A stretch of DNA of 64,000 bases from NCBI RefSeq assembly GCF_031127875.1, contig NZ_JARXIA010000007.1:1-64000 (forward strand). Reading direction: 5' to 3'. The notes beneath the pieces are model-generated. The model saw only the letters and a list, made by a program, of their open reading frames with translations. It searched no databases and was not told the DNA's origin. The position numbers and the translations under genes are program-made. The DNA comes from Pelagicoccus sp. SDUM812005 (GTDB lineage: Bacteria > Verrucomicrobiota > Verrucomicrobiia > Opitutales > Opitutaceae). Each line of letters starts with the position of its first letter. Within the stretch, counting starts at the first letter, position 1. Below are positions 1 through 64,000 of the stretch, piece after piece.

Positions 1-2
1 AG

Positions 3-95
3 ACGAAGGCCCGCTACGTGCGCCTCTACTCCGACGGCAACACCAGCAACGAGATGAACCACTACGTCGAGGTGGAGGTCTTTGGGGAGTACTAA
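3..95 (+). CDS. C-terminal end of a secreted carbohydrate-binding (discoidin-like) protein, 5' truncated
   Basis: Only the last 30 codons lie in the window; the frame ends with TAA at 93-95. The visible residues (ARYVRLYSDGN, then NHYVEVEVFGEY) resemble the final strands of F5/8 type C (discoidin) or related galactose-binding-like beta-sandwich domains, where an 'ARYVRLY' strand is followed by an 'EVEV.G' end strand. The full protein lies upstream and its catalytic part, if any, cannot be seen. The next gene's likely TTG start overlaps this end by 14 bp, so the two may be cotranscribed. The domain call rests on a short tail and is tentative. Confidence 0.5.
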   Translation, partial: TKARYVRLYSDGNTSNEMNHYVEVEVFGEY

Positions 96-1617
96 GGCAA
101 AGGCGTTTCTCTTTTGGGTCCCAGCCGTATTGTTGCTGGGACTCGCTTTTTGGCTGCGCAGCGAAAGCTCGCAGCGTCGCCTTTTCCACGCCGACGAAGG
201 CGTGCAGTCCTACCAGGCGTGGCGGCTGATCGAGTCCGGAGAGTATCGCTACGACGCGAGCGAGCATCATGGTCCGCTGCTTTACTACATGGCGAAGTGG
301 ATGGCTCCGTTTCTTGAAGATGAGTCGGGAACTCTTTCCGATGCTGGGATGCGTCGGGTGCCAATGCTGTTCAGCATGGCGATGCTCTTCATGGGGCTGT
401 ATTTCTTTCGTCGATACGGAGGTGGCGCCGCCTTGCTTTGGGGGCTTGTTTTCGCGTCGGCGCCCCTGAGCGTGATCTACGGCTCCTATTTTGTGCAGGA
501 GGCGATGCTCAGCTGTTTCACCCTTGGCTTCTTGTTGGCAGTTTATCGCTACTGGCTGGGGCCGTCCTGGTGGGGCGCTGCGGCGGTGGGGTCGGCCCTT
601 GGATTGATGCATGTTACGAAGGAGACGGCGGTTCTGCACGTGGCGGCGATTTGCGTGGCTGGCGTGCTGGTCGTCTGGATACGCAAGCAAGGGGGGCAGC
701 TCAAGCCAGCTCCGTTTTTGAAGCATGTAGGATTCGCAGGAGGTATCGCCCTCGCTTTGCACTGCGTTTTCTTTTCTTCCTTTTTCGAAAACCCGAAAGG
801 GATGCTCGACGGGTTTGCGGCGTTTTTTAATTATGCGGAGCGTTCGCAAGGACAGGGACACGAGAAGCCCTTGCTTTACTACCTTGGCTTGTTCTTGCCG
901 CAAAGGCTTGAGGGCGTGCGTTGGGGCGAAGTCGCGTTTTTGGTGGCGGCTGTTTGGGGAGGCTTTCGGTCGCTTTGGAAAATGAAGGCGGATGGGTTTG
1001 CGGCCTTCGTTTTTCTGAGCGGGTTGGGCATGTTTTTGTTGTATTCGATCATCCCTTACAAGAATCCTTGGTTGCTGCTGACGCCGTATTGCTTACTCGC
1101 TTACACGGCCGCTTTAGGGGGTGTGGAGCTTTTTCGGCTGGGGATTTGGGAAGGGGCGCAGTTGCGTCGCTGGAGCTTTTTTGCGGCCGGGATGGGGGCG
1201 TTGCTCTTCTTGTGTTTCGAGCTGCGAAGCAATTTGCAGAAGGCGGTTTTTTCGTATCCGAGCGCCACGCGAAATCCGTATCTTTACATGCATACCACGC
1301 CTCGCTACGCGAAACTGCTCGAGCGTGCGCGTTCGGTGGATGAAAGGGAGGAAATCTCTATCTACAGTCCGGATGCGGCTTGGCCTTTGCCTTGGCACTT
1401 GCGGTCGCGAGAGCGGGTGGGTTATTGGACCGATCTGGCGAGCTATCGGCCGGGGGGTATCGACTTGATCGATACGCGCTTGCTCGAGGGACAGGAGGAG
1501 TTGGTGAATGACGGCGGCTTCTGGGAATTGCATGGGTTGCGGCCTAATACCTTGCTTGCTTTGCGGGCGAGCGATGGGATCGCGGAGGAATGGATACAGG
1601 CAAATGCTAAGGATTGA
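82..1617 (+). CDS. Agl23-like multispanning membrane glycosyltransferase (TIGR03663-type)
   Basis: A 511-residue polytopic membrane protein. The first predicted helix lies at about residues 8-25, followed by an acidic periplasmic loop (FHADEGVQSYQAWRL, around residues 35-50) that matches the catalytic Asp/Glu loop of GT-C enzymes related to GT39/PMT and to the 'flippase activity-associated' Agl23 group (TIGR03663). These enzymes take sugar from a polyprenyl-phosphate donor on the outer face of the membrane. About ten further hydrophobic segments follow, then a soluble C-terminal domain of about 110 residues. The start is TTG at 82, overlapping the previous gene, with GGAGG just upstream; no ATG gives a complete first helix. 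The GT2 gene two positions downstream would be the natural maker of its lipid-linked donor. The substrate glycan is unknown. Confidence 0.7.
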   Translation: MGSTKAKAFLFWVPAVLLLGLAFWLRSESSQRRLFHADEGVQSYQAWRLIESGEYRYDASEHHGPLLYYMAKWMAPFLEDESGTLSDAGMRRVPMLFSMAMLFMGLYFFRRYGGGAALLWGLVFASAPLSVIYGSYFVQEAMLSCFTLGFLLAVYRYWLGPSWWGAAAVGSALGLMHVTKETAVLHVAAICVAGVLVVWIRKQGGQLKPAPFLKHVGFAGGIALALHCVFFSSFFENPKGMLDGFAAFFNYAERSQGQGHEKPLLYYLGLFLPQRLEGVRWGEVAFLVAAVWGGFRSLWKMKADGFAAFVFLSGLGMFLLYSIIPYKNPWLLLTPYCLLAYTAALGGVELFRLGIWEGAQLRRWSFFAAGMGALLFLCFELRSNLQKAVFSYPSATRNPYLYMHTTPRYAKLLERARSVDEREEISIYSPDAAWPLPWHLRSRERVGYWTDLASYRPGGIDLIDTRLLEGQEELVNDGGFWELHGLRPNTLLALRASDGIAEEWIQANAKD

Positions 1618-2488
1618 CGAGAAAGGGGAGCTTTTCAGCTTTCGCCATGAGGCGATGGCGGCGGATTTGGTAGTGTCGCTGGGGGGCGTGGACCAAGACT
1701 ATGCGCGTCAAACCGCTCAAGCGTTTTTCGCTCGGGTGGACGAGATCGAGGCCAAGCTAAGCCTGTATCAGGAAAGCAGTGACGTCACGCGTATCAACCT
1801 GATGCAGCCGGGCGACGAGACGCGGGTGAGCGAGGAGTGTATGGAGTGCTTGCAGCTGGCCATGGCTGCCAGCGGCTTGACGGGAGAGCGCTTTCATCCG
1901 TTTCTGGGAGTGGATGCCTTGAAGGTGAAGGGGAATGTGCCTGCTTACCTGAATCCGCTTTTGCGTAGCGACGAAGCGGTTGAGCTTTTCTCTGCGGTGC
2001 AGATCGATCCGCAGTCGCGCTACCTGAAGAAGTTGGCAGCGGGGGTGATCTTGGACTTTGGGGGGATCGGCAAAGGTTTCGCTTTGGACCAAGGGATGCT
2101 GGAGATCGAGGATTGGGAGATTCCGGTGGCGATGGCGAATTTTGGCGGAAGCACTTTGTTGTTTCGAGCCGAAGAGAGCGCGGAGCCTTGGACCGCTAAG
2201 TTGGGGGAGCGGTCGCTGAAGCCGTTTCGCAGCGGCGCGTTTTCGAGTTCGGGAACGGGATTTCAGGGGGAGCACATCGTGAGCAGAAGCGGAAGGCCTC
2301 TGCTCTGGAAGCGAAGCTTTGCCCGGAGCCAGTCGGCTGCCTTGGCGGATGCCTTGACGACGGGGGCGATGCTGATGGGCGAAGGGGAGCTGGAAGCGCT
2401 GTGCGCGGCGGAAGAAGGGCTAGCGCTGGCGGCCACGGGCGAGGGCGTGAGCTGGGGCGTGGAGCGGTTTTGCGATTGGGAAGGCTGA
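1604..2488 (+). CDS. apbE: ApbE-like FAD:protein FMN transferase
   Basis: A 294-residue protein of the ApbE flavin-transferase fold. ApbE enzymes split FAD and attach FMN covalently to a Thr/Ser of target proteins, usually outside the cytoplasm. Visible family elements are an N-terminal 'EAMAADLVVSL' strand, a central VILDFGGIGKGFALD motif (family: DxGGIAKGYxxD), NFGGSTLL in place of NxGGD, and a C-terminal ADALTTGAMLMG segment that usually carries the metal-binding Asp and Thr. There is no obvious signal peptide or lipobox from the chosen ATG at 1604; longer in-frame starts upstream would extend into the preceding gene. It overlaps that gene by 14 bp and leaves 2 bp before the GT2 start, so the three are almost certainly one transcript. 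NxGGS instead of NxGGD is a deviation worth noting. No recognisable flavinylated partner is in the window. Confidence 0.75.
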   Translation: MLRIDEKGELFSFRHEAMAADLVVSLGGVDQDYARQTAQAFFARVDEIEAKLSLYQESSDVTRINLMQPGDETRVSEECMECLQLAMAASGLTGERFHPFLGVDALKVKGNVPAYLNPLLRSDEAVELFSAVQIDPQSRYLKKLAAGVILDFGGIGKGFALDQGMLEIEDWEIPVAMANFGGSTLLFRAEESAEPWTAKLGERSLKPFRSGAFSSSGTGFQGEHIVSRSGRPLLWKRSFARSQSAALADALTTGAMLMGEGELEALCAAEEGLALAATGEGVSWGVERFCDWEG

Positions 2489-2490
2489 GT

Positions 2491-3213
2491 ATGGACTGCT
2501 TTTTGGTGATTCCTTGTTTGCACGAAAGTGGTCGGGTTCCCGTTTTTTTGGAGGCGCTCTGTGAGGCGATCGGGCGGAGCGGTTTGTCGGTTGGCGTGCA
2601 GTTGGTGGACGATGGCTCGGGGCCGGAGGAGGTCGAACGGCTGCGCAAGGTGGTGGCCAAGTGTCGCAATGCGTATCCGTTTTTGACGGAGGTTTTCGCG
2701 ATGCGGGAGAATCGGGGCAAGGGGGCGGCGATCCGCAATGGTTGGGCGCTGGCTCCGGACGACGCTCGAACGCTTGGGTTCGTGGATGCGGATGGGTCCG
2801 TTTCGGCGGCGGAGACCTTGCGGGTCATGCAAGTGGCTTTAGCGGAGCCGGCGCCCTTTTTGGTGATGGCGAGCCGTCGGGCCGAAGGGGCTCGAGTGCA
2901 GCGCTCGCTGCTGCGGAAGTGGGTGGCTGCGGGGTTCGCCTGTTTGGTTCAGAAATCTTATGGTGTCCAGGTTATGGATACGCAATGCGGCTGTAAGTTC
3001 GTAGATGCCTCCTGGTATCGAGACCGCTCCCGTTCGTTCAAGGAAGACGGTTTCGGCTTGGATTTGGAGTTGATTCTCGAGGCGAAGGCGTCGGGCTGCT
3101 CCGTGCGGGAGATTGGGATCGCCTGGCACGAGGAGGCAGGAAGCAAGGTGGGGTTCTCGGACGTTTGGACCTTGGGGAAGGCAGTCGCCCGGAAGCGGAT
3201 CGGTCGCTCTTAG
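2491..3213 (+). CDS. GT2 family glycosyltransferase, polyprenyl-phosphate sugar synthase-like
   Basis: A 240-residue cytosolic GT-A enzyme resembling dolichyl/polyprenyl-phosphate mannose or glucose synthases. It shows the N-terminal FLVIPCLHE strand, VQLVDDGSG (first nucleotide-binding Asp pair), ENRGKGAAIRNGW (the 'NxGKGxAxxxG' loop of DPM1-like enzymes) and FVDADGS (the DxD-type metal site), then the 'DTQCGCKF' segment (family: DTQxGFKxF). No C-terminal membrane helices follow, so it is the short soluble type. The ATG at 2491 follows the apbE stop by 2 bp. It probably loads a sugar on polyprenyl phosphate for the Agl23-like enzyme encoded at 82. It converges on the next gene with only 3 bp between stop codons. 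Confidence 0.8.
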   Translation: MDCFLVIPCLHESGRVPVFLEALCEAIGRSGLSVGVQLVDDGSGPEEVERLRKVVAKCRNAYPFLTEVFAMRENRGKGAAIRNGWALAPDDARTLGFVDADGSVSAAETLRVMQVALAEPAPFLVMASRRAEGARVQRSLLRKWVAAGFACLVQKSYGVQVMDTQCGCKFVDASWYRDRSRSFKEDGFGLDLELILEAKASGCSVREIGIAWHEEAGSKVGFSDVWTLGKAVARKRIGRS

Positions 3214-3216
3214 GGC

Positions 3217-5463
3217 TTAGTTCCTTTTGACTGGGTGGTAGGCGCCGGTCTCCGGAGCGTCGAGCGTGGTTCGGGCTCCGTCGGGCCAAGTGACTTGTAC
3301 CGATTTTATCGATACGTCGCGGGGGATGCCAAAGTTGAGGGTGGCGGGGCGTTGGGAGGAATAGGATTCTCCGTGGGTGTAGACGCGTTCGGTGGTGTAT
3401 TCGTCGGTGACGAGGGTGACGCGGGCGCCGAAGAGGGCGTGGCCGGGCGTTTGCTGGAGGTCGATGCCGATCCAGTTGTTGTCGGTGCGGTGCTGGTTTT
3501 TGTAGAGGTGGACCCGCTCGATGGAGTTCATGGAGTCTTGTTCGACGAGGAGGATGTCTTGCTTGCCGTCGCGGTCGAGGTCGACGTCGAGCACGGCGCG
3601 TCCGTCGCCTCCGTGGGAGATGCCGAGCAGGTAGGCGATGTTGAGGAACTCCTGGCCTTGGATGTTGAGGTAGAGGTGGTCTTTTTCGAAGGGGTTCCAG
3701 CCCATTTGGTTTCCGCCGACGAGGGCTTCAGGCCCGAATTGGTTGAAGAAGCTGTCGAGTTCCTGTTCGGAGAAGACGGGCTCGGTGTAGATGTCGTGCG
3801 TCCAGAAGTTGCTGCAGTAGTCGCGGGCGGTGGAGCGGGAGAGGTAGCCGTTGGCGATGAAGATGTCGGGGTAGGAGTCGTGGTTGAAGTCGAAGGTGCT
3901 GTTTCCCCAGGACCAGCCGGAGCGGGCGACCTGGTTGCTGGTTTCGGCTTCGAGCAGGCGTCCGTCGGCTTGGCCGTAGTAGAGGCGGTTTCCTTTGGCG
4001 ATGCGCATGCGCATTTCTTGGTGTTGGGGAAATTCATCGCGTCCGAGGCCCATGCCTTCGAGACGGCGGGCAGTGGTGGAGCTCATGCCGACGGCGAGCA
4101 GGTCGGAGGTGCCGTCGCGGTCGAAGTCGGCGAAGGCGTGGCTCATGCCGAAGAGGCTGCGTTCTTGGAGGTAGGCGTCGGTTTTGTCGACTAGGGTGCC
4201 GTTTTGGTTTTCGTGGATGTCGATGCCGGAGAAGTCGCTTGTCACCAAAAGGTCCATACGTTGGTCGTTGTTGAGGTCCTGGAAGGAGGCGGTGAAGGCG
4301 CGGCGTCCGCGCTTTTGGGCGACGGAGGTTTCTTCGGTGATGTCGACGAAGCTGAGGTTGCCTCGGTTCTTGAGGAGGTAGGCGGGGCGGCCGTCGTTGG
4401 CGTCGAAGTAGGGGGTGGGGATTTTTCCTCCTTCGTAGATGGGGGCGGATTGGCCGAGATAGATTTCTGGGTAGCCGTCGCCGGTGATGTCGCCCACGGC
4501 GAGCAGCCCGGTTTGCAGCGGCGTATCGGATTTCCAGATACCGAAGGGCTTGCCGTCGAAGGCTTGGGTGGAGGGATTGAGGGTGTAGGCGAAGAGGAAG
4601 GGAGCTTCGTGGGTGGAGAGCACGTATTCGATGTTTCCGTCGAGGTCGAGGTCGGCGAAGAAGGCGGCGGTCGGCAAGCCGCGTATCATGAATTGGGCGA
4701 GGGTTCTTTCTTCGAACTGGAAGTTGCCTTTGTTGAGGTAGAGTTGGTTGAGGCGGGGGAAGGCGATGTCTGGCAGGCCGTCTTGGTTGAGGTCGTGGAC
4801 GAGGACGATGCCGTAGGGGGTGGTGTTCTTCTTGGATTCGAGCCAGGTGGTGTGGGCGAAGCTGGGGACTTGGGAGCGGGCGAGGATGGCGATGTCCTGG
4901 TGGGCGATGTGGCGAGGCAGGGGCGTTTCCGTTCCGCGGCGCTCCTGCCAGTCGACGGCGAGCTTGCCTTTGACGATGTAGCGGGTTGAGGCGGGGCCTT
5001 GCACGTGCAGGGCGAAGGTGAAGGTGGAGTGCCCGTGGCTGTCGGCTTTGGGGGCCTGGAAGGCGGCGTGGTGCCATTCGCTTTGCTCGATGCGGAAGCC
5101 TTGGGACTGGTAGCGGTCGAGCAGGGCGTGGAAGGCGGACTGGTCGTGGCTTTGCTCGGAGTCGGGGGCGGGCAAGTAGGAGTCGACGCCTTCGGGGTAG
5201 CTGCGGGCTTTTTGGAAGCGAGGGAGTCGCAGGGTCTCGAAGGGGAAGTTTCGCAGGGCGGGGGATTGGTCGTCGGGGTAACGCCGCATCTCGTCCCAGA
5301 GTTCGATGAAAGCGGTTTCGTACTCCTGGGCGAGGCGTTCGTTTTCCCAGACGGAGGCGTCGAGGCTTTGGCGTTGCTCGACGATCTTCTCGACGCTGGC
5401 GAAGCTGAGCGCAGGAAAGAGGGCGAGGGCGGATAAGCGTAGGATCTTGGGGAGGTGGGGCAT
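3217..5463 (-). CDS. Secreted FG-GAP/VCBS repeat protein with C-terminal ASPIC/UnbV domain (CRTAC1-like)
   Basis: About 748 residues with a signal peptide (a PKILRLS n-region, then a hydrophobic stretch ending ALSFA). An N-terminal part without clear family is followed by a series of FG-GAP/VCBS blades marked by calcium-loop repeats such as DLNQDGLPD, DLDLDGNIE, DITGDGYPE, DLNNDQRMD, DFDRDGTSD, DFNHDSYPD and DLDRDGKQD, predicting a beta-propeller. The last ~90 residues (NNWIGIDLQ, GARVTLV, VTWPDGARTTL) are a classic ASPIC/UnbV module as in CRTAC1-type proteins. Such proteins are secreted or surface-attached; their function in bacteria is mostly unknown. The ATG at 5463 leaves a normal signal peptide; another ATG at 5481 adds six residues. 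A strong terminator at 5533-5574 separates it from the upstream DoxX gene, so it has its own promoter. Confidence 0.8.
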   Translation of the reverse strand: MPHLPKILRLSALALFPALSFASVEKIVEQRQSLDASVWENERLAQEYETAFIELWDEMRRYPDDQSPALRNFPFETLRLPRFQKARSYPEGVDSYLPAPDSEQSHDQSAFHALLDRYQSQGFRIEQSEWHHAAFQAPKADSHGHSTFTFALHVQGPASTRYIVKGKLAVDWQERRGTETPLPRHIAHQDIAILARSQVPSFAHTTWLESKKNTTPYGIVLVHDLNQDGLPDIAFPRLNQLYLNKGNFQFEERTLAQFMIRGLPTAAFFADLDLDGNIEYVLSTHEAPFLFAYTLNPSTQAFDGKPFGIWKSDTPLQTGLLAVGDITGDGYPEIYLGQSAPIYEGGKIPTPYFDANDGRPAYLLKNRGNLSFVDITEETSVAQKRGRRAFTASFQDLNNDQRMDLLVTSDFSGIDIHENQNGTLVDKTDAYLQERSLFGMSHAFADFDRDGTSDLLAVGMSSTTARRLEGMGLGRDEFPQHQEMRMRIAKGNRLYYGQADGRLLEAETSNQVARSGWSWGNSTFDFNHDSYPDIFIANGYLSRSTARDYCSNFWTHDIYTEPVFSEQELDSFFNQFGPEALVGGNQMGWNPFEKDHLYLNIQGQEFLNIAYLLGISHGGDGRAVLDVDLDRDGKQDILLVEQDSMNSIERVHLYKNQHRTDNNWIGIDLQQTPGHALFGARVTLVTDEYTTERVYTHGESYSSQRPATLNFGIPRDVSIKSVQVTWPDGARTTLDAPETGAYHPVKRN

Positions 5464-5532
5464 GGTTTTCGGAATGTGCATTAAGATGCAATGTGATGCA
5501 ACTAAAGAAGCGCTTTTGAGGGGGGATGCGTG

Positions 5533-5574
5533 AAAATGGAAACGCCCCAGCCTTGCGGCTAGGGCGTCCATTTT
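5533..5574. terminator. Hairpin terminator between doxX-like and FG-GAP genes
   Basis: The arms AAAATGGAAACGCC and GGGCGTCCATTTT pair around a loop that itself contains AGCC/GGCT. The T-rich side is available on both strands. It lies just after the DoxX-like gene (minus strand) and upstream of the FG-GAP/ASPIC start, so its main role is to end the BASS-DoxX transcript. Confidence 0.8.
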
Positions 5575-5612
5575 AGGGGTAGGGTTGTGTTTTGTATCTA
5601 GTTCCCGCGCGC

Positions 5613-6080
5613 TTAGCGCAGAGACTCGAATTTGTTGTGCCGTACGAAGTAGAGGGCGGCCGCGGTGACGAGCAGGTAGATGGCGATTTGGTTTACGGTC
5701 GCGCCGGATTCTTGGGTGCCGAGCAGCATCTGGCCGAAAGCCAAGGATACGAGGGTGAGGGCGATGAGGGCGAGCGCCCATTTGGTTTTTACGCCGAGGA
5801 GGAGGAGGGCTCCCAGCAGGATCTCCACGTAGCCGATGCTGTAGGCGTAGAGGGAGACGAGGAAGCCGGGAAGGGCGGTCTTCTCGAAGGCGGAAACGAT
5901 CCAAGTGACCACGCCGCCGTAGTAGGCGTCGAAGCTGTAGGCGCCGTCCTGGTTTTTGAACTTTCCCAGTCCGGCCGTGAGCATGAGCAGGCCGAGGAAG
6001 AGGCGAAAGGAGATAAAGGCCCAGCTTTCGGCTGACCAGTAGAGGGGGGACCCGCTGCGTTGGGCGTTCTTTCGTGGCAT
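5613..6080 (-). CDS. DoxX family membrane protein
   Basis: A 155-residue protein with four predicted transmembrane helices: FISFRLFLGLLMLTAGLGKF (about residues 22-41), a segment around 80-95, WALALIALTLVSLAFG, and a C-terminal IAIYLLVTAAALYFV. The 'R-x-x-x-G-x-x-x-x-x-x-G-x-x-K' pattern in helix 1 is the DoxX signature. DoxX relatives are small quinone- or redox-linked membrane proteins of poorly defined role. It lies 102 bp after the BASS transporter gene in the same direction and is followed by a strong terminator, so the pair likely forms one transcript. The family assignment is clear; no specific function can be inferred. Confidence 0.8.
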   Translation of the reverse strand: MPRKNAQRSGSPLYWSAESWAFISFRLFLGLLMLTAGLGKFKNQDGAYSFDAYYGGVVTWIVSAFEKTALPGFLVSLYAYSIGYVEILLGALLLLGVKTKWALALIALTLVSLAFGQMLLGTQESGATVNQIAIYLLVTAAALYFVRHNKFESLR

Positions 6081-6182
6081 AGGGGATATTTTGATTTGAG
6101 GTTCGGTTGAGGAGCGGGACGGGCTTGGGGGTGAAAGCCAATCTCGCGTGGGAAATCTGCGGGAAGGAAGGGAGCTCGACTT

Positions 6183-7109
6183 CTAGGGCTTGAGCCAGCC
6201 CTGGGTGAAGAGTTCGGCTTGCACCTCGTCGTTCTCGTGGTGGAACCACTCCTTGCGGGCGACGCGTCGCATGAAGTAGGTGACGATGGTGGAGGTGTTG
6301 ACGATGAAGAAGGAGTAGAGCAGGGCGGGCCAGAGGATGAGGTTGGCCTGGGTTTCGGGGAAGCTGAGCAGGATGATGGCGAAGGCGAGGGGGCCGTTTT
6401 GGATGCCGGTTTCGAGGGAAACGGTGCGGCTGCAGCGTTTGCTCATGCCGAGGCCGCGGCTGACCCAGTAGCCGAAGAGGAAGCCGCCGAGCCCGAGCCC
6501 GATGCTGGTGAAGAGGATGGAGGGATCGGATTCGAGCAGTTGGGAGAAGTTTCGCGGCAGCCAGCTGAGGATGAGGAAGAGGATGACGATGATGCCGAGG
6601 GCGGCTCCGGTTTCCTCCATGTTCTTGGCCCAGCGCTCGCTGCGGCTGCGCAGGAAGATCCCGCCGGCTACGGGGACGAGGCAGGCGGCGAGGGAGAGGA
6701 CGACCTTGCCGGTGTCGACCTGCAGGTTTTCCGCCTGGAAAGGGCCGGTGTAGATGGCGAGCAGCAGGGGCATGGCCAGCAGGGCGGCTCCGGTGGTGAT
6801 GGAGCTGAGGGAGATGCTGAGGGCGAGGTCGCCTTTGGCGAAGTAGTTGAAGAGGCTGGAGGTGGTGCCGGAGGGGCAGCAGGCCACGATGATGATGCCG
6901 ATTGCCCAAGCGTTGGGCATCTCGAAGTACTTGGCCATGCCGTAGGCCAGGGCGGGCATGATGAGGTATTGGGAGAGGAAGCCGACGATGACGGGCTTAG
7001 GCGTTTTCATCGCCACCTTGAAGTCCTTGAGGGAGAGCGAGCATCCGAGTCCGAACATGATGACTAGGATCATTACCTTGAGCAGGCTTTCCTCGAGTGG
7101 GGTAATCAT
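6183..7109 (-). CDS. Bile acid:sodium symporter (BASS/SBF) family transporter
   Basis: 308 residues and about nine to ten hydrophobic helices. The stretch VACCPSGTTSSLFNYFAKGD (about residues 74-93) is the conserved BASS core around the two crossing helices and sodium sites, and the C-terminal half carries the ETGIQNGPLAFAIILL motif of the second crossover. BASS proteins couple sodium to uptake of organic anions such as bile salts, pantothenate, pyruvate or other carboxylates; the cargo cannot be told from sequence alone. The ATG at 7109 begins directly with the first amphipathic segment. It is divergent from the gene at 7260, with about 150 bp of shared upstream DNA including an A+T-rich patch near 7148-7165. 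Confidence 0.85.
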   Translation of the reverse strand: MITPLEESLLKVMILVIMFGLGCSLSLKDFKVAMKTPKPVIVGFLSQYLIMPALAYGMAKYFEMPNAWAIGIIIVACCPSGTTSSLFNYFAKGDLALSISLSSITTGAALLAMPLLLAIYTGPFQAENLQVDTGKVVLSLAACLVPVAGGIFLRSRSERWAKNMEETGAALGIIVILFLILSWLPRNFSQLLESDPSILFTSIGLGLGGFLFGYWVSRGLGMSKRCSRTVSLETGIQNGPLAFAIILLSFPETQANLILWPALLYSFFIVNTSTIVTYFMRRVARKEWFHHENDEVQAELFTQGWLKP

Positions 7110-7259
7110 TGATTGGGTAAGTTATTGGCGGCCACAGGGTTTTCCAGAAAATAATTTTTTTACAGAGTGGGGGCTCGAAGGGGCGGCTGGCGTCGATAAT
7201 TGGCGGTATCTGGGGCGAATCGCTTAACGTTGGCTCGAGGGCGACGATAGCCTTGTTTA

Positions 7260-7748
7260 ATGAAGCGTCTATTCATAGCTGCGTTCGCTTTGGCGTGCGC
7301 GTGCTCGGCCCGAGAGTATGAGCCCAACGAGTTGGAAATCGCCGTCCATCGTCGGGAGGTCTACCAGTTGGCTCGCGACTACGTGGTGGAGACCTTCAAC
7401 CTGCAGGTGATCGAGGAGAGCTCCTTCAATCCGGTTCGCTTCAATTCGAACGGGGTCTGGGGCAACTTCGAGGCGCGCATCAAGGAGCTGGGCAAGGACC
7501 GTTTCGAGGTGCAGGGCTGGGTCCATGCGGTGGGCCACCACGAGAGCCGAATCCGCTGGGCGGTGCACATCCGCTACGGAATCTTGGATCCCCAGGGCTG
7601 GCGCTACCGGAAGGTGGACGAGAAGGTGGATAACGAGCCGGAGTTTCTCGGCTGGAAGTTCGGCGACTACCGCAGTCCGCTCTACAAGGCGGACTACGAT
7701 CCTCTCTACGTGGCCCGGGTGTTCGAGAAGAACGCTCGCAAGCGTTGA
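7260..7748 (+). CDS. Small exported protein of unknown function
   Basis: 162 residues beginning with a short signal-like sequence (MKRLFIAAFALACAC). The cysteines at 13 and 15 suggest a possible lipoprotein, but the lipobox is not canonical, so cleavage by either signal peptidase is possible. The mature part is hydrophilic, rich in Arg/Tyr/Trp, with segments such as FEVQGWVHAVGHHESRIRW that suggest an all-beta fold. No known family was recognised. It sits alone on the plus strand between the divergent BASS gene and the convergent LysM amidase gene; a GC-rich hairpin at 7763-7781 lies between the converging stops. Confidence 0.6.
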   Translation: MKRLFIAAFALACACSAREYEPNELEIAVHRREVYQLARDYVVETFNLQVIEESSFNPVRFNSNGVWGNFEARIKELGKDRFEVQGWVHAVGHHESRIRWAVHIRYGILDPQGWRYRKVDEKVDNEPEFLGWKFGDYRSPLYKADYDPLYVARVFEKNARKR

Positions 7749-7762
7749 GGCGGGGTGCCGTT

Positions 7763-7781
7763 GCGGGCTTCGCTTGCCCGC
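7763..7781. terminator. GC-rich hairpin between convergent genes
   Basis: GCGGGC and GCCCGC form a perfect 6-bp stem around a 7-nt loop, midway between the stops of two convergent genes. No long T-run follows on either strand, so it may be a weak or factor-assisted transcript end. Confidence 0.4.
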
Positions 7782-7791
7782 TTGGGGTTCG

Positions 7792-8859
7792 CTAGTCGAG
7801 CTTGGCTTTGAAGCTCTCGGTGGGGAAGTACTTGCCGGGGCACTGGGTGTGCTTGGGGTGGATAAGGGTGTGCGTGGTGACGCGGGAAACGGGGACGTGG
7901 GTCTTGTCCATGAGGTACTCGACGAGGGCTTCGAGGGTTTCCATTTGTTTGGTGGTGGGGCGGGTCTTGGAGAAGTCGCCGACGAGGCAGATGCCGATGC
8001 TGATTTGGTTGAGGGCGTAGCTGGAGACGTGGCCGCCTTGGAGCTGCTTTTTCCAGCGGTCGCCGATGTAGAGTTCGCCGTCCTTCATGCCGCGTCCGTT
8101 GCCGATGACGAAGTGGTAGGCGAGGCCGTTTTCCATGCGGCGCTCGTTGCGGTGGTAGTTGTCCATGCCCTTGGCGGAACCTACGCGGGTGGCGCTGTGG
8201 TGGATGACGATGTGCTTCCACTGGCTGGATTTGGTGCGGATGCGGTCCAGGGTGGACTGGTCGGAGTTGGCGAGGCGCGGGCCGGTGGGAAGGGGGACGG
8301 TTCCGGGCGCCACGGGGATCCTTATGACTTGCCCGATCTTGATGCTGTTGGCCCGGCGGATGGAGTTGAGGCTGGTGAGGGTGCTGACGGTGACGCCGTA
8401 CTTCTTGGCGATGTCGGAGAGGCTGTCGCCCGAGCGCACCTTGTATTCGAGGTAGGTCGTCGGCGCGGCGGCGGCAGGGGCGGCGCCGTCGCTGGGGAGG
8501 GGAATCTTGATGACCTGTCCGACGCGGATGCGGTTGGCGTTGCCGATGGCGTTGAGGGCAGTGATGGAGCGGAGGGTGACGCCGTGCTCCTTGGCGATGT
8601 CGGAGAGGTTGTCGCCGTTGCGTATCTTGTACTCGGTGAACTGGGGGGCGGGGGCGGGGATGTTGAGCTTTTGGCCGACGGAGAGGGTGTTGGCGTTGCT
8701 GAGCTTGTTGGCGTCCTTGATGGCTTGGACGGTGACTTTGTAGGCCTGGGCGATTTCGGTGAGGGTTTCGCCTTTGCGTACGCTGTGTACCGTCGCCGCC
8801 TCGACGCTCGTGGCGAGTGAGGCGAGGAGGATGGCTGTGTATGCAAAAAGCTTATACAT
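7792..8859 (-). CDS. N-acetylmuramoyl-L-alanine amidase with three LysM domains
   Basis: 355 residues. A signal peptide (about 1-21, ending SVEA) is followed by three LysM repeats at roughly 24-68, 73-118 and 134-180, each with the typical 'GDxLSDIAKxxGVT...LNxIxxANxIxxGQxIxIP' pattern. An Amidase_2 (peptidoglycan recognition-like) zinc amidase domain follows from about 205 to the end. Zinc ligands are visible as the His pair in IVIHHSAT, and as His and Cys in the IHPKHTQCPGK tail motif. It should bind peptidoglycan glycan strands through LysM and cut the amide between MurNAc and L-Ala in the periplasm, for remodelling or recycling. It begins 11 bp after the SET-domain gene, so the two are cotranscribed. 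Confidence 0.9.
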   Translation of the reverse strand: MYKLFAYTAILLASLATSVEAATVHSVRKGETLTEIAQAYKVTVQAIKDANKLSNANTLSVGQKLNIPAPAPQFTEYKIRNGDNLSDIAKEHGVTLRSITALNAIGNANRIRVGQVIKIPLPSDGAAPAAAAPTTYLEYKVRSGDSLSDIAKKYGVTVSTLTSLNSIRRANSIKIGQVIRIPVAPGTVPLPTGPRLANSDQSTLDRIRTKSSQWKHIVIHHSATRVGSAKGMDNYHRNERRMENGLAYHFVIGNGRGMKDGELYIGDRWKKQLQGGHVSSYALNQISIGICLVGDFSKTRPTTKQMETLEALVEYLMDKTHVPVSRVTTHTLIHPKHTQCPGKYFPTESFKAKLD

Positions 8860-8870
8860 CTAAATGGGGC

Positions 8871-9446
8871 CTATGCTTTCTTTTTCTTGCTGCGTTTCTT
8901 TAGCTTCTTGAGCTTGTCCCAGTCTTCCTTGCGCACGATGTGGCCGACGCAATTGTCCGAGCCGCAGAGACAGGGGTGGTCCTTCCAATGTTCCAAGGCG
9001 TAGCCGTAGTCGAAGGTGATCTCTTCGCCTTCCTGGATGTCGCGCAGGGCGACGAGCCAGATTTCGCCGTCGACGTTTTGGGCTTCGCAGTTGGGGGAGC
9101 AGGAGTGGTTGGCGAGGCGGGCGATGTTCCACTCGAAGTTGCCGTCGATATCGGTCTTGTCGTCGAGCTCGAAGATGTAGACGGCTCCGACGTCCTCGAC
9201 GAGGGAGAGGTCGTGCTGGTCGTTGGCGCGGGCGGTCGCGGTCTTCTTCTTGACGAGCTCGCCCAGGTACTGGACGACGTACTCTCCTTCGGGGATGTCT
9301 TGGGCAGCGAAGAGGCCGTGGTTGTGGATGGCGGAGGTAGAGGTGCGGACGTAGGGAAATTCGGGTGGATTTCCTTTCTTGTCCAATCCGATGTACTTCG
9401 GCTCCTTTTTCTTGGAGGGTTTCTTGGATTTCGTTTCTTTGCCCAT
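8871..9446 (-). CDS. SET-domain protein lysine methyltransferase with post-SET cysteines
   Basis: 191 residues. The SET core runs from about residue 32 to 152: the SAIHNHGLFAAQDIPEGEYV entry motif, the NHSCSPNC AdoMet/pseudoknot motif (113-120) and the ITFDYGY motif with the catalytic Tyr near 147. A post-SET CxCx4C (C159, C161, C166) follows and, with C120, can form the zinc site of eukaryotic-type SET enzymes. Both ends are very lysine-rich, suggesting nucleic-acid contact or self-methylation. The expected reaction is AdoMet-dependent methylation of a protein lysine; bacterial SET substrates are rarely known and a DNA-binding protein would be a reasonable guess. It lies between a DUF167 gene (20 bp upstream) and the LysM amidase (11 bp downstream) in one operon. 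Confidence 0.9.
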   Translation of the reverse strand: MGKETKSKKPSKKKEPKYIGLDKKGNPPEFPYVRTSTSAIHNHGLFAAQDIPEGEYVVQYLGELVKKKTATARANDQHDLSLVEDVGAVYIFELDDKTDIDGNFEWNIARLANHSCSPNCEAQNVDGEIWLVALRDIQEGEEITFDYGYALEHWKDHPCLCGSDNCVGHIVRKEDWDKLKKLKKRSKKKKA

Positions 9447-9466
9447 GTGGTCAGGATTTGTGGAAT

Positions 9467-9751
9467 TCAGGGGCGGGGAAGCTGTTGGACTTGGCTAGAG
9501 GAGAGGCACTCGAAAGCAATCACTTTCTGCCGGCTGGTCTCGCCTCGGAGGATGCTTATCTGGTTTTTGGATACGCCGATCTGTTTGGCGAGGAAGGCGA
9601 GGAGAGCTTTGTTGGCTTTGCCGTCTTGGGCGGGGGACTGGATGCGAACCTTGAGGGTGGAGTCGTCGAGCCAGCCGGCGAATTCGTTTTTGGAGGCGTT
9701 GGGCACGACCTTGACGGAGAGGGTATGCTGGTCTGCGGGGGAACTTGGCAT
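9467..9751 (-). CDS. DUF167 (YggU-like) family protein
   Basis: 94 residues matching the small DUF167/YggU family: LSVKVVPNASKNEFAG at the N-terminus, LKVRIQSPAQDGKANKALLAFLA in the middle and a KNQISILRGETSRQKVI end. Family length is usually 85-110 residues. No biochemical function is established. The start is ATG at 9751; the open frame continues far upstream only because stop codons are rare in GC-rich DNA. It is the first gene of a three-gene operon with the SET protein and the LysM amidase. Confidence 0.85.
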   Translation of the reverse strand: MPSSPADQHTLSVKVVPNASKNEFAGWLDDSTLKVRIQSPAQDGKANKALLAFLAKQIGVSKNQISILRGETSRQKVIAFECLSSSQVQQLPRP

Positions 9752-9826
9752 GGGGAAGGCAGTCGTTATTGGGCGCTTGCGTTTCGGCGGCGAAGCAATT
9801 CTTAAAGGAAGGAGAGGGATTAGAGC

Positions 9827-10327
9827 ATGTTGAACCAAAAGGACAGAGAACCGAATTTTATCGAGAAGCGCCGGGCCGAGCCGAACTTCATCGAGAAGAA
9901 GCGCCAGTGGAAGAGCAAGATGGAGAAGCCGCTTTCGCGCCGTACCTTGCTGATGGTGCTGCCGGCTTTGATTTTGAGCGTCTTCGTAATGATGTCGGCC
10001 CCGTACCTGAAGCTGATCATGGAGCAGTTTTTGCAGGAGGGGGATGACATGAGCTACCCCGTGGAGCTGAACCTGGAGGATGCCAAGGTGGTGGAAAAGC
10101 AGGGTCCGCCGCCGGATCCGGATGCGGTGATGCGGGAGACGTACCGCAAGCAGCTGGAGGCGGAAGGCTTCGACTGGCGCAAGAAGCCGGAGATCGAGGG
10201 GCCTGACCTTCGTTTCGCGAAGGAGCAGACGCTGGAGGTGAAGCCGGTACAGGTGGAGCTTCCCAATACGATGACGGAGCTCCAAGCGGCGTCATCTTCG
10301 TCGCCGGCGGAAACTCCGTCCGAGTAG
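9827..10327 (+). CDS. Single-pass membrane protein of unknown function
   Basis: 166 residues. The N-terminal cytoplasmic part is strongly charged and holds a short internal duplication (EPNFIEKRRA then EPNFIEKKRQ, residues 8-27). A single transmembrane helix (TLLMVLPALILSVFVMMSA, about 40-58) follows, then an acidic, proline-rich, probably disordered region to the end. A good ribosome site (AAGGAAGGAGAGG at 9806-9818) supports the ATG at 9827. No family was recognised. It is divergent from the DUF167-SET-amidase operon, and its end converges on an HDOD gene across a hairpin at 10336-10357. Confidence 0.65.
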   Translation: MLNQKDREPNFIEKRRAEPNFIEKKRQWKSKMEKPLSRRTLLMVLPALILSVFVMMSAPYLKLIMEQFLQEGDDMSYPVELNLEDAKVVEKQGPPPDPDAVMRETYRKQLEAEGFDWRKKPEIEGPDLRFAKEQTLEVKPVQVELPNTMTELQAASSSSPAETPSE

Positions 10328-10335
10328 TTTTGATT

Positions 10336-10357
10336 GCTTTCCGGCTGGGCCGGAAGC
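10336..10357. terminator. Hairpin between convergent genes
   Basis: TTCCGGC-TGG-GCCGGAA with flanking GC pairs gives a compact stem 9-12 bp after the upstream stop codon. No T-run follows directly, so termination strength is uncertain. Confidence 0.4.
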
Positions 10358-10361
10358 GAGG

Positions 10362-10385
10362 GGCGCCTTAGCAGGCGCCTTAGCA
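10362..10385. repeat. 12-bp tandem duplication across an HDOD gene stop codon
   Basis: The 12-bp unit GGCGCCTTAGCA is present twice in tandem (10362-10373 and 10374-10385) and a third partial copy GGCGC follows. The minus-strand HDOD stop codon (TAA) lies inside the second unit, so the duplication leaves a second in-frame-spaced TAA just beyond the gene end. Confidence 0.8.
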
Positions 10386-11204
10386 GGCGCTGTAGTTGCC
10401 GGAGATGAGCGAGTCTGCCATGTGGAGGCTGTCGCTCACGTCGGTGACGAGGTTCCAGAGGGTTTGCTCGCCTTCGCCGAGGAGGTTGAGCACGAGCAGG
10501 TCGGGGCCGAGGGCTTGGTCGGGCAATTCGTCGACTTCGCGCACGACGCCGGTGATCCATTTGGCGAGGTTGAGCAGGCAGGCCATCTTTCCGGTGGTCT
10601 GGCAGTCTAGGGGCGAGTATTGGAAGCGGACGGGGTCGACCAGGGCGCTGGGCAAGCCCCAGTCGCTGAGCAGGTTGAAGCAGAGGCCGGAATGGTTGAA
10701 CTTCTTGAGGCGGTTGTTGAGTCGGCTGCTGCTGCTTTGCGATTCGTCTGGAGCGGCGGTGTCGATGACGGCTTCCGCGAGGGAGTGGACGAGGCCGATG
10801 GTGTAGGCCCGTTGCTTGTCCAAATTGTGCTTTTCGGCGAGCGTTTCCATGCAGACGGCGGCGGTGATGGCTCGCTTCCAGTGGTCGGAGGAGTAGCAGA
10901 GGTCTTCGCGGCTGGAGGGGTAGGAGTAGAGGCCGAGCAGGTCGTACATGCGCTGGAAGCCGATGGCGGTGACGGCTTCCTCGATGCAGAGGTAGCCTTC
11001 CGCTTTTTTGTCCGCCATGAGGTTCGCTTCGCGGAGGATGCGGGTGGCGAGCAGGGGCTCGAGGCGGATGAGCGGGAGAATCTCGTCGGGGTTGACGTTG
11101 CCTTCGGCGACGATGCTGCGGAGGCTTTTGCCGATGCGGGATGCAGGGGCCATGAGTTCGAACTGTTGCTGCAGGTCGCTGACTGTTGGATTGACTGGGT
11201 CCAT
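10380..11204 (-). CDS. HDOD domain protein
   Basis: 274 residues. The N-terminal ~190 residues fit the HDOD fold (an HD-like helical domain without the catalytic HD pair): RIGKSLRSIVAEGNVNPDEILPLIRLEPLLATRILREAN is the usual opening, followed by the AVTAIGFQRMYDLLGL helix and a TIGLVHSLAEAVID segment where active HD proteins carry His-Asp. HDOD proteins act in signalling and regulation, often beside nucleotide second messengers or chemotaxis. It lies 178 bp downstream of a second, longer HDOD gene in the same direction, so the two may work together or have arisen by duplication. Partner and signal are unknown. Confidence 0.8.
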   Translation of the reverse strand: MDPVNPTVSDLQQQFELMAPASRIGKSLRSIVAEGNVNPDEILPLIRLEPLLATRILREANLMADKKAEGYLCIEEAVTAIGFQRMYDLLGLYSYPSSREDLCYSSDHWKRAITAAVCMETLAEKHNLDKQRAYTIGLVHSLAEAVIDTAAPDESQSSSSRLNNRLKKFNHSGLCFNLLSDWGLPSALVDPVRFQYSPLDCQTTGKMACLLNLAKWITGVVREVDELPDQALGPDLLVLNLLGEGEQTLWNLVTDVSDSLHMADSLISGNYSAC

Positions 11205-11382
11205 GCCCAGTTTTTCGCCCCGGATCTGTCCACGTTTAGCGAGGGCTTCCAGTTTTGGTAATCGAGCTCAGGAGCTTACGAAAAGCGCTGGAAAACCCGC
11301 TCGGTACCGCTGGCGTATTTCCTCTATGCGGAGAGGGGAGCGGGGCTCAGGGCGGGTGGGCGTGGGCCCTTAGGCGCTCCGT

Positions 11383-12954
11383 CTAGATCGCGATGACTGC
11401 TTGGGAGTCGATCAGTCCGTAGAGGAGGGAGATGGAGGCGCGGATGGAGCGGAGGTGTTTGAGGTCGGTTTCGCTGAGGTCGATTTGGCGTCCCTCGGAG
11501 ACGGTTCCCACGATGAGGCAACGCAGCTGCTTCTCGTAGCTGACCGGGAGGATGATGAGGGAGCTGGTTTCGGCGGCGGCGTGGATCCACTCCGGGATGA
11601 CCTTGCTGACCTTTCCGGCGCGGGTGTCTTGGATGAGGATGTCTTCCTTGCGGGAGAGGCAGATGGAGAAGATGTCGTTTTTGTCGGGGCCGACGATGGG
11701 GCGGTTTTTGACCTTGCCGAAGAGCTTCCCCGAGCCGTAGCGGGCGGAGAGGTTCTTGGGGTCGTACTCCTCGCGGGTGAAGACGAGGCAGTTCTCGAGG
11801 TTGGCGGCCTCGGTGAAGGCGGCGCAGAGCGCGTCGAAGATTTCGGCGAGCCGGACCTTGCTGCCGGGGACGAGGGCGGCTTCGAACTTTTGGTTGGCCG
11901 CGGCGAAGGTCTCGTCGGAAAAGCTTTGGCGTTCCTCGGGGCTCATTTCGGTGAGCGGCTTGCTTTTGGCGAGGGCTTGGATCCGGGCGTGGGCGGGAGG
12001 CTTGGGCAGGTGGGTGGAGTTTAGGCGGGCGTAGAGCTTGGCGGAGGCGGGGGAGTGCTTGTCGGCGATGCCGACGGAGCGGTTGAGGGCGTTGATGTCC
12101 TCGTCGACTTGGAGCAGGGCTTCGTTGACGGCTTCGATGCTGAGCGGGTAGCTGGCGGCGAAGCGGGTAAGAACTCCGCGGAGGGCGTGGTTGAAGCCGT
12201 CGGGGCCGACGGTTTCGTCGAAGACGACGGCGCTGAGGGAGACGGCGAGTTCGGAGAGCAGCAGGGTTTCTTCCTGCAGGGAGTAGGCGGGCTGGCGCAG
12301 CGTGGCTGGGGATAGCGGGGCGAGGGAGCGCTTTATGTCCTTGGGCAGGTTGGTCTGCTGCAGAATTGCTTCGCCGAGGGCGAGGGGCGTGAGGCCGAAG
12401 ACGTGTTCGAAGGCTTGGTCTTCCGGCATCTCGAGGGCGTGGGAGAGGGCGAGGCGGTAGTCGTCGAGCTTGAAGGTGGATAGCAGGAGTCGTCCGTAGT
12501 TGCGCAGGGAGGCGCAGACGAAGTGCAGCTCCGATTCGTCCTCGCGTCCGGGCTTCTTGGCGAGCTGCTTGGCCAGCATGCCGCTGCACACGCAGAGGGC
12601 GGCGGCTTGGCGTTGCTCGTAGGAGTTGGTCCCGTTGCTGGCGTTTTCGGCGAGCATGAGGGAGATGGCGAGGTTGCGGATCTTTTCGAAGCCGACGGTA
12701 TGGATCGCGTCGGAGAGGGTGTTGACGGGTTGGCCGCCGGGGTTGTAGCCGAGGGTGTTGGCGGCGCTGATCACCTTGGTGGTGACGGTGGGGTCGCGTC
12801 CGATCAGCTCCGAGAGTTCGTTGACGGAGATGCTGAAGGCCTTGGAGGCGAGCTGTTGGATGATCTGGATGATCTCGCTGATCGCGGCTGATTGCTCGTC
12901 GGCCAGGGCGGCTTCGATTTCGATGATCGTCTTTCGTGCGAGAGAGGGGGGCAT
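11383..12954 (-). CDS. HDOD domain protein with C-terminal GAF-like domain
   Basis: About 523 residues from ATG at 12954. The N-terminal HDOD region (about 25-270) has the LSELIGRDPTVTTKVISAAN motif and AIHTVGFEKIRNLAISLML. A linker with a segment of charged residues leads to a GAF-like sensor domain (about 355-515: LAEIFDALCAAF, then SSLIILPVSYEKQLRCLIVG). This pairing is typical of signalling proteins that read a small ligand. A longer in-frame start at 12996 would use TTG and lacks support. The upstream region is shared with rny, which is divergent. The downstream neighbour is a second HDOD gene in the same direction. Confidence 0.75.
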   Translation of the reverse strand: MPPSLARKTIIEIEAALADEQSAAISEIIQIIQQLASKAFSISVNELSELIGRDPTVTTKVISAANTLGYNPGGQPVNTLSDAIHTVGFEKIRNLAISLMLAENASNGTNSYEQRQAAALCVCSGMLAKQLAKKPGREDESELHFVCASLRNYGRLLLSTFKLDDYRLALSHALEMPEDQAFEHVFGLTPLALGEAILQQTNLPKDIKRSLAPLSPATLRQPAYSLQEETLLLSELAVSLSAVVFDETVGPDGFNHALRGVLTRFAASYPLSIEAVNEALLQVDEDINALNRSVGIADKHSPASAKLYARLNSTHLPKPPAHARIQALAKSKPLTEMSPEERQSFSDETFAAANQKFEAALVPGSKVRLAEIFDALCAAFTEAANLENCLVFTREEYDPKNLSARYGSGKLFGKVKNRPIVGPDKNDIFSICLSRKEDILIQDTRAGKVSKVIPEWIHAAAETSSLIILPVSYEKQLRCLIVGTVSEGRQIDLSETDLKHLRSIRASISLLYGLIDSQAVIAI

Positions 12955-13009
12955 GAAGGTGTAAGCGGGAAAAGCGGTGTGTCGTTGGCCTATCAACCCA
13001 GCTCAGCTC

Positions 13010-13200
13010 GCGTCGAATCGCAACCCGCTTCCCGCGATGGAGGGGCTGGGAGGCGAGCTTTTACACCTGATTTGCAACAGCTTGCCTAACAGGAGGCTGG
13101 AAAAGTTACGGGGAACTTGTTGTTGCCTTGTGTTTGAAATTTCTTTGGCTTCGTCGGGTTAGGAGACCCCGCCTCGGGTGTCTCTCTTTTTTTTCAAAAG
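13010..13200 (+). promoter_or_regulatory. RNase Y leader with terminator and competing hairpin
   Basis: This gap lies between the divergent HDOD-GAF gene and rny. On the plus strand it ends with a hairpin and T8 tract only six bases before the rny ATG (listed separately). A second possible hairpin, CGGGT (13155-13159) with ACCCCG (13166-13171), uses the left arm of the terminator and would exclude it. No Shine-Dalgarno site is visible. The arrangement is what a transcription-attenuation leader would look like, but no ligand-binding or leader-peptide element was recognised. Confidence 0.45.
13163..13194 (+). terminator. Intrinsic terminator directly upstream of rny
   Basis: GAGACCCC pairs with GGGTGTCTC (one bulged T) around a 5-nt loop and is followed by TC then eight T residues, the standard shape of a rho-independent terminator on the plus strand. 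The T-run ends six bases before the rny start codon, and no plus-strand gene lies upstream, so it must act on the rny leader itself. Confidence 0.75.
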
Positions 13201-14736
13201 ATGAGCAGTAGCATTTGGATCGGGCTGGTAGCGTTGGGAGCTGGATTCGTCATCGCGTACGTGAGTTTGCGTTGGTCGATGCGTCGAGCCCGGCAGCAGG
13301 CCCAGGCCGAAGCGGACTCGCTGCTCGACTTGGCTCGTCGCAAAGCGGAGATCGAGGCTTTGGAGAGCCGGGCCAAGGCGGAGCGCGAGATCGAGGGCTT
13401 GCGCAGCGATTTCGAGCGGGCGGAGCAACGGGCGGAGCTGGAGATCGAGATGAAGCTCAAGGAGATCCGTTCGCACGAGGAATCGATCGGCTTGCTGGAC
13501 CACCAGTTGGAGCTGCGCCAGAAGCAGATCGAGAAGGAGCTGGAGGAGCTGAAGCAGAATCGGGAGAGCCTTTCCCAAATGTCCGCGAACATGCAGCGTA
13601 CCATGGCGAACCTCGCTTCCATGGACGTTTCGGAGATCAAGGAATCGCTGCGCGAGCAGGTGCGGCTGGACTGTCGCGACGAGCTCAAGAAGCTGCGCAA
13701 GGAAGTGCTGGAGCGGTCGGAGGCAGAGATCCACCGCGAGGCGCGCCGGACCATGCTGGCCGCTATGCAGCGGATCGCCAGCAAGCCGAACAACGACATT
13801 ACGGCGGCCATCGTGCAGCTGCCCAACGACGAGATGAAGGGGCGGATCATCGGCCGCGAGGGGCGCAACATCAAGTGCTTCGAGACGGCGACCGGCACGA
13901 CTTTGCTCATCGACGAATCGCCGAGCATGGTGATGGTTTCCTCCTTTGACCCAGTGCGTCGGGAGATCGCGAAAACGGCGCTCGAGCGGTTGGTGAAGGA
14001 TGGGCGCATCCATCCGGCGACCATCGAGGAATTCGTGGGCGAGGCTCGCAACGACGTGGACCAGATCGTGGAGAACGCGGGCGACGCGGCGGTGGAGCAC
14101 TTGAAGATTTCCCGTTTGCACCCGGAGATCATTACGCACCTGGGCAAGCTGAAGTTCCGCACTTCCTATTCGCAGAACGTGCTCGAGCACTCGGTGGAGG
14201 TCGGCTTCTTGGCGTCGATCATCGCCTCGGAGCTGGGGCTTGATCCGAACATCGCGAAGCGGGCGGCGCTGCTGCACGACATCGGCAAGGCGATCGACGG
14301 CGAGTACGAGGGCAGCCATGCGATCGTTGGCGCGGAGTTCGTGAAGGCCCGGGGCGAGGATGCCGTGGTGGTGAACGCGGTAGCGGCTCACCACGAGGAG
14401 GTGCCTCCGGAGTCGCTGTACGCGGCGGTGGTTATTTTGGCCGATACTATTTCGGCGGTCCGGCCCGGAGCTCGGGCGGAAACGCTGACCTCCTACATCG
14501 ATCGCTTGCGGGACCTGGAAGAGGTGGCGCTCTCCTTCGAGGGGATTCGCTCTGCCTACGCGATCCAAGCGGGCCGCGAGGTGCGGGTGATCGTCGACCC
14601 CGAGAAGACGGATGACGAGCAGGCCCGAACCTTGGCTCGCGATATTCGCGACAAGATCGAATCGCAACTGGAGTTTCCCAGTTCCATCCGCGTCACGGTC
14701 GTGCGCGAGCAGCGCTACGTGGAGACGGCCAAGTAG
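13201..14736 (+). CDS. rny: Ribonuclease Y
   Basis: 511 residues, normal for RNase Y. A single N-terminal membrane anchor (about 5-23) is followed by a long coiled coil rich in Glu/Arg/Lys (about 30-195), a KH RNA-binding domain with the GRIIGREGRNIKCFE loop near residue 215, and an HD domain with the metal motif HDIGKAIDGE (His-Asp near 360-361) plus downstream AHHEE. The enzyme is a membrane-bound endoribonuclease that starts decay of many mRNAs. The start is ATG at 13201, which leaves the anchor at the very N-terminus as in homologues. The gene stands alone and is preceded by a terminator-like hairpin. The family is certain. Confidence 0.95.
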   Translation: MSSSIWIGLVALGAGFVIAYVSLRWSMRRARQQAQAEADSLLDLARRKAEIEALESRAKAEREIEGLRSDFERAEQRAELEIEMKLKEIRSHEESIGLLDHQLELRQKQIEKELEELKQNRESLSQMSANMQRTMANLASMDVSEIKESLREQVRLDCRDELKKLRKEVLERSEAEIHREARRTMLAAMQRIASKPNNDITAAIVQLPNDEMKGRIIGREGRNIKCFETATGTTLLIDESPSMVMVSSFDPVRREIAKTALERLVKDGRIHPATIEEFVGEARNDVDQIVENAGDAAVEHLKISRLHPEIITHLGKLKFRTSYSQNVLEHSVEVGFLASIIASELGLDPNIAKRAALLHDIGKAIDGEYEGSHAIVGAEFVKARGEDAVVVNAVAAHHEEVPPESLYAAVVILADTISAVRPGARAETLTSYIDRLRDLEEVALSFEGIRSAYAIQAGREVRVIVDPEKTDDEQARTLARDIRDKIESQLEFPSSIRVTVVREQRYVETAK

Positions 14737-14738
14737 GC

Positions 14739-14788
14739 CGGGCCAATCGAGCCGAGGGGCTCGCTGGCTCCAGCAGGCGGCCCGTTTT
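14739..14788 (+). terminator. Possible terminator after rny
   Basis: Outer arms CGGGCC/GGCCCG enclose a second hairpin GAGCC-GAGG-GGCTC, followed by TTTT. It begins three bases after the rny stop codon. The structure is branched rather than a simple stem, so confidence is moderate. Confidence 0.45.
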
Positions 14789-14790
14789 CG

Positions 14791-15219
14791 TTAAAGCTCG
14801 GTGGCGAGCCGGGCGGTTAGGTCGCTGATCGCGGCGCCGAGCTTGACGCCCGCCTTTACGTTTCCGTCGTGGCCGGCTAGGTGCAGCTTCACCGCGAGGT
14901 CCTTGAGCGTCTCGATGGTCTTGAGGGCGGCCGCGTTGCCGGAGGCTTTGGCTTCGAGGGCGGTCAATGCGGGAGTGAGGGCGACTTCGAGGTGGTGGAA
15001 TTCGACGTACTTGCCTTCTGCGGCGGCAGTGACGGCTTCGCTGGCCAAAAGGTTTAGGTGCCCGAGGAGCTGGGTTTGGTCGTAGCCGCTGAGGTCGACG
15101 TTTTCCCAGGCTTGCACGGCGCGGGGAGCGGAGTGCACGTCGTCTTGGTAGGAGTCGGAGCAGCTTGCAGCGAGCAGGGTGGCGGCCAGAGCGGCGGAGG
15201 CGATGAGCGGGTGTTTCAT
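14791..15219 (-). CDS. Small lipoprotein of unknown function
   Basis: 142 residues with a clear type II signal (ALAATLLAASC, lipobox LAAS-C at about residue 20). The mature part is helical, with repeated Leu/Ala/Glu heptad-like spacing and a conserved-looking GYDQTQLLGHLNLLASEAV segment; it looks like a four-helix bundle. No family was recognised. It begins 10 bp after the HisN-like phosphatase gene, so they share a transcript. The lipoprotein may be trapped in the periplasm or outer membrane; no functional tie to the phosphatase can be drawn. Confidence 0.7.
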   Translation of the reverse strand: MKHPLIASAALAATLLAASCSDSYQDDVHSAPRAVQAWENVDLSGYDQTQLLGHLNLLASEAVTAAAEGKYVEFHHLEVALTPALTALEAKASGNAAALKTIETLKDLAVKLHLAGHDGNVKAGVKLGAAISDLTARLATEL

Positions 15220-15229
15220 AAGGTCTTAA

Positions 15230-15994
15230 TTACTGGTTGAGTGTTTGGACAACGGACTCGTGCAGGTCTGAATTGCTGGCGATGCAAGATTCGCCCTTGG
15301 CGGGGTTCCCGCCGTACCAGTCGGTGATCACGGCGCCGGAGCCGCGCAGGACAGGCACGAGGGCCATGATGTCCCATGGGTTGAGGATGGGGTCGAGCAT
15401 GATGTCGGCCTTGCCGGTGGCGACGAGGAAGTAGCCGAAGCAGTCGCCCCAGGTGCGGCAGAACTTGGTCTTGCCGAGCAGCTCCTCGAAGTTGGGGCCG
15501 TTCTGGTAGCGGGGAATGGATTGCACGTCGGTGGTGAGCACGATGGCTTCGGAGAGGGGCACTCCGGTGCGGGCCTTGATGGGCTTGGCGTTGCAGAAGG
15601 CTCGCTGGTTGTCGCCGCAGATGCGCTTGTGGATGGCGGGGTAGTTGAGGGTGCCGAAGAGCGGTTCGCCGTCTTTGAGCAGGGCGATCATGGTGCCGAA
15701 GAGCGGGGCGCCGGCGGCGAAGGTCTTGGTGCCGTCGATGGGGTCGATAACCCATTGGTAGTCAGCGGACTCGTTTACGTTGCCGAATTCCTCGCCCATG
15801 ATTCCGTGGTCGGGGTAGAGGGTTTCGATGGCGTCGCGGATCATTTGCTCGGTCTTGCGGTCGGCCTCGGTGACGGGGGTGTCGTCGCCCTTGGAGTCGA
15901 CCTCGAGGTCGGGGGACTCGAAGTACTCGAGGATGATGCGTTCGGTCTCTTTGCAGAGTTTCCCGGTGAAGGCGTCGAATTCTTCGAATTGCAT
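15230..15994 (-). CDS. hisN: Inositol-phosphatase family enzyme, HisN-type histidinol-phosphatase
   Basis: 254 residues, the usual length of the inositol monophosphatase (IMPase) fold. Metal and substrate motifs are complete: DDTPVTEADRKTE, the GEEFG glutamate pair, WVIDPIDGTKTFAAGAPLFG (DPxDGT) and the C-terminal WDIMALVPVLRGSGAVITDW. The 'GxPLFGTMIALL' segment after DPIDGT favours the HisN (histidinol-phosphatase) branch over general inositol phosphatases. The expected reaction is magnesium-dependent dephosphorylation of L-histidinol phosphate in histidine synthesis; an inositol or sugar phosphatase role cannot be excluded. It is followed 10 bp later by a lipoprotein gene. Confidence 0.75.
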   Translation of the reverse strand: MQFEEFDAFTGKLCKETERIILEYFESPDLEVDSKGDDTPVTEADRKTEQMIRDAIETLYPDHGIMGEEFGNVNESADYQWVIDPIDGTKTFAAGAPLFGTMIALLKDGEPLFGTLNYPAIHKRICGDNQRAFCNAKPIKARTGVPLSEAIVLTTDVQSIPRYQNGPNFEELLGKTKFCRTWGDCFGYFLVATGKADIMLDPILNPWDIMALVPVLRGSGAVITDWYGGNPAKGESCIASNSDLHESVVQTLNQ

Positions 15995-16090
15995 AGGGGA
16001 GGCAGATTGCTGGCCCGGGCCTCGGTGTTAAACATAAAAAGTTTCTTAAGGATTCCCGCGTAGATCTAGTCCCTTGCAAAGCCCGGCAAA

Positions 16091-16780
16091 ATGGATTTGC
16101 TGCCCTTTATGGATCCTTATTGGGACGACATGCCAATCCACGTCATCGATTTCGAAGGCGGTCCCCATTGCGGGATTGTGGAGTTTGGCGTGGTCACCTT
16201 GAGAGGGTCGCGCATCGAGGAAGCCGCCACCCGGCTTTGCCGTCCCAAGGCCAAGATTTCCCGCAAGGAGCAGGCGACCCATGGCATCAGCAACGAAGCG
16301 GTGAGCGGGCTGCTGCCTTTCGCCCAGGAGTGGGACCGCTTCGCCCATCTGCGGGAGACCGGTCCGCTGGCGGCCCATTTCGCCTCGGCGGAGAATTCGA
16401 TGCTGAAAGCGGTTTTCCCCTACGCTCGCCGCAGCGAGAACTGGATGAATCCAGGGACGAAGGGCAACGACTGGGGGCCTTGGATCGACACCGGGTATTT
16501 GTATCGCAACTACGGAGACGATGGGTCCACCTTGAAGCTCGAGGATCTGGTGTTGCGTTGGGAATTGCAGAACGAGCTCGACGAGCTGGCGGCCAAGTAC
16601 TGTCCGGCGGACCGTCGCCACTACCACTGCGCCTTGTACGATACCTTGGCGAGCGCCTTGCTGCTGCTGCTGTATTGCAGCGAGCTGCGCGACGAGAAGG
16701 CGACCATCCCGCAGCTACTGATCGAGAGCCAGGGCAGCGCCGCGCGCAAGCAGGCGGCCGAGCAGCAGCAGCTGTTCTAA
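16091..16780 (+). CDS. DnaQ-fold 3'-5' exonuclease-like protein
   Basis: 229 residues with the DEDDh exonuclease pattern: HVIDFEGGPHCGIVEFGVV (first D-x-E, near residues 20-22), ATHGISNEAVSGLLPF (the 'HGI' segment common to DnaQ exonucleases), HFASAENSML in the second motif and HCALYDTLASALLLL as the final H-x4-D motif. The second motif lacks a clear Asp, with E in its usual place. Such enzymes trim single-strand DNA or RNA ends. The gene is free-standing, divergent from hisN, with ATG at 16091. Whether it proofreads, repairs or processes RNA is unknown. Confidence 0.7.
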   Translation: MDLLPFMDPYWDDMPIHVIDFEGGPHCGIVEFGVVTLRGSRIEEAATRLCRPKAKISRKEQATHGISNEAVSGLLPFAQEWDRFAHLRETGPLAAHFASAENSMLKAVFPYARRSENWMNPGTKGNDWGPWIDTGYLYRNYGDDGSTLKLEDLVLRWELQNELDELAAKYCPADRRHYHCALYDTLASALLLLLYCSELRDEKATIPQLLIESQGSAARKQAAEQQQLF

Positions 16781-16867
16781 GGTGAGAGCGTGCAGGGGCC
16801 TGCGCCCTCGTAGGCATGAGCGATATTTGCTTGGCCAAGTGGTAGAGCCTGCGGATCATTTCCTGCC

Positions 16868-17743
16868 ATGAGTGATTTAGAGTGTGTCTACCATGACCGC
16901 GCCCAGCTGGGAGAAGGGGTGCTGTGGAGCGAGCGCGAAGGGCGCGTCTATTGGATCGATATCGAAGGGCACCGCGTTTGTCGTTTCGATCCGGCTACGG
17001 GAATGAACGACTCCGTCTTCGTGGGCCAGCAAGTGGGCACGGTTGCCGAACACGAAGCTGGCGGGCTGGTGCTGGGATTGAAGGATGGGGTTTATTCCCT
17101 CGACTTCGAGACGGGCGATCTCGGCAAGTGGTGCGATCCGACGGAGGGAGACCCGGACAATCGCTTGAACGACGGAAAGGCGGGCCCGGACGGCCGCTTT
17201 TACGTGGGAGGCATGGGACCGGATCTAAAGCAATCCCTCTATTGTATCGACAATGACACTACGACGTATCGGGTCCTCGAGTCGGGAGTGAGTTGCTCGA
17301 ATGGCTTGGCGTGGAGCCTGGATCACAGGACTTTCTATTATATCGACAGCCCTCAGCGGGTGGTGTGGGCCTACGATTTCGATGCTCGAGGCGGCCGCCT
17401 CTCGAATCGCCGCGTCGTGGTGGACTCGCGGGGAGGGGAGTGCGTACCTGATGGCATGACCATCGATGCGGAGGGCAAGCTGTGGATTGCGTTTTGGGAA
17501 GGCTGGGGCGTACGTCGTTACGATCCGGATACAGGCGTACTCTTGGAGGAAATTAGGCTGCCGGTTTCCCGCGTCACCAGTTGCGTCTTCGGGGGCGCTG
17601 ATTTGGATACGCTCTATATTTCGACGGCGAGCGTTGGCTTCGAGGAGGCGGATTGGCTACGAGAACCGCAGGCTGGCGGACTTTTCGCAGTGAAACCGGG
17701 AGTGAAGGGGCTGCCAAGCTTCCGTTTTAGGGCGGCGCCTTGA
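16868..17743 (+). CDS. SMP-30/gluconolactonase family lactonase
   Basis: 291 residues covering a complete six-bladed SMP-30 propeller. Visible hallmarks are LGEGVLWSEREGRVYWIDIEG with the metal-binding Glu, the NRLNDGKAGPDGRFYVGGM segment (Asn/Asp metal ligands), CSNGLAWSLDHRTFYYIDS and VPDGMTIDAEGKLWIAFW. These enzymes hydrolyse sugar lactones such as gluconolactone, or L-arabinono- or galactonolactone, in oxidative sugar pathways. There is no signal peptide, so it is cytosolic. It stands alone here; its substrate may link it to oxidation of sugars released by the carbohydrate loci downstream, but that is inference. Confidence 0.88.
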   Translation: MSDLECVYHDRAQLGEGVLWSEREGRVYWIDIEGHRVCRFDPATGMNDSVFVGQQVGTVAEHEAGGLVLGLKDGVYSLDFETGDLGKWCDPTEGDPDNRLNDGKAGPDGRFYVGGMGPDLKQSLYCIDNDTTTYRVLESGVSCSNGLAWSLDHRTFYYIDSPQRVVWAYDFDARGGRLSNRRVVVDSRGGECVPDGMTIDAEGKLWIAFWEGWGVRRYDPDTGVLLEEIRLPVSRVTSCVFGGADLDTLYISTASVGFEEADWLREPQAGGLFAVKPGVKGLPSFRFRAAP

Positions 17744-17916
17744 ACGCGTTTTTGCGCCGTGCGCATGGAGGCATTTGCCCCTTGTTCTAGAGTCTGCTAC
17801 TTAGCGGCAACGGTCTGCGCTCCATTCCGAAGTACTAGGCAACGGTCAGGTAGCTACAATTGCTATTTTCATGTAAACTTGGGCCATCGTTAACCGAACA
17901 TCCAAACCATCTCGAC

Positions 17917-18258
17917 ATGTGCCAACTCGAATCAAACGCTAACCTCAAGGCGGCATCGCCACCTGAGGTGAATGATACTAGCGGCGCTTTAGAGGAACGC
18001 CTCCTGCAAGCTTTCGCTCCACTTGTTCGCGAGGTGGAGGAGAATATCGAGCTCTACTTTTCGGACCTCGCCTCGGCTTCCGAAACCATTTCCGGGGAGT
18101 GCTTCGACGACGACACCCATGCCAGCTTCTATGTCGCGTCACGGGAGGTCATCGCTCAGGGCTTGGCCATCCAATTGGAATTCCTGAGGGACAATGCCCC
18201 GCACGCCTTCTCGATCTTGCTGAGGAAGGCAGGCTTCGCTTTCCCCTGCGACCGCTAG
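17917..18258 (+). CDS. Hypothetical protein, helical
   Basis: About 113 residues from ATG at 17917 (MCQLESNAN); a longer reading from TTG at 17860 is possible but less likely. The central part, LEERLLQAFAPLVREVEENIELYFSDLA, is strongly amphipathic and helical. There is no signal peptide or membrane segment, and no family was recognised. It lies between a plus-strand lactonase gene and a convergent sulfatase gene and could be a short accessory or regulatory protein. Confidence 0.5.
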   Translation: MCQLESNANLKAASPPEVNDTSGALEERLLQAFAPLVREVEENIELYFSDLASASETISGECFDDDTHASFYVASREVIAQGLAIQLEFLRDNAPHAFSILLRKAGFAFPCDR

Positions 18259-18302
18259 GGACGCCAGGGGCAATTCGCCAGCCCTCCAAAGGAGGACGGT
18301 GG

Positions 18303-19622
18303 CTACGCTAAGCGTCTCCCTTTAGGGGAACGTTCCGTGGGGTCGGTGACGATGGTGTGCTCCGTCCGCTTCAAGGGCCCGGCGAGTAGCGGATCGTTCG
18401 TTTCGTTCATCCACCGGTCGAGGCGCTCCCGCATTTCGCTGAGAGTGGCGGCGTGGGCGGGCGAGGCGGCGAGGTTGTGGGTTTCGTTTGGATCGAAGAG
18501 CAGGTCGAAGAGCAGCTCCATCTCGTAAGCGTTTTCGGTCCAGCCGTTCTGTATCCAAAAATCCTTGCTGGGGCCGTCGTCGCAATTCGGCAAGGGCTGG
18601 TAGCCATAGTCCTTGTAGCGACGGATGTATTTCCAGCGTTGGGTACGAACGGAGCGGGACGGTTCCTCGGTGGCGTGGAAATTGATTTCGGCGAAAACGC
18701 AATCGCGTTCGGCGACCTTTCCTTGGGCATCTGGCAAAAGGCTTTGGCCTTGGATGTGTGCGGGGATGGGCAAGCCGGCCAGTTGCAAGAAGGTGGGCGC
18801 AAGGTCGATTTGGGAAACGAAGGATTCGACGACTTTGCCGCCTCGGAATCCGCCGGGGCCTCGCAGGATGAGCATGACGCCGGTGCCGTGGTCGGTGAGG
18901 TTGCACTTCATGGCTGGGAAGGCGATCCCGTGGTCGGTCGTGGCGACGACAAGGGTATTGTCCGCGAGTCCGTTGCGGTCTAGGGCCTCGAGCACTCTGC
19001 CGATGCTTATATCCAAGCTTTGGATACTGGCGGCGTAGTTAGCGAAGTCGCTTCGCGTTTCGGCGCTGTCGGGAATGGGAGCTGGGGGGCGCAGGTAGTC
19101 GGGATTGGGGGGAGGAACTAGGCTGGGAAATCCGCCGTCGTCGGTGCGGTGCGGCGCGAAGTAGCCGAGCGACAGGAAGAAGGGTTTCTCGGGCGGGCTG
19201 GCGAAAAAGCGTTCTGCGGCGGCGGTGGGCGTTTCGAAATCTTGTTCGGTGGTGAGGATCTGGTCGTATCCGATTTCCTCGAGGGAGCTCAGCGGCGGGG
19301 CGGCGATATGCTGGGTGCCGGCTAGGGCTGAGGTGTAGCCGGCGGCCCGCAGTTGGTTGGCGAGGTGGTGTTGGTAGTCGTTGAGACGGAAGCCGCGGTG
19401 GGCGAGTCCCAGCATGCCGTTGCTGTGGGCGTATTGTCCGGTGAGCAGGCAGGCCCGGCTCGGGGAGCAGGTGGGATTGGCGCAATGGGCGTTGCGGTAG
19501 AGCACGCCCTCTTCGGCGAGTCGCTGTAGGTGTGGCGTCACTACGTTGTAGCCGTAGGGCTGAATGTAGCGGCCAGCGTCGTGGCAGTGCAGGTAGAGTA
19601 TGTTTGGCGGGCGGGTTTGCAT
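18303..19622 (-). CDS. Family S1 sulfatase (formylglycine type)
   Basis: 439 residues. The formylglycine signature is C52-SPSR, in NPTCSPSRACLLTGQYAHSNG. The metal motif HDAGR lies near residues 14-18 (a His in place of the more common Asp), and TTDHGIAFPAMKC provides the second metal cluster. The overall pattern (HDxGR at the start, FFxxxGYFAPHR) resembles the N-sulfoglucosamine sulfohydrolase-like branch of S1, so a sulfate ester or sulfamate on a glycan is the expected substrate. Cys must be converted to formylglycine by a maturase not present in the window. No signal peptide is seen from ATG at 19622. It is followed after 81 bp by, and runs with, the GH-A hydrolase gene upstream of it in transcription order. 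Confidence 0.88.
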   Translation of the reverse strand: MQTRPPNILYLHCHDAGRYIQPYGYNVVTPHLQRLAEEGVLYRNAHCANPTCSPSRACLLTGQYAHSNGMLGLAHRGFRLNDYQHHLANQLRAAGYTSALAGTQHIAAPPLSSLEEIGYDQILTTEQDFETPTAAAERFFASPPEKPFFLSLGYFAPHRTDDGGFPSLVPPPNPDYLRPPAPIPDSAETRSDFANYAASIQSLDISIGRVLEALDRNGLADNTLVVATTDHGIAFPAMKCNLTDHGTGVMLILRGPGGFRGGKVVESFVSQIDLAPTFLQLAGLPIPAHIQGQSLLPDAQGKVAERDCVFAEINFHATEEPSRSVRTQRWKYIRRYKDYGYQPLPNCDDGPSKDFWIQNGWTENAYEMELLFDLLFDPNETHNLAASPAHAATLSEMRERLDRWMNETNDPLLAGPLKRTEHTIVTDPTERSPKGRRLA

Positions 19623-19703
19623 GGACTGGACTAGCCTTAGGGCGTTTGGCGAAGCGGGTAGAAGCCAACTTGATTGGCTTAAATAGTCAAAGCTAAGGCG
19701 ATC

Positions 19704-21200
19704 TCAGTTCAGCGGGGTCCAGTCGAAGAGCTGGGAGTCGCTGAGCACGCGAGGGCTGTCCCAAACGGGCAGCTCGTAGAGGCTGAGGTCGGGGCCGAAG
19801 GAGCGGAGGGCGTCTTCGGGAACGGACCAGACCAGGCCGCTGAGCAGGTCCAGCAGGACGGGATCTTGCAGGCTCAGGTCTTTGGCGACGATGTCGACGG
19901 AATCGGGCTCGAAGGAATCGCCGGGTCTTGCTGCGGCGTCCCAGAATACGAAGCCTTGGTGGCCGCTCTGGCGGTCCTCGACCTTGAAGGAGTAGAGGCT
20001 GGAAAGGTTGGCGGCGGCGGTATCGCGTTGCTGCGGGATGCGTTGTTCGGCGAAGAGGGAGCAAACGTTGCGATAGGAAAAGTAGGAGACTTTGGGACGT
20101 TCGATGGAGAGGTCGTCCGGGCGGATTTTGAGTTTTCCTTTTGTATTCAGAATATCGAAGTGGGCTTGGTCGTAGTTCATCTCCGATATAGAAAAGAGGG
20201 AGAAGGGGATCTCGCGCGACCAATGGGCGAGGGAGCGGCGCAAGTCCCACTTTGCCTGGCTGAGTTCGGTCCAATCGATATTTTTGAGGGCGAACTTGGG
20301 GGCGCGTTCGGAAGGAGCTCCGGTCTCGCCTTGCCAGATGACGGCGTGGGGAAGGTGTTGGTCGAGGTAGGCGCGAACTTCGGCGATTCTCTCGAACCCG
20401 TGATCGGGATTAGAGGGATAGCCGTGCACGGTGATGCCGTCGATTAGCGAGAGGGTGTCGCGAGCGGAAAGTGTTTCCACGAGGTCGACGAGCCCGGAAC
20501 CGGGACGGGCGTGAACGTAGGCGAGGGCGAGGGCAAGGATGGTCGCGTCGGGTTGTTCCTCGCGGATGATTTGGGCGGTGCGTTCGAAGAGGCGTGGGTA
20601 GGCGCCGGCTTCGCTTTGGTTGTGGCTCAGGTCGGCTTCGTTCCAGATTTCATAGGTTTCGACGCGGTCGCCGAAGTGCTGGATGGCGGCGCGAATGTAG
20701 TTTTCCCACGCTTCGAGAGCGGATTCGGAATGAGGCAGTCCGCCACCGAGACCGGTGCCGCCGGCGCCTTCGTAAATGGGGTTTCCGTAGCTGAGGCTCA
20801 GCCAGGGTTGGACTCCGGCAGCGAGGCAGCCGTCGACGATGCGGTCGAGCCAGGCGAAGTCGTATTCACCCTTTTTTGTTTCGGTCTTGGCCCAGCCGCT
20901 TTGCAGGCGAACGTGTTTAGCTCCAAGCGGTTTCAGGTAAGGGCCCCAAGCTTCGAAGTCGGTAAAGTCGCGGTCCATGGTTTCGCCGCCGATGCCGAGC
21001 AGGGAGGAGCTGATTTCCGTGGCGTCGCGGGGAGTGAGCCGTCCTAGGAGCTCGTAGCCTTCCGGCATGCTCGCAATGACGCCTTGTTCGGCGCGTTGCC
21101 ACTCCTCGAAGTCTTGGGAGGGAGAGAAGGTCGTATCGCCTTGTAAGGAAATTGAGGATACGAGGAGGGCGATGGGTAGGAAGCGTTTGAGCGTGTGCAT
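19704..21200 (-). CDS. Secreted clan GH-A glycoside hydrolase (GH39-like)
   Basis: 498 residues from ATG at 21200, with a signal peptide (LKRFLPIALLVSSISLQG). A TIM-barrel of clan GH-A is indicated by RLQSGWAKTETKKGEYDFAWLD, the acid/base motif YEIWNEAD (Glu near 188) and a nucleophile candidate in VIWQGETGAP (Glu near 292). The 'G-x-Y-D-F-x-W-L-D' and 'W-N-E' spacing suggests GH39-like retaining enzymes; other clan GH-A families (GH5, GH30, GH51) cannot be excluded. It hydrolyses a beta- or alpha-L-linked glycan outside the cytoplasm. It sits between the giant PL9-like lyase (terminator between them) and the sulfatase, in the same direction. Confidence 0.7.
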   Translation of the reverse strand: MHTLKRFLPIALLVSSISLQGDTTFSPSQDFEEWQRAEQGVIASMPEGYELLGRLTPRDATEISSSLLGIGGETMDRDFTDFEAWGPYLKPLGAKHVRLQSGWAKTETKKGEYDFAWLDRIVDGCLAAGVQPWLSLSYGNPIYEGAGGTGLGGGLPHSESALEAWENYIRAAIQHFGDRVETYEIWNEADLSHNQSEAGAYPRLFERTAQIIREEQPDATILALALAYVHARPGSGLVDLVETLSARDTLSLIDGITVHGYPSNPDHGFERIAEVRAYLDQHLPHAVIWQGETGAPSERAPKFALKNIDWTELSQAKWDLRRSLAHWSREIPFSLFSISEMNYDQAHFDILNTKGKLKIRPDDLSIERPKVSYFSYRNVCSLFAEQRIPQQRDTAAANLSSLYSFKVEDRQSGHQGFVFWDAAARPGDSFEPDSVDIVAKDLSLQDPVLLDLLSGLVWSVPEDALRSFGPDLSLYELPVWDSPRVLSDSQLFDWTPLN

Positions 21201-21230
21201 TTCTGGTAAGGTTGGCTTGTAAAATAGAGA

Positions 21231-21264
21231 AAGGCGTGGCTCGCATTGTCGAGCCACGCCAGAG
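21231..21264 (-). terminator. Terminator after the giant lyase gene
   Basis: GGCGTGGCTCG and CGAGCCACGCC form a perfect 11-bp stem with a 6-nt loop. Read on the minus strand it lies 60 bp after the lyase stop and is followed by a T-rich stretch (TTTCTCTATTTT), so it ends the lyase transcript ahead of the GH-A gene. Confidence 0.85.
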
Positions 21265-21318
21265 TTTTATGTATTCAGCGAGGAGGTCAGCGAGGACGCT
21301 CGCCGAAGCTTAGCTTGC

Positions 21319-24300
21319 TTAGGGAGCGTCCCAGCTGAGCAGGGCGTTTCCGTTGATGACCAGCTCGTCGCTGGAGATGCAGCCTTGCAGCGTGGACGAT
21401 CCGTTTAAGGTAACCTTGCCTAGCGGCGCTTCGACGAAACCGTGGAGGTTTGCGGCGCCGTTGAGCGTGAGGTCGCCGTCCGAGAAGCGGAGCCAAAGCG
21501 ATTCCGGGAAGGCGGAGTCGCCGATGCTGGCGCTGTTGAGCGAAACGTTGCCGCTGAGGTTTAGAACGACAGGTCCTACAATCTGGATACTGGTATTGTT
21601 TCCGTTAAGGGTGATGCCTTCGAGGTTGTAGACGTCCGGCTCGGTGGCTCCGAGGGTTCCGAGGACGAAGCTGCTGCTGCCGTTGGCGGTCAGGCTTCCG
21701 TAGGTGCCTGCGGGAAGAGCCCGCGAGCCAGCGTTGCTGTTGAGGGTGAGGTTTCGCAAGGTGGCGAGTTCACCGATCTCGTCTTCCGGATGGTTGAGCG
21801 AGACGTTTCTGGTACCCTCTGTCGCCGGCGCGGGATCCACGGCTGGCAGGCTCGGAGGGTTGACGCGGCTGACGAGGTGGTTGATCGAAGCGCCACCGTT
21901 TAGGGTGATGCGGTAGTCGTCGGGAGCGATGTCGCCTCCGGCATCGATCTGTCCGGCGAAGCCGGGTTGTCCGTTGACGCGAATCTCGGGAGTGCCGGGA
22001 AGCAGAAGGTCACCAGAGACTGCGGTTCCACCGTTGAGGTTGAAGGAACTCGCTTCCACCAACTGCACCGAGCCGATGACGCCGCCGTTCAAGGTCGGAG
22101 CGTTGCGGACCAGGGCGGTCGCGACGATGCTTAGGCTGGCGTTGGCTTCGCCTTGATAGTTCAGGTCATCGATGCTGACGCTGACGTCGTAGGTTCCTGG
22201 ATACGTAGGAGCTACCGGGGACCCGTCGAAGAGAAGGGTCGCTTCGAGATCGGCAGGATCGGTGGTGAGAGCCAACTCCGCTGGAGCTCCGTCGTAGACT
22301 TTCCAGAGTCCGTCCAAGCTCAGGCTGGCCGTGGCCTGGGCCACCTCGAAGGAGGCTTGCTGGGCTTCGGCGGGGAGGTAGTTGGCGTCGCCTGCTTGGG
22401 TCGCTTCTACGGTTACGTTCCCCGCCCCGGTGAGCGTGACGGTGTTTCCGGAGATTTCGGCCGGACCGCTGACCACGGCGAAGGCGACCGGCAGGCCGGA
22501 GCTTGCCGTGGCGTTCACCTCGAAGGGCGCGTCTCCGTAGGTCTTGGAGGAGATGGCGTGGATCGAGATCGATTGGCTCGCCTGGGCCACCTCGAAGGAG
22601 GCCTGCTGGGCCTCGGCGGGGAGGTAGTTGGCGTCGCCAGCTTGGGTGGCTTCTACGGTTACGTTCCCCGCCCCGGTGAGGGTGAGGGTGTTTCCGGCGA
22701 TTTCGGCCGGACCGCTGACTACGGCGAGGGCGACTGGCAGGCCGGAGCTTGCCGCGGCGCTCACCTCGAAGGGCGCGTCTCCGTAAGTCTTGGAGGAGAT
22801 CGCGTCCAGGTTGATGCTTTGGCTGGCTGCAGCGACGTCGAGCACGAGCGTAGCGATACCGCTGCCGTATTCGTTGCTGGCAGTGAGCTCGATGGTGAAG
22901 CTTCCGGTTTCGCTTGGCGTGCCGGAAATTTCGCCGCTCGCTGGATCGATGGACAATCCAGCGGGAAGGCCAGTGGCAGCGTAGCTAGTGGGCGTATCCG
23001 AAGCGAGGATACTGTAGCTGAAGGGACTGCCGTAGGCGCTGCTGGCGCTGGATGCGCTGGTGATGCTTGGGCTGGACCCTTGTGGCTCTTCGGTCTCGGT
23101 AGAGCCGTTGGTAGAAACCTGCGAAACGATCTGGAAGCCGCTGAGGCCGGTACGGCGTCCGGAAACGCCGACCACGCGGATGGAGCTTTCCGTGAGCCCT
23201 CGGAATACGACGTACTCTTCGCCATCGACCGCTTCGGCAGCGGTAGTGGCGAGGGATTCGTTGTAGGTGCCGTCCCACTTCCGGTCCGTGTCGCGGATGT
23301 ATTTGGTAGCTTGGACGACCCAGGTGGATCCGTCGTGGTACTGCAGGTTCACGTCCATGGTGATGGGCACGGTTTCCCCTGACTTGCGACCGCTCCAGTA
23401 GACGTAGAGGTCGTAGGTGGAATAGGGGATCTCGGAGGCTTCGAAGGCCATGGAGGAGACGTTGCTGCGGGCGCGTTGGCTACGCATCATCTTCGCATCG
23501 TCATCGAGGGGAGCTGGCATATCCGGCGTTTCGTCAGCGTAGGGATAGGCCGTATTGGTGAACTTGATATCGGCCGTGGTGGCGTTTCCGTTGCTGTCGA
23601 GGACGTCTATCAGGTTTTCGTTGTTCACGGTGGAGTTGCTCCAGTAGGCAACCGGTACGGCGCCTACGACGTCGCTGGGTGCGAGCACGTTGTTGTCAGT
23701 CGTGATGTTGACGCTGATGGCGTCGCCTGAGGTCGACCCTCCGCCGCTGCTTGCGGCGGTGGTGACGATGAGCGCGTCGCTTTCCGCGGAGGCGTTTTCA
23801 GCTTCGTCGCGAGCGACAACGGTAGCGCCGTACGTGGTTTCTGGAGACAGGCCTGTGATGTCGATCGTGGTATCGGTAACGGACCCGAAGAGTACGCTAT
23901 CGAGGTAGACGTCGTAGGCGGTTACGGCTACGTTGTCGGTGGAAGCGTCCCAGCTAAGGGTGAATCCGCTTTCGCTGACGTTGCTGCTTTGCAAGTTAGC
24001 GGGAACGCTAGGAGGCGTGAGGTCGCGCGAGACGATTTGGAAACCGCTCATTCCGATGCGGCGCCCTGCGGTGGTGACAATCTTGAAGTCCGTGTCAGTG
24101 CGGGCACGGAAGACTACGTATTCGTTACCATCAACTGCATCGCCTGAGGCGGTAGCGGTGGATTCGTTGTAGGTGCCATCCCAGGCGTGATCGTTATCGG
24201 TGATGTATTTGGTTTCTTGAGTCACCCAGGCGGAACCATCCCAGAGCTGGAAGCTGACCGTCATGGTCTGGGGAGTCGAGTCCGCGGAGCGAAGGCCACC

Positions 24301-27300
24301 CCAATAGACGTAGACGTCGTAGTTGTCGTAGGGGACCTCTTCTGCGTAGACGGCAGTGCTGGAGGAGTTGCTCGTGGCTCGCTGGGTGCGCATCATGGAC
24401 GCGTCGTCGGCGAGTGGGGCAGGGTACTCCGGAGTGCTGTTCGGGTAGAAGAACGCCGTATTCGCGAAACGGATATCGAGCGTAGTGGCGACTCCTTCGC
24501 TATCGGTCGCGTCGGTGAAGGTTTCGTTGTTTACCGTGGAGTTGTTCCAGTTGGTGGCAGCGACAGCGCCGAGGCTGTCGGTCGAAGCGACTTCTTGTCC
24601 AGGGTTGGTGACGTTGAAGCTTACGATTCCGTCGCTGGAGGTACCGCTACCTCCTCCGCCGGTGGTTTCGGCGAGGGTGGTTACGCTGAGGGCCGAGCTG
24701 GCGGCAGAGGCGTTTCCGGCTGCGTCGAGCGCTACGACAGTGACGCTGTAGCTCGTTTCTGCAGTGAGTCCACCGATGGTTTCGGTGGTAGCGGAAACGG
24801 TGCTGTAGAGCGATCCGTCGAGGTAGACCTCGTAGCCGGTGACGGCGGTGTTGTCGCTCGAGGCGTCCCAGCTGAGGTTGAAGCTGGTTTCGGCAAGGGC
24901 GCTGCTTTGCAGGTTTGTCGGAACGGTCGGAGCTTCGGTGTCGGGCGCGGGGCCGTCGTTAGCGAGGAAGCGCACGGCGTCGGCGATAACGTGCCCGTTG
25001 GTGTTGTCGGTACGAAGGACCACGCTGTTGGCGGTGCCGGCAGCAAGGTTGTAGGTGCCGAGCAGGACCCATTCGCCGTTGTTGTTGCGTTGGTTGACCG
25101 AAACGGTGTCGGTACCGTTAGCGTGTATGATATCTACGGGTACGTTGCTGGCGCGGCTGCTGGAGCTGGTCCAACGTAGGAAGACGTCGTAGAGTCGAGC
25201 GGCGGGCAGGTCAGGCGTGTAGGTGACGGACTTGCTGCCTTGCTCTAGGTTTTCGTTGTGCTGGTAGTCAGCGCCCCAATGTCCGGATACGGAATTGCTG
25301 CTAGGCCAGCTTCCCACGAAGGTGACGCCAAGCTGGGCGTCGTTGTCGAGGATGATTTCGGCGCCCACGGTACCGTCGTCGAGAGTCTTGACGATTGCTT
25401 CGTCGCTAGGAGCGGAAAGGTTTCCGTTTACGTCGCGAGCGCGGACGCTGACGAAGTAGGAGGTGTAAGGCGACAGTCCGGTAAAGGTGTAGGAAGCAAC
25501 GGAGGTTGTTCCTTGGTATTGACCATCCAGATACACGTCGTAGCTGTCGACTCCGGTTTCGTCGCTGGCAGGATCCCAGGTAACGGTGAAGCCGTCGGTT
25601 TGAACGTTGGAGGCGTAGAAGTTCGCCGAAGGTTCCGGTGGCAGGTCCGCGGAGGCGGCAGGTAGGATCTCGATGCCGCTAATCATGGGATTGTCTGCGG
25701 AGGCGGTGAAGACTAGGTCGAGAATGTTGTCCTCTACTTCCACGAAGCCGGATTTGACGAGAGCAGTCTGTGAACCGCCTGCTTGGTCGAATACGTCGAT
25801 GTCGATCCAACCGGCCGGGTAGCTGTCTTCGGCGGAAACGGTGAAGACGCGTTGGCCGGCAGCAGTGATGCCGTGGTAGGTTTCGGCGAAGTGCAACTTC
25901 ACTTCGTAGATCCCGTTGGCGAGGATGATGCTGTAGTCGGAAACTCCCCAGCGCTCGGTTTGGTAGATGCGATCGTCGAGGGTGCCGGCGATTTCGATGG
26001 CGCCGCGATCGGCCATGCCGCCGCCGTTGTCGCTGCTATGGTCGGCGACCCATTCGTTGCCGTTGGAGTCGGTGAAGCTGCTTGCTCCTCCCGATTCGAT
26101 ACGCGTTACCACGGGAGTGGTAGGGAATGTGATGACGATGTTGATGCTTTGGGATGCCTTGGCTCCGCGGTTGTCGGTGACGGTGCACTCGGCTTCGTAG
26201 GTGCCCGGTACGTTGTAGGTATGGGTCGGGTTGGGGGTGTTGGTGACGTTGCCGTCGCCGAAGTCCCAGAGGTAGCTAATGATGGTGCCGTCGGAGTCGG
26301 TGGCAGTCGACGTAAAGTCGATGGTGGTGGGCGTTACGCCGCCTGTGCTGGAGGAAGCGATGCTCAGGGTTGGAGCGACGTTGGGAGTCTCGTCGACGCG
26401 CTCGCTGCTATAGCCCTTGGTCAAGCCGTAGGTCTGGCTATCCATGGAGTCGAGGGGAACGCCTTGCCAAGCTGGATCGGCCGCGACGTATTGCGGGTCG
26501 GTCCCTTCGCCCGGACGGTAGGTCGCGGTATCGATCAGGTTGACCGAGGAAGATGCGAAAACGGCGGTGGCGCTGGTGGTGGAAAGGATCGAATCGGATA
26601 CGGTAACCGATGCTCCGTTTTCGATGGAGACGCCGTGTCCGTTGCCGTGCATGGTCGAGAAGTCGACCGTGAGTTCGCCGCCGCTGCCGCTCACCCAGAG
26701 GCCGTAGGAAGAGCCGGAACCGCCTTTTTTGGAGTTGAAGGAGGCGACGCAGTTGAACATCTGGCCGTTGTCGGCCCAGTGGCGGTAGCCGCGAGAGTTG
26801 TCCGCGGAAACGCAATCTTGGTAGGTGATGTAGGAGGCCTTGTTGTCGAAGCCGGCGTCGTTGTTTCCGTAGGCTTTACAGCGGATGTAGAAAACGTTGT
26901 AGGTGCCGCGCTCGGTGCTGAATCCGTCACCGTTCCAGTACTTGGAGCTCGACTGGTTGTATCCGTTATTCAATGCCACGCAGTCGATGAAGGTAATGTC
27001 GTGGATGATTGGCTGTCCGTCCGTGTCGTCACCGGCGAATCCGTTGGGGATGGCTCGGGTGGGGAAGGACAGGTCGCCCGCGTTGCAATCCGTGAAGCAG
27101 GAATCGAAGGTAACGAAGCTCGAGTAGTCGCCGATGCGGAATGCTTTCTTGGTATGGCGGATTACGGTACAGTCCTTCACGAGGATCTCGCTCGTGTTGT
27201 AGAGGCGGATCGCGTCTTCGATGGTGTCGAAGTGGAGGTTTTCGAAGAGGATGTTGGTGCGTAGTGTATCGGTAGTACCACTACGACGCATCCCTATGAC

Positions 27301-27723
27301 GAAGGGTTGATCCTTGAAACGGAGGTTCTTGATCTCCCAGTAATGGGCAGCTCCAGGAAACTCCAGGAAGGTGTAGTTCGCGTTGTTGTTCACGTCGAAG
27401 GTACCCTGGAAGAGCGGCAGTCCGCCGCCTGTATCCACACCTTCGAGCGCCTTGGGCGAACCGCTGGTGCCGCTAGTCGTGATATCGATGGGCGATACGG
27501 TATAGGTGCCGCTTCCTAGGAGAACGCGGTCGCCGGGAGCGGAGCTGTTCAGAAGCGTCTCGATCTGGTCTTGGGGGGAGGCGTTTGACCAGTCGGAACC
27601 ATCTTGGGCTCCGGCTCCAGTGGGGGTGACATAGTAGTCAACGGCATACATACGTGCCGGGATGGCGAGCAACGCAAGCGTCGCCAGCAGTTTTAATAGA
27701 AACGTCGGGAACGACCTTTTCAT
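21319..27723 (-). CDS. Giant secreted multidomain right-handed beta-helix lyase (PL9-like)
   Basis: 2134 residues. A signal peptide (1 to about 27) is followed by a beta-helix of about 30-440, with the NGDGFSTERGTYNV and GNNDAGFDNKA segments seen in PL9-type pectate/glycan lyases. Then in order: PKD domain (about 450-530, WDFGDG), malectin/CBM57-like (540-685), FN3 (695-780), golvesin/Xly-like domain (788-918, ending ADAVRF), FN3 (928-1014), unknown module A copy 1 (about 1030-1231), FN3 (1236-1322), module A copy 2 (1332-1536), putative-Ig domain (1548-1630), two near-identical 82-residue MBG-like repeats (1633-1796), an MBG domain (to about 1870) and a C-terminal region rich in 'LNG' that resembles bactofilin or DUF7305-type beta-solenoids. 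It probably binds and cleaves an acidic polysaccharide at the cell surface. It is divergent from the GH57-like gene; the enzyme class is tentative. Confidence 0.75.
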   Translation of the reverse strand: MKRSFPTFLLKLLATLALLAIPARMYAVDYYVTPTGAGAQDGSDWSNASPQDQIETLLNSSAPGDRVLLGSGTYTVSPIDITTSGTSGSPKALEGVDTGGGLPLFQGTFDVNNNANYTFLEFPGAAHYWEIKNLRFKDQPFVIGMRRSGTTDTLRTNILFENLHFDTIEDAIRLYNTSEILVKDCTVIRHTKKAFRIGDYSSFVTFDSCFTDCNAGDLSFPTRAIPNGFAGDDTDGQPIIHDITFIDCVALNNGYNQSSSKYWNGDGFSTERGTYNVFYIRCKAYGNNDAGFDNKASYITYQDCVSADNSRGYRHWADNGQMFNCVASFNSKKGGSGSSYGLWVSGSGGELTVDFSTMHGNGHGVSIENGASVTVSDSILSTTSATAVFASSSVNLIDTATYRPGEGTDPQYVAADPAWQGVPLDSMDSQTYGLTKGYSSERVDETPNVAPTLSIASSSTGGVTPTTIDFTSTATDSDGTIISYLWDFGDGNVTNTPNPTHTYNVPGTYEAECTVTDNRGAKASQSINIVITFPTTPVVTRIESGGASSFTDSNGNEWVADHSSDNGGGMADRGAIEIAGTLDDRIYQTERWGVSDYSIILANGIYEVKLHFAETYHGITAAGQRVFTVSAEDSYPAGWIDIDVFDQAGGSQTALVKSGFVEVEDNILDLVFTASADNPMISGIEILPAASADLPPEPSANFYASNVQTDGFTVTWDPASDETGVDSYDVYLDGQYQGTTSVASYTFTGLSPYTSYFVSVRARDVNGNLSAPSDEAIVKTLDDGTVGAEIILDNDAQLGVTFVGSWPSSNSVSGHWGADYQHNENLEQGSKSVTYTPDLPAARLYDVFLRWTSSSSRASNVPVDIIHANGTDTVSVNQRNNNGEWVLLGTYNLAAGTANSVVLRTDNTNGHVIADAVRFLANDGPAPDTEAPTVPTNLQSSALAETSFNLSWDASSDNTAVTGYEVYLDGSLYSTVSATTETIGGLTAETSYSVTVVALDAAGNASAASSALSVTTLAETTGGGGSGTSSDGIVSFNVTNPGQEVASTDSLGAVAATNWNNSTVNNETFTDATDSEGVATTLDIRFANTAFFYPNSTPEYPAPLADDASMMRTQRATSNSSSTAVYAEEVPYDNYDVYVYWGGLRSADSTPQTMTVSFQLWDGSAWVTQETKYITDNDHAWDGTYNESTATASGDAVDGNEYVVFRARTDTDFKIVTTAGRRIGMSGFQIVSRDLTPPSVPANLQSSNVSESGFTLSWDASTDNVAVTAYDVYLDSVLFGSVTDTTIDITGLSPETTYGATVVARDEAENASAESDALIVTTAASSGGGSTSGDAISVNITTDNNVLAPSDVVGAVPVAYWSNSTVNNENLIDVLDSNGNATTADIKFTNTAYPYADETPDMPAPLDDDAKMMRSQRARSNVSSMAFEASEIPYSTYDLYVYWSGRKSGETVPITMDVNLQYHDGSTWVVQATKYIRDTDRKWDGTYNESLATTAAEAVDGEEYVVFRGLTESSIRVVGVSGRRTGLSGFQIVSQVSTNGSTETEEPQGSSPSITSASSASSAYGSPFSYSILASDTPTSYAATGLPAGLSIDPASGEISGTPSETGSFTIELTASNEYGSGIATLVLDVAAASQSINLDAISSKTYGDAPFEVSAAASSGLPVALAVVSGPAEIAGNTLTLTGAGNVTVEATQAGDANYLPAEAQQASFEVAQASQSISIHAISSKTYGDAPFEVNATASSGLPVAFAVVSGPAEISGNTVTLTGAGNVTVEATQAGDANYLPAEAQQASFEVAQATASLSLDGLWKVYDGAPAELALTTDPADLEATLLFDGSPVAPTYPGTYDVSVSIDDLNYQGEANASLSIVATALVRNAPTLNGGVIGSVQLVEASSFNLNGGTAVSGDLLLPGTPEIRVNGQPGFAGQIDAGGDIAPDDYRITLNGGASINHLVSRVNPPSLPAVDPAPATEGTRNVSLNHPEDEIGELATLRNLTLNSNAGSRALPAGTYGSLTANGSSSFVLGTLGATEPDVYNLEGITLNGNNTSIQIVGPVVLNLSGNVSLNSASIGDSAFPESLWLRFSDGDLTLNGAANLHGFVEAPLGKVTLNGSSTLQGCISSDELVINGNALLSWDAP
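22334..22825. repeat. Two tandem 246-bp coding repeats in the giant lyase
   Basis: Copies at 22334-22579 and 22580-22825 encode two 82-residue units, SQSI..AISSKTYGDAPFEV to QASFEVAQA, that differ at only a few codons. Period and phase are exact (246 bp), so the duplication is recent or kept similar by recombination. The units look like immunoglobulin-like 'MBG' spacers. Confidence 0.9.
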
Positions 27724-28109
27724 AGATTTGGGTGTCAGGGGGTTGTTTGCGCTGAGCGCAGGATTCGTTGGAAAGGCGCAGCTTCCGTGTGGTCCACGGT
27801 GAGGCGGAACGCGCGGGGCGGCGCAGAGGGTGTCTCAGGCTGACCAAGATGGGGCAGGCCTGATACGGGTATTCTCCTCTCTCTTGTCCATCTGGAAGGC
27901 GGCTGCCAACCCTCGGGTTCATGTATAAATAAGCTGCTGAGAGGGTAAAATCGGGGTAGGGAAGTCGGTTTGCAGCGCCTCGCGCAAGGCGGTTGTCGAA
28001 GCCGATTCGGGAATTGCAGGGGGTGCATAGTTAGTCATGCAGCGCTGGCTTTCTCCCGGACGGCTTTGAGGCGAAACTGATACCATCCCCGAATACCAAT
28101 TTATATCCT
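27724..28109. promoter_or_regulatory. Shared upstream region of the giant lyase and GH57-like genes
   Basis: A 386-bp divergent gap without a convincing gene; the short reading frames present have no ribosome site. Both promoters must lie here. A+T-rich patches occur at about 27920-27955 and 28095-28109. No riboswitch or operator word shared with other loci was recognised. Confidence 0.4.
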
Positions 28110-29525
28110 ATGAAAAAACGTAAGATTCTCTTTTTACCCCACGGCAATCTGCAGTATTCCCAGTTAGATCCTTCCAAGCGCGGCTGGGTCGCGCAGCAGT
28201 CCTACGAAAAGCTTTTCGAACTGGTGGCTTCCGACGACCGCTACCGCATTGCCTTCGAGGCGAGCGGGAAGACGCTCGAGATCATGGCGGAGCAGTATCC
28301 AAAATCTCTCGACAAGTTGAAAGCCCTCGTGGAGGAAGGTCGTATTGAGGGGGTGGCGTCGCCGCATACCCATATCATGTTGTCCAATATCGATCCCGAG
28401 ATCGGGTTTCACAGCTTGTTGGACGGATTGGACTCCTGGGAGCGCTACGTGGGAGTGCGGCCGGTCACGGGCTGGAATCCCGAATGCAGCTGGGCGGAGT
28501 ACTTGCCGTCGATTTACCGGGAAGCGGGTTTCAAGAATTTGATTGGCGACGCGGACAGCCTTTTCTTGTCCTTCGACGAGATCCGCGAAGCGACGGGACT
28601 GCGTTACGACGTGCGCAGCCATAGCAACAAGAACAAGCTCTTCCGCATCGAAGACTATATTGCGGACAAGCCCGACTTCCTCCGCTTGCTCACGAATCCG
28701 ACCGAACTTTCCAATGGCCTGCGCTTGATCTTCCGTTCCGACATGATGGCCAATCCGATGCTTTGGTACTTGATGGGGGCGACGGAGGGGAATCGCGAGA
28801 CGCCGGTGCAGCTGGAGGAGATCCGCGAAAGCCTCGAGCGTTGGTCGCAGCGCGTGGAGGAGACCGGCAGCTTTATCATGCCCTACGCGGAGGATGCCGA
28901 GTATATCGGCACCAGCGCCTATTTTTACGTGAAGCAGTTTAACGAAGCGCGTTTCTTCGAGCCGATGCCGGAGAGCGTCGATCGCTTCCAGGAGCTGCTG
29001 GACCTGTCTCTAGATCTTGGATACGAGATGGGAACGCCTGCCGAGGTGATCGATGCGAGCGAGGAGGTGATCAAGTCGGACCAAGTTTACAAGGTGGACA
29101 ATGGCATCGCCTGGCACGGTGGCACCGCCAAGGCCTGGGCCAATACGGTGTACTCTCGCATCATGGATCCGGTGTGCCGGGATATCCATGACGGGCTGCG
29201 CCGCGTGAGCCAGCGTTTGGGAACGGATTTCGGCACTATGCGCGACGACCTGCAGGCGGCTCGCCGCTTGCTGACGAACGCGTGGGTTTCCGATAGCCGT
29301 TGGCCGCCGCTGCCGACCACTCCGGGCCGTTTCAACGTGAAGGAGTCGATCGCCGACTTGAAGGAGGCGAACACCATGCTGGAGAACGTGATCGTGACGG
29401 TAGGCTTGCTCGAGCTGAAGTCGCTCTACAGTCCGGAGCTGATCCGCACGCAAATCGCCAGCATCGAGGAAGAGCTGATGGCGATGGACTATTTCGAGGA
29501 AAGCGGGGTTCCCGCTAAGGTTTAG
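28110..29525 (+). CDS. GH57-like glycoside hydrolase
   Basis: 471 residues without a signal peptide. The start, LFLPHGNLQYSQLDP (His11, Asn13, Gln15), fits motif 1 of the seven-stranded barrel enzymes of GH57 and relatives, and GWNPECSWAEYLPSIY (about 121-136) fits motif 2 with its 'WxPE' element. A helical C-terminal region follows. GH57 members act on alpha-glucans (amylases, glucanotransferases, branching enzymes) or alpha-galactans; the substrate cannot be told here, and a GH38-like or deacetylase-related barrel is possible. ATG at 28110 is the natural start. A very strong terminator follows at 29561. It is divergent from the PL9-like lyase, suggesting shared control. Confidence 0.6.
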   Translation: MKKRKILFLPHGNLQYSQLDPSKRGWVAQQSYEKLFELVASDDRYRIAFEASGKTLEIMAEQYPKSLDKLKALVEEGRIEGVASPHTHIMLSNIDPEIGFHSLLDGLDSWERYVGVRPVTGWNPECSWAEYLPSIYREAGFKNLIGDADSLFLSFDEIREATGLRYDVRSHSNKNKLFRIEDYIADKPDFLRLLTNPTELSNGLRLIFRSDMMANPMLWYLMGATEGNRETPVQLEEIRESLERWSQRVEETGSFIMPYAEDAEYIGTSAYFYVKQFNEARFFEPMPESVDRFQELLDLSLDLGYEMGTPAEVIDASEEVIKSDQVYKVDNGIAWHGGTAKAWANTVYSRIMDPVCRDIHDGLRRVSQRLGTDFGTMRDDLQAARRLLTNAWVSDSRWPPLPTTPGRFNVKESIADLKEANTMLENVIVTVGLLELKSLYSPELIRTQIASIEEELMAMDYFEESGVPAKV

Positions 29526-30187
29526 AACTTTTTGTTAGTGTAGTTCTAGTTGAATGGGGAAGCCCACGCTTGGGGAAGCGTGGGCTTTTTCGTGCTTTTG
29601 GGTTGAAGGGGGGGCGAAGCGTTAGTTTCGGATCGTTGACTTGTGTTCTTTTGCCCACGACGGAGCGACGCGGAGATAGCGAAGCAATGAGCACGAATGG
29701 GGATGGGATGATTGGGAATGTGTTTTTTGAACCACAGATGACACTGATTGTCACAGATCGTGGATACGGTTGAGTCCTGAGGGAGTGGGGGTCGCCGCAG
29801 GGAGGTCCTGTTCTGCGTATTGTCTATGCAGGTTTCCCGCTAAGAGACCTTTAGTAGCTGTTGCGTAGATCTCCGTTGTTTTCTGGTAGCTTTTGCCGGA
29901 GGCGGCAGTTGTTAAGTACTGCTTAATAACTGAGGCTCCCTCCAGTTCGTTGTCGCTGAAGACGCTGATTTGAGACGGGAACGGAGAGGCCGTATAGCTC
30001 CGCCATCATCTTCTACGTTAGCCAGATGTTCTTGTCCTCGCAGCGGCATTTCGATGCTGCCTTCCGAACTTGTGGCAAAGCTCAGGAGATCCGCCGTGGA
30101 GACGCTAGTGAACGAGGCTTATTTGTTTTAACCACAGATAGCTCGGATTGTTTTGATGGATCTTATGTTTTCAGGAGATGTCCTTTC
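29526..30187. other. Gene-free stretch with terminator and decayed repeat words
   Basis: About 660 bp between the GH57-like gene and the end of the defence operon. After the terminator at 29561-29590 it holds no plausible gene. Scattered repeat-like words are visible: CCCACGACGGAGCGACGCGG near 29654, and AACCACAGAT at both 29732 and 30130, of a kind seen in many related genomes as degenerate repeats. An imperfect hairpin, GTTGTTAAG with CTTAATAAC, lies at 29909-29931. It looks like old junction or insertion debris at the island edge. Confidence 0.5.
29561..29590 (+). terminator. Strong terminator after the GH57-like gene
   Basis: AGCCCACGCTT and AAGCGTGGGCT form a perfect 11-bp stem with a GGGG loop, followed by TTTTC. 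It is 36 bp after the stop codon. Confidence 0.92.
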
Positions 30188-31378
30188 TCAGGATCCTTGA
30201 ATCTGTCGGTGTTGGTCTCGGATGACTTTCAAGCGGCGCACTAAATCGTCGTAAGTCATGATATCGACAACGTTGCGATACTTGCGGCGAATGACTTCGA
30301 AGTCGTTCTTCTGATCATTTGTGAGGTTGTTGTCTCGGCCCATGATGATCAAACCCGTTGGATTCACTATTTTGATCTCGAGGCCTTGGGGAAGCTTCGA
30401 TCCATACTTCTCGTTGAGCTTTCTCTCGCCAAGTTCTCCCCATCGATTGAAGTGGTAGAGGTACTTCTCAACCTGCATGATAGTCCCTGCGAGCTCACGC
30501 TGTGGGACATGATTTCCGCGATAGTCGTTGGGAGTTACAGAGTGTTGGTCGGAAGGTTTCTTAATTTCGATGACGTCTATAAAGCCGGAGGCGTCGACTA
30601 ATAGAAAATCAACGCGACGTGTGGTATTGGCCCAGCTATCGTTGACAGGGCCTTCTTTGAAGGCGCGGATGTAGCGGGGAAAGAGAAGGAGAACGACTTG
30701 GAGAATTTCATCCTGCCATCGCGCTTCATTGTAACTCTCGCCGTTCTCAAGCATGGTCTCGATCTTTTCAGTAAGATCGGCAAACTTTTGAAATTCGTAA
30801 GGAGCATAGCTTAGCTGAGGCTCGCTACCTTGATATGAGTCCTTGGTGTTGAGGTAGTTTTCGTATCGCACCTTGTAATCGTTTTCGATGGGGAGGTGGT
30901 TTCGTATGATGGACGAAATGCGAGCCTTGGCGTAGCTGTTGAGCTCGTACGTGTTGGGGAATTTTCGAAGGAGTAGTCGGAACACTTCCGTCGGAAGTGC
31001 TCCTTCGGCGTCTCCACCAATGGTGAGTTGGGAAAGACCAAACTCGTTGAAGCGGCGGAAGATGGCGATGTTGCGCTCCGCCGCGAATATTTTGCGTTCG
31101 AGGTTTATCGAGGTGTGGATTGCTAGGTCGAAGTTTATGCCTAGTACTTCTCGATCGATGCGGAAGTAGGAATTGGCTATCGTCCCGATGCGGAATACGA
31201 AGCGATCGCTGTCTTCGTCCTCGATCCATTGCTCGTTGGTAACGAAAAAGATGCGAGCGCTGAGGCTCGCTTCGCCATTTTCTGCGAGTAGCTCACGTAT
31301 CCAGCTCCCGTCTTGGTTTTCGGGCATGTAATCCAGGAGTAAGCCCGTTCCATCCTCTGTCTGCTCGAAGCGAATCAT
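30188..31378 (-). CDS. sduA: Shedu-family nuclease (SduA, DUF4263), last gene of a type I restriction operon
   Basis: 396 residues. The C-terminal half carries the Shedu DUF4263 nuclease: a WQDEILQVVLLLFP helix (about 221-234), RRVDFLLVDASGFIDVIEIKKPS with Asp257 and E271-I-K273 as the PD-(D/E)xK catalytic set, and the ELAGTIMQVEKYLYHFNRW helix (about 293-311). The N-terminal ~190 residues are the variable sensing part of the family (FVFRIGTIANSYFRID, ERNIAIFRRFNEFG). Shedu proteins defend against phage by DNA cleavage. The ATG overlaps the hsdS stop by 4 bp (ATGA), so translation is coupled to the restriction-modification operon. It usually occurs alone; this tight coupling is unusual as far as I know. 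Confidence 0.85.
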   Translation of the reverse strand: MIRFEQTEDGTGLLLDYMPENQDGSWIRELLAENGEASLSARIFFVTNEQWIEDEDSDRFVFRIGTIANSYFRIDREVLGINFDLAIHTSINLERKIFAAERNIAIFRRFNEFGLSQLTIGGDAEGALPTEVFRLLLRKFPNTYELNSYAKARISSIIRNHLPIENDYKVRYENYLNTKDSYQGSEPQLSYAPYEFQKFADLTEKIETMLENGESYNEARWQDEILQVVLLLFPRYIRAFKEGPVNDSWANTTRRVDFLLVDASGFIDVIEIKKPSDQHSVTPNDYRGNHVPQRELAGTIMQVEKYLYHFNRWGELGERKLNEKYGSKLPQGLEIKIVNPTGLIIMGRDNNLTNDQKNDFEVIRRKYRNVVDIMTYDDLVRRLKVIRDQHRQIQGS

Positions 31379-32694
31379 GGGGCGAAGGCTTCTTTAAGGA
31401 CGGCTTGCAGGAGTTGGTTGGCGTGGGCTTGGGAGTGTTCGATTTCCGCTTCCAGCTCGCGGCAAGTTTCCATCAAGGCATCCACGCGTTCGACGATGAC
31501 CGCTTGCTCGGCGAGGGGTGGAAGGGGGATCGGAACTGTTCGGACATTGGGTAGATTTAGTCCGGGCTTATCACCCTTTGAATAGCTCAGTAGCACTCCG
31601 CGAGGTCCGTTGTCTGTGGTTAAGCAGCGGTGAATCCAAACGGACAACTTGGTTTCCATCAATCGGGTAAGGGCGATGTGCTGACTAACATAAGCCTCTT
31701 CGAGTTGCTGGTCGACTCGAGCGGTTTTTCCGCAGTTTCCGCCTGTTATCGTTACTAAAATATCATCAGGCTGAACTAAGGTCCGTTGGCCTTCCATTTT
31801 ATCTGGGAGATCAACAAAGGCGGATTGCGACAGATCCAAGAGATCGGTCTTAATGTTCTGAGCTCGGATGAAGAGGGATCCTTGATTTGCGTAGTAAGCT
31901 TTCCAACCTCGTGAACCACTTGTAACAAATTCAGTTAGTTCACCTAACCTGCACCACTCCCAGCTGTCAGGAATCTCGCAGGTGATCTCTTCGCTGGTGA
32001 CCTTAGGTAGCGGCTTCTCTTTGCGGATTTTCTTTTCGGCGACGAGGCGGGCTTTTTCGACTTGGATGCGTTTGAGGAGTTCGCTGGCTGGCTCGACGTC
32101 GAGATTCTCAGCCCGCCAGTCGGCGGTGAGCTTTCCTTGTATCGCTTCTTGCAGGATGGCTTGCTTGAGCTTCTTGAGAAGGGATCGTTGGTGGTCGATC
32201 TCTTGATCCATACCAAGCTCTTCTATTGTACGAAGCTTCTCAACGAATCCTTGCTGTCCAGCTAGATCGAGATCGGGTAGCTCTACTTGATTTAGTAGAT
32301 TTTTAGGAGTCAGATACTTGCGGTTGGTTGTTCCGGACGAAAGCTTCGTTATGTAATCGGCGAAGGCTGGAATTCTGAAGAGAGTCTCCAAATAGGTTGG
32401 GTCGACTTTTTCCAAATTTATATCGGCAAGAGCCATGTTGCCTGATGCAAGAGTGCCTGCATGGGTAGAATGAGTTACTCCGAATGCTCCATTTTTGGTA
32501 TCAACTTTGCACCACATCAGTTGATTGGATTCTATGACTTGATACGTACGCATCGTAAGCTCCTGCCCCAGGACTCGCCTCCTTACCACTACTCCTTTGC
32601 CGTAGTTTTGGACCCCTGATATCTCGTAAGACTTTTCGTCTTCGATCTCGATGGTGTTTTTGTTTCTCAGCTTGATTGCGTCACCAAGTTTCAT
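31375..32694 (-). CDS. hsdS: Type I restriction-modification specificity subunit HsdS
   Basis: 439 residues with the two-half layout of HsdS. The first target-recognition domain is about 1-155, followed by a conserved helix (DQEIDHQRSLLKKLKQAILQEAIQGKL, about 178-204). The second domain is about 240-400, beginning IPDSWEWCRLGEL and ending LPPLAEQAVIVERVDALMETCRELEAEI, the closing coiled coil. These helices are the spacers that dock two HsdM subunits, and the domains read a bipartite DNA site that cannot be predicted by eye. It overlaps both hsdM (4 bp) and the Shedu gene (4 bp). Confidence 0.93.
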   Translation of the reverse strand: MKLGDAIKLRNKNTIEIEDEKSYEISGVQNYGKGVVVRRRVLGQELTMRTYQVIESNQLMWCKVDTKNGAFGVTHSTHAGTLASGNMALADINLEKVDPTYLETLFRIPAFADYITKLSSGTTNRKYLTPKNLLNQVELPDLDLAGQQGFVEKLRTIEELGMDQEIDHQRSLLKKLKQAILQEAIQGKLTADWRAENLDVEPASELLKRIQVEKARLVAEKKIRKEKPLPKVTSEEITCEIPDSWEWCRLGELTEFVTSGSRGWKAYYANQGSLFIRAQNIKTDLLDLSQSAFVDLPDKMEGQRTLVQPDDILVTITGGNCGKTARVDQQLEEAYVSQHIALTRLMETKLSVWIHRCLTTDNGPRGVLLSYSKGDKPGLNLPNVRTVPIPLPPLAEQAVIVERVDALMETCRELEAEIEHSQAHANQLLQAVLKEAFAP

Positions 32695-34127
32695 CCGTGA
32701 AGAAGCGTTCTGATTTTTGAAATTATCGCTGCGGTCTTCTCTTGAGACTTCGTAAGGGAATCTAACACGTCATTGACCGACAAGTCGGACTCAGACTCTT
32801 CCTCGTGTGGATTCTTCACGTCCAGGTCGAAGCCCTTTTTGAGGTCTTTGACGGAGACTTTCCAAGCGCGGTCTGACTTTTTGCGTTTGTGCCACCATTT
32901 GATCATGGGGGCGAACTCGTCGAATTGGATGGGCTTGGTCTTGGAGTAGCTTTTTTGCCCTTCGGGGAGGCGGTGCTCGTAGTACCAGATGTCTTTGGTG
33001 GGCGTGCCTTTTTCGAAAAATAATAGGTTTGTGGATACAGTGGCGGGATGGAAGGTGGACTGCGGGAGGCGGACGATGGTGTGCAGGTTGCAGTCGGTGA
33101 GCAGCTTTTCGCGGATGCGTTCCTTGTATCCATCTCCGGTGATACAGCCGTCGGGCAGGACGATGGCGCAGCGGCCGCCGGGCTTGAGGAGCTGGAGCAT
33201 GAGAATGACGAAGAGGTCGGCGGATTCGCGACAGCGGAAGGCGGCGGGAAAGTTGGTCTCGACGCCTTCGGCGATGCCGGCTCCAAAGGGCGGATTGGCA
33301 AGGATGACTTCGACTTGGTCGCGCGGTCCGATGGAGGCGTATTCGGTCTTGAGGCTGTCTCGGTAGTGGTAGTCGGGCACGTCGATACCGTGCAGGATGA
33401 GATTGGTGAGGCCGAGAACGTAGGCGACGGGCTTGTATTCCCAGCCGGTGACAGTTTTCTGAAGCGTGGCTTCGTCGGGCAGGTCGTGGACTTCGTTGGC
33501 CCGGATGTAGTCGATAGCGGCGGAAAGGAAGCCGCCGGTGCCTGCTGCGGGGTCGAGTACGTGCTCGCCTAGACGAGGATTGGTCATCTGGGTCATGAGC
33601 TGGGTGATGGCCCGCGGGGTGTAGTATTCGCCTTTGTTGCCGGCGTCGCGCAGCTCGATGAGGATGGACTCGTAGATGGTGCCGAAGATATGGCGGTCGT
33701 CGCTGTTGTTGAAATCGAAGCCATTGAGCTGGTTGATCACCTTGCGCATGGCGTAGCCGGACTTCATGTAGTTGTTTAGTCCGTCGAAGACTTCGCGTAC
33801 CAGGGCGGCGCGCTCGGGGGCTTTGGAAGACTGGAGGTTCTTGAGTTTGACGAAGAGGCCTTCAGTGGGATGGTCGATGAAGAGGCGGAGCTCGTCGCCG
33901 GTGATGCCTTCGGGATCGGTGGCCCAGTTTCGCCACTGGAATTGCTCGGGAATGATGGACTGGTAGCCCTTTCGGATGTACTCTAACTCTTGGTCCTTCT
34001 CGTCGAGGATTTTGAGAAAGAGCATCCAGCCTAGCTGCTCCAGGCGTTGAGCGTCGCCGGAGATGCCTTGGTCTTCGTTCCGCATGATGTTGCGGACGTT
34101 TTTGATGATGGAGGAAATGTTGGGCAT
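32691..34127 (-). CDS. hsdM: Type I restriction-modification methyltransferase HsdM
   Basis: 478 residues. The HsdM N-terminal helical domain (IIKNVRNIMRNEDQGISGDAQ) leads into an N6-adenine methyltransferase: VLDPAAGTGGFLSAAIDYI as the AdoMet motif, and the catalytic NPPFG near residue 277 (in VILANPPFGAGIAEG). A C-terminal helical tail ends in KIRTLLHG. It methylates adenine in the site read by HsdS, protecting host DNA and forming the core of the restriction complex. The ATG at 34127 is clear. Upstream lies 145 bp to the Abi/HEPN gene. Confidence 0.95.
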   Translation of the reverse strand: MPNISSIIKNVRNIMRNEDQGISGDAQRLEQLGWMLFLKILDEKDQELEYIRKGYQSIIPEQFQWRNWATDPEGITGDELRLFIDHPTEGLFVKLKNLQSSKAPERAALVREVFDGLNNYMKSGYAMRKVINQLNGFDFNNSDDRHIFGTIYESILIELRDAGNKGEYYTPRAITQLMTQMTNPRLGEHVLDPAAGTGGFLSAAIDYIRANEVHDLPDEATLQKTVTGWEYKPVAYVLGLTNLILHGIDVPDYHYRDSLKTEYASIGPRDQVEVILANPPFGAGIAEGVETNFPAAFRCRESADLFVILMLQLLKPGGRCAIVLPDGCITGDGYKERIREKLLTDCNLHTIVRLPQSTFHPATVSTNLLFFEKGTPTKDIWYYEHRLPEGQKSYSKTKPIQFDEFAPMIKWWHKRKKSDRAWKVSVKDLKKGFDLDVKNPHEEESESDLSVNDVLDSLTKSQEKTAAIISKIRTLLHG

Positions 34128-34272
34128 GAAATGGAGTGTTCGCGAAAGGGTGGGCTTCTAGCGAATTTTCAGACAGGGGAAACTATAATCTGGCCGCGAT
34201 GGGTGGAGTGTTGGAGCAAGAGCTTGAGATGTTCGCTACGGTGACGCTGGCTAAAGCTCAGCGCTACGTGCA

Positions 34273-34944
34273 TCAGAGGCTTTCGATCTTTTTTAGCCAC
34301 GGAACGAGTCCTGCGGCACGGACGGCGTCGAAACGGTCTAGACTCTTTGCGTAGTTGGCTAGTTCGGGGCAGATCCATCGTGTGATGGTTGCAATGTGTT
34401 GGTGCCGCAGATCGAGGTCTTTCCAATGGAGGATGCGCTCGTGGTGGAAAACTCGGTTGCGCAAGTCCCTGATTGCGAGCCAGCGGAGGTCTAGCTTAGT
34501 GGTGTTGCGCTCTGCCTTGGGGGCGTGCTGAAAGACCGTTTTTGCTATGTGGTGGCTGAGACCGGTGCGGTTGTGCTGTTTGTTAAAGAAGCCAGTCCAG
34601 AAGCCAAAGCTCAGCTCAGCGACTATGCGTCCGGGACTGGTTGGCTTACGGAGTTTTTGTAGAGTGATCTTAGCCTCTTGGACTTTGGTGTTTTGCCAAG
34701 GAAGGAGTTTCGCAGCTCCGTCGTACCAGTTTTCGGCTCCGAAGCGGTTTGTGAAGGAAGTGTGTATGGCATTGCGGAGGGCGATTTCCGCAAACTGAAG
34801 CGAGGGGTAGAGGGCTTCTGCGAGAGCCATGTTGAGAGCGTAGCGAGCTAGGGCGGTTTTCTCGTCGGCTCCGTCTTGACGATAGGCGTCCAGCCGTTCG
34901 GTATGCAGGGCGGCTTCGATCTGAGGAAAGGAAGGTGGGGTCAT
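34273..34944 (-). CDS. Abi-like (Abi_2/AbiD-AbiF type) HEPN protein
   Basis: 223 residues. It follows the Abi_2-family pattern: YALNMALAEALYPSLQFAEIALRNAIH, GRIVAELSFGFWTGFF and IRDLRNRVFHHERI. The last holds the HEPN ribonuclease motif R-x4-H (R162-NRVF-H167), the usual catalytic site of abortive-infection RNases. Such proteins arrest the cell by cleaving RNA after phage attack. The gene is inserted between hsdR and hsdM in the same direction, where type I systems often host accessory genes. The trigger and any antitoxin are unknown; the restriction system itself may act as the guard or trigger. Confidence 0.8.
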   Translation of the reverse strand: MTPPSFPQIEAALHTERLDAYRQDGADEKTALARYALNMALAEALYPSLQFAEIALRNAIHTSFTNRFGAENWYDGAAKLLPWQNTKVQEAKITLQKLRKPTSPGRIVAELSFGFWTGFFNKQHNRTGLSHHIAKTVFQHAPKAERNTTKLDLRWLAIRDLRNRVFHHERILHWKDLDLRHQHIATITRWICPELANYAKSLDRFDAVRAAGLVPWLKKIESL

Positions 34945-35020
34945 GCGGAGGGGACGAGTAGCTCAGAAGAATTCAATTGACTACGAGGTCAATAGGTCGA
35001 TGTTAGAGATCGTACACCTC

Positions 35021-35071
35021 GGAACCCCTTCCTTCGCTCAATGTAGCGAATAGGCGCCGGGGTTTCTTTTT
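35021..35071. repeat. Nested inverted repeat between hsdR and the Abi/HEPN gene
   Basis: Outer arms GGAACCCC (35021-35028) and GGGGTTTC (35059-35066) enclose an inner pair TTCGCT/AGCGAA (35033-35050), followed by five T on the plus strand. The T-run points away from the operon, so a terminator for minus-strand hsdR is unlikely; it may be an RNA structure within the polycistronic transcript or the scar of an insertion. Confidence 0.5.
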
Positions 35072-35104
35072 GCCCAGGCGAAACGAAGCGAATCAATCTA
35101 CGAG

Positions 35105-37492
35105 TCATGATGCTTCGTACAGGGCTGTTGCCAGAGTGTGGACCGCCTCGTCGTAACCGTTTTTGCCCCCGAAGGCTTTGATGATCTCCGGAGCTGTGCC
35201 GAGGGTGTTGATGGGTCGGAGGGTAATGACTGCGGGGTCTTCTAGGTCGGACAAGCCCTCGTCGGCATACTTGTCTAGCAGCCCGTCTAGGACGGAACGG
35301 GCGAGTTCCCCATAGCGAGTGAAGTAGTCGCGTTTGCGAACGTTGTCGGCGCGTTCGCGGCGGGTAAGCGGTTTTTGCTCGAAGGCGATGTGGCAAATTA
35401 GGTCGAACGGTTCGAAGTCGGCTCCAACTTCTTCCTGGAGAGCGGAGAAGAATATTCCTTTGGTCTCCAGTTCTTCGACGATAGCTCGCTTGCGGTCAGC
35501 GTTCTTCCAAGACGTCAGGAATTCGTCGAGCGAGGCGTAGGAGCGTCGGATGCTGTTTCGAGTGTAGTCGAGGAGGCGTTCGGTGATGATCTTGCCATCG
35601 GGGCCCATGTACATGACCCGCTCTTTTACGACCATGACGTCGATCCCGTTTACGGTGACTTTGCGGCGTCGAGGGTAGTCGTTGGCGTCTTCGGCGAGGA
35701 TGGAGATATCGGGGCGTTCGGAATCTGCGAAGTCAACTGCGTCACCCGATACATCGTCGATGATCTCCTCTTCGCTCGCCTCACTGTCCGCTCCTGAAAT
35801 GTTGTCTTGCTCGGAGGTGTCCTTGATGCGCACCGGATCGCCGTCGAATTCGGGGTCAGCGAAGAGAGCGGTGACGTTTCGAAAATCCATGATGGTGAAG
35901 TAGTGCTTACCGAAGTCTTCGTTGATGCGGGTACCGCGTCCAATGATCTGCTTGAACTCGGTCATGGATTTGATCTCGGAGTCGAGCACGATGAGCTTGC
36001 AGGTCTGAGCGTCGACGCCAGTGGTCATGAGCTTGGAGGTGGTGGCGATGACGGGGTAGCGCTCGGAAGGGCTGATAAAGGCATCGAGGTGCGCTTTGCC
36101 GATGGCGTTGTCGCCTGTGATTTGCATGACGTATTTGGAATTCTGCGACACGAGATCTTGATTGGCGTTTGCTAGCTCGGTCCGCATACCTTCCGCGTGC
36201 TCGATATCGGTGCAGAAGACGATTGTCTTAGAGAAGCGGTCGCTGCCCTTGAGGAATTCGGTGATTTTCTTGGCTACGGTTTGGCGGCGTTCTTCGACGA
36301 CGATGTTTTTGTCAAAGTCGCTGCGGTTGTAGACGCGGTCCTCGACTTCGTCGCCATCCTTATCCTTGTACCCTGCGGGTGGTCTCCAACCTTCGGCATC
36401 GATGTCGAGGGTGACTTTGATCACTTTGTATGGAGCTAGGAATCCATCTTCGATGCCTTGTTTTAACGAATAGGTGTAGAGTGGGTCGCCGAAGTATTCT
36501 GAACTGGATACGTCCTCGGTTTCTTTGGGGGTGGCGGTGAGGCCGACGTGAGTGGCTTTCGAAAAATAGTTCAGAATCTCCCGCCACTTGCTGTTGTCCC
36601 TGGCACTGCCGCGATGGCATTCGTCGATGACGACTAGATCGAAAAAGTCGGGACTGAACTGCTTGTAAGCGTCGGTGTCGTTGTTGTCCGATAGCCCTTG
36701 GTATAGGGCGAGGTAGATGTTGTAAGCAGTATCGATCTGCTTCTTCTTGATGACCGTCATGGCCTCCTTGAAATGCCGGAAGTCCCCACGTACTGTTTGG
36801 TCGATGAGAGCTGTACGGTCGGCAAGGAAGAGGATGCGTTTCTTAACGCCACTTTTCCAAAGACGGTAAATGATCTGAAATGCGGTGTAGGTTTTGCCGG
36901 TGCCGGTGGCCATCACAAGCAGATGACGATTGTCGCCTTCGTTGCGGGCGATGGCGTTGACCGTGCGATTGACGGCAATCTGCTGGTAGTAGCGAGGGGT
37001 TCGCTTTGGGGTGTCGATGTAGTAGTCTTGAGAAGCGATCGATTCGGCCTCGGAAGTGATGTTTTTGGCTATGCAGTACTTTCGCCAAAGAGCTTCGGGC
37101 GAGGGAAAGGATTCGAGGCTCAGCTCGGATTCAATAGGGCTATCTGACGCCGTCTTGTCGTGGAAGGCGAAGGCGTCGCCGTTGCTGCTGAAGACAAAAG
37201 GAATGTCTAAGGTCTCAGCGTAACCTAGCGCTTGCTGGAGACCTGCTTTGACGGAATGCTTGTTGTCCTTCGCCTCAATTACAGCGAGTGGGATGTTCGG
37301 TTTGTAGTAGAGTATGTAGTCCGCGCGTTTTCGTTCGCCACGAGTATGAAGCTTGCCTCGAACATAGATGCGTCCATCGGTGAACGAGACCTCTTCGCGT
37401 ATTTGTGATGCGTTGTCCCAACCCGCTGCGATGATGCTAGGCGTAATGAACTTGGTGCAGATGTCGCGTTCGCTGAGGGACTTTTTGTTCAT
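35105..37492 (-). CDS. hsdR: Type I restriction endonuclease subunit HsdR
   Basis: 795 residues. The N-terminal nuclease has RADYILYYKPNIPLAVIEAKDNKH with Asp58 and E73-A-K75 (PD-(D/E)xK). The SF2 translocase shows Walker A MATGTGKT (about 194-201), VVIDECH (DEAH-like, 290-293), THVGLTATP and the later QIIGRGTR motif VI. The C-terminal helical domain carries the HsdM contact region. It translocates and cuts DNA lacking the system's methylation. The start is ATG at 37492. It is first in the operon, 160 bp before the Abi/HEPN gene. Size and motifs are typical and intact. Confidence 0.95.
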   Translation of the reverse strand: MNKKSLSERDICTKFITPSIIAAGWDNASQIREEVSFTDGRIYVRGKLHTRGERKRADYILYYKPNIPLAVIEAKDNKHSVKAGLQQALGYAETLDIPFVFSSNGDAFAFHDKTASDSPIESELSLESFPSPEALWRKYCIAKNITSEAESIASQDYYIDTPKRTPRYYQQIAVNRTVNAIARNEGDNRHLLVMATGTGKTYTAFQIIYRLWKSGVKKRILFLADRTALIDQTVRGDFRHFKEAMTVIKKKQIDTAYNIYLALYQGLSDNNDTDAYKQFSPDFFDLVVIDECHRGSARDNSKWREILNYFSKATHVGLTATPKETEDVSSSEYFGDPLYTYSLKQGIEDGFLAPYKVIKVTLDIDAEGWRPPAGYKDKDGDEVEDRVYNRSDFDKNIVVEERRQTVAKKITEFLKGSDRFSKTIVFCTDIEHAEGMRTELANANQDLVSQNSKYVMQITGDNAIGKAHLDAFISPSERYPVIATTSKLMTTGVDAQTCKLIVLDSEIKSMTEFKQIIGRGTRINEDFGKHYFTIMDFRNVTALFADPEFDGDPVRIKDTSEQDNISGADSEASEEEIIDDVSGDAVDFADSERPDISILAEDANDYPRRRKVTVNGIDVMVVKERVMYMGPDGKIITERLLDYTRNSIRRSYASLDEFLTSWKNADRKRAIVEELETKGIFFSALQEEVGADFEPFDLICHIAFEQKPLTRRERADNVRKRDYFTRYGELARSVLDGLLDKYADEGLSDLEDPAVITLRPINTLGTAPEIIKAFGGKNGYDEAVHTLATALYEAS

Positions 37493-38010
37493 ACCACGGT
37501 CGCGAGGTTGTCGGTGGAGTTTTTTGGGGAAGAGGTTTTTCTACTGGCAGGCATCGGAAGGGATGGAGGAAGCGGGCGCGATCGCAAATGGGGCTGTGGT
37601 AGGCTAGAGTTGTTCGAGGACAGGGATTTTAATGCGCGACGTAAAAGTCTGCGGCAATGGTAAAAGCGCCTATGGTGCCAATATCAGGAAAGCAGCTAGG
37701 TAGCGGGCTGCTGGCGTCAGCGGCGCGAAGGGCACTCTCCGTTGAATATCTGGAGGAGTGCGGGGGCGAGCGTGCTCTTGATGTGCCAGATCAGCGTCTG
37801 GGCGAAAGGCCGCAGGTAGTGCGGATTTTGGATACGGAGCTAGGTGAGGCAGGTGGGAACAGGCGTGTTCGGCGAACTCGCTCTACCTCGTAGGGCGGGA
37901 CTTGCGCTGCCTGGGCATAGCTTTGCAGTGCCACGGGATTGTAAGGCCCGCCTACTGTTTATGGCGCTAGGCTGGATTTGGGGAGTCGCGGCGTGCTTAC
38001 CGTTTTTCTT
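37493..38010. other. Gene-free gap at the edge of the defence operon
   Basis: About 520 bp containing the hsdR promoter and the end of the transporter transcript. Short plus-strand reading frames here have no homology-like motifs or ribosome sites and are not called. An imperfect inverted repeat, GTAGGGCGGG (37890-37899) with GCCCGCCTAC (37946-37955), is visible and shares the word TAGGGCGGGAC with the palindromic elements at 42136 and 58047. Confidence 0.4.
37890..37955. repeat. Imperfect inverted repeat related to REP-like elements
   Basis: Arms of ten bases match with mismatches around a 46-nt spacer. Its outer word TAGGGCGGGAC is the reverse complement of a segment inside the 105-bp elements at 42136-42239 and 58047-58151, so all three may belong to one family of small palindromic elements. 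Confidence 0.4.
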
Positions 38011-39474
38011 TTATACGACCTTGCCGCGGCGTTCTTCTAGCTCGCCTTTGAGTCGTATGACGCCGTCGTCGGTAAGTGGATACTTGCGGGCGATGATGTA
38101 GGCGATGGTCAAGAGAGCGGCTGGAATCAGCGAGTAGCAGAGGCGGATGGAGAGGATGGCTCCGTCGCCTTGGTCGGCGCCTTTGGAGACGTCGAAGCCG
38201 GTGATGTCGAGCATGGAGTTGGAGACGAGCAGGGTGCCGGTGAGGGCGACCTTTTCGATCCAGTTGGCCACGGCGGCGTACATGCCTTCGCGGCGCATGC
38301 CGGTGCTGAGCTCGTCGTAGTCGGCGGTGTCGGCCTTCATGGGGTCGATGAGGACCCAGAACCCGGAGAAGGCGGGCGAGAGGGCCAGCATGGTCACGAA
38401 CTGCAGCCAGGGGGCGTGGGGCGTGTAGCTGAAGAATTTGGAGGCGGAGGCGACGATGCCGATGAGCAGGCACCATTGCAGGACCTTGAGCTTGCCGACG
38501 CGGTTGGCGATCTTGCTGACGATGGGGACGGCGACGAGGCCGGCGACGCCGTAGAGGGTCATGGCGAGGGCGTGGTACTTGGCGCCTTGTTCGGTGTCAC
38601 CGGGGAAGACGTGGTAGCTGTTCACGTAGATGCCCAGGATGTTGACCATGCTGGTGCCGATGAGCATGCCGACGACGATGGAGACGAGGCAGCGGAAGGG
38701 GCGGTTGGCGAGGGTGAGCTTAACGGCTTTGACGAGCTTTACCTTTTGCTGCTGGGCGGCTCGTTTCTCGAAGCGTTCTCGGGTGTTGAGCACGGCGGGA
38801 ATGGCTAGGAGAATGAAGAGTCCTCCGATGATGAGTCCGACGGCCCGGAAGCCGGATATGGTGCTGTCGAAGAAGTCGAGCTGGGCGATGACGAAGATCC
38901 AGGGGGCGATGAAGTTGATGATCTTCGTGCACATGGCACGGTAGGTCTGGATGCGGAGGCGTTCGCTCGTGTCGGAGCTGAGCTCGTATCCAAGCGTCAA
39001 ATACGGAACGCCGTAGACCGTAAACGCGGTAAAGAACATCAGGCAGGTGACCAGGAAGTAGATGAAGGTCGCAGCTTCTCCCCAGTCTATGGGGACGAGC
39101 CACATGATGGGAAAGGTGATGGCGCAGAGCACGGCGCCGAGGGCGATGAAGGGGCGCCGCCGTCCCCAGCGGGTGCGGGTATTGTCGCTGAGGGAGCCCA
39201 TCAGAGGATCGGTGAAGCCGTCCCAGAGGCGTACGATGGCCATGACGGTTCCGACGAAGGAGGGGCTGAGGCCGAGGGTAAGGTTGTAGAGCGGGTTGGC
39301 GATTTGCATGACCCCGCTGGAGCCTAGCATGAAGGGGATGGTGCCGATGGCGTAGGACAGCTTTTCCTTGAGGGAGGTGCGGTACTCGGCGTTGGGCTTC
39401 GCTTGCTCTGAGTGGCTGCCGTTGGGAGCCGAGGTGGCGTCCGCGCTGGGGGAATCGGGGTTTTCTGGCTTCAT
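38011..39474 (-). CDS. GPH-type MFS sugar:cation symporter
   Basis: 487 residues and about twelve transmembrane helices. The GPH (MelB-like) sequence is clear: YAIGTIPFMLGSSGVMQIANPLYNLTLGLSP, then RLWDGFTDPLMGSLSDNTRTRWGRRRPFI, which holds the Asp-rich cation site and the conserved loop between helices 2 and 3. The substrate is probably a mono- or oligosaccharide, perhaps a uronide. The gene lies 105 bp downstream of a lacI-like gene in the same direction, so the repressor likely controls it. It is the inner-membrane import step of the large polysaccharide locus. Confidence 0.88.
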   Translation of the reverse strand: MKPENPDSPSADATSAPNGSHSEQAKPNAEYRTSLKEKLSYAIGTIPFMLGSSGVMQIANPLYNLTLGLSPSFVGTVMAIVRLWDGFTDPLMGSLSDNTRTRWGRRRPFIALGAVLCAITFPIMWLVPIDWGEAATFIYFLVTCLMFFTAFTVYGVPYLTLGYELSSDTSERLRIQTYRAMCTKIINFIAPWIFVIAQLDFFDSTISGFRAVGLIIGGLFILLAIPAVLNTRERFEKRAAQQQKVKLVKAVKLTLANRPFRCLVSIVVGMLIGTSMVNILGIYVNSYHVFPGDTEQGAKYHALAMTLYGVAGLVAVPIVSKIANRVGKLKVLQWCLLIGIVASASKFFSYTPHAPWLQFVTMLALSPAFSGFWVLIDPMKADTADYDELSTGMRREGMYAAVANWIEKVALTGTLLVSNSMLDITGFDVSKGADQGDGAILSIRLCYSLIPAALLTIAYIIARKYPLTDDGVIRLKGELEERRGKVV

Positions 39475-39579
39475 GTTTTTGGAGAAGCGTTAGCACAGTC
39501 TCGATCTGCTGGCATCCGCAATGGCTGGGAGGGCGCTTAATTAAACATTGGGCGAGCGGACCCGCTGGTGGCGGCCCGG

Positions 39580-40635
39580 CTAGAAGGTTTCGCCGTCGTG
39601 CCAAGTGGACTGCACGAGGAGGCGTTCGTAGGTGCGGGGCAGTCCGGCGTGGTTGCGGGTGATCTGGGAGGCGATGTTCTCCACGGCTCGTTGGCCCATG
39701 AGTTCGCGGTTGCCGATGAGTCCGCTGTCGTCGCCGTTGATGCGGGCGCGGATGTCCAGGCAGATAAAGGGCATGTCCTTGCCGAGCTGCATGTCGTTTC
39801 GCTTGAGGAATTTCTCGAGGTGGGGGCGGGTTCCCAGTTCTCCGATGACGACGTCCGGCTGAGCCCGTTCCATCCACTGAGTCATCTTGTCTTGGATGCA
39901 GGAGCGTTCCTCTTCGGTTTCGTGGCGGAAGAGGTGGATGAGGGAATCGGGGTCGAGGCCTTGCTCGAGGGCGAGGCGCCTGAATCCGTCGGTGAAGGCG
40001 AAGTCGATGCGTTCGTTTTGGGTTTTGGATACGGACAGTCCGATGCGCTTGTGGCCGCGGTCGAGGGCGGCGCGGAAGGCTACGGTGATGGAATGGTAGT
40101 TGTCCGGCATGATGCAATTGACCGGAGTGTGGGCGAAGTTGTAGCCCAGCGAGACGTAGGCGAAGTCGGGCAGGTCGAAGATAGGCTGGGCGAAGATCCA
40201 ATGTCCGCTGGAGAGGGCGAAGACGACGCCTTTGACGCCGCGGTGGCGGAGGATGCTGGCGAAGCGTTCCGGGGAAATCTCGCCGGAGTCGAACTTGAGG
40301 GCTTCCAGGTTGAAGCCGAGGGCTTCGGACTTGTCTTTGACGCCCTTGTAGTACTCGAAGTTGCTGAAGGGGGTGTTGGGGTCGGGCTTGTTGCCGACGT
40401 AGACGAAGGCGATGCTGGCGTTGGCGCTTTTGGCGTTGAGGTAGCGCCGGGAGGTCACGAGGGCCCGCAGCATGGGGTCGGGCCGATATCCCAGCTGGTC
40501 GGCCATTTGCTTGATGGTGTTCTTCAGGTCTTCGGCGACGCGGTGGTCGTCGTTCAATGCCCTCGAGACGGTGACTTGGCTGCACCCGACCTTGCGGGCG
40601 ATGTCGGCTTGGGTTACGCGGAAGTTTTGGTTCAT
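39580..40635 (-). CDS. LacI-family transcriptional regulator
   Basis: 351 residues. The N-terminal helix-turn-helix (VTQADIARKVGCSQVTVSRALND, about 7-29) and hinge (about 45-60) are typical of LacI. The ligand-binding domain follows, with SIAFVYVGNK, GVKGVVFALSSGHW and GHKRIGLSV segments. It probably senses a sugar derived from the neighbouring polysaccharide locus and controls the GPH transporter and the divergent Gfo/Idh gene. A candidate operator word, TTTAGTCATA (40756-40765), lies in its upstream region. The start is ATG at 40635. Confidence 0.92.
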   Translation of the reverse strand: MNQNFRVTQADIARKVGCSQVTVSRALNDDHRVAEDLKNTIKQMADQLGYRPDPMLRALVTSRRYLNAKSANASIAFVYVGNKPDPNTPFSNFEYYKGVKDKSEALGFNLEALKFDSGEISPERFASILRHRGVKGVVFALSSGHWIFAQPIFDLPDFAYVSLGYNFAHTPVNCIMPDNYHSITVAFRAALDRGHKRIGLSVSKTQNERIDFAFTDGFRRLALEQGLDPDSLIHLFRHETEEERSCIQDKMTQWMERAQPDVVIGELGTRPHLEKFLKRNDMQLGKDMPFICLDIRARINGDDSGLIGNRELMGQRAVENIASQITRNHAGLPRTYERLLVQSTWHDGETF

Positions 40636-40922
40636 CGATCTTTGGAGAGGGGTGCTGCTCAGTGGGGTGGAGACCGTTCGTCGGCCCGCTAAGAGCGAGG
40701 GTGTTAGGCGAGAATGGGAGGGGAGGGAGTTGCTGCAAGCTTAGGCTTATGGTTATTTAGTCATAGGGGTAGCGTTGAAGTGTGACCCAGAAAAGGGGCT
40801 TTCTGTACGGTGTCGCGGCCTTGCGGATGCGCGTAATTTAATACTCTTGTGGGAATGGCTCGACCTTGGCAGCGCTCGAGGGCGGCACCCTTTCCTTAAC
40901 TACCAATATTAGCCCTTGTTAA
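40636..40922. promoter_or_regulatory. Divergent control region, lacI / Gfo-Idh
   Basis: 287 bp between two divergent genes of the sugar locus. It contains the TTTAGTCATAGGG word at 40756-40768, part of a partial palindrome ATGGTTAT/TTAGTCAT, and an A+T-rich patch near 40831-40845 (GTAATTTAATAC). It is the natural place for LacI-type control of both directions; the operator itself is inferred. Confidence 0.5.
40749..40768. promoter_or_regulatory. Candidate operator, TTTAGTCATA site 1
   Basis: ATGGTTATTTAGTCATAGGG. It shares TTTAGTCATA with sites at 46893 and 53505 and TTTAGTCAT with 45040, and shows a partial two-fold symmetry TATG...CATA. Confidence 0.5.
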
Positions 40923-42107
40923 ATGATAAAAGCAGCTTTGATCGGCGTCTCGAGTTACGGTCGCGTGCACTTGAGGATGATCGACCACATGGTGGCGAAG
41001 GGAGAGCTGGAGCTGGTGGCTGCGACGGTCATCAACCAGGAGGAGGAGGCGGAGCTCTGCGCTAAGCTGAAAGCGGGAGGCTGCGAGTTGTTTCGCGACT
41101 ACGAAGAAATGTTGGCTGCCTGGAAGGGGCGGCTCGACCTGTGCATGATCCCGACGCCTATCTTCCTGCACGAGGAGATGACCATGGCGGCATTGGAGGC
41201 CGAGGCCAACGTCCTGATCGAAAAGCCGCTCGCTCCGGAGACGGAAGCGTGCCGCCGGATCATCGAGCGAGCGAAAGCGGCTGATCGCTTCGTGGCGGTC
41301 GGATTCCAGAAGATGCACTGCCCGGTGACCCGGCAGGTCAAGCGAGACCTGGCGGCAGGCGTTCTGGGCGAGTTGCGGGAGATCCGGGGCATTACGCTTT
41401 GGCCGCGTGGGGTGCACTACTTTTCGCGCAATGCGTGGGCTGGGCGCGTGAGCGTGGGCGATTCCTTGGTTTTGGATTCGCCCGTGAGCAACGCGGCCGC
41501 CCATTTCTTGCACCTGATGCTTTATTGGGCGGGGGGATCGACCGATTCCGTCGCATCCATCGTAAGCTCCCTGCGAGCGGAAACCTTTCGCGCGAACGAT
41601 ATCGAGAATTTCGATACGGCTAGCCTGCGGGGCGAGACGGAGGCGGGCGTGCCCGTGACCTTTATCGCGTCCCACGCCAGCCGTGAGACGGTGAACCCCA
41701 CGATCCGCATCGTCGGAACGAAGGGCGAGATCGAGTGGATCAAGGACGAAGCGGCTTACTATCGCATCGATGGCGAGCCCGAGCGGCGCTACGACTTGAC
41801 CGGAGACGAGGAGGAAGTGCGGGCCATGATCGAGGCGATCGCGCGTCGCATCGCTGGCGAGGACGCTGAGCTCTGCGAGCCTGTGCACGCCTTGCCGCAT
41901 GCGGAGGTGGTCGAAGCCCTCTACCGAGGATTTGAACCGCAGAGCATTGCGGAGTCCTTCGTGGAGGAGGTCGAATCGGACGGCGGCGTTTTCCGAGTGG
42001 TCAAAGGCTTGGAGGATATCGCGGTAAACGCATTCGAGCGCGGCGTGCTTTTCAGCGAAGTGGGCGCTCCGTGGGGAGGCGTCAAGGTAGCGCCTTTGCG
42101 GAAGTAG
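40923..42107 (+). CDS. Gfo/Idh/MocA family oxidoreductase
   Basis: 394 residues. An NAD(P)-binding Rossmann start (KAALIGVSSYGRVHL) and the EKPLAPE motif (about 100) with DLCMIPTPIFLH are typical of sugar dehydrogenases of the Gfo/Idh/MocA family. The second half, with HFLHLMLYWAG and an IRIVGTKGEIEW segment, is the substrate domain. It probably oxidises or isomerises a sugar or uronate set free by the neighbouring lyases and hydrolases. It is divergent from lacI and has a REP-like element 29 bp after its stop. Confidence 0.85.
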   Translation: MIKAALIGVSSYGRVHLRMIDHMVAKGELELVAATVINQEEEAELCAKLKAGGCELFRDYEEMLAAWKGRLDLCMIPTPIFLHEEMTMAALEAEANVLIEKPLAPETEACRRIIERAKAADRFVAVGFQKMHCPVTRQVKRDLAAGVLGELREIRGITLWPRGVHYFSRNAWAGRVSVGDSLVLDSPVSNAAAHFLHLMLYWAGGSTDSVASIVSSLRAETFRANDIENFDTASLRGETEAGVPVTFIASHASRETVNPTIRIVGTKGEIEWIKDEAAYYRIDGEPERRYDLTGDEEEVRAMIEAIARRIAGEDAELCEPVHALPHAEVVEALYRGFEPQSIAESFVEEVESDGGVFRVVKGLEDIAVNAFERGVLFSEVGAPWGGVKVAPLRK

Positions 42108-42135
42108 CAGCTCTGCTCTGTCTGTTCGGGGCGTT

Positions 42136-42239
42136 TAGAGCGTTTTTCGTTTAGTTAGCGTACTGTGTGATGAGGGAAACGCGGCGTGCCCGGCGGTCCC
42201 GCCCTACCTTATGCGAATGATCAAACGAAAAATGCTCTA
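42136..42239. repeat. Palindromic REP/MITE-like element, copy 1
   Basis: A 104-bp element with terminal inverted arms of about 28 bp (TAGAGCGTTTTTCGTTT ... AAACGAAAAATGCTCTA). The centre contains a GC-rich segment (GCCCGGCGGTCCCGCC). A second copy at 58047-58151 is about 93% identical. It lies just downstream of a plus-strand gene, so it may fold into a large hairpin in mRNA or be a small mobile element. Confidence 0.85.
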
Positions 42240-42291
42240 GCTGTCGCTGCCAGGCCTTGGATGAGGCCGCGCCTTATCCGGCGGGGCGGGC

Positions 42292-42309
42292 TTCCCGTCG
42301 AGACGGGAA
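42292..42309. terminator. Perfect hairpin after the CE7 gene
   Basis: TTCCCGTC-GA-GACGGGAA, perfect 8-bp arms, 27 bp after the minus-strand CE7 stop. No strong T-run follows, so its role as a terminator is uncertain. Confidence 0.4.
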
Positions 42310-42335
42310 AGCGCCGCGTTGCGGGGAGCGTCCTT

Positions 42336-43643
42336 TTAATTCTTGCCGGCGATCTTTAGGATTCGCTGGAAGGTTTGCTCGCGGAAGGGCTCCGAGGCGG
42401 TGTGGCCCATGTCGACCTGGATTGTGAGATCCTTGGGCGCGGTGATGACGTTGTAAGCTGAATACATGCTGGTGGGCGGGCAGACGGTGTCGTTGTAGCC
42501 GAATGCGAAGCTGCCCGGAACGGTGAGGCGCTTGGCGAAGTTGACTCCGTCGTAGTAGGCGGTGGTGGCGATCATGTCTTCGTTGCGATAGCGATCGTAC
42601 TTGAACATCTTGGGCCAGCCGCCGGCCCGCTGGTGGAGGGTGCCGGTGACGTCGCAGTAGGCGGGGTAGTTGGCGACGAGCCCGGTGACGCGCTTGTCGA
42701 GCGCGGAGGTGACGATGCTGAGGAATCCGCCTTGGCTGCCGCCGTAGACGATAAGGGTTTCGCCGTCCCAGTTGGGGTGGGTGGTCAGGATGTCGAGCGC
42801 CTTGACGCAACCGAGGAAGACTCGGCGGAAGTAGTACTCGTCGCGATCGTTGAGGTTGTAGCCCCAGTAGTTGTGAAGGCCAGCGTACCTGAGGTTTGAA
42901 TACACGTCGCCTTCAAGGTCGATGGGGATGCTGTGGATACCGATTTGGAAGGCGATGAAGCCAGCTTCCGCGAGTTGCATGTTTCCGGTATAGGAGCGAA
43001 CGCCGGCTCCGGGGACTTGCAGGACTGCGGGAAACTTGCCTTCCTTGTTCGGTTCGGTGAGCACGCCGTAGAAAGGGGCTTCGCCGTCCAGCTTGCCCCA
43101 AGATTGGTAGCGTACCTTGTAGGCGTTCACCTCGGGTGTATTGAGTTCTGGATACGGTTTTTTGAGAGGACGAAGGTCGATCTGCTTGAGGGTTTCGAGC
43201 TGCTTGTCCCAGTACTCGTCGAAGTCGTCGGGTTCGCTTTGAGTGGGGCGGATTTGCTCGGGGCTGAAGGCGGCGGTGGCCTTGGCGGAGTAGCTTTTTC
43301 CGTCTAGGGTAACGGAGGCGTTGCAGCGCAGGAAGCCGGGCTGGCTGAGGGGAGCTGCTTGGAAGGAGAAGCGCCCGTCTCGCAGGGTGGCGGTTCGGGT
43401 TTCGCCCTCGTAGAGCTCGGGACCGACCTGGTAGGATACCTCGACGTCGTCGAGGACGTTGCCGTGGGCGTGCAGCAGGATGGTGAAGGTGACGGGCTCG
43501 CCGAGCTTGTAGGTCCAGTCGGCACGGTCGGGGGCGACGGTGAGCTCCGGGATTTGCACGAAGGCGGGGGCTTCGGTTTGCGCTTTGGCGAAGCTTGCGA
43601 TGCAGAGGCTGGCGAGGACTAGCAGTTTTAGGGGATATGGCAT
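42336..43643 (-). CDS. Acetyl xylan esterase / CE7-like alpha/beta hydrolase
   Basis: 435 residues with a signal peptide (about 1-21, ending KAQ). An N-terminal beta-sandwich (about 25-125) precedes an AXE1/CE7 hydrolase. The catalytic set is visible: GGSQGG with Ser303, GYNDTVCPP with Asp385 and DMGHTA with His414. PGAGVRSYTGN and GIHSIP fit the family core. It removes acetyl groups from polysaccharide in the periplasm or outside the cell. It converges towards the Gfo/Idh gene and lies beside the FG-GAP gene of the same locus. The substrate polymer is inferred to be acetylated. Confidence 0.85.
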   Translation of the reverse strand: MPYPLKLLVLASLCIASFAKAQTEAPAFVQIPELTVAPDRADWTYKLGEPVTFTILLHAHGNVLDDVEVSYQVGPELYEGETRTATLRDGRFSFQAAPLSQPGFLRCNASVTLDGKSYSAKATAAFSPEQIRPTQSEPDDFDEYWDKQLETLKQIDLRPLKKPYPELNTPEVNAYKVRYQSWGKLDGEAPFYGVLTEPNKEGKFPAVLQVPGAGVRSYTGNMQLAEAGFIAFQIGIHSIPIDLEGDVYSNLRYAGLHNYWGYNLNDRDEYYFRRVFLGCVKALDILTTHPNWDGETLIVYGGSQGGFLSIVTSALDKRVTGLVANYPAYCDVTGTLHQRAGGWPKMFKYDRYRNEDMIATTAYYDGVNFAKRLTVPGSFAFGYNDTVCPPTSMYSAYNVITAPKDLTIQVDMGHTASEPFREQTFQRILKIAGKN

Positions 43644-43719
43644 TTTTTTGCGTATTGAAATTAAGAGTACGCTTTAAATATGCAGTTGTGCAAAGGAGGG
43701 GCGACGGGCTTCTCGTTGA

Positions 43720-44976
43720 CTAAAGATTCTCGCTGCGGGTCCAGAGGGTGATGCGGCTGAGATTCTCGAACGGTGGGTAGGCCTGGAAGGTTCCGGTGAC
43801 GAGCTCGGGCGTTCCGTCTCCGTCGAAGTCGGCGGAGTCCACCACGACGAGGTGGGTAGGGGAGCGGGCGAGGGGATGGAGTTGGTAGCTGCCGTCCGGC
43901 TGGGCGAGGTAGGCGGCGAGCGAAATGGGCTTGTTTTCCCAATGGTTGAAGCAGCTGGTGACGAGGAGATCGAGGCGGCCGTCGGCGTTGAGATCGACGG
44001 CGTGAGGGCTGAAGGCACCGGGGAAGTCGGCGACGCGTTGGTAGCGGAAGCGGCCGTTTTCGTTGTAGAGAACCTGCAGTCCGTGGTGGGGGCGGGGACC
44101 GGGCCGGGCGTAGTCGAAGCCGTCGCCGTTGGTGTAGAGGATGTCCAGGTCGCCGTCGGCATCGAGGTCGGCAAGGGAGAGCCCGCTGCTGCCGTAGTCT
44201 TGGTTGCTGGAGGCGAAGAGGACTTGGTTTTGGAAGCTGCCTTGGCCGTCGCCTTTGAAGCAGTGAACTTCTTCCCATTGCTGGGAAATGAGGGCGACGA
44301 TATCGAGGTGGCCGTCGCCATCGAGGTCGGCGATCGGAGTGTGGATGGCCCCGGGAAGGGCGAGAAGCGGGTGACTGTCGAACTGCCAGTTTCCCTTGTT
44401 CTCCAGCCAGCGGACTTCGCCTTGCTCGTATCCAAATTGTCCTACAACGAGGTCGAGGTTGCCATCGCCGTCGAGGTCGCCTGCTTGCAGGTCGGTAACG
44501 CGAGCGATTTGGCTTGCGATGACGCGCCGCTCGAAGGTGCGGGGGGCAGTTTGCTCGAGGATTTCGATGGAGCCGATCTGCTGGTTGCTGGGGAAGATGA
44601 TGCCCATGCAGGCTACGAGGAGGTCGAGGTCGCCGTCTTGGTCGATGTCGCAGGCTTCGACGTGGGCAGGTCCGGCCGTTTGCTCGTTGAGGGCTTGCTC
44701 CTCGAAACTTAGGCCGCCGAGGCCGTAGAGGGCGGAGATGCGGTGGAGCCGTCCGTCGGCCGCGACGACGTCGAGCTGTCCGTCGCCGTCGAGGTCGGCG
44801 ATGCAGAGGTCGGTGATCCAGGCTTCGCCCTCCGGCAGGTTGCCGATGGGGCTGGGCGCGTAGGCGGGAGCGGGGAGGGAGTCGGATGCTCCGCTGGCTG
44901 GAGGCGGAGCGAGGGCGGCGGAGATGAGGCCGGCGCCCGCGATGGCGAGGCTGAAATTGCTGGGTAGTCGGGGCAT
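43720..44976 (-). CDS. Secreted FG-GAP/VCBS repeat protein
   Basis: 418 residues with a signal peptide or membrane anchor (SLAIAGAGLISAALA). Seven or more calcium-loop repeats follow (DLDGDGQLD, DIDQDGDLD, DLDGDGNLD, DLDGDGHLD, DLDADGDLD, DLNADGRLD, DFDGDGTPE), about 55 residues apart, predicting a seven-bladed beta-propeller. No catalytic motif is seen. Such proteins commonly accompany polysaccharide loci in Planctomycetes and Verrucomicrobia; a binding or scaffold role is likely but unproven. It is divergent from the TPR gene with 166 bp between them, including a candidate operator at 45033-45048. Confidence 0.8.
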   Translation of the reverse strand: MPRLPSNFSLAIAGAGLISAALAPPPASGASDSLPAPAYAPSPIGNLPEGEAWITDLCIADLDGDGQLDVVAADGRLHRISALYGLGGLSFEEQALNEQTAGPAHVEACDIDQDGDLDLLVACMGIIFPSNQQIGSIEILEQTAPRTFERRVIASQIARVTDLQAGDLDGDGNLDLVVGQFGYEQGEVRWLENKGNWQFDSHPLLALPGAIHTPIADLDGDGHLDIVALISQQWEEVHCFKGDGQGSFQNQVLFASSNQDYGSSGLSLADLDADGDLDILYTNGDGFDYARPGPRPHHGLQVLYNENGRFRYQRVADFPGAFSPHAVDLNADGRLDLLVTSCFNHWENKPISLAAYLAQPDGSYQLHPLARSPTHLVVVDSADFDGDGTPELVTGTFQAYPPFENLSRITLWTRSENL

Positions 44977-45032
44977 GTCGGGGCGCGTAGGAGTGCTGCT
45001 ATGCTGCGGCGACTACGGAGACTTTAAAGGTT

Positions 45033-45048
45033 ATGAATATTTAGTCAT
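45033..45048. promoter_or_regulatory. Candidate operator, TTTAGTCATA site 2
   Basis: ATGAATATTTAGTCAT, an imperfect palindrome (ATGAnTA / TAnTCAT) in the gap between the divergent FG-GAP and TPR genes. Confidence 0.5.
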
Positions 45049-45142
45049 TGCCTATGGGCGGGGGATTCCGCTTTTCCGCTAGGCCTGAGCGGGCAAATGG
45101 TGAGAGAGTGCCTATCGCTCTCCGTGTGCCCCTAGAGACCCC

Positions 45143-46897
45143 ATGATTTGTATGAATAGCCCCGCCGCTTCCAGGCTTGTCCTGTTGCTCCTCTGCTCGC
45201 TGGTTGCGGGCGGATGGGTGGAGCGTCTGGAGGGGAGCGCCTTGCCGCGCTTGGAGGATTCGGATCTGGGAGGGGACTCGGTTTTCGAGCGAGCCTATCG
45301 CAGCTATTGGGAGAAGAGCGGGGCTAGCGCGTTGGATGCGCTGCGGCTGGGGATGTTCTTTCATGCCAACGCGTTCTTGCACGAGGCTGGGCGCTGCTAT
45401 GCGTACGTGGCGGATTTGGAGGGCGGAGAGGTTTCGGATCGGGCTGCTTACTTGGAAGCCTGCGTCCGGGAGGAGCTAGGCGAACGCGAGGCGGCTCGGA
45501 CGCTGCTTGAGGGGCTGCTGGATCGGGGGCTCGACTATCCGTTGGCGCGGTTGCGCTTGGCGCGGCTGCGCGAATCTCAAGGCGAGAGGGTTGAGACTAT
45601 GTACGAGCAATGCTTGGAAGTGGCGGAAAGTTTTGCGGGAGCCTCGATTGCCTTGGCCAAGGGGGCGATGAGAGCCGGGAAGTGGAAGCAGGCAGAACGG
45701 CTTTTGCAGGACTGCTTGCAACGGGACCGGCAGTGCGGGGATGCGGCCTTGCTTTTGGCGAACCTCTACGCGGGGCAGGGCGACGACCAGCGGGCCCAGC
45801 GTTACTTGGACCTCGGTCAAGGGAATCCTAGGCACACCTCGACTCGAGACCCGTGGTTGGATGAGGTGCGATCGTATCGATATGGCGAATACCGTTTGTC
45901 GTGCGACGCGGACGAATTGTTTACCGCCCTGCGCTTCGAGGAAGCGGGAGCGGTGTTGGAAAGAGGGATTCGGCTGTATCCCGAAAGCGGAGAGCTTTGG
46001 CTCGGTTTGGCTAAGCTGGAGTTCGCTTCCGACCGTCGAGAGGCGGCCTTTGCCGCGATCGAGAAAGCGGTTTCCTGTGCGGATGCCCGGGCTCAGGCCT
46101 TTGCCATCTACGGGGAGGAACTGTATCGAGATGGGAAATACGAGGCAGCATTGAGCATTTGCTCGCGGGCGTTGGAGCACGAGGTTGCGTCGTCGCGCAT
46201 CGCATTGGTGGAGGCTCGCTGCCTGCGGGAGTTGGGAGAGACCGGGAAGGCGCAGGAGGCGCTGGAATCGGCTCTGCTTCGGTTTCGCTTCGATGCTGGC
46301 TTGCTCGAAGCCAGCGGTGACCTGGCCCGAGAGGAAGGCCGTTGGGATCTGGCCCTGGCCCGCTTCAAGGAAGCGTCCAAGGGGCGTCCCATGGATGCTT
46401 CCCTTTATGCGAAGCGCTTGTCGGTGGCGATCCAGGCGAGAGCTTGGGACGAGGCGGAGGCGGCGCTGGATACGCTTGCGTTGCGGTTGCCGACGGAGGG
46501 ATCGCTCGCGCGCTTGAAATCTCAATACTGGTTGGCCCGAGCTTTGGATTTCGCGGAATCAGGGGATCGCGAGTCGTGGTTGGGAGCCTTGACGAAGGCC
46601 TTCGAGAGCGATCGCGGCAACGAGTCCTTGTTTCGGCAGGTGGCGGCTCCTCTGGTTGGAGGCGAGGAGTGGGCTGCTTTGCTCAAGCTCGTTGGCGAGG
46701 CGAAGGGGAGTCTCGCCGAGAGCGTGTTCGTTCTAAAGATGGAAGGGGTGGCCCTGCTGCAGTTGGAGCGCTACGAAGAAGGGGTTCTGGCTTTGCAGGC
46801 GGCCCGAAAGCGGGCTCTTGCCCAAGGGGAGCATCTTGAGGCGCAACGATTGGCCGCCCTCATCGAGAGACTGGCGAAGGAGGCTGATTCTGTTTAG
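45143..46897 (+). CDS. Exported tetratricopeptide-repeat protein
   Basis: 584 residues with a signal peptide (LVLLLLCSLVAGG). The rest is made of helical TPR-like units about 34 residues long, for example LQDCLQRDRQCGDAALLLANLYAGQGDDQRAQRYL, AGAVLERGIRLYPESGELWLGLAKLEF and LEASGDLAREEGRWDLALARFKEA. It has no enzymatic motif and likely serves as a scaffold. It is divergent from the FG-GAP gene and just upstream of the lyase operon; the stop codon overlaps operator-like site 3. ATG at 45143 or 45152 are equally possible starts. Confidence 0.8.
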   Translation: MICMNSPAASRLVLLLLCSLVAGGWVERLEGSALPRLEDSDLGGDSVFERAYRSYWEKSGASALDALRLGMFFHANAFLHEAGRCYAYVADLEGGEVSDRAAYLEACVREELGEREAARTLLEGLLDRGLDYPLARLRLARLRESQGERVETMYEQCLEVAESFAGASIALAKGAMRAGKWKQAERLLQDCLQRDRQCGDAALLLANLYAGQGDDQRAQRYLDLGQGNPRHTSTRDPWLDEVRSYRYGEYRLSCDADELFTALRFEEAGAVLERGIRLYPESGELWLGLAKLEFASDRREAAFAAIEKAVSCADARAQAFAIYGEELYRDGKYEAALSICSRALEHEVASSRIALVEARCLRELGETGKAQEALESALLRFRFDAGLLEASGDLAREEGRWDLALARFKEASKGRPMDASLYAKRLSVAIQARAWDEAEAALDTLALRLPTEGSLARLKSQYWLARALDFAESGDRESWLGALTKAFESDRGNESLFRQVAAPLVGGEEWAALLKLVGEAKGSLAESVFVLKMEGVALLQLERYEEGVLALQAARKRALAQGEHLEAQRLAALIERLAKEADSV

Positions 46898-46905
46898 TCA
46901 TAGGG
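46893..46905. promoter_or_regulatory. Candidate operator, TTTAGTCATA site 3
   Basis: TTTAGTCATAGGG, identical over 13 bases to site 1. It overlaps the stop codon of the TPR gene and lies 34 bp before the lyase-operon start. Confidence 0.5.
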
Positions 46906-46938
46906 TGGGGATTGTTCGCAGAGAAGGATGCTAACTAA

Positions 46939-48639
46939 ATGGAAATTTTTCGAATGAAAGCGTATACCCTAATTGTACTGCTCGCCCTTTTCGGGTTGGG
47001 ACCCGGAGTTTTTGGCAAATCGTCTGTTCCGCAAGCGGTGCCGACGTTTGACTGTATCGGTCTGCGGTGGGCGCCGAAGGAAGGGGCGAGCGATGTTGTC
47101 TGCTCGGTGCGCTACCGGGAAAAGGGAACCTCCGAGTGGCGGGAAGCCTTGCCGCTTTGGTTCGACGACTACGTTCACGAGGAAGCTCCGCAGTATCGCG
47201 ACGAGTATCGCGGCAGCATCGTTGGCTTGCGGGACGGCACGCGCTACGAGGTGGAATTGAGCTTGGAGTCTGGCCTCGCTCGGGAGCGGATCGAAGTGGA
47301 AACGTGGAGTTCCGACTTCAAGATCGCCCGAGTGGTGACCTTGCCGGAGCGTCTGGAGGAGACGCTCACGATACGGGAAGGCGGGAATCCGAAAGATGGA
47401 TACGTGCTCTACCAGGCCAGCGAAGGCGGCACGGTTATTGATGGACGGAACCGGGACGATGCGAACGTGCGGGTGGAGGCGAACTTCGTGATCCTGCGCG
47501 GCTTGACTCTTGTAGGGGCAGCTCGCCATGGAGTGCACTTGGGAAAGGTGCAGAACGTAGTGGTCGAGGACTGCGACATATCTGGCTGGGGACAGGACTT
47601 GGACGATGGTTGGGGGCGGAATTTCGATTCCGCGATCTTCCACGAGACGAAGGACGGCGAGGAGAAGACGCTGCAGCGAATCGTGATCCAAAACAACCGG
47701 ATGCACCATCCGCGCTCCAACTCGAATTCCTGGATGCAAGCGAGGGAGAGTCGCAACGGCAGTCGCCATCCGATCGGCCCGCAGGCGATCTCCTTCATCA
47801 ACGGGGAAGGGGAAATCGTTATCCGGCATAATCGCATCTATTCCGATTGGGACCACATGTTCAACGATGCCATGGGCGAGTGGCATAATTTTGGATACGG
47901 CGGCTTTCCGGTTCGTGATTCCGATATCTATGGAAATTGGGTTTCGCACTGCTGGGACGACGGCTTGGAGATCGAGGGCGCTAACTTGAACGTGCGCGTG
48001 TGGGGAAACGTGATCGACAGCACCTTCGGCGCGATCGCGACTGCGGGCACCTCGGTAGGACCCTGTTACATCTTTCGCAACATCTACCTGCGCTCCCGCA
48101 AGGGGCCTGATTCCTATCGGGGGCAGTTCTTCCTGAAGCTCGGGGGCGAGCCAAGGAGCGAACCCTATGCCCAAGGGCGCATCTACGTTTTTCACAACAC
48201 CATCCTGCAGCCGGAACCTTGGGAGGGGACGAGCGAGAGTTCGGGAGCTCAGGCCGGACTGAAGCTTAGCACAGGCAAGAAGGTTCAAGTGAATATCCAA
48301 AGCCGCAACAACATCCTTTGGCTGCGGCACGACACGGGACATGCTATCTACGATGGTCAGCTAAGCGAGCGAAACGATTTTAACTACGATCTCTACAACG
48401 GAAAAGTGCTCGGGCATGAGTCTAGCCAAAGCGAAGGGATCGTGGGCGTACCTGTATTCGCAGAACCGTTACGCGAAGGCGCTGGGTGGGCTTTGCCGCT
48501 TGCGGAGGATAGTCCGGGATTTGGCGAAGCAGTGGTATTGCCAAACTTCAACGACGATTATTCGGGGGAGGGTCCCGATATGGGAGCCATCGAATCCGGG
48601 AAGCCCTTGCCTGACTTCTTTCCAGCTTCGGACTCGTGA
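46939..48639 (+). CDS. Secreted right-handed beta-helix protein, possible polysaccharide lyase or epimerase
   Basis: 566 residues. A signal peptide (LIVLLALFGLGPGVFG) is followed by an N-terminal fibronectin-III-like domain (about 35-115), then a parallel beta-helix (about 140-480) with repeats such as VILRGLTLVGAARHGVHLG, VVVEDCDISGW, IVIQNNRMHHP, EIVIRHNRIYSDWDH and VRVWGNVIDSTFGAI. Helix proteins of this kind include PL6- and PL9-type lyases and C5-epimerases, but the family cannot be fixed without a search. AGAAGGA lies 12 bases upstream of the ATG at 46939. It is followed after one base by the PL8 gene, so the two are made together and probably act on the same polymer. Confidence 0.7.
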   Translation: MEIFRMKAYTLIVLLALFGLGPGVFGKSSVPQAVPTFDCIGLRWAPKEGASDVVCSVRYREKGTSEWREALPLWFDDYVHEEAPQYRDEYRGSIVGLRDGTRYEVELSLESGLARERIEVETWSSDFKIARVVTLPERLEETLTIREGGNPKDGYVLYQASEGGTVIDGRNRDDANVRVEANFVILRGLTLVGAARHGVHLGKVQNVVVEDCDISGWGQDLDDGWGRNFDSAIFHETKDGEEKTLQRIVIQNNRMHHPRSNSNSWMQARESRNGSRHPIGPQAISFINGEGEIVIRHNRIYSDWDHMFNDAMGEWHNFGYGGFPVRDSDIYGNWVSHCWDDGLEIEGANLNVRVWGNVIDSTFGAIATAGTSVGPCYIFRNIYLRSRKGPDSYRGQFFLKLGGEPRSEPYAQGRIYVFHNTILQPEPWEGTSESSGAQAGLKLSTGKKVQVNIQSRNNILWLRHDTGHAIYDGQLSERNDFNYDLYNGKVLGHESSQSEGIVGVPVFAEPLREGAGWALPLAEDSPGFGEAVVLPNFNDDYSGEGPDMGAIESGKPLPDFFPASDS

Positions 48640-48640
48640 T

Positions 48641-51415
48641 ATGGGGATTTTGAATACGGTATTTGTTATTGCTGCGGGCGCTGCGTTTGCGGGAACATTG
48701 GCAGCGGAGGAGCACGAGAGACGGCTCTGGGTGGCAACCCAGACGGAAGTCGCTATCGATGGAGACTTTTCGGAGTGGGACGCGGTCGCTCCTTCTGGCG
48801 GAGGGGAGTCGGGCTATCTGTTGAAGGCGGCTTGGGACGAGCGTCGGGTTTATTTGATGCTAGAGGCTGAGGGTGGTCCCGACTTTTGGGAGAAACATGG
48901 GGAGGACTACTACAACTTTGGCATCGATCTGAAGAACGATGGAGATTTCAGCTACGAGCAGGACGATTTCCATTTCCTAGCGGGAGTTCCCGATGCCAGC
49001 GGAAAGGTATCGACAACTTTGATACGTACCGGCGCTGCCTCGGTCGAAACGCGAGAGGTGATACAAGTCGCAGGCATGCAGCTCGACAACGGCTACCGAT
49101 GGGAGCTGGCTCTTTCCGTGGACGAGCTAGGCGGGGAGGCCCTGTTGGAGGGCCGCTCGCTGGGATTCGAGATTGGGCGTCGCGGGGGGGACTCGGATCC
49201 GATGCCGTTTTGGATGCCGGTACTCTGGGGGGATTTGGCTCTAGCGGATGGGACTGGACAGCTGAGCTCGAGCGCAGCGCGTAGGATAGCCGACCAGCAG
49301 GCTGACATGGCGGAGCGCTATCGTCTGTACCAGACCGATCCGGAGAAGCCTGAGCAGCTTGACGGGAAAGCGCGGCAGGATTTGGAACGCTTGGCCCGGC
49401 GCTTTATCGAGCTGCAAGTTGAAGCTATTGAAAAGAGCGAGGTTGAGGAATGGTTGGCCAGCCAGTTGCCCAGCGGGCAGTGGCCAGAGTTTGAATACGG
49501 GTATACGGACGAGGTGAGCGCGACGAGTCGGATGCAGCACCTCTATCGTCTGCGTGAGCTGGCTTATGCGAGAGAGAAAATGCAGTTTTCGAGGTCGGAG
49601 AAGGAAGCTCTCCTAGAAGCGATTTTGCGTGGCATGGACTTCACGATCGAAGAGGATCTGCGGCTCCGCAACTGGTACTATAATGAGATCGGTTATCCGT
49701 TGGAGTTCGCTCGGATCGGCCTTTACTTGAAGGACGAGTTGGATGGCGATCGTCTGGAGTCTATCCTGAGAGTCTTGAAGCGGGCGAAGCGTCCCATGAC
49801 GGGGCAGAACTTTATATGGATCAACAAGGTCACGATGATTCGCGGCTTGCTGGAGGAAAATCCTGCCTTGGTACAGCGCTCGATGGAGAGGATCGCGAGC
49901 ATGGTGCGCGTGGAAGTTGGCGAGGGCTTGCAGCCTGATTTCAGCTTCCATCAGCATGGGTCGCAGCTTTATTCGCATGGGTATGGGGCGAAGTTCGTCA
50001 GCGACCTGACGGAAGTGATCTACATCGCTGAAGGCGGACGCTTTCAGTTTCCCGAGTCCAAGAAGGAGCTGATTCGCGGAATGTTGCTCGAAGGAAATCG
50101 CTGGATGGTGCGCGGTACCTTTGCGGACTTCGGCGCCTTGGGACGCTCGGTATCGATCGAGAACAAGGATGCGAGCTACTTGGTCCCGGTTGCCCAGCTT
50201 TGGCTGGAAATGGACGATAGCCGTTCGGATGAGTTGCGGCGCTTCATCGCGTCGGCGAAAGGGGAGGGCCCCGATTTGCTGGAGGGGAACCGCTATTTCT
50301 ACCGGTCCGAGTTTATGGTGCACCGACGCGAGGGATTCTATGCCTCGGTCAAGGCGTATTCGAAATTCCTGACAGGTACGGAGTCGATAAATGGACAGGG
50401 CTTGAAGAGCTACTACTTGCCGGATGGAGCGACCCTTTTCGTACGAGACGGCGACGAGTATGCGGATATTCAACCGGTTTGGGACTGGCGTCGCGTTCCA
50501 GGGGTGACGGGAATCGTATCGGATGAGCCGATACCTGCCTTGGATCACCGCGCCGTGAGGACCAAGGGAAACACGGACTTCGTAGGAGGGGCGAGCGACG
50601 GTTGGCGAGGGGCTGCTGCCTACGACTACCAGCGGGACGGGGTGTCCGCCTTGAAGGCCTACTTCGGGTTTGATTGGGGAATGGTCATGCTGGGGGCCGA
50701 AATCAGCTCGCTGCGGGAGGAGCCGCTGCAAACGGCAGTGGAGCAAAGTTTCGCCCAAGGCGAAGTTCGCCTCCTTCGCAAGGGTAGCAAGGCCCGCAGC
50801 GTCTTGAAGGATTCCTTGGAGCTGGAGCCGCTAAACGAGCCGCTGGGAGTTTGGCACGACGGAGCGCTGTATTACCTTCCAGAAGCGCAAAACGTAAGCG
50901 TGCGTAGCGAGTCCCAGAGCGGATCGTGGCGTGAGTTGCGTTGGACCGGGAGCGAGACTGAAATCGAGCGTAGTGTGTTTTCCGTTACGCTTTCGCATGG
51001 AACGAAACCGCGCTCCGAGAGTTATGAATATGCGGTGATCGAGGCGCGGACGCCGCGGCGGGGCCGCGAGCTGATGGAGGCGCCTCCGTACCGGGTTTTG
51101 GCGAACGACAAGCAGGTGCAGGCGGTTGCGGATGCTGGAGGAGCGCATAGCCAATTCGTTTTTCACGAAGCGGGACGTTGCCAATTGCCTGACGGGGGTT
51201 GGGTGGCGGTGAGCAAGCCCTGTGTCTTGCTGGTTTCTATCGCCGACGACGAGGAGTGCGTGCTCACGGTGGCGGATCCGACGCGAGCGGGTGGCGAGCT
51301 TATCGTGGAACTGGAAGCGGCGACGGGAGGAAAGGCTCAAGCGGTCTTTCATCTAGACCGTTCGCCTTCGCGAGGAGGCGAGTCCGCGAGCATGAGAATT
51401 AAACTAGAAAACTAA
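48641..51415 (+). CDS. Polysaccharide lyase family 8 with N-terminal CBM9/DOMON-like domain
   Basis: 924 residues. A signal peptide (about 1-22) leads to a CBM9/DOMON-like sandwich (about 35-195, VAIDGDFSEWD and LKAAWDERRVYLMLEAEG). The PL8 body begins near residue 230 with helical repeats and shows the catalytic region GLQPDFSFHQHGSQLYSHGYG (about 427-447) with its His and Tyr. The next part, NGQGLKSYYLPDGATLFVRDG with EYADIQPVWDWRRVPGVT, is the PL8 central beta domain. PL8 enzymes cleave hyaluronan, chondroitin, xanthan or related uronic-acid polymers by beta-elimination. The ATG at 48641 follows the upstream stop by one base, and the GH105 gene starts 2 bp after the stop, so this is a three-gene operon. 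Confidence 0.88.
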   Translation: MGILNTVFVIAAGAAFAGTLAAEEHERRLWVATQTEVAIDGDFSEWDAVAPSGGGESGYLLKAAWDERRVYLMLEAEGGPDFWEKHGEDYYNFGIDLKNDGDFSYEQDDFHFLAGVPDASGKVSTTLIRTGAASVETREVIQVAGMQLDNGYRWELALSVDELGGEALLEGRSLGFEIGRRGGDSDPMPFWMPVLWGDLALADGTGQLSSSAARRIADQQADMAERYRLYQTDPEKPEQLDGKARQDLERLARRFIELQVEAIEKSEVEEWLASQLPSGQWPEFEYGYTDEVSATSRMQHLYRLRELAYAREKMQFSRSEKEALLEAILRGMDFTIEEDLRLRNWYYNEIGYPLEFARIGLYLKDELDGDRLESILRVLKRAKRPMTGQNFIWINKVTMIRGLLEENPALVQRSMERIASMVRVEVGEGLQPDFSFHQHGSQLYSHGYGAKFVSDLTEVIYIAEGGRFQFPESKKELIRGMLLEGNRWMVRGTFADFGALGRSVSIENKDASYLVPVAQLWLEMDDSRSDELRRFIASAKGEGPDLLEGNRYFYRSEFMVHRREGFYASVKAYSKFLTGTESINGQGLKSYYLPDGATLFVRDGDEYADIQPVWDWRRVPGVTGIVSDEPIPALDHRAVRTKGNTDFVGGASDGWRGAAAYDYQRDGVSALKAYFGFDWGMVMLGAEISSLREEPLQTAVEQSFAQGEVRLLRKGSKARSVLKDSLELEPLNEPLGVWHDGALYYLPEAQNVSVRSESQSGSWRELRWTGSETEIERSVFSVTLSHGTKPRSESYEYAVIEARTPRRGRELMEAPPYRVLANDKQVQAVADAGGAHSQFVFHEAGRCQLPDGGWVAVSKPCVLLVSIADDEECVLTVADPTRAGGELIVELEAATGGKAQAVFHLDRSPSRGGESASMRIKLEN

Positions 51416-51417
51416 AA

Positions 51418-53442
51418 ATGACAGGATTGAACGGAATGAAATGTGAACGAGTAGTGAAGCGATCAATGACTGGCGCCGCAGCTTTCGCGGTTGCGGCCTT
51501 TTTCGCGACGGGGTGCGCCCAAAAGTCGGAGCAGGCTTCGGCCGACTCCGTCGAAGCGGAAGTGCGAAAGGTAGCGGACTGGATCATCGACCACCCAAGC
51601 GGACGGGACACGCGGCACTGGGTGATCGCTCCGTTGTATGACGGCTTGCTTCGGGCGGCGGATGCCACAGGTGACGAACGTTATTTGGCTACCGTCGTGA
51701 AACTCGGCGAGCGATCCGCTTGGTTGCCGGGGCCTCGTCGCTACCATGCCGACGATCACGCAGTAGGGCATGCGTGGTTGGATATCTATTTTATGAATAC
51801 GGAGCGGGAGGATCGCATTGAGCCGTTTGTCGACCTATTCAGCAAAATCTTCGAGGAGCCGCGTCTGGAGGCGCTCGACTACCGGGATAAGAAGAAGTAT
51901 CCAAATGTTGACGTCAGCGATCGCTGGACTTGGTGCGACGCGCTTTACATGGCTCCGCCAACTCTGGCCCGCTTGCACGCTGCTACGGGCGACGAACGCT
52001 ACCTTGAGTTTTTGGAACGTGAGTTCCGCTTTACCTACGACGAGCTTTACGATGCGGAGGAGCAGCTCTTCTTCCGCGATACGCGCTTCCTCGATCAGCG
52101 CACGGAGAACGGGAAGAAGATTTTCTGGAGCCGTGGGAATGGCTGGGTGTACGGCGGTTTGGCCCTGACGCTGGAGAGCTTGCCGGAGTCGTACGAATTT
52201 CGTCCATTTCTGGAAAACCTGTTTATGGAGATGACCGAAGGCGTCTTGCGCGCTCAGCAGGACGATGGACTGTGGCGTCCTTCGATGCGGGATCCCGAGC
52301 AAATCGCCATTGGCGAAACCAGCGGGTCCGGTTTCTTCGCCTATGGCTTGGCGTGGGGAATCAACAACGGGTATCTGGATCGCGAGACCTACCTGCCGCC
52401 ATTGCAGGCAGCGTGGGAAGGTTTGCTCACTCGCATTGAAGAAAGCGGCCGTGTGGGATACGTGCAGCGTATCGGTTCGGCTCCGGATACGCTGTCGGCT
52501 GAAGAGACGGAAGATTACGGCGTAGGCGCCGTGTTGCTGGCTGGGGCGGAGTATATGCGAGTGCTCGGCCAGTACGAGGACGCTTTGGATTCGGAGTTGC
52601 TGGCTAAGGCCGAAGCGTTGCTCGCCAAGGATGCGAACAAGCCGCAAGGCTACGCACGTATGGTACCCGAGCGAAAGGACGACGTGGCTTGGGAAAACGA
52701 CTTGGTTGCATTCCGTATCTATGGTCCAGCTCTGTACGACTCCCAGGAGCGCAGTGGCGTCGATGCCTGGACTAAGAAAGTCGATTACCCGATTCTCAAC
52801 AAGTGGTACGAAGGGGAGCTGAAGCACGGCAAGAGCTATCACAAGGATACCGGAGAAGGCTTTGATGGATACAAAGTCGGGCCGACCGTTGGGCTGGGAG
52901 GTAGCGGGATTTGGCAGGCCGATGCGCTGCTGCAGTCCAATGTTTATGAACGGGCCTTCGTGAACTGGACCTCCGAGGATACGGCATCGATCACAGCTCA
53001 CTATGAGTATTTGGATACGGAATACGGATCATTTGTAGAGAAGAAGACGATCACGCTCCATATGGGAGAACGCTATTACGAAGCGGTTTCCCAGTTCGTA
53101 AAATATGGAACTTGGAAAGGCGTTGAGGATTTGCCGGTAGCGGTTGGTCTGGTCGCTCAGTCGAACGATCCGGAAAGCTGGAGCGACGAGGAAAGCGCGT
53201 CGCTCGGACTCTGGGACGCCTTTCACGGCGGTGCTTTAGGGTCTGCGGTGCAGCTGGTGGACAAGGAAGCTTTCACGAAATTCGCAACTGCGGACGGAGG
53301 ACAGAAACTGATAATTGGCAAGACCGACGAGAATGGAGAGATTCGTTACCGCAGTGGCTTTGCTTGGTCCGAAGCGGCGGACGTTTCAGACCTCGAGTCC
53401 TGGAGAGCGCTGTGGGAAGAGGCTCAGCAATCGTCTCGATAA
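51418..53442 (+). CDS. Unsaturated glucuronyl/galacturonyl hydrolase (GH105) fused to DUF4861
   Basis: 674 residues. A lipoprotein signal is likely (VAAFFATGC, Cys33). The N-terminal GH105 alpha/alpha barrel runs from about 50 to 395, with DRWTWCDALYMAPPTLARL (Asp174) and the FWSRGNGWVYGGLALTL segment typical of the family. It removes the 4,5-unsaturated uronic acid left by lyases. The C-terminal part (about 415-665: ENDLVAFRIYGPAL, SYHKDTGEGFDGYKVGPTVG) matches DUF4861, a beta-sandwich of unknown role. The fusion suggests both activities target one glycan. It directly follows PL8 in the operon, which fits the product of that lyase. Start codons at 51418 or 51436 are possible. Confidence 0.87.
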   Translation: MTGLNGMKCERVVKRSMTGAAAFAVAAFFATGCAQKSEQASADSVEAEVRKVADWIIDHPSGRDTRHWVIAPLYDGLLRAADATGDERYLATVVKLGERSAWLPGPRRYHADDHAVGHAWLDIYFMNTEREDRIEPFVDLFSKIFEEPRLEALDYRDKKKYPNVDVSDRWTWCDALYMAPPTLARLHAATGDERYLEFLEREFRFTYDELYDAEEQLFFRDTRFLDQRTENGKKIFWSRGNGWVYGGLALTLESLPESYEFRPFLENLFMEMTEGVLRAQQDDGLWRPSMRDPEQIAIGETSGSGFFAYGLAWGINNGYLDRETYLPPLQAAWEGLLTRIEESGRVGYVQRIGSAPDTLSAEETEDYGVGAVLLAGAEYMRVLGQYEDALDSELLAKAEALLAKDANKPQGYARMVPERKDDVAWENDLVAFRIYGPALYDSQERSGVDAWTKKVDYPILNKWYEGELKHGKSYHKDTGEGFDGYKVGPTVGLGGSGIWQADALLQSNVYERAFVNWTSEDTASITAHYEYLDTEYGSFVEKKTITLHMGERYYEAVSQFVKYGTWKGVEDLPVAVGLVAQSNDPESWSDEESASLGLWDAFHGGALGSAVQLVDKEAFTKFATADGGQKLIIGKTDENGEIRYRSGFAWSEAADVSDLESWRALWEEAQQSSR

Positions 53443-53488
53443 GCAGATCGGAATCAAAGTTAGCGGCTGTGTATTAATGTTTAGAAAA

Positions 53489-53519
53489 CGAGCTATGATG
53501 GTTGTTTAGTCATAGCTCG
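53489..53519. promoter_or_regulatory. Candidate operator, TTTAGTCATA site 4, within a perfect palindrome
   Basis: CGAGCTATGA and TCATAGCTCG are perfect 10-base arms around 11 bases that include TTTAG. The right arm is part of TTTAGTCATAG. It lies 47 bp after the GH105 stop and 115 bp before the TonB receptor start; no T-run follows, so an operator is as likely as an RNA hairpin. Confidence 0.55.
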
Positions 53520-53531
53520 TGCAGTTGCTGA

Positions 53532-53564
53532 AATGATCGGGTTGTTGCGTAGTAGTCGATCATT
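53532..53564. promoter_or_regulatory. Inverted repeat upstream of TonB receptor
   Basis: AATGATCG and CGATCATT are perfect 8-base arms separated by 17 bases, 70 bp before the TonB receptor start. The form fits a dimeric regulator site; which protein binds is unknown. Confidence 0.4.
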
Positions 53565-53633
53565 CGGAGGTGGCTCAAAAAATAACGGGGAGCCTCCCTT
53601 CAAACCTACAAAACTGAATACCCTTCTATCCCA

Positions 53634-56591
53634 ATGAGAAAATCAGATTCAAAACCCAATTGGCGGCCTGCGCTCGGCGCAGCGGCTTGCCTAGCCATGG
53701 TGGGAGCGAGCAATGGTGTCGCTCAGACCGTGCAAGACATGGACGAGGACGTTTTCGAACTCAGTCCTTTCGAGGTTTCCGGCAACGATGATCAAGGCTA
53801 CCGCGCTACAAGCTCTTTGCTGGGAGGCCGCACGGCCACTGGCATGAAGGACATCGCGAACTCCGTCGATGTTATCACCAAGGACTTGATCGAGGACTTG
53901 GCGATCACGGACGTGCAGGACATGGCGGCCATCGCCAACAACGTGGAGCCAGCGGAAGTTGGTTTTGCGAATTCCAACGGCGAAGAGCGCGAAGCATGGA
54001 ATTTCAACTACTTGACGATTCGCGGCTTCAAGGTCGGAACGGCTACGCGTAACTTCATGAACTTGGAGACTTCGGTTGAGGCGTACAATGCCCAGCGCGT
54101 CGATTTCTCCAAGGGGCCGAACGCGGTGCTTTTCGGACTCGGCGATCCCGGTGGATCTTATAACTATTCCACCAAGGTACCTTTCTTTGCGGACGAGAAC
54201 AACGTTTCCTATAAGATCGGCGGCGAAGGCGGCCAACGCGCTACGGCTGACATCAACAAGGTACTGATCGAGGACAAGCTCGCGCTGCGCGTTAATGCCT
54301 TGAGCCAGGATTGGGAGTACTTCCACAAGCCGGGTTATACGGTGTCTGACGCCTTGCATGCGTCGCTGCGTTGGAAGCCAACGGAGAAGACGACCCTGAC
54401 TTTGAGCCACGAGTATAACAACGTGGACCGCGCTTACCCAAGAAAGGTATTCGGGGCGGATCAGTTCTCTCGCTACTTGGAAGCAGGCGCTCCTGAGGTG
54501 GTGGACTACTATATCGCGGAGGACGATCCTCGCAATCCGGACGGAATCGCCCAGGGCAATGCTATATTGCTCGCAGGATCCGACACGGTGGTCGATCGTC
54601 GCGACTATGATCTGAGAATCATCGGTACCGCTTACATGATTAGCGACCGCGAGACCGCAACTCGCTCCCGCTACCTGCTTTCGGAAACCGGTTCGGAGAA
54701 TGGCTATACCATCAGCAATCCGCAGAAGTTGATCGATGCTGGTTACCCGCTGAACTACCAGCCTTCCGGCACGAATACGCTCTCGGATACGCGTTTCAAC
54801 GTAACTGAGTTCAACCTTCAGCAAAAGATTACCGAAGACCTGTATTTGGATTTCTCTTACGGTAAGTCCGACCAGCAGAAGTTGTCGACTCACTCGGTAA
54901 GCACTGCCTTGCGTGTAGAGCCCGAGTCCGGAGAGCACTTCGGAGAATTCTATACAGCAACTTCGCGTCCCATGCAGATTCGTCGTTACTGGGATATCGA
55001 GGACTACCGCTTGTCCCTGTCTTACGATTTCGATTTCGGAGATCGTAGTGAGATCTTCGGTACGCACCGTTTGGCTGCCATGGTGGAGCAAAACGAAAAG
55101 AACGAAGTTTGGGACCAATGGCGTATGGTTACGACCGGCACTCCAGACGGCCCGATCGTGACGTCTAACTTCGCAGCTAGCAGCCTGCGCCCCTTGTTCA
55201 AGGAATACTTCGATCCTAGCGAAGGCGAGTACTACTCTTCGGATTGGAGAGACACCTACTGGGACAAGGAAACCATGAACATCGATGGCTATACCTTCGA
55301 GTGGGTGAAGACGGATAACTGGGCGAACAAGAACCAGACTTATAAGTTGGATACGAAGCTCTACGTTTTGCAGAGCCGCTTTTGGAACGATCGCATCGTA
55401 ACTTCAATTGGCTACCGTGATGAAACTCGTGACGAGTGGCTTGCTACAGGTGTTACGGGCGACCGCAGCAGCCAGTACACCATCGTAGAACCAGCGTATG
55501 GTTACGTGGAAGGCACGCCAGCGAGCGACCGCTCCTTCCGCAATGCGGCATTGCCGGACGAGATGACGGGCAGCAACTCAGGTATCTCCCGCAACCATGG
55601 CGTCGTGTTCCACGCCACGGATTGGGTCAGCTTCTCCTTCAGCCGAGCCAACAGCATCGGATTGCCTTCCGAGAGCAACGATATCTACGGTAAGTTGTTG
55701 GGCGCGACGGACGGTGAAACAGACGAATATGGAATCCGTTTCAACCTGATGGAAGATCGCTTGAACATCTCCCTTAACCAATACGAAACGGTTGCCCAGC
55801 AGACGCGTCAGTTCTCTGCTTTCGTGAACGACCTCCGTTCTATCGAGTCGATCCTCTTCAGCAATCCAGACGTAACTGGTTCGACTTCGGACCTACTTGA
55901 GAACTCCGGTTCCCACTCCCGTTCGAACGAAATCGCCGAAGGTACTGAATTGATCGTCAACGGCTCCCTCGGCAACGGGTGGACGTTCCGCCTCTCCGGT
56001 CGCGAAAACGAAACCACGATTCAGCAGGCTGGTACCGACATGCTCGACTACTTCGATGGACGTCGCTCCGTGTATGCGAATCCTGACTACGCGAATCTCA
56101 CCACTGAGAACGGCACCACCACGCTGGCCGGTTACCTGGCCCAAGCGGACTACGAGGCAGCTAAGATCATCGCCTTGCAAGGCAACCAGAGCTTCCCGTC
56201 CTCCAAGTACCGCATGAATGGTATCTTCAAGTACCGCTTCCAGAACGACTCCGCCCTGAAGGGCACCTCGGTAGGTACGAGCTTCAGCTGGTCCAGCGCT
56301 CCAATTATCGGCTACTTCGTTGACGCGGATGGAAACTTCGACGTGAGCCGCCCAGCCAAGGGCGAGGAGCGTACCACGGTTGACTTCTTCGCTACCTATA
56401 GCCGTCCGATCAACGACAAGGTCAACTGGCGCGTACAGTTCAACGTGAAGAACGTTTTCGACGACGACGATCCCTACGTGATCGAAAAGCGTAGCGTCGG
56501 CACTGATCCAGATACATTCGAGTGGCAGGACTACAAGTGGCGTCCAACGGACGGTCTCACTTGGTCCCTCACGAACTCGTTCATCTTCTAA
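53634..56591 (+). CDS. TonB-dependent receptor 1
   Basis: 985 residues. A signal peptide ending GVAQ is followed by the FELSPFEVSGN element found at the mature N-terminus in Opitutales-type receptors. Then comes a plug domain (DIANSVDVITKDLIEDL, LTIRGFKVGTATRN, ARV-like VDFSKGPNAVLFGLGDPGG) and a beta-barrel ending in SLTNSFIF, a C-terminal aromatic outer-membrane signal. It should move oligosaccharides across the outer membrane with TonB energy. No SusD partner is near, unlike Bacteroidota. Two palindromes lie in its upstream gap and a good terminator at 56626 follows. Confidence 0.9.
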   Translation: MRKSDSKPNWRPALGAAACLAMVGASNGVAQTVQDMDEDVFELSPFEVSGNDDQGYRATSSLLGGRTATGMKDIANSVDVITKDLIEDLAITDVQDMAAIANNVEPAEVGFANSNGEEREAWNFNYLTIRGFKVGTATRNFMNLETSVEAYNAQRVDFSKGPNAVLFGLGDPGGSYNYSTKVPFFADENNVSYKIGGEGGQRATADINKVLIEDKLALRVNALSQDWEYFHKPGYTVSDALHASLRWKPTEKTTLTLSHEYNNVDRAYPRKVFGADQFSRYLEAGAPEVVDYYIAEDDPRNPDGIAQGNAILLAGSDTVVDRRDYDLRIIGTAYMISDRETATRSRYLLSETGSENGYTISNPQKLIDAGYPLNYQPSGTNTLSDTRFNVTEFNLQQKITEDLYLDFSYGKSDQQKLSTHSVSTALRVEPESGEHFGEFYTATSRPMQIRRYWDIEDYRLSLSYDFDFGDRSEIFGTHRLAAMVEQNEKNEVWDQWRMVTTGTPDGPIVTSNFAASSLRPLFKEYFDPSEGEYYSSDWRDTYWDKETMNIDGYTFEWVKTDNWANKNQTYKLDTKLYVLQSRFWNDRIVTSIGYRDETRDEWLATGVTGDRSSQYTIVEPAYGYVEGTPASDRSFRNAALPDEMTGSNSGISRNHGVVFHATDWVSFSFSRANSIGLPSESNDIYGKLLGATDGETDEYGIRFNLMEDRLNISLNQYETVAQQTRQFSAFVNDLRSIESILFSNPDVTGSTSDLLENSGSHSRSNEIAEGTELIVNGSLGNGWTFRLSGRENETTIQQAGTDMLDYFDGRRSVYANPDYANLTTENGTTTLAGYLAQADYEAAKIIALQGNQSFPSSKYRMNGIFKYRFQNDSALKGTSVGTSFSWSSAPIIGYFVDADGNFDVSRPAKGEERTTVDFFATYSRPINDKVNWRVQFNVKNVFDDDDPYVIEKRSVGTDPDTFEWQDYKWRPTDGLTWSLTNSFIF

Positions 56592-56625
56592 TCGGTTTAC
56601 GAGTTCTTAGGTAACTGATTCTCGG

Positions 56626-56661
56626 GTGGCTGCGCTGAACTTTTGGCGCAGCCACCTTTTT
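56626..56661 (+). terminator. Strong terminator after TonB receptor 1
   Basis: GTGGCTGCGC and GCGCAGCCAC are perfect 10-base arms with a 10-nt loop, followed by CTTTTT. It lies 34 bp after the stop codon. Confidence 0.92.
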
Positions 56662-56724
56662 GTGGAGAGTCAGTTCAACATACTTAGGGCGGACGTTAAG
56701 TCCGCGATGATAGTGAAATAGCAT

Positions 56725-58044
56725 ATGAACCAACAGAGAGAGGCGCGCTTAGGGCGCGAGTATGTGGAAGTGGAGGCGCCGTTCGATATGCCGCGTATCC
56801 AAATTCCGGATTTCGGCGACTGCCAGCGACGCTCCATCCTTGAGTTTGGGGCAAAGGCGGCGGATCGCCCCGCGACTACGCGAGCGATAGCAACCGCTAT
56901 CGCGGACGCGAACGCTGCGGGAGGGGGCGTGGTGGAAGTGCCGGAGGGAGATTGGCTTTGCTCGGGAGTCCGCTTCAAGAGCAATGTTTGCCTACACTTG
57001 CAGCGAGGAGCTCGGCTCATTTTTTCAGGCAATCCAGACGACTACCTGCCAGCGGTGCCTTCCAGTTGGGAAGGCTTCGAATGTCTGAATTATCGACCTT
57101 TGATATATGCTTACGAATGCGAGAACGTCGCCATCAGCGGCGAGGGAGCGCTCGTCGCGGAGATGGAGGTTTGGGAAGAGTGGTTTGCCCGTCCTCCTGC
57201 CCACATGGAGGGGCTTAAGCGATTGTATGAGATGGGCTCCAAGGACTGGCCTCTGGAGAAGCGCGACATGACTCAAGGGGATGCCAACTTGCGTCCTCAG
57301 TTCGTGCAGTTCAACCGCTGCCGCCATGTCCTGATCGAGGGGGTATCCATCGAGAACAGCCCGTTCTGGGTGCTGCATCCGTTTCTTTGCGAAGACGTGG
57401 TGATCCGCAGGGTTTCCGTGAAAGCCCACGGGCACAACAACGACGGCGTTGATCCGGAGATGTGCCAGAACCTATTGATCGAGGATTGCGTGTTCGACCA
57501 GGGCGACGATGCGATCGCGATCAAGTCGGGACGCAATCGCGATGCGTGGCGGATTGGCGTTCCCACGCGGAACGTGGTGATTCGGAACTGCCACGTTAAG
57601 AACGCGCACCAGCTGCTAGCGGTGGGGACTGAGCTTTCGGCCGGGGTGGAGAATGTATTGGTCGAAAACTGCAGCCTGGACAAGTCGATCGGCGAGGTCG
57701 GGCATCTGCTGTACATCAAGACCAACGAACGCCGTGGCGGTTGGGTGCGCAAGGTGTGGATGCGCAATATCGAGGCGGGAGACCTGAGGAAGGGTGTGCT
57801 TGCGATCGATACGGATGTGCTCTTCCAGTGGCGGGATCTCGTGCCTACTTACGAGAAACGTATGACTCGTATCGAGTCTGTTCGCGTTGAAAATATAAAA
57901 GTCGGAGAGGTGGGATATGTGTATCGAATCCTTGGGGACGAGCGTCTGCCCGTAGCTGATGTACGGATGTCGGGTATCGAGTACGAGTCCGCCCGGGAGG
58001 CGAATGAAGTGCGCAACGCTCAGGCTGTGGATTGCCCCGAATAG
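56725..58044 (+). CDS. GH28-like polygalacturonase / glycan hydrolase
   Basis: 439 residues of parallel beta-helix. The GH28 catalytic pieces are present in modified form: HGHNNDGVDPE (usual NTDG, Asp240), DQGDDAIAIKSGRN (Asp261-Asp262), GTELSAGV replacing the GHG segment, and YIKT in place of RIK. Bacterial members with this set cut galacturonic acid or other uronide ends (exo-acting). There is no signal peptide from ATG at 56725, so the enzyme seems cytosolic unless exported otherwise, and would process imported oligosaccharides. It lies between the two TonB receptors; its end abuts a REP-like element and a bidirectional terminator. Confidence 0.85.
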   Translation: MNQQREARLGREYVEVEAPFDMPRIQIPDFGDCQRRSILEFGAKAADRPATTRAIATAIADANAAGGGVVEVPEGDWLCSGVRFKSNVCLHLQRGARLIFSGNPDDYLPAVPSSWEGFECLNYRPLIYAYECENVAISGEGALVAEMEVWEEWFARPPAHMEGLKRLYEMGSKDWPLEKRDMTQGDANLRPQFVQFNRCRHVLIEGVSIENSPFWVLHPFLCEDVVIRRVSVKAHGHNNDGVDPEMCQNLLIEDCVFDQGDDAIAIKSGRNRDAWRIGVPTRNVVIRNCHVKNAHQLLAVGTELSAGVENVLVENCSLDKSIGEVGHLLYIKTNERRGGWVRKVWMRNIEAGDLRKGVLAIDTDVLFQWRDLVPTYEKRMTRIESVRVENIKVGEVGYVYRILGDERLPVADVRMSGIEYESAREANEVRNAQAVDCPE

Positions 58045-58046
58045 CC

Positions 58047-58151
58047 TAGAGCGTGTTTCGTTTAGTTATTCGTACTGTGTGATAAGGAAGACGCGGCGTG
58101 CCCGGCGGTCCCGCCCTACCTTATGCGAATGATCAAACGAAAAATGCTTTA
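58047..58151. repeat. Palindromic REP/MITE-like element, copy 2
   Basis: 105 bp, with arms TAGAGCGTGTTTCGTTT and AAACGAAAAATGCTTTA and extended pairing to about 28 bases each side. It is about 93% identical to the element at 42136-42239 and begins two bases after the GH28 stop codon. Confidence 0.85.
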
Positions 58152-58171
58152 GACTTTTCTCTTTGTTCGGC

Positions 58172-58216
58172 CACAAAAACGCCACTTGAGCTACAGAGCG
58201 CAAGTGGCGTTTATTT
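58172..58216. terminator. Bidirectional terminator between GH28 and TonB receptor 2
   Basis: CGCCACTTG and CAAGTGGCG pair with an extra inner GC pair, flanked by AAAAA on the left and TTTATTTTAT on the right, so both strands have a T-run. It serves the convergent GH28 and TonB receptor 2 genes. Confidence 0.9.
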
Positions 58217-58261
58217 TATATAGGCGAATTTTCCGAGGGCCTGCCTCAGGCCTGGTTTCGC

Positions 58262-61200
58262 CTAGAAGGTAAAGTTGGAGGACAGCTCCCAACGGCGTTC
58301 TTCTGGAATGCGGTAGATCGCATGAGTGCCGTCTGGTTGAGCAATGGTTGGCACGAGGTCATCCTCGTCCAGCAGATTGCGGATGTTGAGCTGGATCTTC
58401 CAGTTGACCTTGTCGTTCATGATCGGGCGTTGGTAACCAACCCAGACGTCCAGGTTCGACTCGTTCGGTCCGAAGAACGGGTTGGCAACGTCGATGATGC
58501 GATCGCCGTTGGGAGCTACGGTGATCGGGTAGCCGATCGCCGATTCGGACTGCCAGCGGTAGGCTCCGCCGACGTTCCACGTGTCGTTGAGACGGTAGTT
58601 GGCCACCGCATTGGCCCGCCACTCGCGCAGCTCTTGGCGGATTGCTCCGTCTTGGGCGACTACCGAGCGAATCTCGTTGGCGATAGACTCCGCTTGCTGG
58701 GCGAGGGTGACGCCGCCTTGGGTGATGACGAGGCCTTGGCCGACAGGACCGGTCCAGTTGTCGTAGAGGCTTTCGCCGTTGGATCCGACTGCGTCCTCGA
58801 AGTAGAACTTGCGCAGGGCGGCGCCGCTGTTGTCGCGGATGGCTTCCTGCTTGGCCACGTTAAGCACGAGGCTCAGGCGTTGGTTCGGGTTGTAGACCGT
58901 CTCGAGCTCGAAGCCGGAGGAGCTGGACTCGGTCACGCCGACGACGTTGCCCGGGTCGCTGAAGGTCGCGGAGCCGTCGGGGAGGCGAATCACGTTGAAG
59001 GTGTCCAAGAGGAACTGCGGCGGAGCGACGTAGCCCGATTCGAAGGGGATGCCGTCTCCGTTGGGGTCTGGATTGAGGCCGAAGCGGGTTGTCTCGATGA
59101 GGCGCACGTACTGGCGGTTCACGATCTCGCGGATCTGGGTGGAGATGGTGCCTTCGCTCACGTTGACCTGATCGGTCTCGTACCACGTGGCCCGGATGTG
59201 GAGCCTGTTCTCGAACATGGAGAGGCCGATGCTCTTGTCCACGTTCTTGCCTTGTGGGGAGGAGATGCGCTCGCCGTAGACATTGAAGCGGGAGGTGGTC
59301 GGCTGGAAGTTGGACGAATCGTTGTAGTAGAGGCTGATGCGATCGATCCAGCTGAGCTTCTCGGTTACGCTGTCCGGGAGGTGGAAGGCCAAGCCCCAGG
59401 AGAAGGTGTCGCTCTTGTCGTTGAAGGTCGAATCTGTTGGCAGGGTGTAGACGTCTGGATCGACGATGCGCGAACCTTGCGGGTGCAGCGGGGCTGGGCC
59501 GGCGTCGTAGGTGGTCAGCTCGTCTTCTCTCCAGCCGAGGGTGGCCACCAGCAGGTCGTCCCAGAAGTAGCTTTGGGAGACGAGGGCGATCGATTCGACT
59601 TCCGAGCGGCCGAAGTCGGCGTCTTCCGGAGCGATGGTGAGTTGTCGGTCATTATTGAATACGTTCAGTGGGATGACTTCCGCTTCCGCGCTGGCGCCTT
59701 GCTCCTTGAGGAAAAAGACGGCGTCGTTGCCGGTCAGGTTGAAGGCGGAGAGGCTGCGCTCGGTGTAGAGGCGGGGGATGTTGGCTCCGGCAGGGGAATC
59801 CATGTTAGCCAAGCTGCCGCCTAGATAGTGGATCGCTCCGAAGCGTGGGCCTTGGCCATTGGCGATACTGGAGCTGGCGCCGTGGGTGAACTCCGAACCG
59901 GCGTAGGTGGTGGCGCCGTAGCGGGACTGGGCCTCGCGGGTCTGCTCGCTGAGCACCCCGGTGAGGACGTGGCGTCCGAGCAGACGGCCAAGCAGGTCAT
60001 TGTTGGTGTTGTCGCGCAGGTCCAAGTCGTAGAAGGCGGTTGCTCGCCAGGCGCTGCGTTCCGCTTCGTCGTAGTACATCTTGGGTACGTTGACGACGTA
60101 GGGGCGGCCGAAATTGGCGTTGGGCGTGCCGTCGATCATGGTCAGGGCGTTGTCGATCGCGATGGTGGCGTTGCGGTCGTCGCCGAGCAGCGAGCCATTT
60201 GCGTTGCTCATCTCCTGTTGGTCGAAGGCCAGTTCGATGCCGACCTTGTTGTCGAGGAAGAGCTGCTCGAGCGTCAGGTTCCACGCCTCGAACTCGGAAT
60301 CCTCGTACTTGTTGGGACCGTCGATCAGGTTGTTGCGGAAATCGAAGATGCTGGTGTCGGTCAGGCTAGGCTGCTGGTAGAAGCCCCAGTCCGGGTCGCC
60401 GGCTTGGCGCAGGGCGTTGCCGACGCGAGTGATGCCGGTGTGCACCGCGGTGGTGCGGGTGCCGCTGGGGAAGGTCCAGTTGGAGAGAACGAACTGGCGT
60501 CCGATGATGTTTTGGCCGGCGGTGGCAGCGGGGTCTGCGGGAATGGGCGAAGTCTCGTCCGGATAGATCACCACGGGGTTGCGCAAGGCGCCGCCCATCG
60601 GTTCGGCTTCGGCGCTATTTCGATTGCCATAGGGAGTGTTGCCCGGGTCGAAGGTGAACTTCGGTTCGGAGGAGGGATCCCAAGGATCGAACCAGGACGT
60701 GATGTTGTCCGATGGTGGGGTGATGCGCGGGCGGTTGGCCTCGATCTCGCCCTTCTCGTAGTTGCCGCGCAAGGACAGCTTCGAAAAGGCTCCGCCCGTG
60801 CTGGCGAAGGGCTTGCTGTCGAGGGCGAGGAAGAGCCGGGAGTCATTCTCGAAGGCCGGGTCCTGCTGGAACTTCTGGCGGTCTTCGAGGCCGATGATGC
60901 GGATGGCCAATTGGTCTTCGAGCACTACGCGATTGATGTCGATCACGCCGCGCACGGAGCCGTAGGAGCCGACCTTGGCCTCAACGGTGTGGGAGTCCTC
61001 GTAGAAGGCCGCTTCGGTGGCGTTGTTGATAATGCCAGCGGGGCTGCCTAGACCGAAGAGGATGGAGTTCGCTCCGCGGTTCACCTCGACGCGGCTGGTA
61101 TTGTAGGAGTCGAAGGGGATATCGGTGGCGAAGTAGTTGCGGGTCAGGTCAGCGGATGCGAGACCGCGCACGCGATTGCGGCCAGTGGCGCTGGTGCGGC

Positions 61201-61549
61201 TCGTACGCTCGTCGGCGAAGCCGCTCGAAGCGCCGGTAGCGGAGAAGTTTCCGCCTGAACCGCCGATTTCGGTGCCGACGGTGTAGACGAGCAGGCTCTT
61301 GGCGTCGGTGGATCCAGTGTCGTCCATGAACTCCTCGGTGACCACCGAGATGGAGGCGCTTACGTCCTGCAGGGAGGAACGCAGGCGTGAGCCGGCGAGG
61401 GTACTGGTTGCCATGTATCCAGAATCCTCGTTGGAAGATACTACGAAAGGAGAGAGTTCGAATGTCTCTTCCTCGTTGTCAGATTGGGCGTAGAATGGAA
61501 GCGTCGCGAACAGGGGCGCTCCCAATAGCAATAGGGGTGTTTTTTTCAT
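58262..61549 (-). CDS. TonB-dependent receptor 2
   Basis: 1095 residues from ATG at 61549 (MKKTPLLLLGAPLFATLPFY signal). The mature N-terminus has FELSPFVVSSNEDSGY. The plug shows LQDVSASISVVTEEFMDD, the RVEVNRGANSILFGLGSPAGI element and DLTRNYF; the barrel ends RRWELSSNFTF. Longer open frame upstream is not coding. It differs much from receptor 1, so the two likely take different oligosaccharides. It is downstream, in the same direction, of the sialate esterase and FAD oxidoreductase genes, with a GC hairpin at 61571 in between. Confidence 0.9.
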   Translation of the reverse strand: MKKTPLLLLGAPLFATLPFYAQSDNEEETFELSPFVVSSNEDSGYMATSTLAGSRLRSSLQDVSASISVVTEEFMDDTGSTDAKSLLVYTVGTEIGGSGGNFSATGASSGFADERTSRTSATGRNRVRGLASADLTRNYFATDIPFDSYNTSRVEVNRGANSILFGLGSPAGIINNATEAAFYEDSHTVEAKVGSYGSVRGVIDINRVVLEDQLAIRIIGLEDRQKFQQDPAFENDSRLFLALDSKPFASTGGAFSKLSLRGNYEKGEIEANRPRITPPSDNITSWFDPWDPSSEPKFTFDPGNTPYGNRNSAEAEPMGGALRNPVVIYPDETSPIPADPAATAGQNIIGRQFVLSNWTFPSGTRTTAVHTGITRVGNALRQAGDPDWGFYQQPSLTDTSIFDFRNNLIDGPNKYEDSEFEAWNLTLEQLFLDNKVGIELAFDQQEMSNANGSLLGDDRNATIAIDNALTMIDGTPNANFGRPYVVNVPKMYYDEAERSAWRATAFYDLDLRDNTNNDLLGRLLGRHVLTGVLSEQTREAQSRYGATTYAGSEFTHGASSSIANGQGPRFGAIHYLGGSLANMDSPAGANIPRLYTERSLSAFNLTGNDAVFFLKEQGASAEAEVIPLNVFNNDRQLTIAPEDADFGRSEVESIALVSQSYFWDDLLVATLGWREDELTTYDAGPAPLHPQGSRIVDPDVYTLPTDSTFNDKSDTFSWGLAFHLPDSVTEKLSWIDRISLYYNDSSNFQPTTSRFNVYGERISSPQGKNVDKSIGLSMFENRLHIRATWYETDQVNVSEGTISTQIREIVNRQYVRLIETTRFGLNPDPNGDGIPFESGYVAPPQFLLDTFNVIRLPDGSATFSDPGNVVGVTESSSSGFELETVYNPNQRLSLVLNVAKQEAIRDNSGAALRKFYFEDAVGSNGESLYDNWTGPVGQGLVITQGGVTLAQQAESIANEIRSVVAQDGAIRQELREWRANAVANYRLNDTWNVGGAYRWQSESAIGYPITVAPNGDRIIDVANPFFGPNESNLDVWVGYQRPIMNDKVNWKIQLNIRNLLDEDDLVPTIAQPDGTHAIYRIPEERRWELSSNFTF

Positions 61550-61570
61550 AGGGTGATTTGGTGTTAAATC

Positions 61571-61590
61571 CCCCGCACTAACAGGCGGGG
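61571..61590 (-). terminator. Hairpin between sialate esterase and TonB receptor 2 genes
   Basis: CCCCGC and GCGGGG with an 8-nt loop, 27 bp after the esterase stop. The following T content is weak, so read-through into the receptor gene is possible. Confidence 0.45.
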
Positions 61591-61616
61591 AGGTTCGTAT
61601 TTGGGTTCCTAATAGG

Positions 61617-63041
61617 TTACCAGGACCATTCGTCGGTCCGGAAAGACGAAGCAGGTAGACCTGCGGAGTCGAACAAGCTTGCGCCTGTCCAGTTCTTCCA
61701 AGCGTAACGCACCGATTTGGGTGCTTGTACGTGATCGCTGGATACGTGAACGGTTCCGTCTCGCTTGGCAATTGCGGTAGCGGGATGGAAGATGCGGTCG
61801 TCTCCGGCGATGGTGAAATAATCGAGAGGAACCTCGTAGTTGAGGAAACCTTTGGCCATCCCGGTGAAATGGAGAATCGCAGTGGATCCTTCAAAGCTCA
61901 CGCTTTCGAACACTGGGCCGCTCGCTCCGATGGACGTGTATCCATAAAGTTCGCGCAAAGCGAAGTAGGCGAAGCGGTCAGCGACTTTCCGTTTCTGGGG
62001 AGGATGGATGGTGTGAGGCGAACCGAGGTCCAGCGTGACGACCATGCCGGTGTGGGGAAGGTTCTTGGCGGTTTGGAACTGCGTTTCACGCAGGTAGGCG
62101 GCGCGGTCCTGTTGCTCGGTGAGCTCGTTGAAGCGTTCCACGTTGGGAGCGATTTGGGCGAAGTAGAAAGGCAGCTCCGGGCTTTCGAAAGTTTGGCGCC
62201 AGTTTTCGATCAAGCTTGGCAAGAGCTTGGCGTAGGGGAGCGGGTGGTGGCGATTGCCTTCGCCTTGGTACCAAAGCGCGCCGCGGAGGGTGTATTGGCC
62301 GATCGGGGCGATCATGCCGTTATAGAGCGAGGAGTGAGCCCGGTGCGGAATATCCGGATCCTGTTCGATCAGGTCTTCGGATGAAAACGTCTTTAGGGCC
62401 GCGCGCGGCAGCCATGACTCGATCGCGGAACTGGAGCGGGCGGCGAGTATCAGACCTATGGGTACATCGAGTGTGCCGCGAAGTTTCTCGCCGAAAAAAT
62501 AGCCAACGGCGCTGAAGCGGCTAACGCTTTCAGGCGTCGCGCTTTGCCACGCTCCCGTCACGTCCTCGGCCGGCTCCTCGGCGAGTTGCACTTTCATGGG
62601 GAAGAAGCGGAGCGAATCGTCGCGACCATTGATAATGGCCTCCTGGCTGCCTTCCACCGGCTGACTCTTGAACCCTTCTACGGGCATCGCCATGTTGGAC
62701 TGGCCGGAGCAGAGCCAGACTTCGCCGATCAGGATATTGGATACGGAAATCGATTCCGCGGCAGTCGAGACCGTAACGGTGTGAGGGCCGCCGGCGGCGG
62801 GCGTGCCGAGCGCGACACTCCAGCGTCCGTTGTTGTTGGCGGTTGCGGAAAGCGGGGCGGTCGACTCGCCCCAAGAGACGCTCACTTCCACCGTCTCGCC
62901 CGCGTTTGCCCAGCCCCAAATCCGCGCGTCGGACTCCTGCTGCAGCACCATCCCGTCGCTCACCAAAGCAGGCAGACGCAGTTCCGCGAGGACGTCCGAG
63001 CAGTGGAGGCTGAGAGCTAGGGCAAGGAGTGAGAATCGCAT
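61617..63041 (-). CDS. Sialate O-acetylesterase family protein (SGNH)
   Basis: 474 residues from ATG at 63041; a longer reading starts at TTG and is not favoured. A signal peptide (LLALALSLHCSDVLA) is followed by a jelly-roll-like N-terminal part (about 20-100) and an SGNH esterase with EVWLCSGQSNMAMPV (Ser of GQSN near residue 115) and LWYQGEGN (the conserved 'QGExN' block). C-terminal His is likely in GSPHTIHPP. It removes acetyl groups from sialic acid or other acetylated glycans. It begins 29 bp after the FAD oxidoreductase gene, as part of an operon. Confidence 0.87.
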   Translation of the reverse strand: MRFSLLALALSLHCSDVLAELRLPALVSDGMVLQQESDARIWGWANAGETVEVSVSWGESTAPLSATANNNGRWSVALGTPAAGGPHTVTVSTAAESISVSNILIGEVWLCSGQSNMAMPVEGFKSQPVEGSQEAIINGRDDSLRFFPMKVQLAEEPAEDVTGAWQSATPESVSRFSAVGYFFGEKLRGTLDVPIGLILAARSSSAIESWLPRAALKTFSSEDLIEQDPDIPHRAHSSLYNGMIAPIGQYTLRGALWYQGEGNRHHPLPYAKLLPSLIENWRQTFESPELPFYFAQIAPNVERFNELTEQQDRAAYLRETQFQTAKNLPHTGMVVTLDLGSPHTIHPPQKRKVADRFAYFALRELYGYTSIGASGPVFESVSFEGSTAILHFTGMAKGFLNYEVPLDYFTIAGDDRIFHPATAIAKRDGTVHVSSDHVQAPKSVRYAWKNWTGASLFDSAGLPASSFRTDEWSW

Positions 63042-63070
63042 GACGGGTGACAAGTGAGGTGATGGGGCGT

Positions 63071-64000
63071 TTACGCTTCGGCAGGCGCGGGGGGCGGAAC
63101 CAGCAAGGCGCCGTTTTTCTCCAGCAGGTTTCGCAGCTGGCTTTGATCAAGGGCCTGGCCGCTGGAGTCTTTCATCAAAGCGGCGGCCGTGCCGGCACCT
63201 TGGCCGATCGCCATCATGGTCGGCGTGGTACGGATCGCGGCGAAGGCTTCGTGCGTGGCGCTGAGGCAACGGCCATTGACCAGCAGGTTCGAAACCTCAT
63301 TGGTCTGCAGCGAACGCAGCGGGATGCAGTAGGTGGTTCCGGGCTTGAAGAATTGAGTATTGGTGCCGTTTTCGTCCGGCGAATGGATGTCGATCGGGTA
63401 ACCGCCGAGGGCGATGGTGTCCTCGAACTCGCGGCCGCTCAGCAAGTCCTCGGCAGTGAGTGTGTAGCGGCCGACCACGCGCTTCGACTCGCGCACGCCC
63501 ACCTTGCTGGAAGAGTCCAGACGGATGGCGTTCTCGAAGCCCGCTCCGCGCTTTTTCAGGAACCTGAAGATTTCCAAGCATTGTTTGCGGCCGATCATTT
63601 CCGCCTTGCTGAGGTCGAGCGGGTTCGTGGCATCCAGACCTTGGATTCTGGATACGTTTATGATGAAGGTCCCTTTTTCGCTGGTTTCGAAAAGGAGGAT
63701 GAATTCGCGGTTAAATGTAATTTCGCCGCTTTCGCGGGCCTGCTTGAGGGCTTTGATGAAGGTTTTGAGCGAAAGGCGAGGGGCAGTCTCCAAGCGCTTG
63801 AGGCCAAGCTCTGCTCCGTAGTCGAATTCGCAGTCGTCCACATTGTTCTTCACGTAGTCGATCAGCTTGTCGCGGTCCACGTTGCCCAGCTTGAGGTTCA
63901 TGGTCATCGGCTGAGTCAGGCTGTCGGCATCGCGTCCGAACTCGAAGGGCACGCCGGCTCGCGTGGCTAGGTCCGCATCGCCAGTGGAGTCGATGAACAC
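63071..64000 (-). CDS. FAD-dependent oxidoreductase (FAD_oxidored/GlcD-like flavoprotein), 5' truncated
   Basis: 309 codons up to the window edge; the start lies beyond it. The visible part has MFIDSTGDADLATRAGVPFEFG, typical of the 'FAD-dependent oxidoreductase' group that often accompanies glycan loci (PF12831-like), and a C-terminal LVNGRCLSATHEAFAAIRTTPTMMAIGQGAGTAAAL flavin-binding block. The N-terminal GxGxxG flavin motif must be upstream. It may oxidise a sugar or act on an unsaturated derivative; the substrate is unknown. The sialate esterase gene follows after 29 bp. Confidence 0.8.
   Translation of the reverse strand: MFIDSTGDADLATRAGVPFEFGRDADSLTQPMTMNLKLGNVDRDKLIDYVKNNVDDCEFDYGAELGLKRLETAPRLSLKTFIKALKQARESGEITFNREFILLFETSEKGTFIINVSRIQGLDATNPLDLSKAEMIGRKQCLEIFRFLKKRGAGFENAIRLDSSSKVGVRESKRVVGRYTLTAEDLLSGREFEDTIALGGYPIDIHSPDENGTNTQFFKPGTTYCIPLRSLQTNEVSNLLVNGRCLSATHEAFAAIRTTPTMMAIGQGAGTAAALMKDSSGQALDQSQLRNLLEKNGALLVPPPAPAEA

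Follow-up and report, generated by a model that had tools for sequence, protein, structure and literature searches.

Shedu has usually been studied as a lone gene. E. coli SduA, a type I Shedu with structures 8ps4, 8ps5 and 8ps6, is described as a single-protein system; it reportedly binds DNA ends and nicks, its autoinhibition is relieved by DNA-end binding with no partner needed, and Shedu systems are toxic on heterologous expression (PMC12904381). Defence genes embedded in type I restriction-modification (RM) operons have already been published, as has a link between Shedu and BREX. PrrC of EcoPrrI, DarTG2 of the RptR island and TgvAB of VPI-2 each lie inside a type I operon, but their effectors differ, being an anticodon nuclease (PMC12707154), a toxin-antitoxin (PMC12255303) and a type IV enzyme (PMC12409362), respectively. 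BREX operons with auxiliary PD-(D/E)XK/Shedu nucleases are a further case of a modification-based system whose operon includes an accessory or "backup" nuclease (PMC12839542). The Shedu clade analyzed here occurs in BREX operons too; the host system there is not type I RM. In the literature searched, from which key primary papers were missing, no report of an hsdS-Shedu or Gabija-Shedu arrangement was found.

A type I operon ending in Shedu

The window (the whole stretch of 64,000 nucleotides analyzed, from Pelagicoccus sp. SDUM812005) contains five genes in one direction, and their order and the two 4-bp ATGA overlaps agree with the preliminary description:

37492-35105, minus strand: hsdR, type I restriction translocase/nuclease, EcoAI/FtnUII family, 795 aa (NF046051)
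34944-34273, minus strand: Abi_2/PD-T4-5-like HEPN-type gene, 223 aa (Pfam Abi_2, PADLOC PD-T4-5)
34127-32691, minus strand: hsdM, N6-adenine methyltransferase subunit, 478 aa (N6_Mtase and NPPF motif)
32694-31375, minus strand: hsdS, specificity subunit, 439 aa (Methylase_S, PADLOC Specificity_I)
31378-30188, minus strand: predicted Shedu nuclease, E. coli SduA type, 396 aa (SduA_C, PDB 8ps4)
32691-32694, minus strand: hsdM stop/hsdS start, 4-bp overlap ATGA, read in the sequence
31375-31378, minus strand: hsdS stop/Shedu start, 4-bp overlap ATGA, read in the sequence and the same in locus L011
29830-37994, no strand: island found in the window but missing from the corresponding site of G797, a genome of the same genus, where about 150 bp stand instead

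Gaps of 160 bp between hsdR and the Abi gene and of 145 bp between the Abi gene and hsdM limit the tight packing to hsdM-hsdS-Shedu. A sigma-70 promoter scan and a tRNA scan each returned no sites.

The type I RM gene set is complete, with hsdR, hsdM and hsdS all uninterrupted. In profile searches HsdR matches the EcoAI/FtnUII-family equivalog NF046051 at 1159 bits (cut-off 550), HsdM matches Pfam N6_Mtase at 207 bits, and HsdS matches Methylase_S at 32 bits in its second half only and PADLOC Specificity_I at 216 bits over residues 174-436. By pattern, HsdR carries D...ExK, GTGKT and DECH motifs and HsdM an NPPF motif. The system resembles EcoAI/FtnUII-family type I RM, which we take to be type IB, in its HsdR equivalog match and its hsdR-hsdM-hsdS order, and differs from it by an added Abi gene between hsdR and hsdM and a Shedu gene at the 3' end.

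The Shedu protein contains an SduA_C/DUF4263 domain (PF14082, 123.2 bits, cut-off 27) and, as a full-length Shedu, matches PADLOC SduA over residues 1-389 (470 bits). Its sequence aligns with E. coli SduA (PDB 8ps4, E 2e-80) over residues 52-384, and phmmer matches its N-terminal DNA-end clamp domain to the isolated clamp 8ps6 (E 7.8e-28). The PD-(D/E)XK residues D257, E271, K273 and Q302, which by their motif we presume to be catalytic, are kept almost throughout the 87 Shedu sequences aligned (D257, E271 and Q302 in 87/87, K273 in 85/87). A structure model (pLDDT 90.5) matches 8ps5 and 8ps4, the best Foldseek match being DNA-bound SduA 8ps5 (E 2.8e-40) and the third the clamp domain 8ps6 (E 7.1e-14, TM 0.76 by target length, rmsd 8.6 A); placement of the domains in the model is unsure because the rmsd of these fold matches is high (7.8-8.6 A). 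The protein resembles E. coli SduA in whole-chain fold, with clamp domain and PD-(D/E)XK core, a likeness in both sequence and fold that fits the end-sensing trigger suggested earlier. Unlike that single-protein system, its gene is translationally coupled to hsdS.

The Abi protein matches Pfam Abi_2 at 29.1 bits, barely over the cut-off of 25.6, and PADLOC PD-T4-5 at 39.6 bits. It contains an R-N-x3-H motif of the R-x4-H type (RNRVFH, residues 162-167) that occurs in eight of nine homologues, and a sequence search returned no solved structure for it. The preliminary description had cast this gene as a third, cell-arrest layer. We reject an obligate role of that kind, since the same-genus genome G792 retains the HEPN gene under purifying selection while hsdR and hsdM are reduced to scars; the gene is separable and outlives the RM genes there. 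It may instead act as a back-up of its own that shares the hotspot. Where G792 corresponds to the stretch behind the window Shedu, it has a 63-aa relic, which gave no Pfam match. The G+C content of the island is 0.50-0.57, against about 0.60 beyond it, a drop that is not specific to the island because G+C is low at 47-58 kb too.

Recurrence of the hsdS-Shedu junction

Adjacency of hsdS and Shedu, with a gap of 1-3 bp or a 4-bp overlap, was found in five of 87 Shedu loci, a non-random set kept from a search that found 108 further relatives. The Shedu gene is co-operonic with hsdS, as proposed, and the arrangement recurs, so the idea that the coupling is confined to this strain is rejected. In Luteolibacter marinus (L011) the junction is the same ATGA overlap. 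In genome G128 (L090) the order is hsdM-hsdS-Shedu-hsdR, with a 4-bp overlap at hsdM/hsdS, a 3-bp gap at hsdS/Shedu and an 8-bp overlap at Shedu/hsdR. The gap is 3 bp in L020, where hsdR lies 2.5 kb downstream, and 1 bp in L024. All five loci contain, by pattern, a nuclease-like D...ExK motif in HsdR and the HsdM motif.

The hsd genes of these loci fall into about four groups that are mutually only 14-26% identical. HsdM and HsdR are 16-26% identical among the five, except between the window and L. marinus (50% and 57%), and HsdS only 14-24%, whereas the Shedu proteins are 40-60% identical, indicating that one kind of Shedu has taken up an identical position in several systems that are unrelated to each other. 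Among the collected neighbourhoods, five of seven hsdS genes lie directly upstream of Shedu (5/8 if an L063 frame scoring as both hsdM and hsdS is included); at a background of 1 in 14.4 genes this gives a binomial value of 3e-5, a rough figure that takes no account of relatedness or of how the loci were chosen. The hsdS-adjacent label requires five changes on the Shedu tree, a number as low in 500/500 shuffles, and is scattered no less than shuffled labels. Four of the five hsdS-linked Shedus fall in one clade, so the independent joinings are few. None of nine loci of other Shedu subfamilies in a phylum sample, each 2.8-3.5 kb, had an hsd neighbour, and a wider PF14082 sample, with loci of only 2.8-3.5 kb, yielded no more hsd-linked Shedu. 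Little was gained from a second phylum sample, taken with P0001 (4/398 genomes, one being its centre genome and two weak). The genomic association of hsdS and Shedu is well supported.

Other partners of the same Shedu clade

The same clade recurs beside other defence systems. Shedu lies directly behind gajB of Gabija in 12 of the 87 loci, behind a condensin-like operon in four, 8-11 bp behind hsdR in three (L053, L067 and L075) and inside BREX operons in ten; the 1083-aa condensin-like gene had no PADLOC or Pfam match. The nearest relative of the window Shedu (L010, 70% identical) stands 80 bp behind an MTase-NurA-HerA operon, not an hsd operon. The view that Shedu is mainly stand-alone is half right for this clade: 46/87 relatives were assigned to no multi-gene defence or RM operon, their neighbours being partly annotated, but 41/87 lie in or near a recognizable one, and the BREX link is already in print (PMC12839542). 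No hsd, Gabija or BREX gene adjoins the plasmid Shedus of Rahnella, Paraburkholderia, Jannaschia and Sphingomonas; these copies and the 46 relatives without such an operon assigned indicate that Hsd is dispensable for this Shedu.

That a few other bacteria pair Shedu with restriction systems of unrelated kinds points to an add-on nuclease that can be reused. We tentatively extend this to a rule, possible but short of probable, in which SduA-type Shedu would be a portable accessory nuclease for several DNA-defence machines that are driven by motors and unrelated to one another: type I RM (HsdR translocase), Gabija (UvrD helicase), BREX, Mks/Wadjet-like condensins and the MTase-NurA-HerA operon. 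Its gene would adjoin a core subunit and its product would cut the ends or structures that the motors create or expose, the window operon being one case.

Possible roles of the coupling

We hypothesize, with roughly even confidence, that the window encodes an accessory Shedu nuclease behind hsdS of a complete type I RM system, acting on DNA ends that the restriction complex makes. Shedu would be translated in step with HsdS, and this co-translation may serve dosage or assembly. HsdM/HsdS would methylate host sites, while HsdR with HsdM/HsdS would translocate on and break unmodified phage DNA. A Shedu oligomer could then clamp the new ends, or injected linear ones, and nick beside them, so that the fragments could not be repaired, recombined or replicated. 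HsdR-made ends would thus be the Shedu substrate, and Shedu and Hsd may act jointly.

A possible though somewhat doubtful alternative is that hsd operons are insertion hotspots and Shedu is merely co-expressed behind hsdS, the three systems protecting independently. The hsdR-hsdM gap does hold varying cargo, Abi/HEPN in the window but a PDC-S26 nuclease in L011; the hsd operon of L067 carries pAgo and that of L090 a GmrSD_N gene, and the HEPN gene is the sole survivor in G792. E. coli DarTG2 sits between hsdS and hsdR at a site termed a potential recombination hotspot (PMC12255303), and most type I systems of a Pseudomonas hotspot have a second embedded defence system (PMC12629846). Shedu, however, keeps to the end of hsdS in several hsd families, with a gap of -4 to +3, and to the end of gajB in 12 Gabija loci, a regularity that would exceed random cargo.

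It is unlikely that the Hsd complex keeps Shedu quiet until a phage anti-restriction protein frees it, in the manner of PrrC/EcoPrrI. The 14-24% identity of HsdS among the five loci speaks against conservation of an interface between HsdS and Shedu, even if specificity domains always vary, and Shedu relatives exist without adjoining Hsd. Co-translation with HsdS would match the amounts of the two proteins, and PrrC, itself encoded within an hsd locus, becomes active once EcoPrrI is inhibited by T4 Stp (PMC12707154). The toxicity of Shedu on heterologous expression implies that some restraint is needed, but DNA-end binding relieves EcSduA autoinhibition without a partner (PMC12904381). That Shedu replaces HsdR, as also proposed earlier, and cuts under the guidance of HsdS/HsdM is very improbable: the tight coupling in five loci to hsdS and not hsdR speaks for it, but Shedu is not a replacement because all five retain an HsdR that carries a nuclease-like motif, and in L053, L067 and L075 Shedu stands behind hsdR itself.

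On the favored reading of an accessory nuclease, the coupling addresses the question of how Shedu tells phage ends from host ends. In defence-system annotation such operons would count as separate systems, and the same-genus comparison singles out HEPN as the separable part. Within this one clade, the coupling of Shedu to hsdS, hsdR, gajB and condensin-like genes suggests where its substrate may come from: a partner at work on foreign DNA could create or mark it.

The operon and its proteins

Five genes run in one direction in the order hsdR, Abi-like gene, hsdM, hsdS and Shedu, and coding-strand ATGA, read from the sequence at 32691-32694 and 31375-31378, forms 4-bp overlaps between hsdM and hsdS and between hsdS and Shedu. 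The order and both overlaps, claimed in the preliminary description, are thus confirmed.

Genes of the operon (gene calls)
37492-35105, minus strand, hsdR
34944-34273, minus strand, Abi-like gene
34127-32691, minus strand, hsdM
32694-31375, minus strand, hsdS
31378-30188, minus strand, Shedu

Gaps of 160 and 145 bp set the Abi-like gene apart from hsdR and hsdM, respectively, and a scan found no minus-strand terminator-like site in either gap, weak evidence from a scan with 2 of its 17 sites on that strand. HsdR is assigned to the EcoAI/FtnUII family with 1159 bits (cut-off 550), HsdM matches N6_Mtase (Pfam, 207 bits), and HsdS matches Methylase_S (Pfam, 32 bits) in its second half only. The Abi-like protein matches Abi_2 (Pfam, 29.1 bits, cut-off 25.6) and PD-T4-5 (PADLOC, 39.6 bits).

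Shedu matches SduA_C (Pfam, 123 bits) and SduA (PADLOC, 470 bits). In sequence searches its residues 52-384 align with E. coli SduA (8ps4, E 2e-80), and the isolated N-terminal domain of that protein (8ps6) is also matched. The top structural match of an AlphaFold model built from 35 sequences (pLDDT 90.5, pTM 0.58) is DNA-bound SduA (8ps5, E 2.8e-40); the whole-chain TM is only 0.65 (rmsd 7.8), which leaves the arrangement of the domains uncertain. Residues D257, E271 and Q302 occur in 87 of 87 aligned relatives, and K273 in 85.

Shedu beside type I genes

Searching species genomes with an alignment of 7 sequences gave 188 relatives. The best 80 of these, the window, the same-phylum genome G128 and five plasmid matches make up 87 loci; a single-gene match in phage P2-EC31 and a partial match in G229 were excluded. 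The sample is not random, since the query alignment already contained the G128 locus and the BREX-linked L006. A simple frame caller, together with 12 profiles built in this analysis, served to call the neighbouring genes, and calls on chosen members were checked by Pfam and PADLOC. Some profile names, such as brxC, are presumptive, assigned in part from position.

The adjacency that had been read as coupling extends beyond this strain: Shedu lies directly behind hsdS in 5 of the 87 loci, the window included.

Junctions between hsdS and Shedu
Window: -4 bp
L011, Luteolibacter marinus: -4 bp, ATGA
L002/L090, G128: +3 bp
L020: +3 bp
L024: +1 bp

Gene order varies, being hsdR, PDC-S26 nuclease, hsdM, hsdS, Shedu in L011 and hsdM, hsdS, Shedu, hsdR, GmrSD_N gene in L090, where hsdM and hsdS overlap by 4 bp and Shedu and hsdR by 8 bp. 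In three further loci (L053, L067, L075) Shedu stands 8-11 bp behind hsdR, and in L014, L063 and L068 hsd genes or fragments are near but none adjacent. A single 851-aa frame at L063:5514-8069, upstream of Shedu with two short-to-medium genes in between, scores as both hsdM and hsdS and is possibly a fusion.

In the collected neighbourhoods, five of the seven hsdS genes immediately precede Shedu; the binomial probability is 3e-5 for a rate of 1/14.4 and 1.8e-4 for 1/10, with kinship ignored. The seven comprise six from the gene lists and that of L011, added by hand as its Shedu frame was missing there; among nine hsdS profile matches, the window duplicate and the L063 frame, whose better score is for hsdM, were uncounted. 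Being recurrent and position-specific, the hsdS-Shedu coupling is probably selected.

Window and L011 have related Hsd proteins, with 50% identity in HsdM, 57% in HsdR and 24% in HsdS; the Hsd families otherwise differ, and the remaining pairs among the five loci share 16-26% in HsdM and HsdR and 14-21% in HsdS, and the five Shedus are 40-60% identical. The hsdS-adjacent label changes five times on the Shedu tree, all five forced by starred branches. Shuffled labels are just as scattered, with a count as low in 500 of 500 shuffles. One clade (100/97) holds four of the five hsdS-adjacent Shedus together with L014, L068, L010, L012 and L013; that of L024 lies outside it, and the three hsdR-adjacent Shedus form a separate clade (100/100). 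By parsimony this placement gives a minimum of three distinct type I associations, label changes being unable to separate gain from loss. Within the window's clade, parsimony likewise indicates that the RM partner has changed and the junction been found again. The nearest relative of the window's Shedu (L010, 70%) is not hsd-linked; at L010:5593-11209, methyltransferase, NurA-like and HerA-like genes are followed by Shedu at 80 bp.

According to passages of PMC12904381, EcSduA is a tetramer whose N-terminal clamp binds DNA ends, with nicking at a fixed distance, and Shedu is toxic when expressed in a foreign host. Unmethylated DNA is the target of translocation and cleavage by type I enzymes (a passage of PMC12255303). 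From these properties we infer that Shedu would act on ends made by HsdR, or on injected linear ends, and that methylation would spare the host. HsdR and HsdM motifs occur in 5 of 5 hsdS-Shedu loci, which argues against the suggested replacement of HsdR; Shedu would thus add to it, and joint action with the Hsd proteins is plausible.

The operon is a variant of a known theme, sharing with described systems a defence gene inside a type I operon, here Shedu behind hsdS. At one Pseudomonas hotspot most type I systems embed a second defence system, a trend credited there to earlier reports by others (PMC12629846, in part). Passages elsewhere describe Shedu with a GHKL domain (PMC12137116) and mention it beside Gabija as an end-sensing system (PMC12407980). 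The sections examined of PMC8565338, PMC12988326 and PMC9148166 contain nothing on a Shedu link, and the titles, abstract openings and selected passages searched yielded no hsdS-Shedu or gajAB-Shedu operon; an earlier report is possible.

The defence hotspot and the Abi-like gene

Two genes flank the island:
28110-29525, GH57-type gene
38011-39474, MFS_2 transporter

Of 7 same-genus genomes, 2 carry closely similar copies of both on a single contig. The matched flanks stand about 150 bp apart in G797, so this genome lacks what the window has at roughly 29830-37994; G+C is lowered across this interval, but likewise at 47-58 kb. G792 carries at the homologous site an 867-aa NB-ARC gene and an Abi gene that shares 191 of 223 residues with the window's (dN 0.09, dS 0.88). 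Stretches flanking this Abi gene match the 5' end of hsdM, the 3' end of hsdR and a further part of hsdR. The simplest reading of these matches is loss of the RM genes in G792 with the Abi gene kept; Shedu was probably lost likewise. The site (window 29500-38000) is a defence hotspot, empty in G797 (L124) and holding NB-ARC, Abi and hsd scars in G792 (L125). Behind Shedu, a 230-bp stretch (29839-30070) common to G792 (83%) and unmatched in G797 seems to be the relic of a gene, which by eye we take to be RhuM-like; its G792 counterpart had no Pfam match.

Counting the window's own genome, 9 of 387 carry Abi homologues. Three of the nine lie in hsd operons: the window's, and those of L129 and L131, which sit between hsdM and hsdS. 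That of L133 adjoins an N6_N4 methylase, and these placements indicate that this Abi_2 homologue is RM-associated in its own right. Eight of the nine have an R-N-x3-H motif, which presumably makes the protein an RNase. The HEPN gene, proposed as a third layer, is separable, being kept in G792 with only hsdR and hsdM scars.

Shedu beside other defence systems

The SduA-like type is rare, occurring in 3 of 387 genomes from the window's phylum and in 4 of 398 from a second phylum sample; the two full-length cases among the 387, the window's and G128's, are both hsdS-linked. PF14082 matches occur in 10 of the 387 (7 over cut-off). Apart from the window and G128, the nine PF14082 loci, each spanning 2.8-3.5 kb, lacked any match to hsd, gaj or pgl, suggesting that within such spans other Shedu subfamilies differ from the SduA-like type in neighbourhood.

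In 13 loci Shedu follows gajA-gajB. Twelve of them are three-gene operons, nearly all from Bacteroidota records, in which the distance from gajB to the Shedu start is -1 to 14 bp; in the thirteenth (L031) the detected frame is short and starts further inside.

Shedu positions in gajA-gajB-Shedu operons
L032, L035, L037, L045, L046, L047, L049, L057, L059, L087: about 10001
L036: 9404
L056: 6188

PADLOC identifies GajA (764 bits) and GajB (869 bits) in L035; the other Gabija loci were identified by profile, and gajB of L047 by PADLOC too. Two loci are Gabija-like, with Shedu 2 bp behind a UvrD helicase (L026) or 218 bp upstream of gajAB (L085).

Shedu lies in BREX operons in 10 loci, all with a pglZ match, and the L006 record is annotated BREX-1. 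Passages of PMC12839542 describe auxiliary and backup nucleases of BREX and credit an earlier Shedu-BREX link to Gu et al. 2025. In four Flavobacteriaceae loci (L069, L077, L078, L079; positions about 3600-11000) Shedu lies 10-27 bp behind a condensin-like operon, the Shedus of L069 and L078 being identical. In L078, the one locus tested, one gene matches MksE (78.8 bits) and another weakly resembles JetD, at 19 bits and under the cut-off. The remaining two had no match, so the operon is a candidate rather than an established complete Wadjet or Mks system.

Altogether 41 of the 87 loci have Shedu in or near such multi-gene defence or RM operons; of the remaining 46, whose neighbours are partly annotated, 8 have less than 1 kb on one side. 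The wider pattern of Shedu around Gabija, BREX and condensin-like operons merits a proper census.
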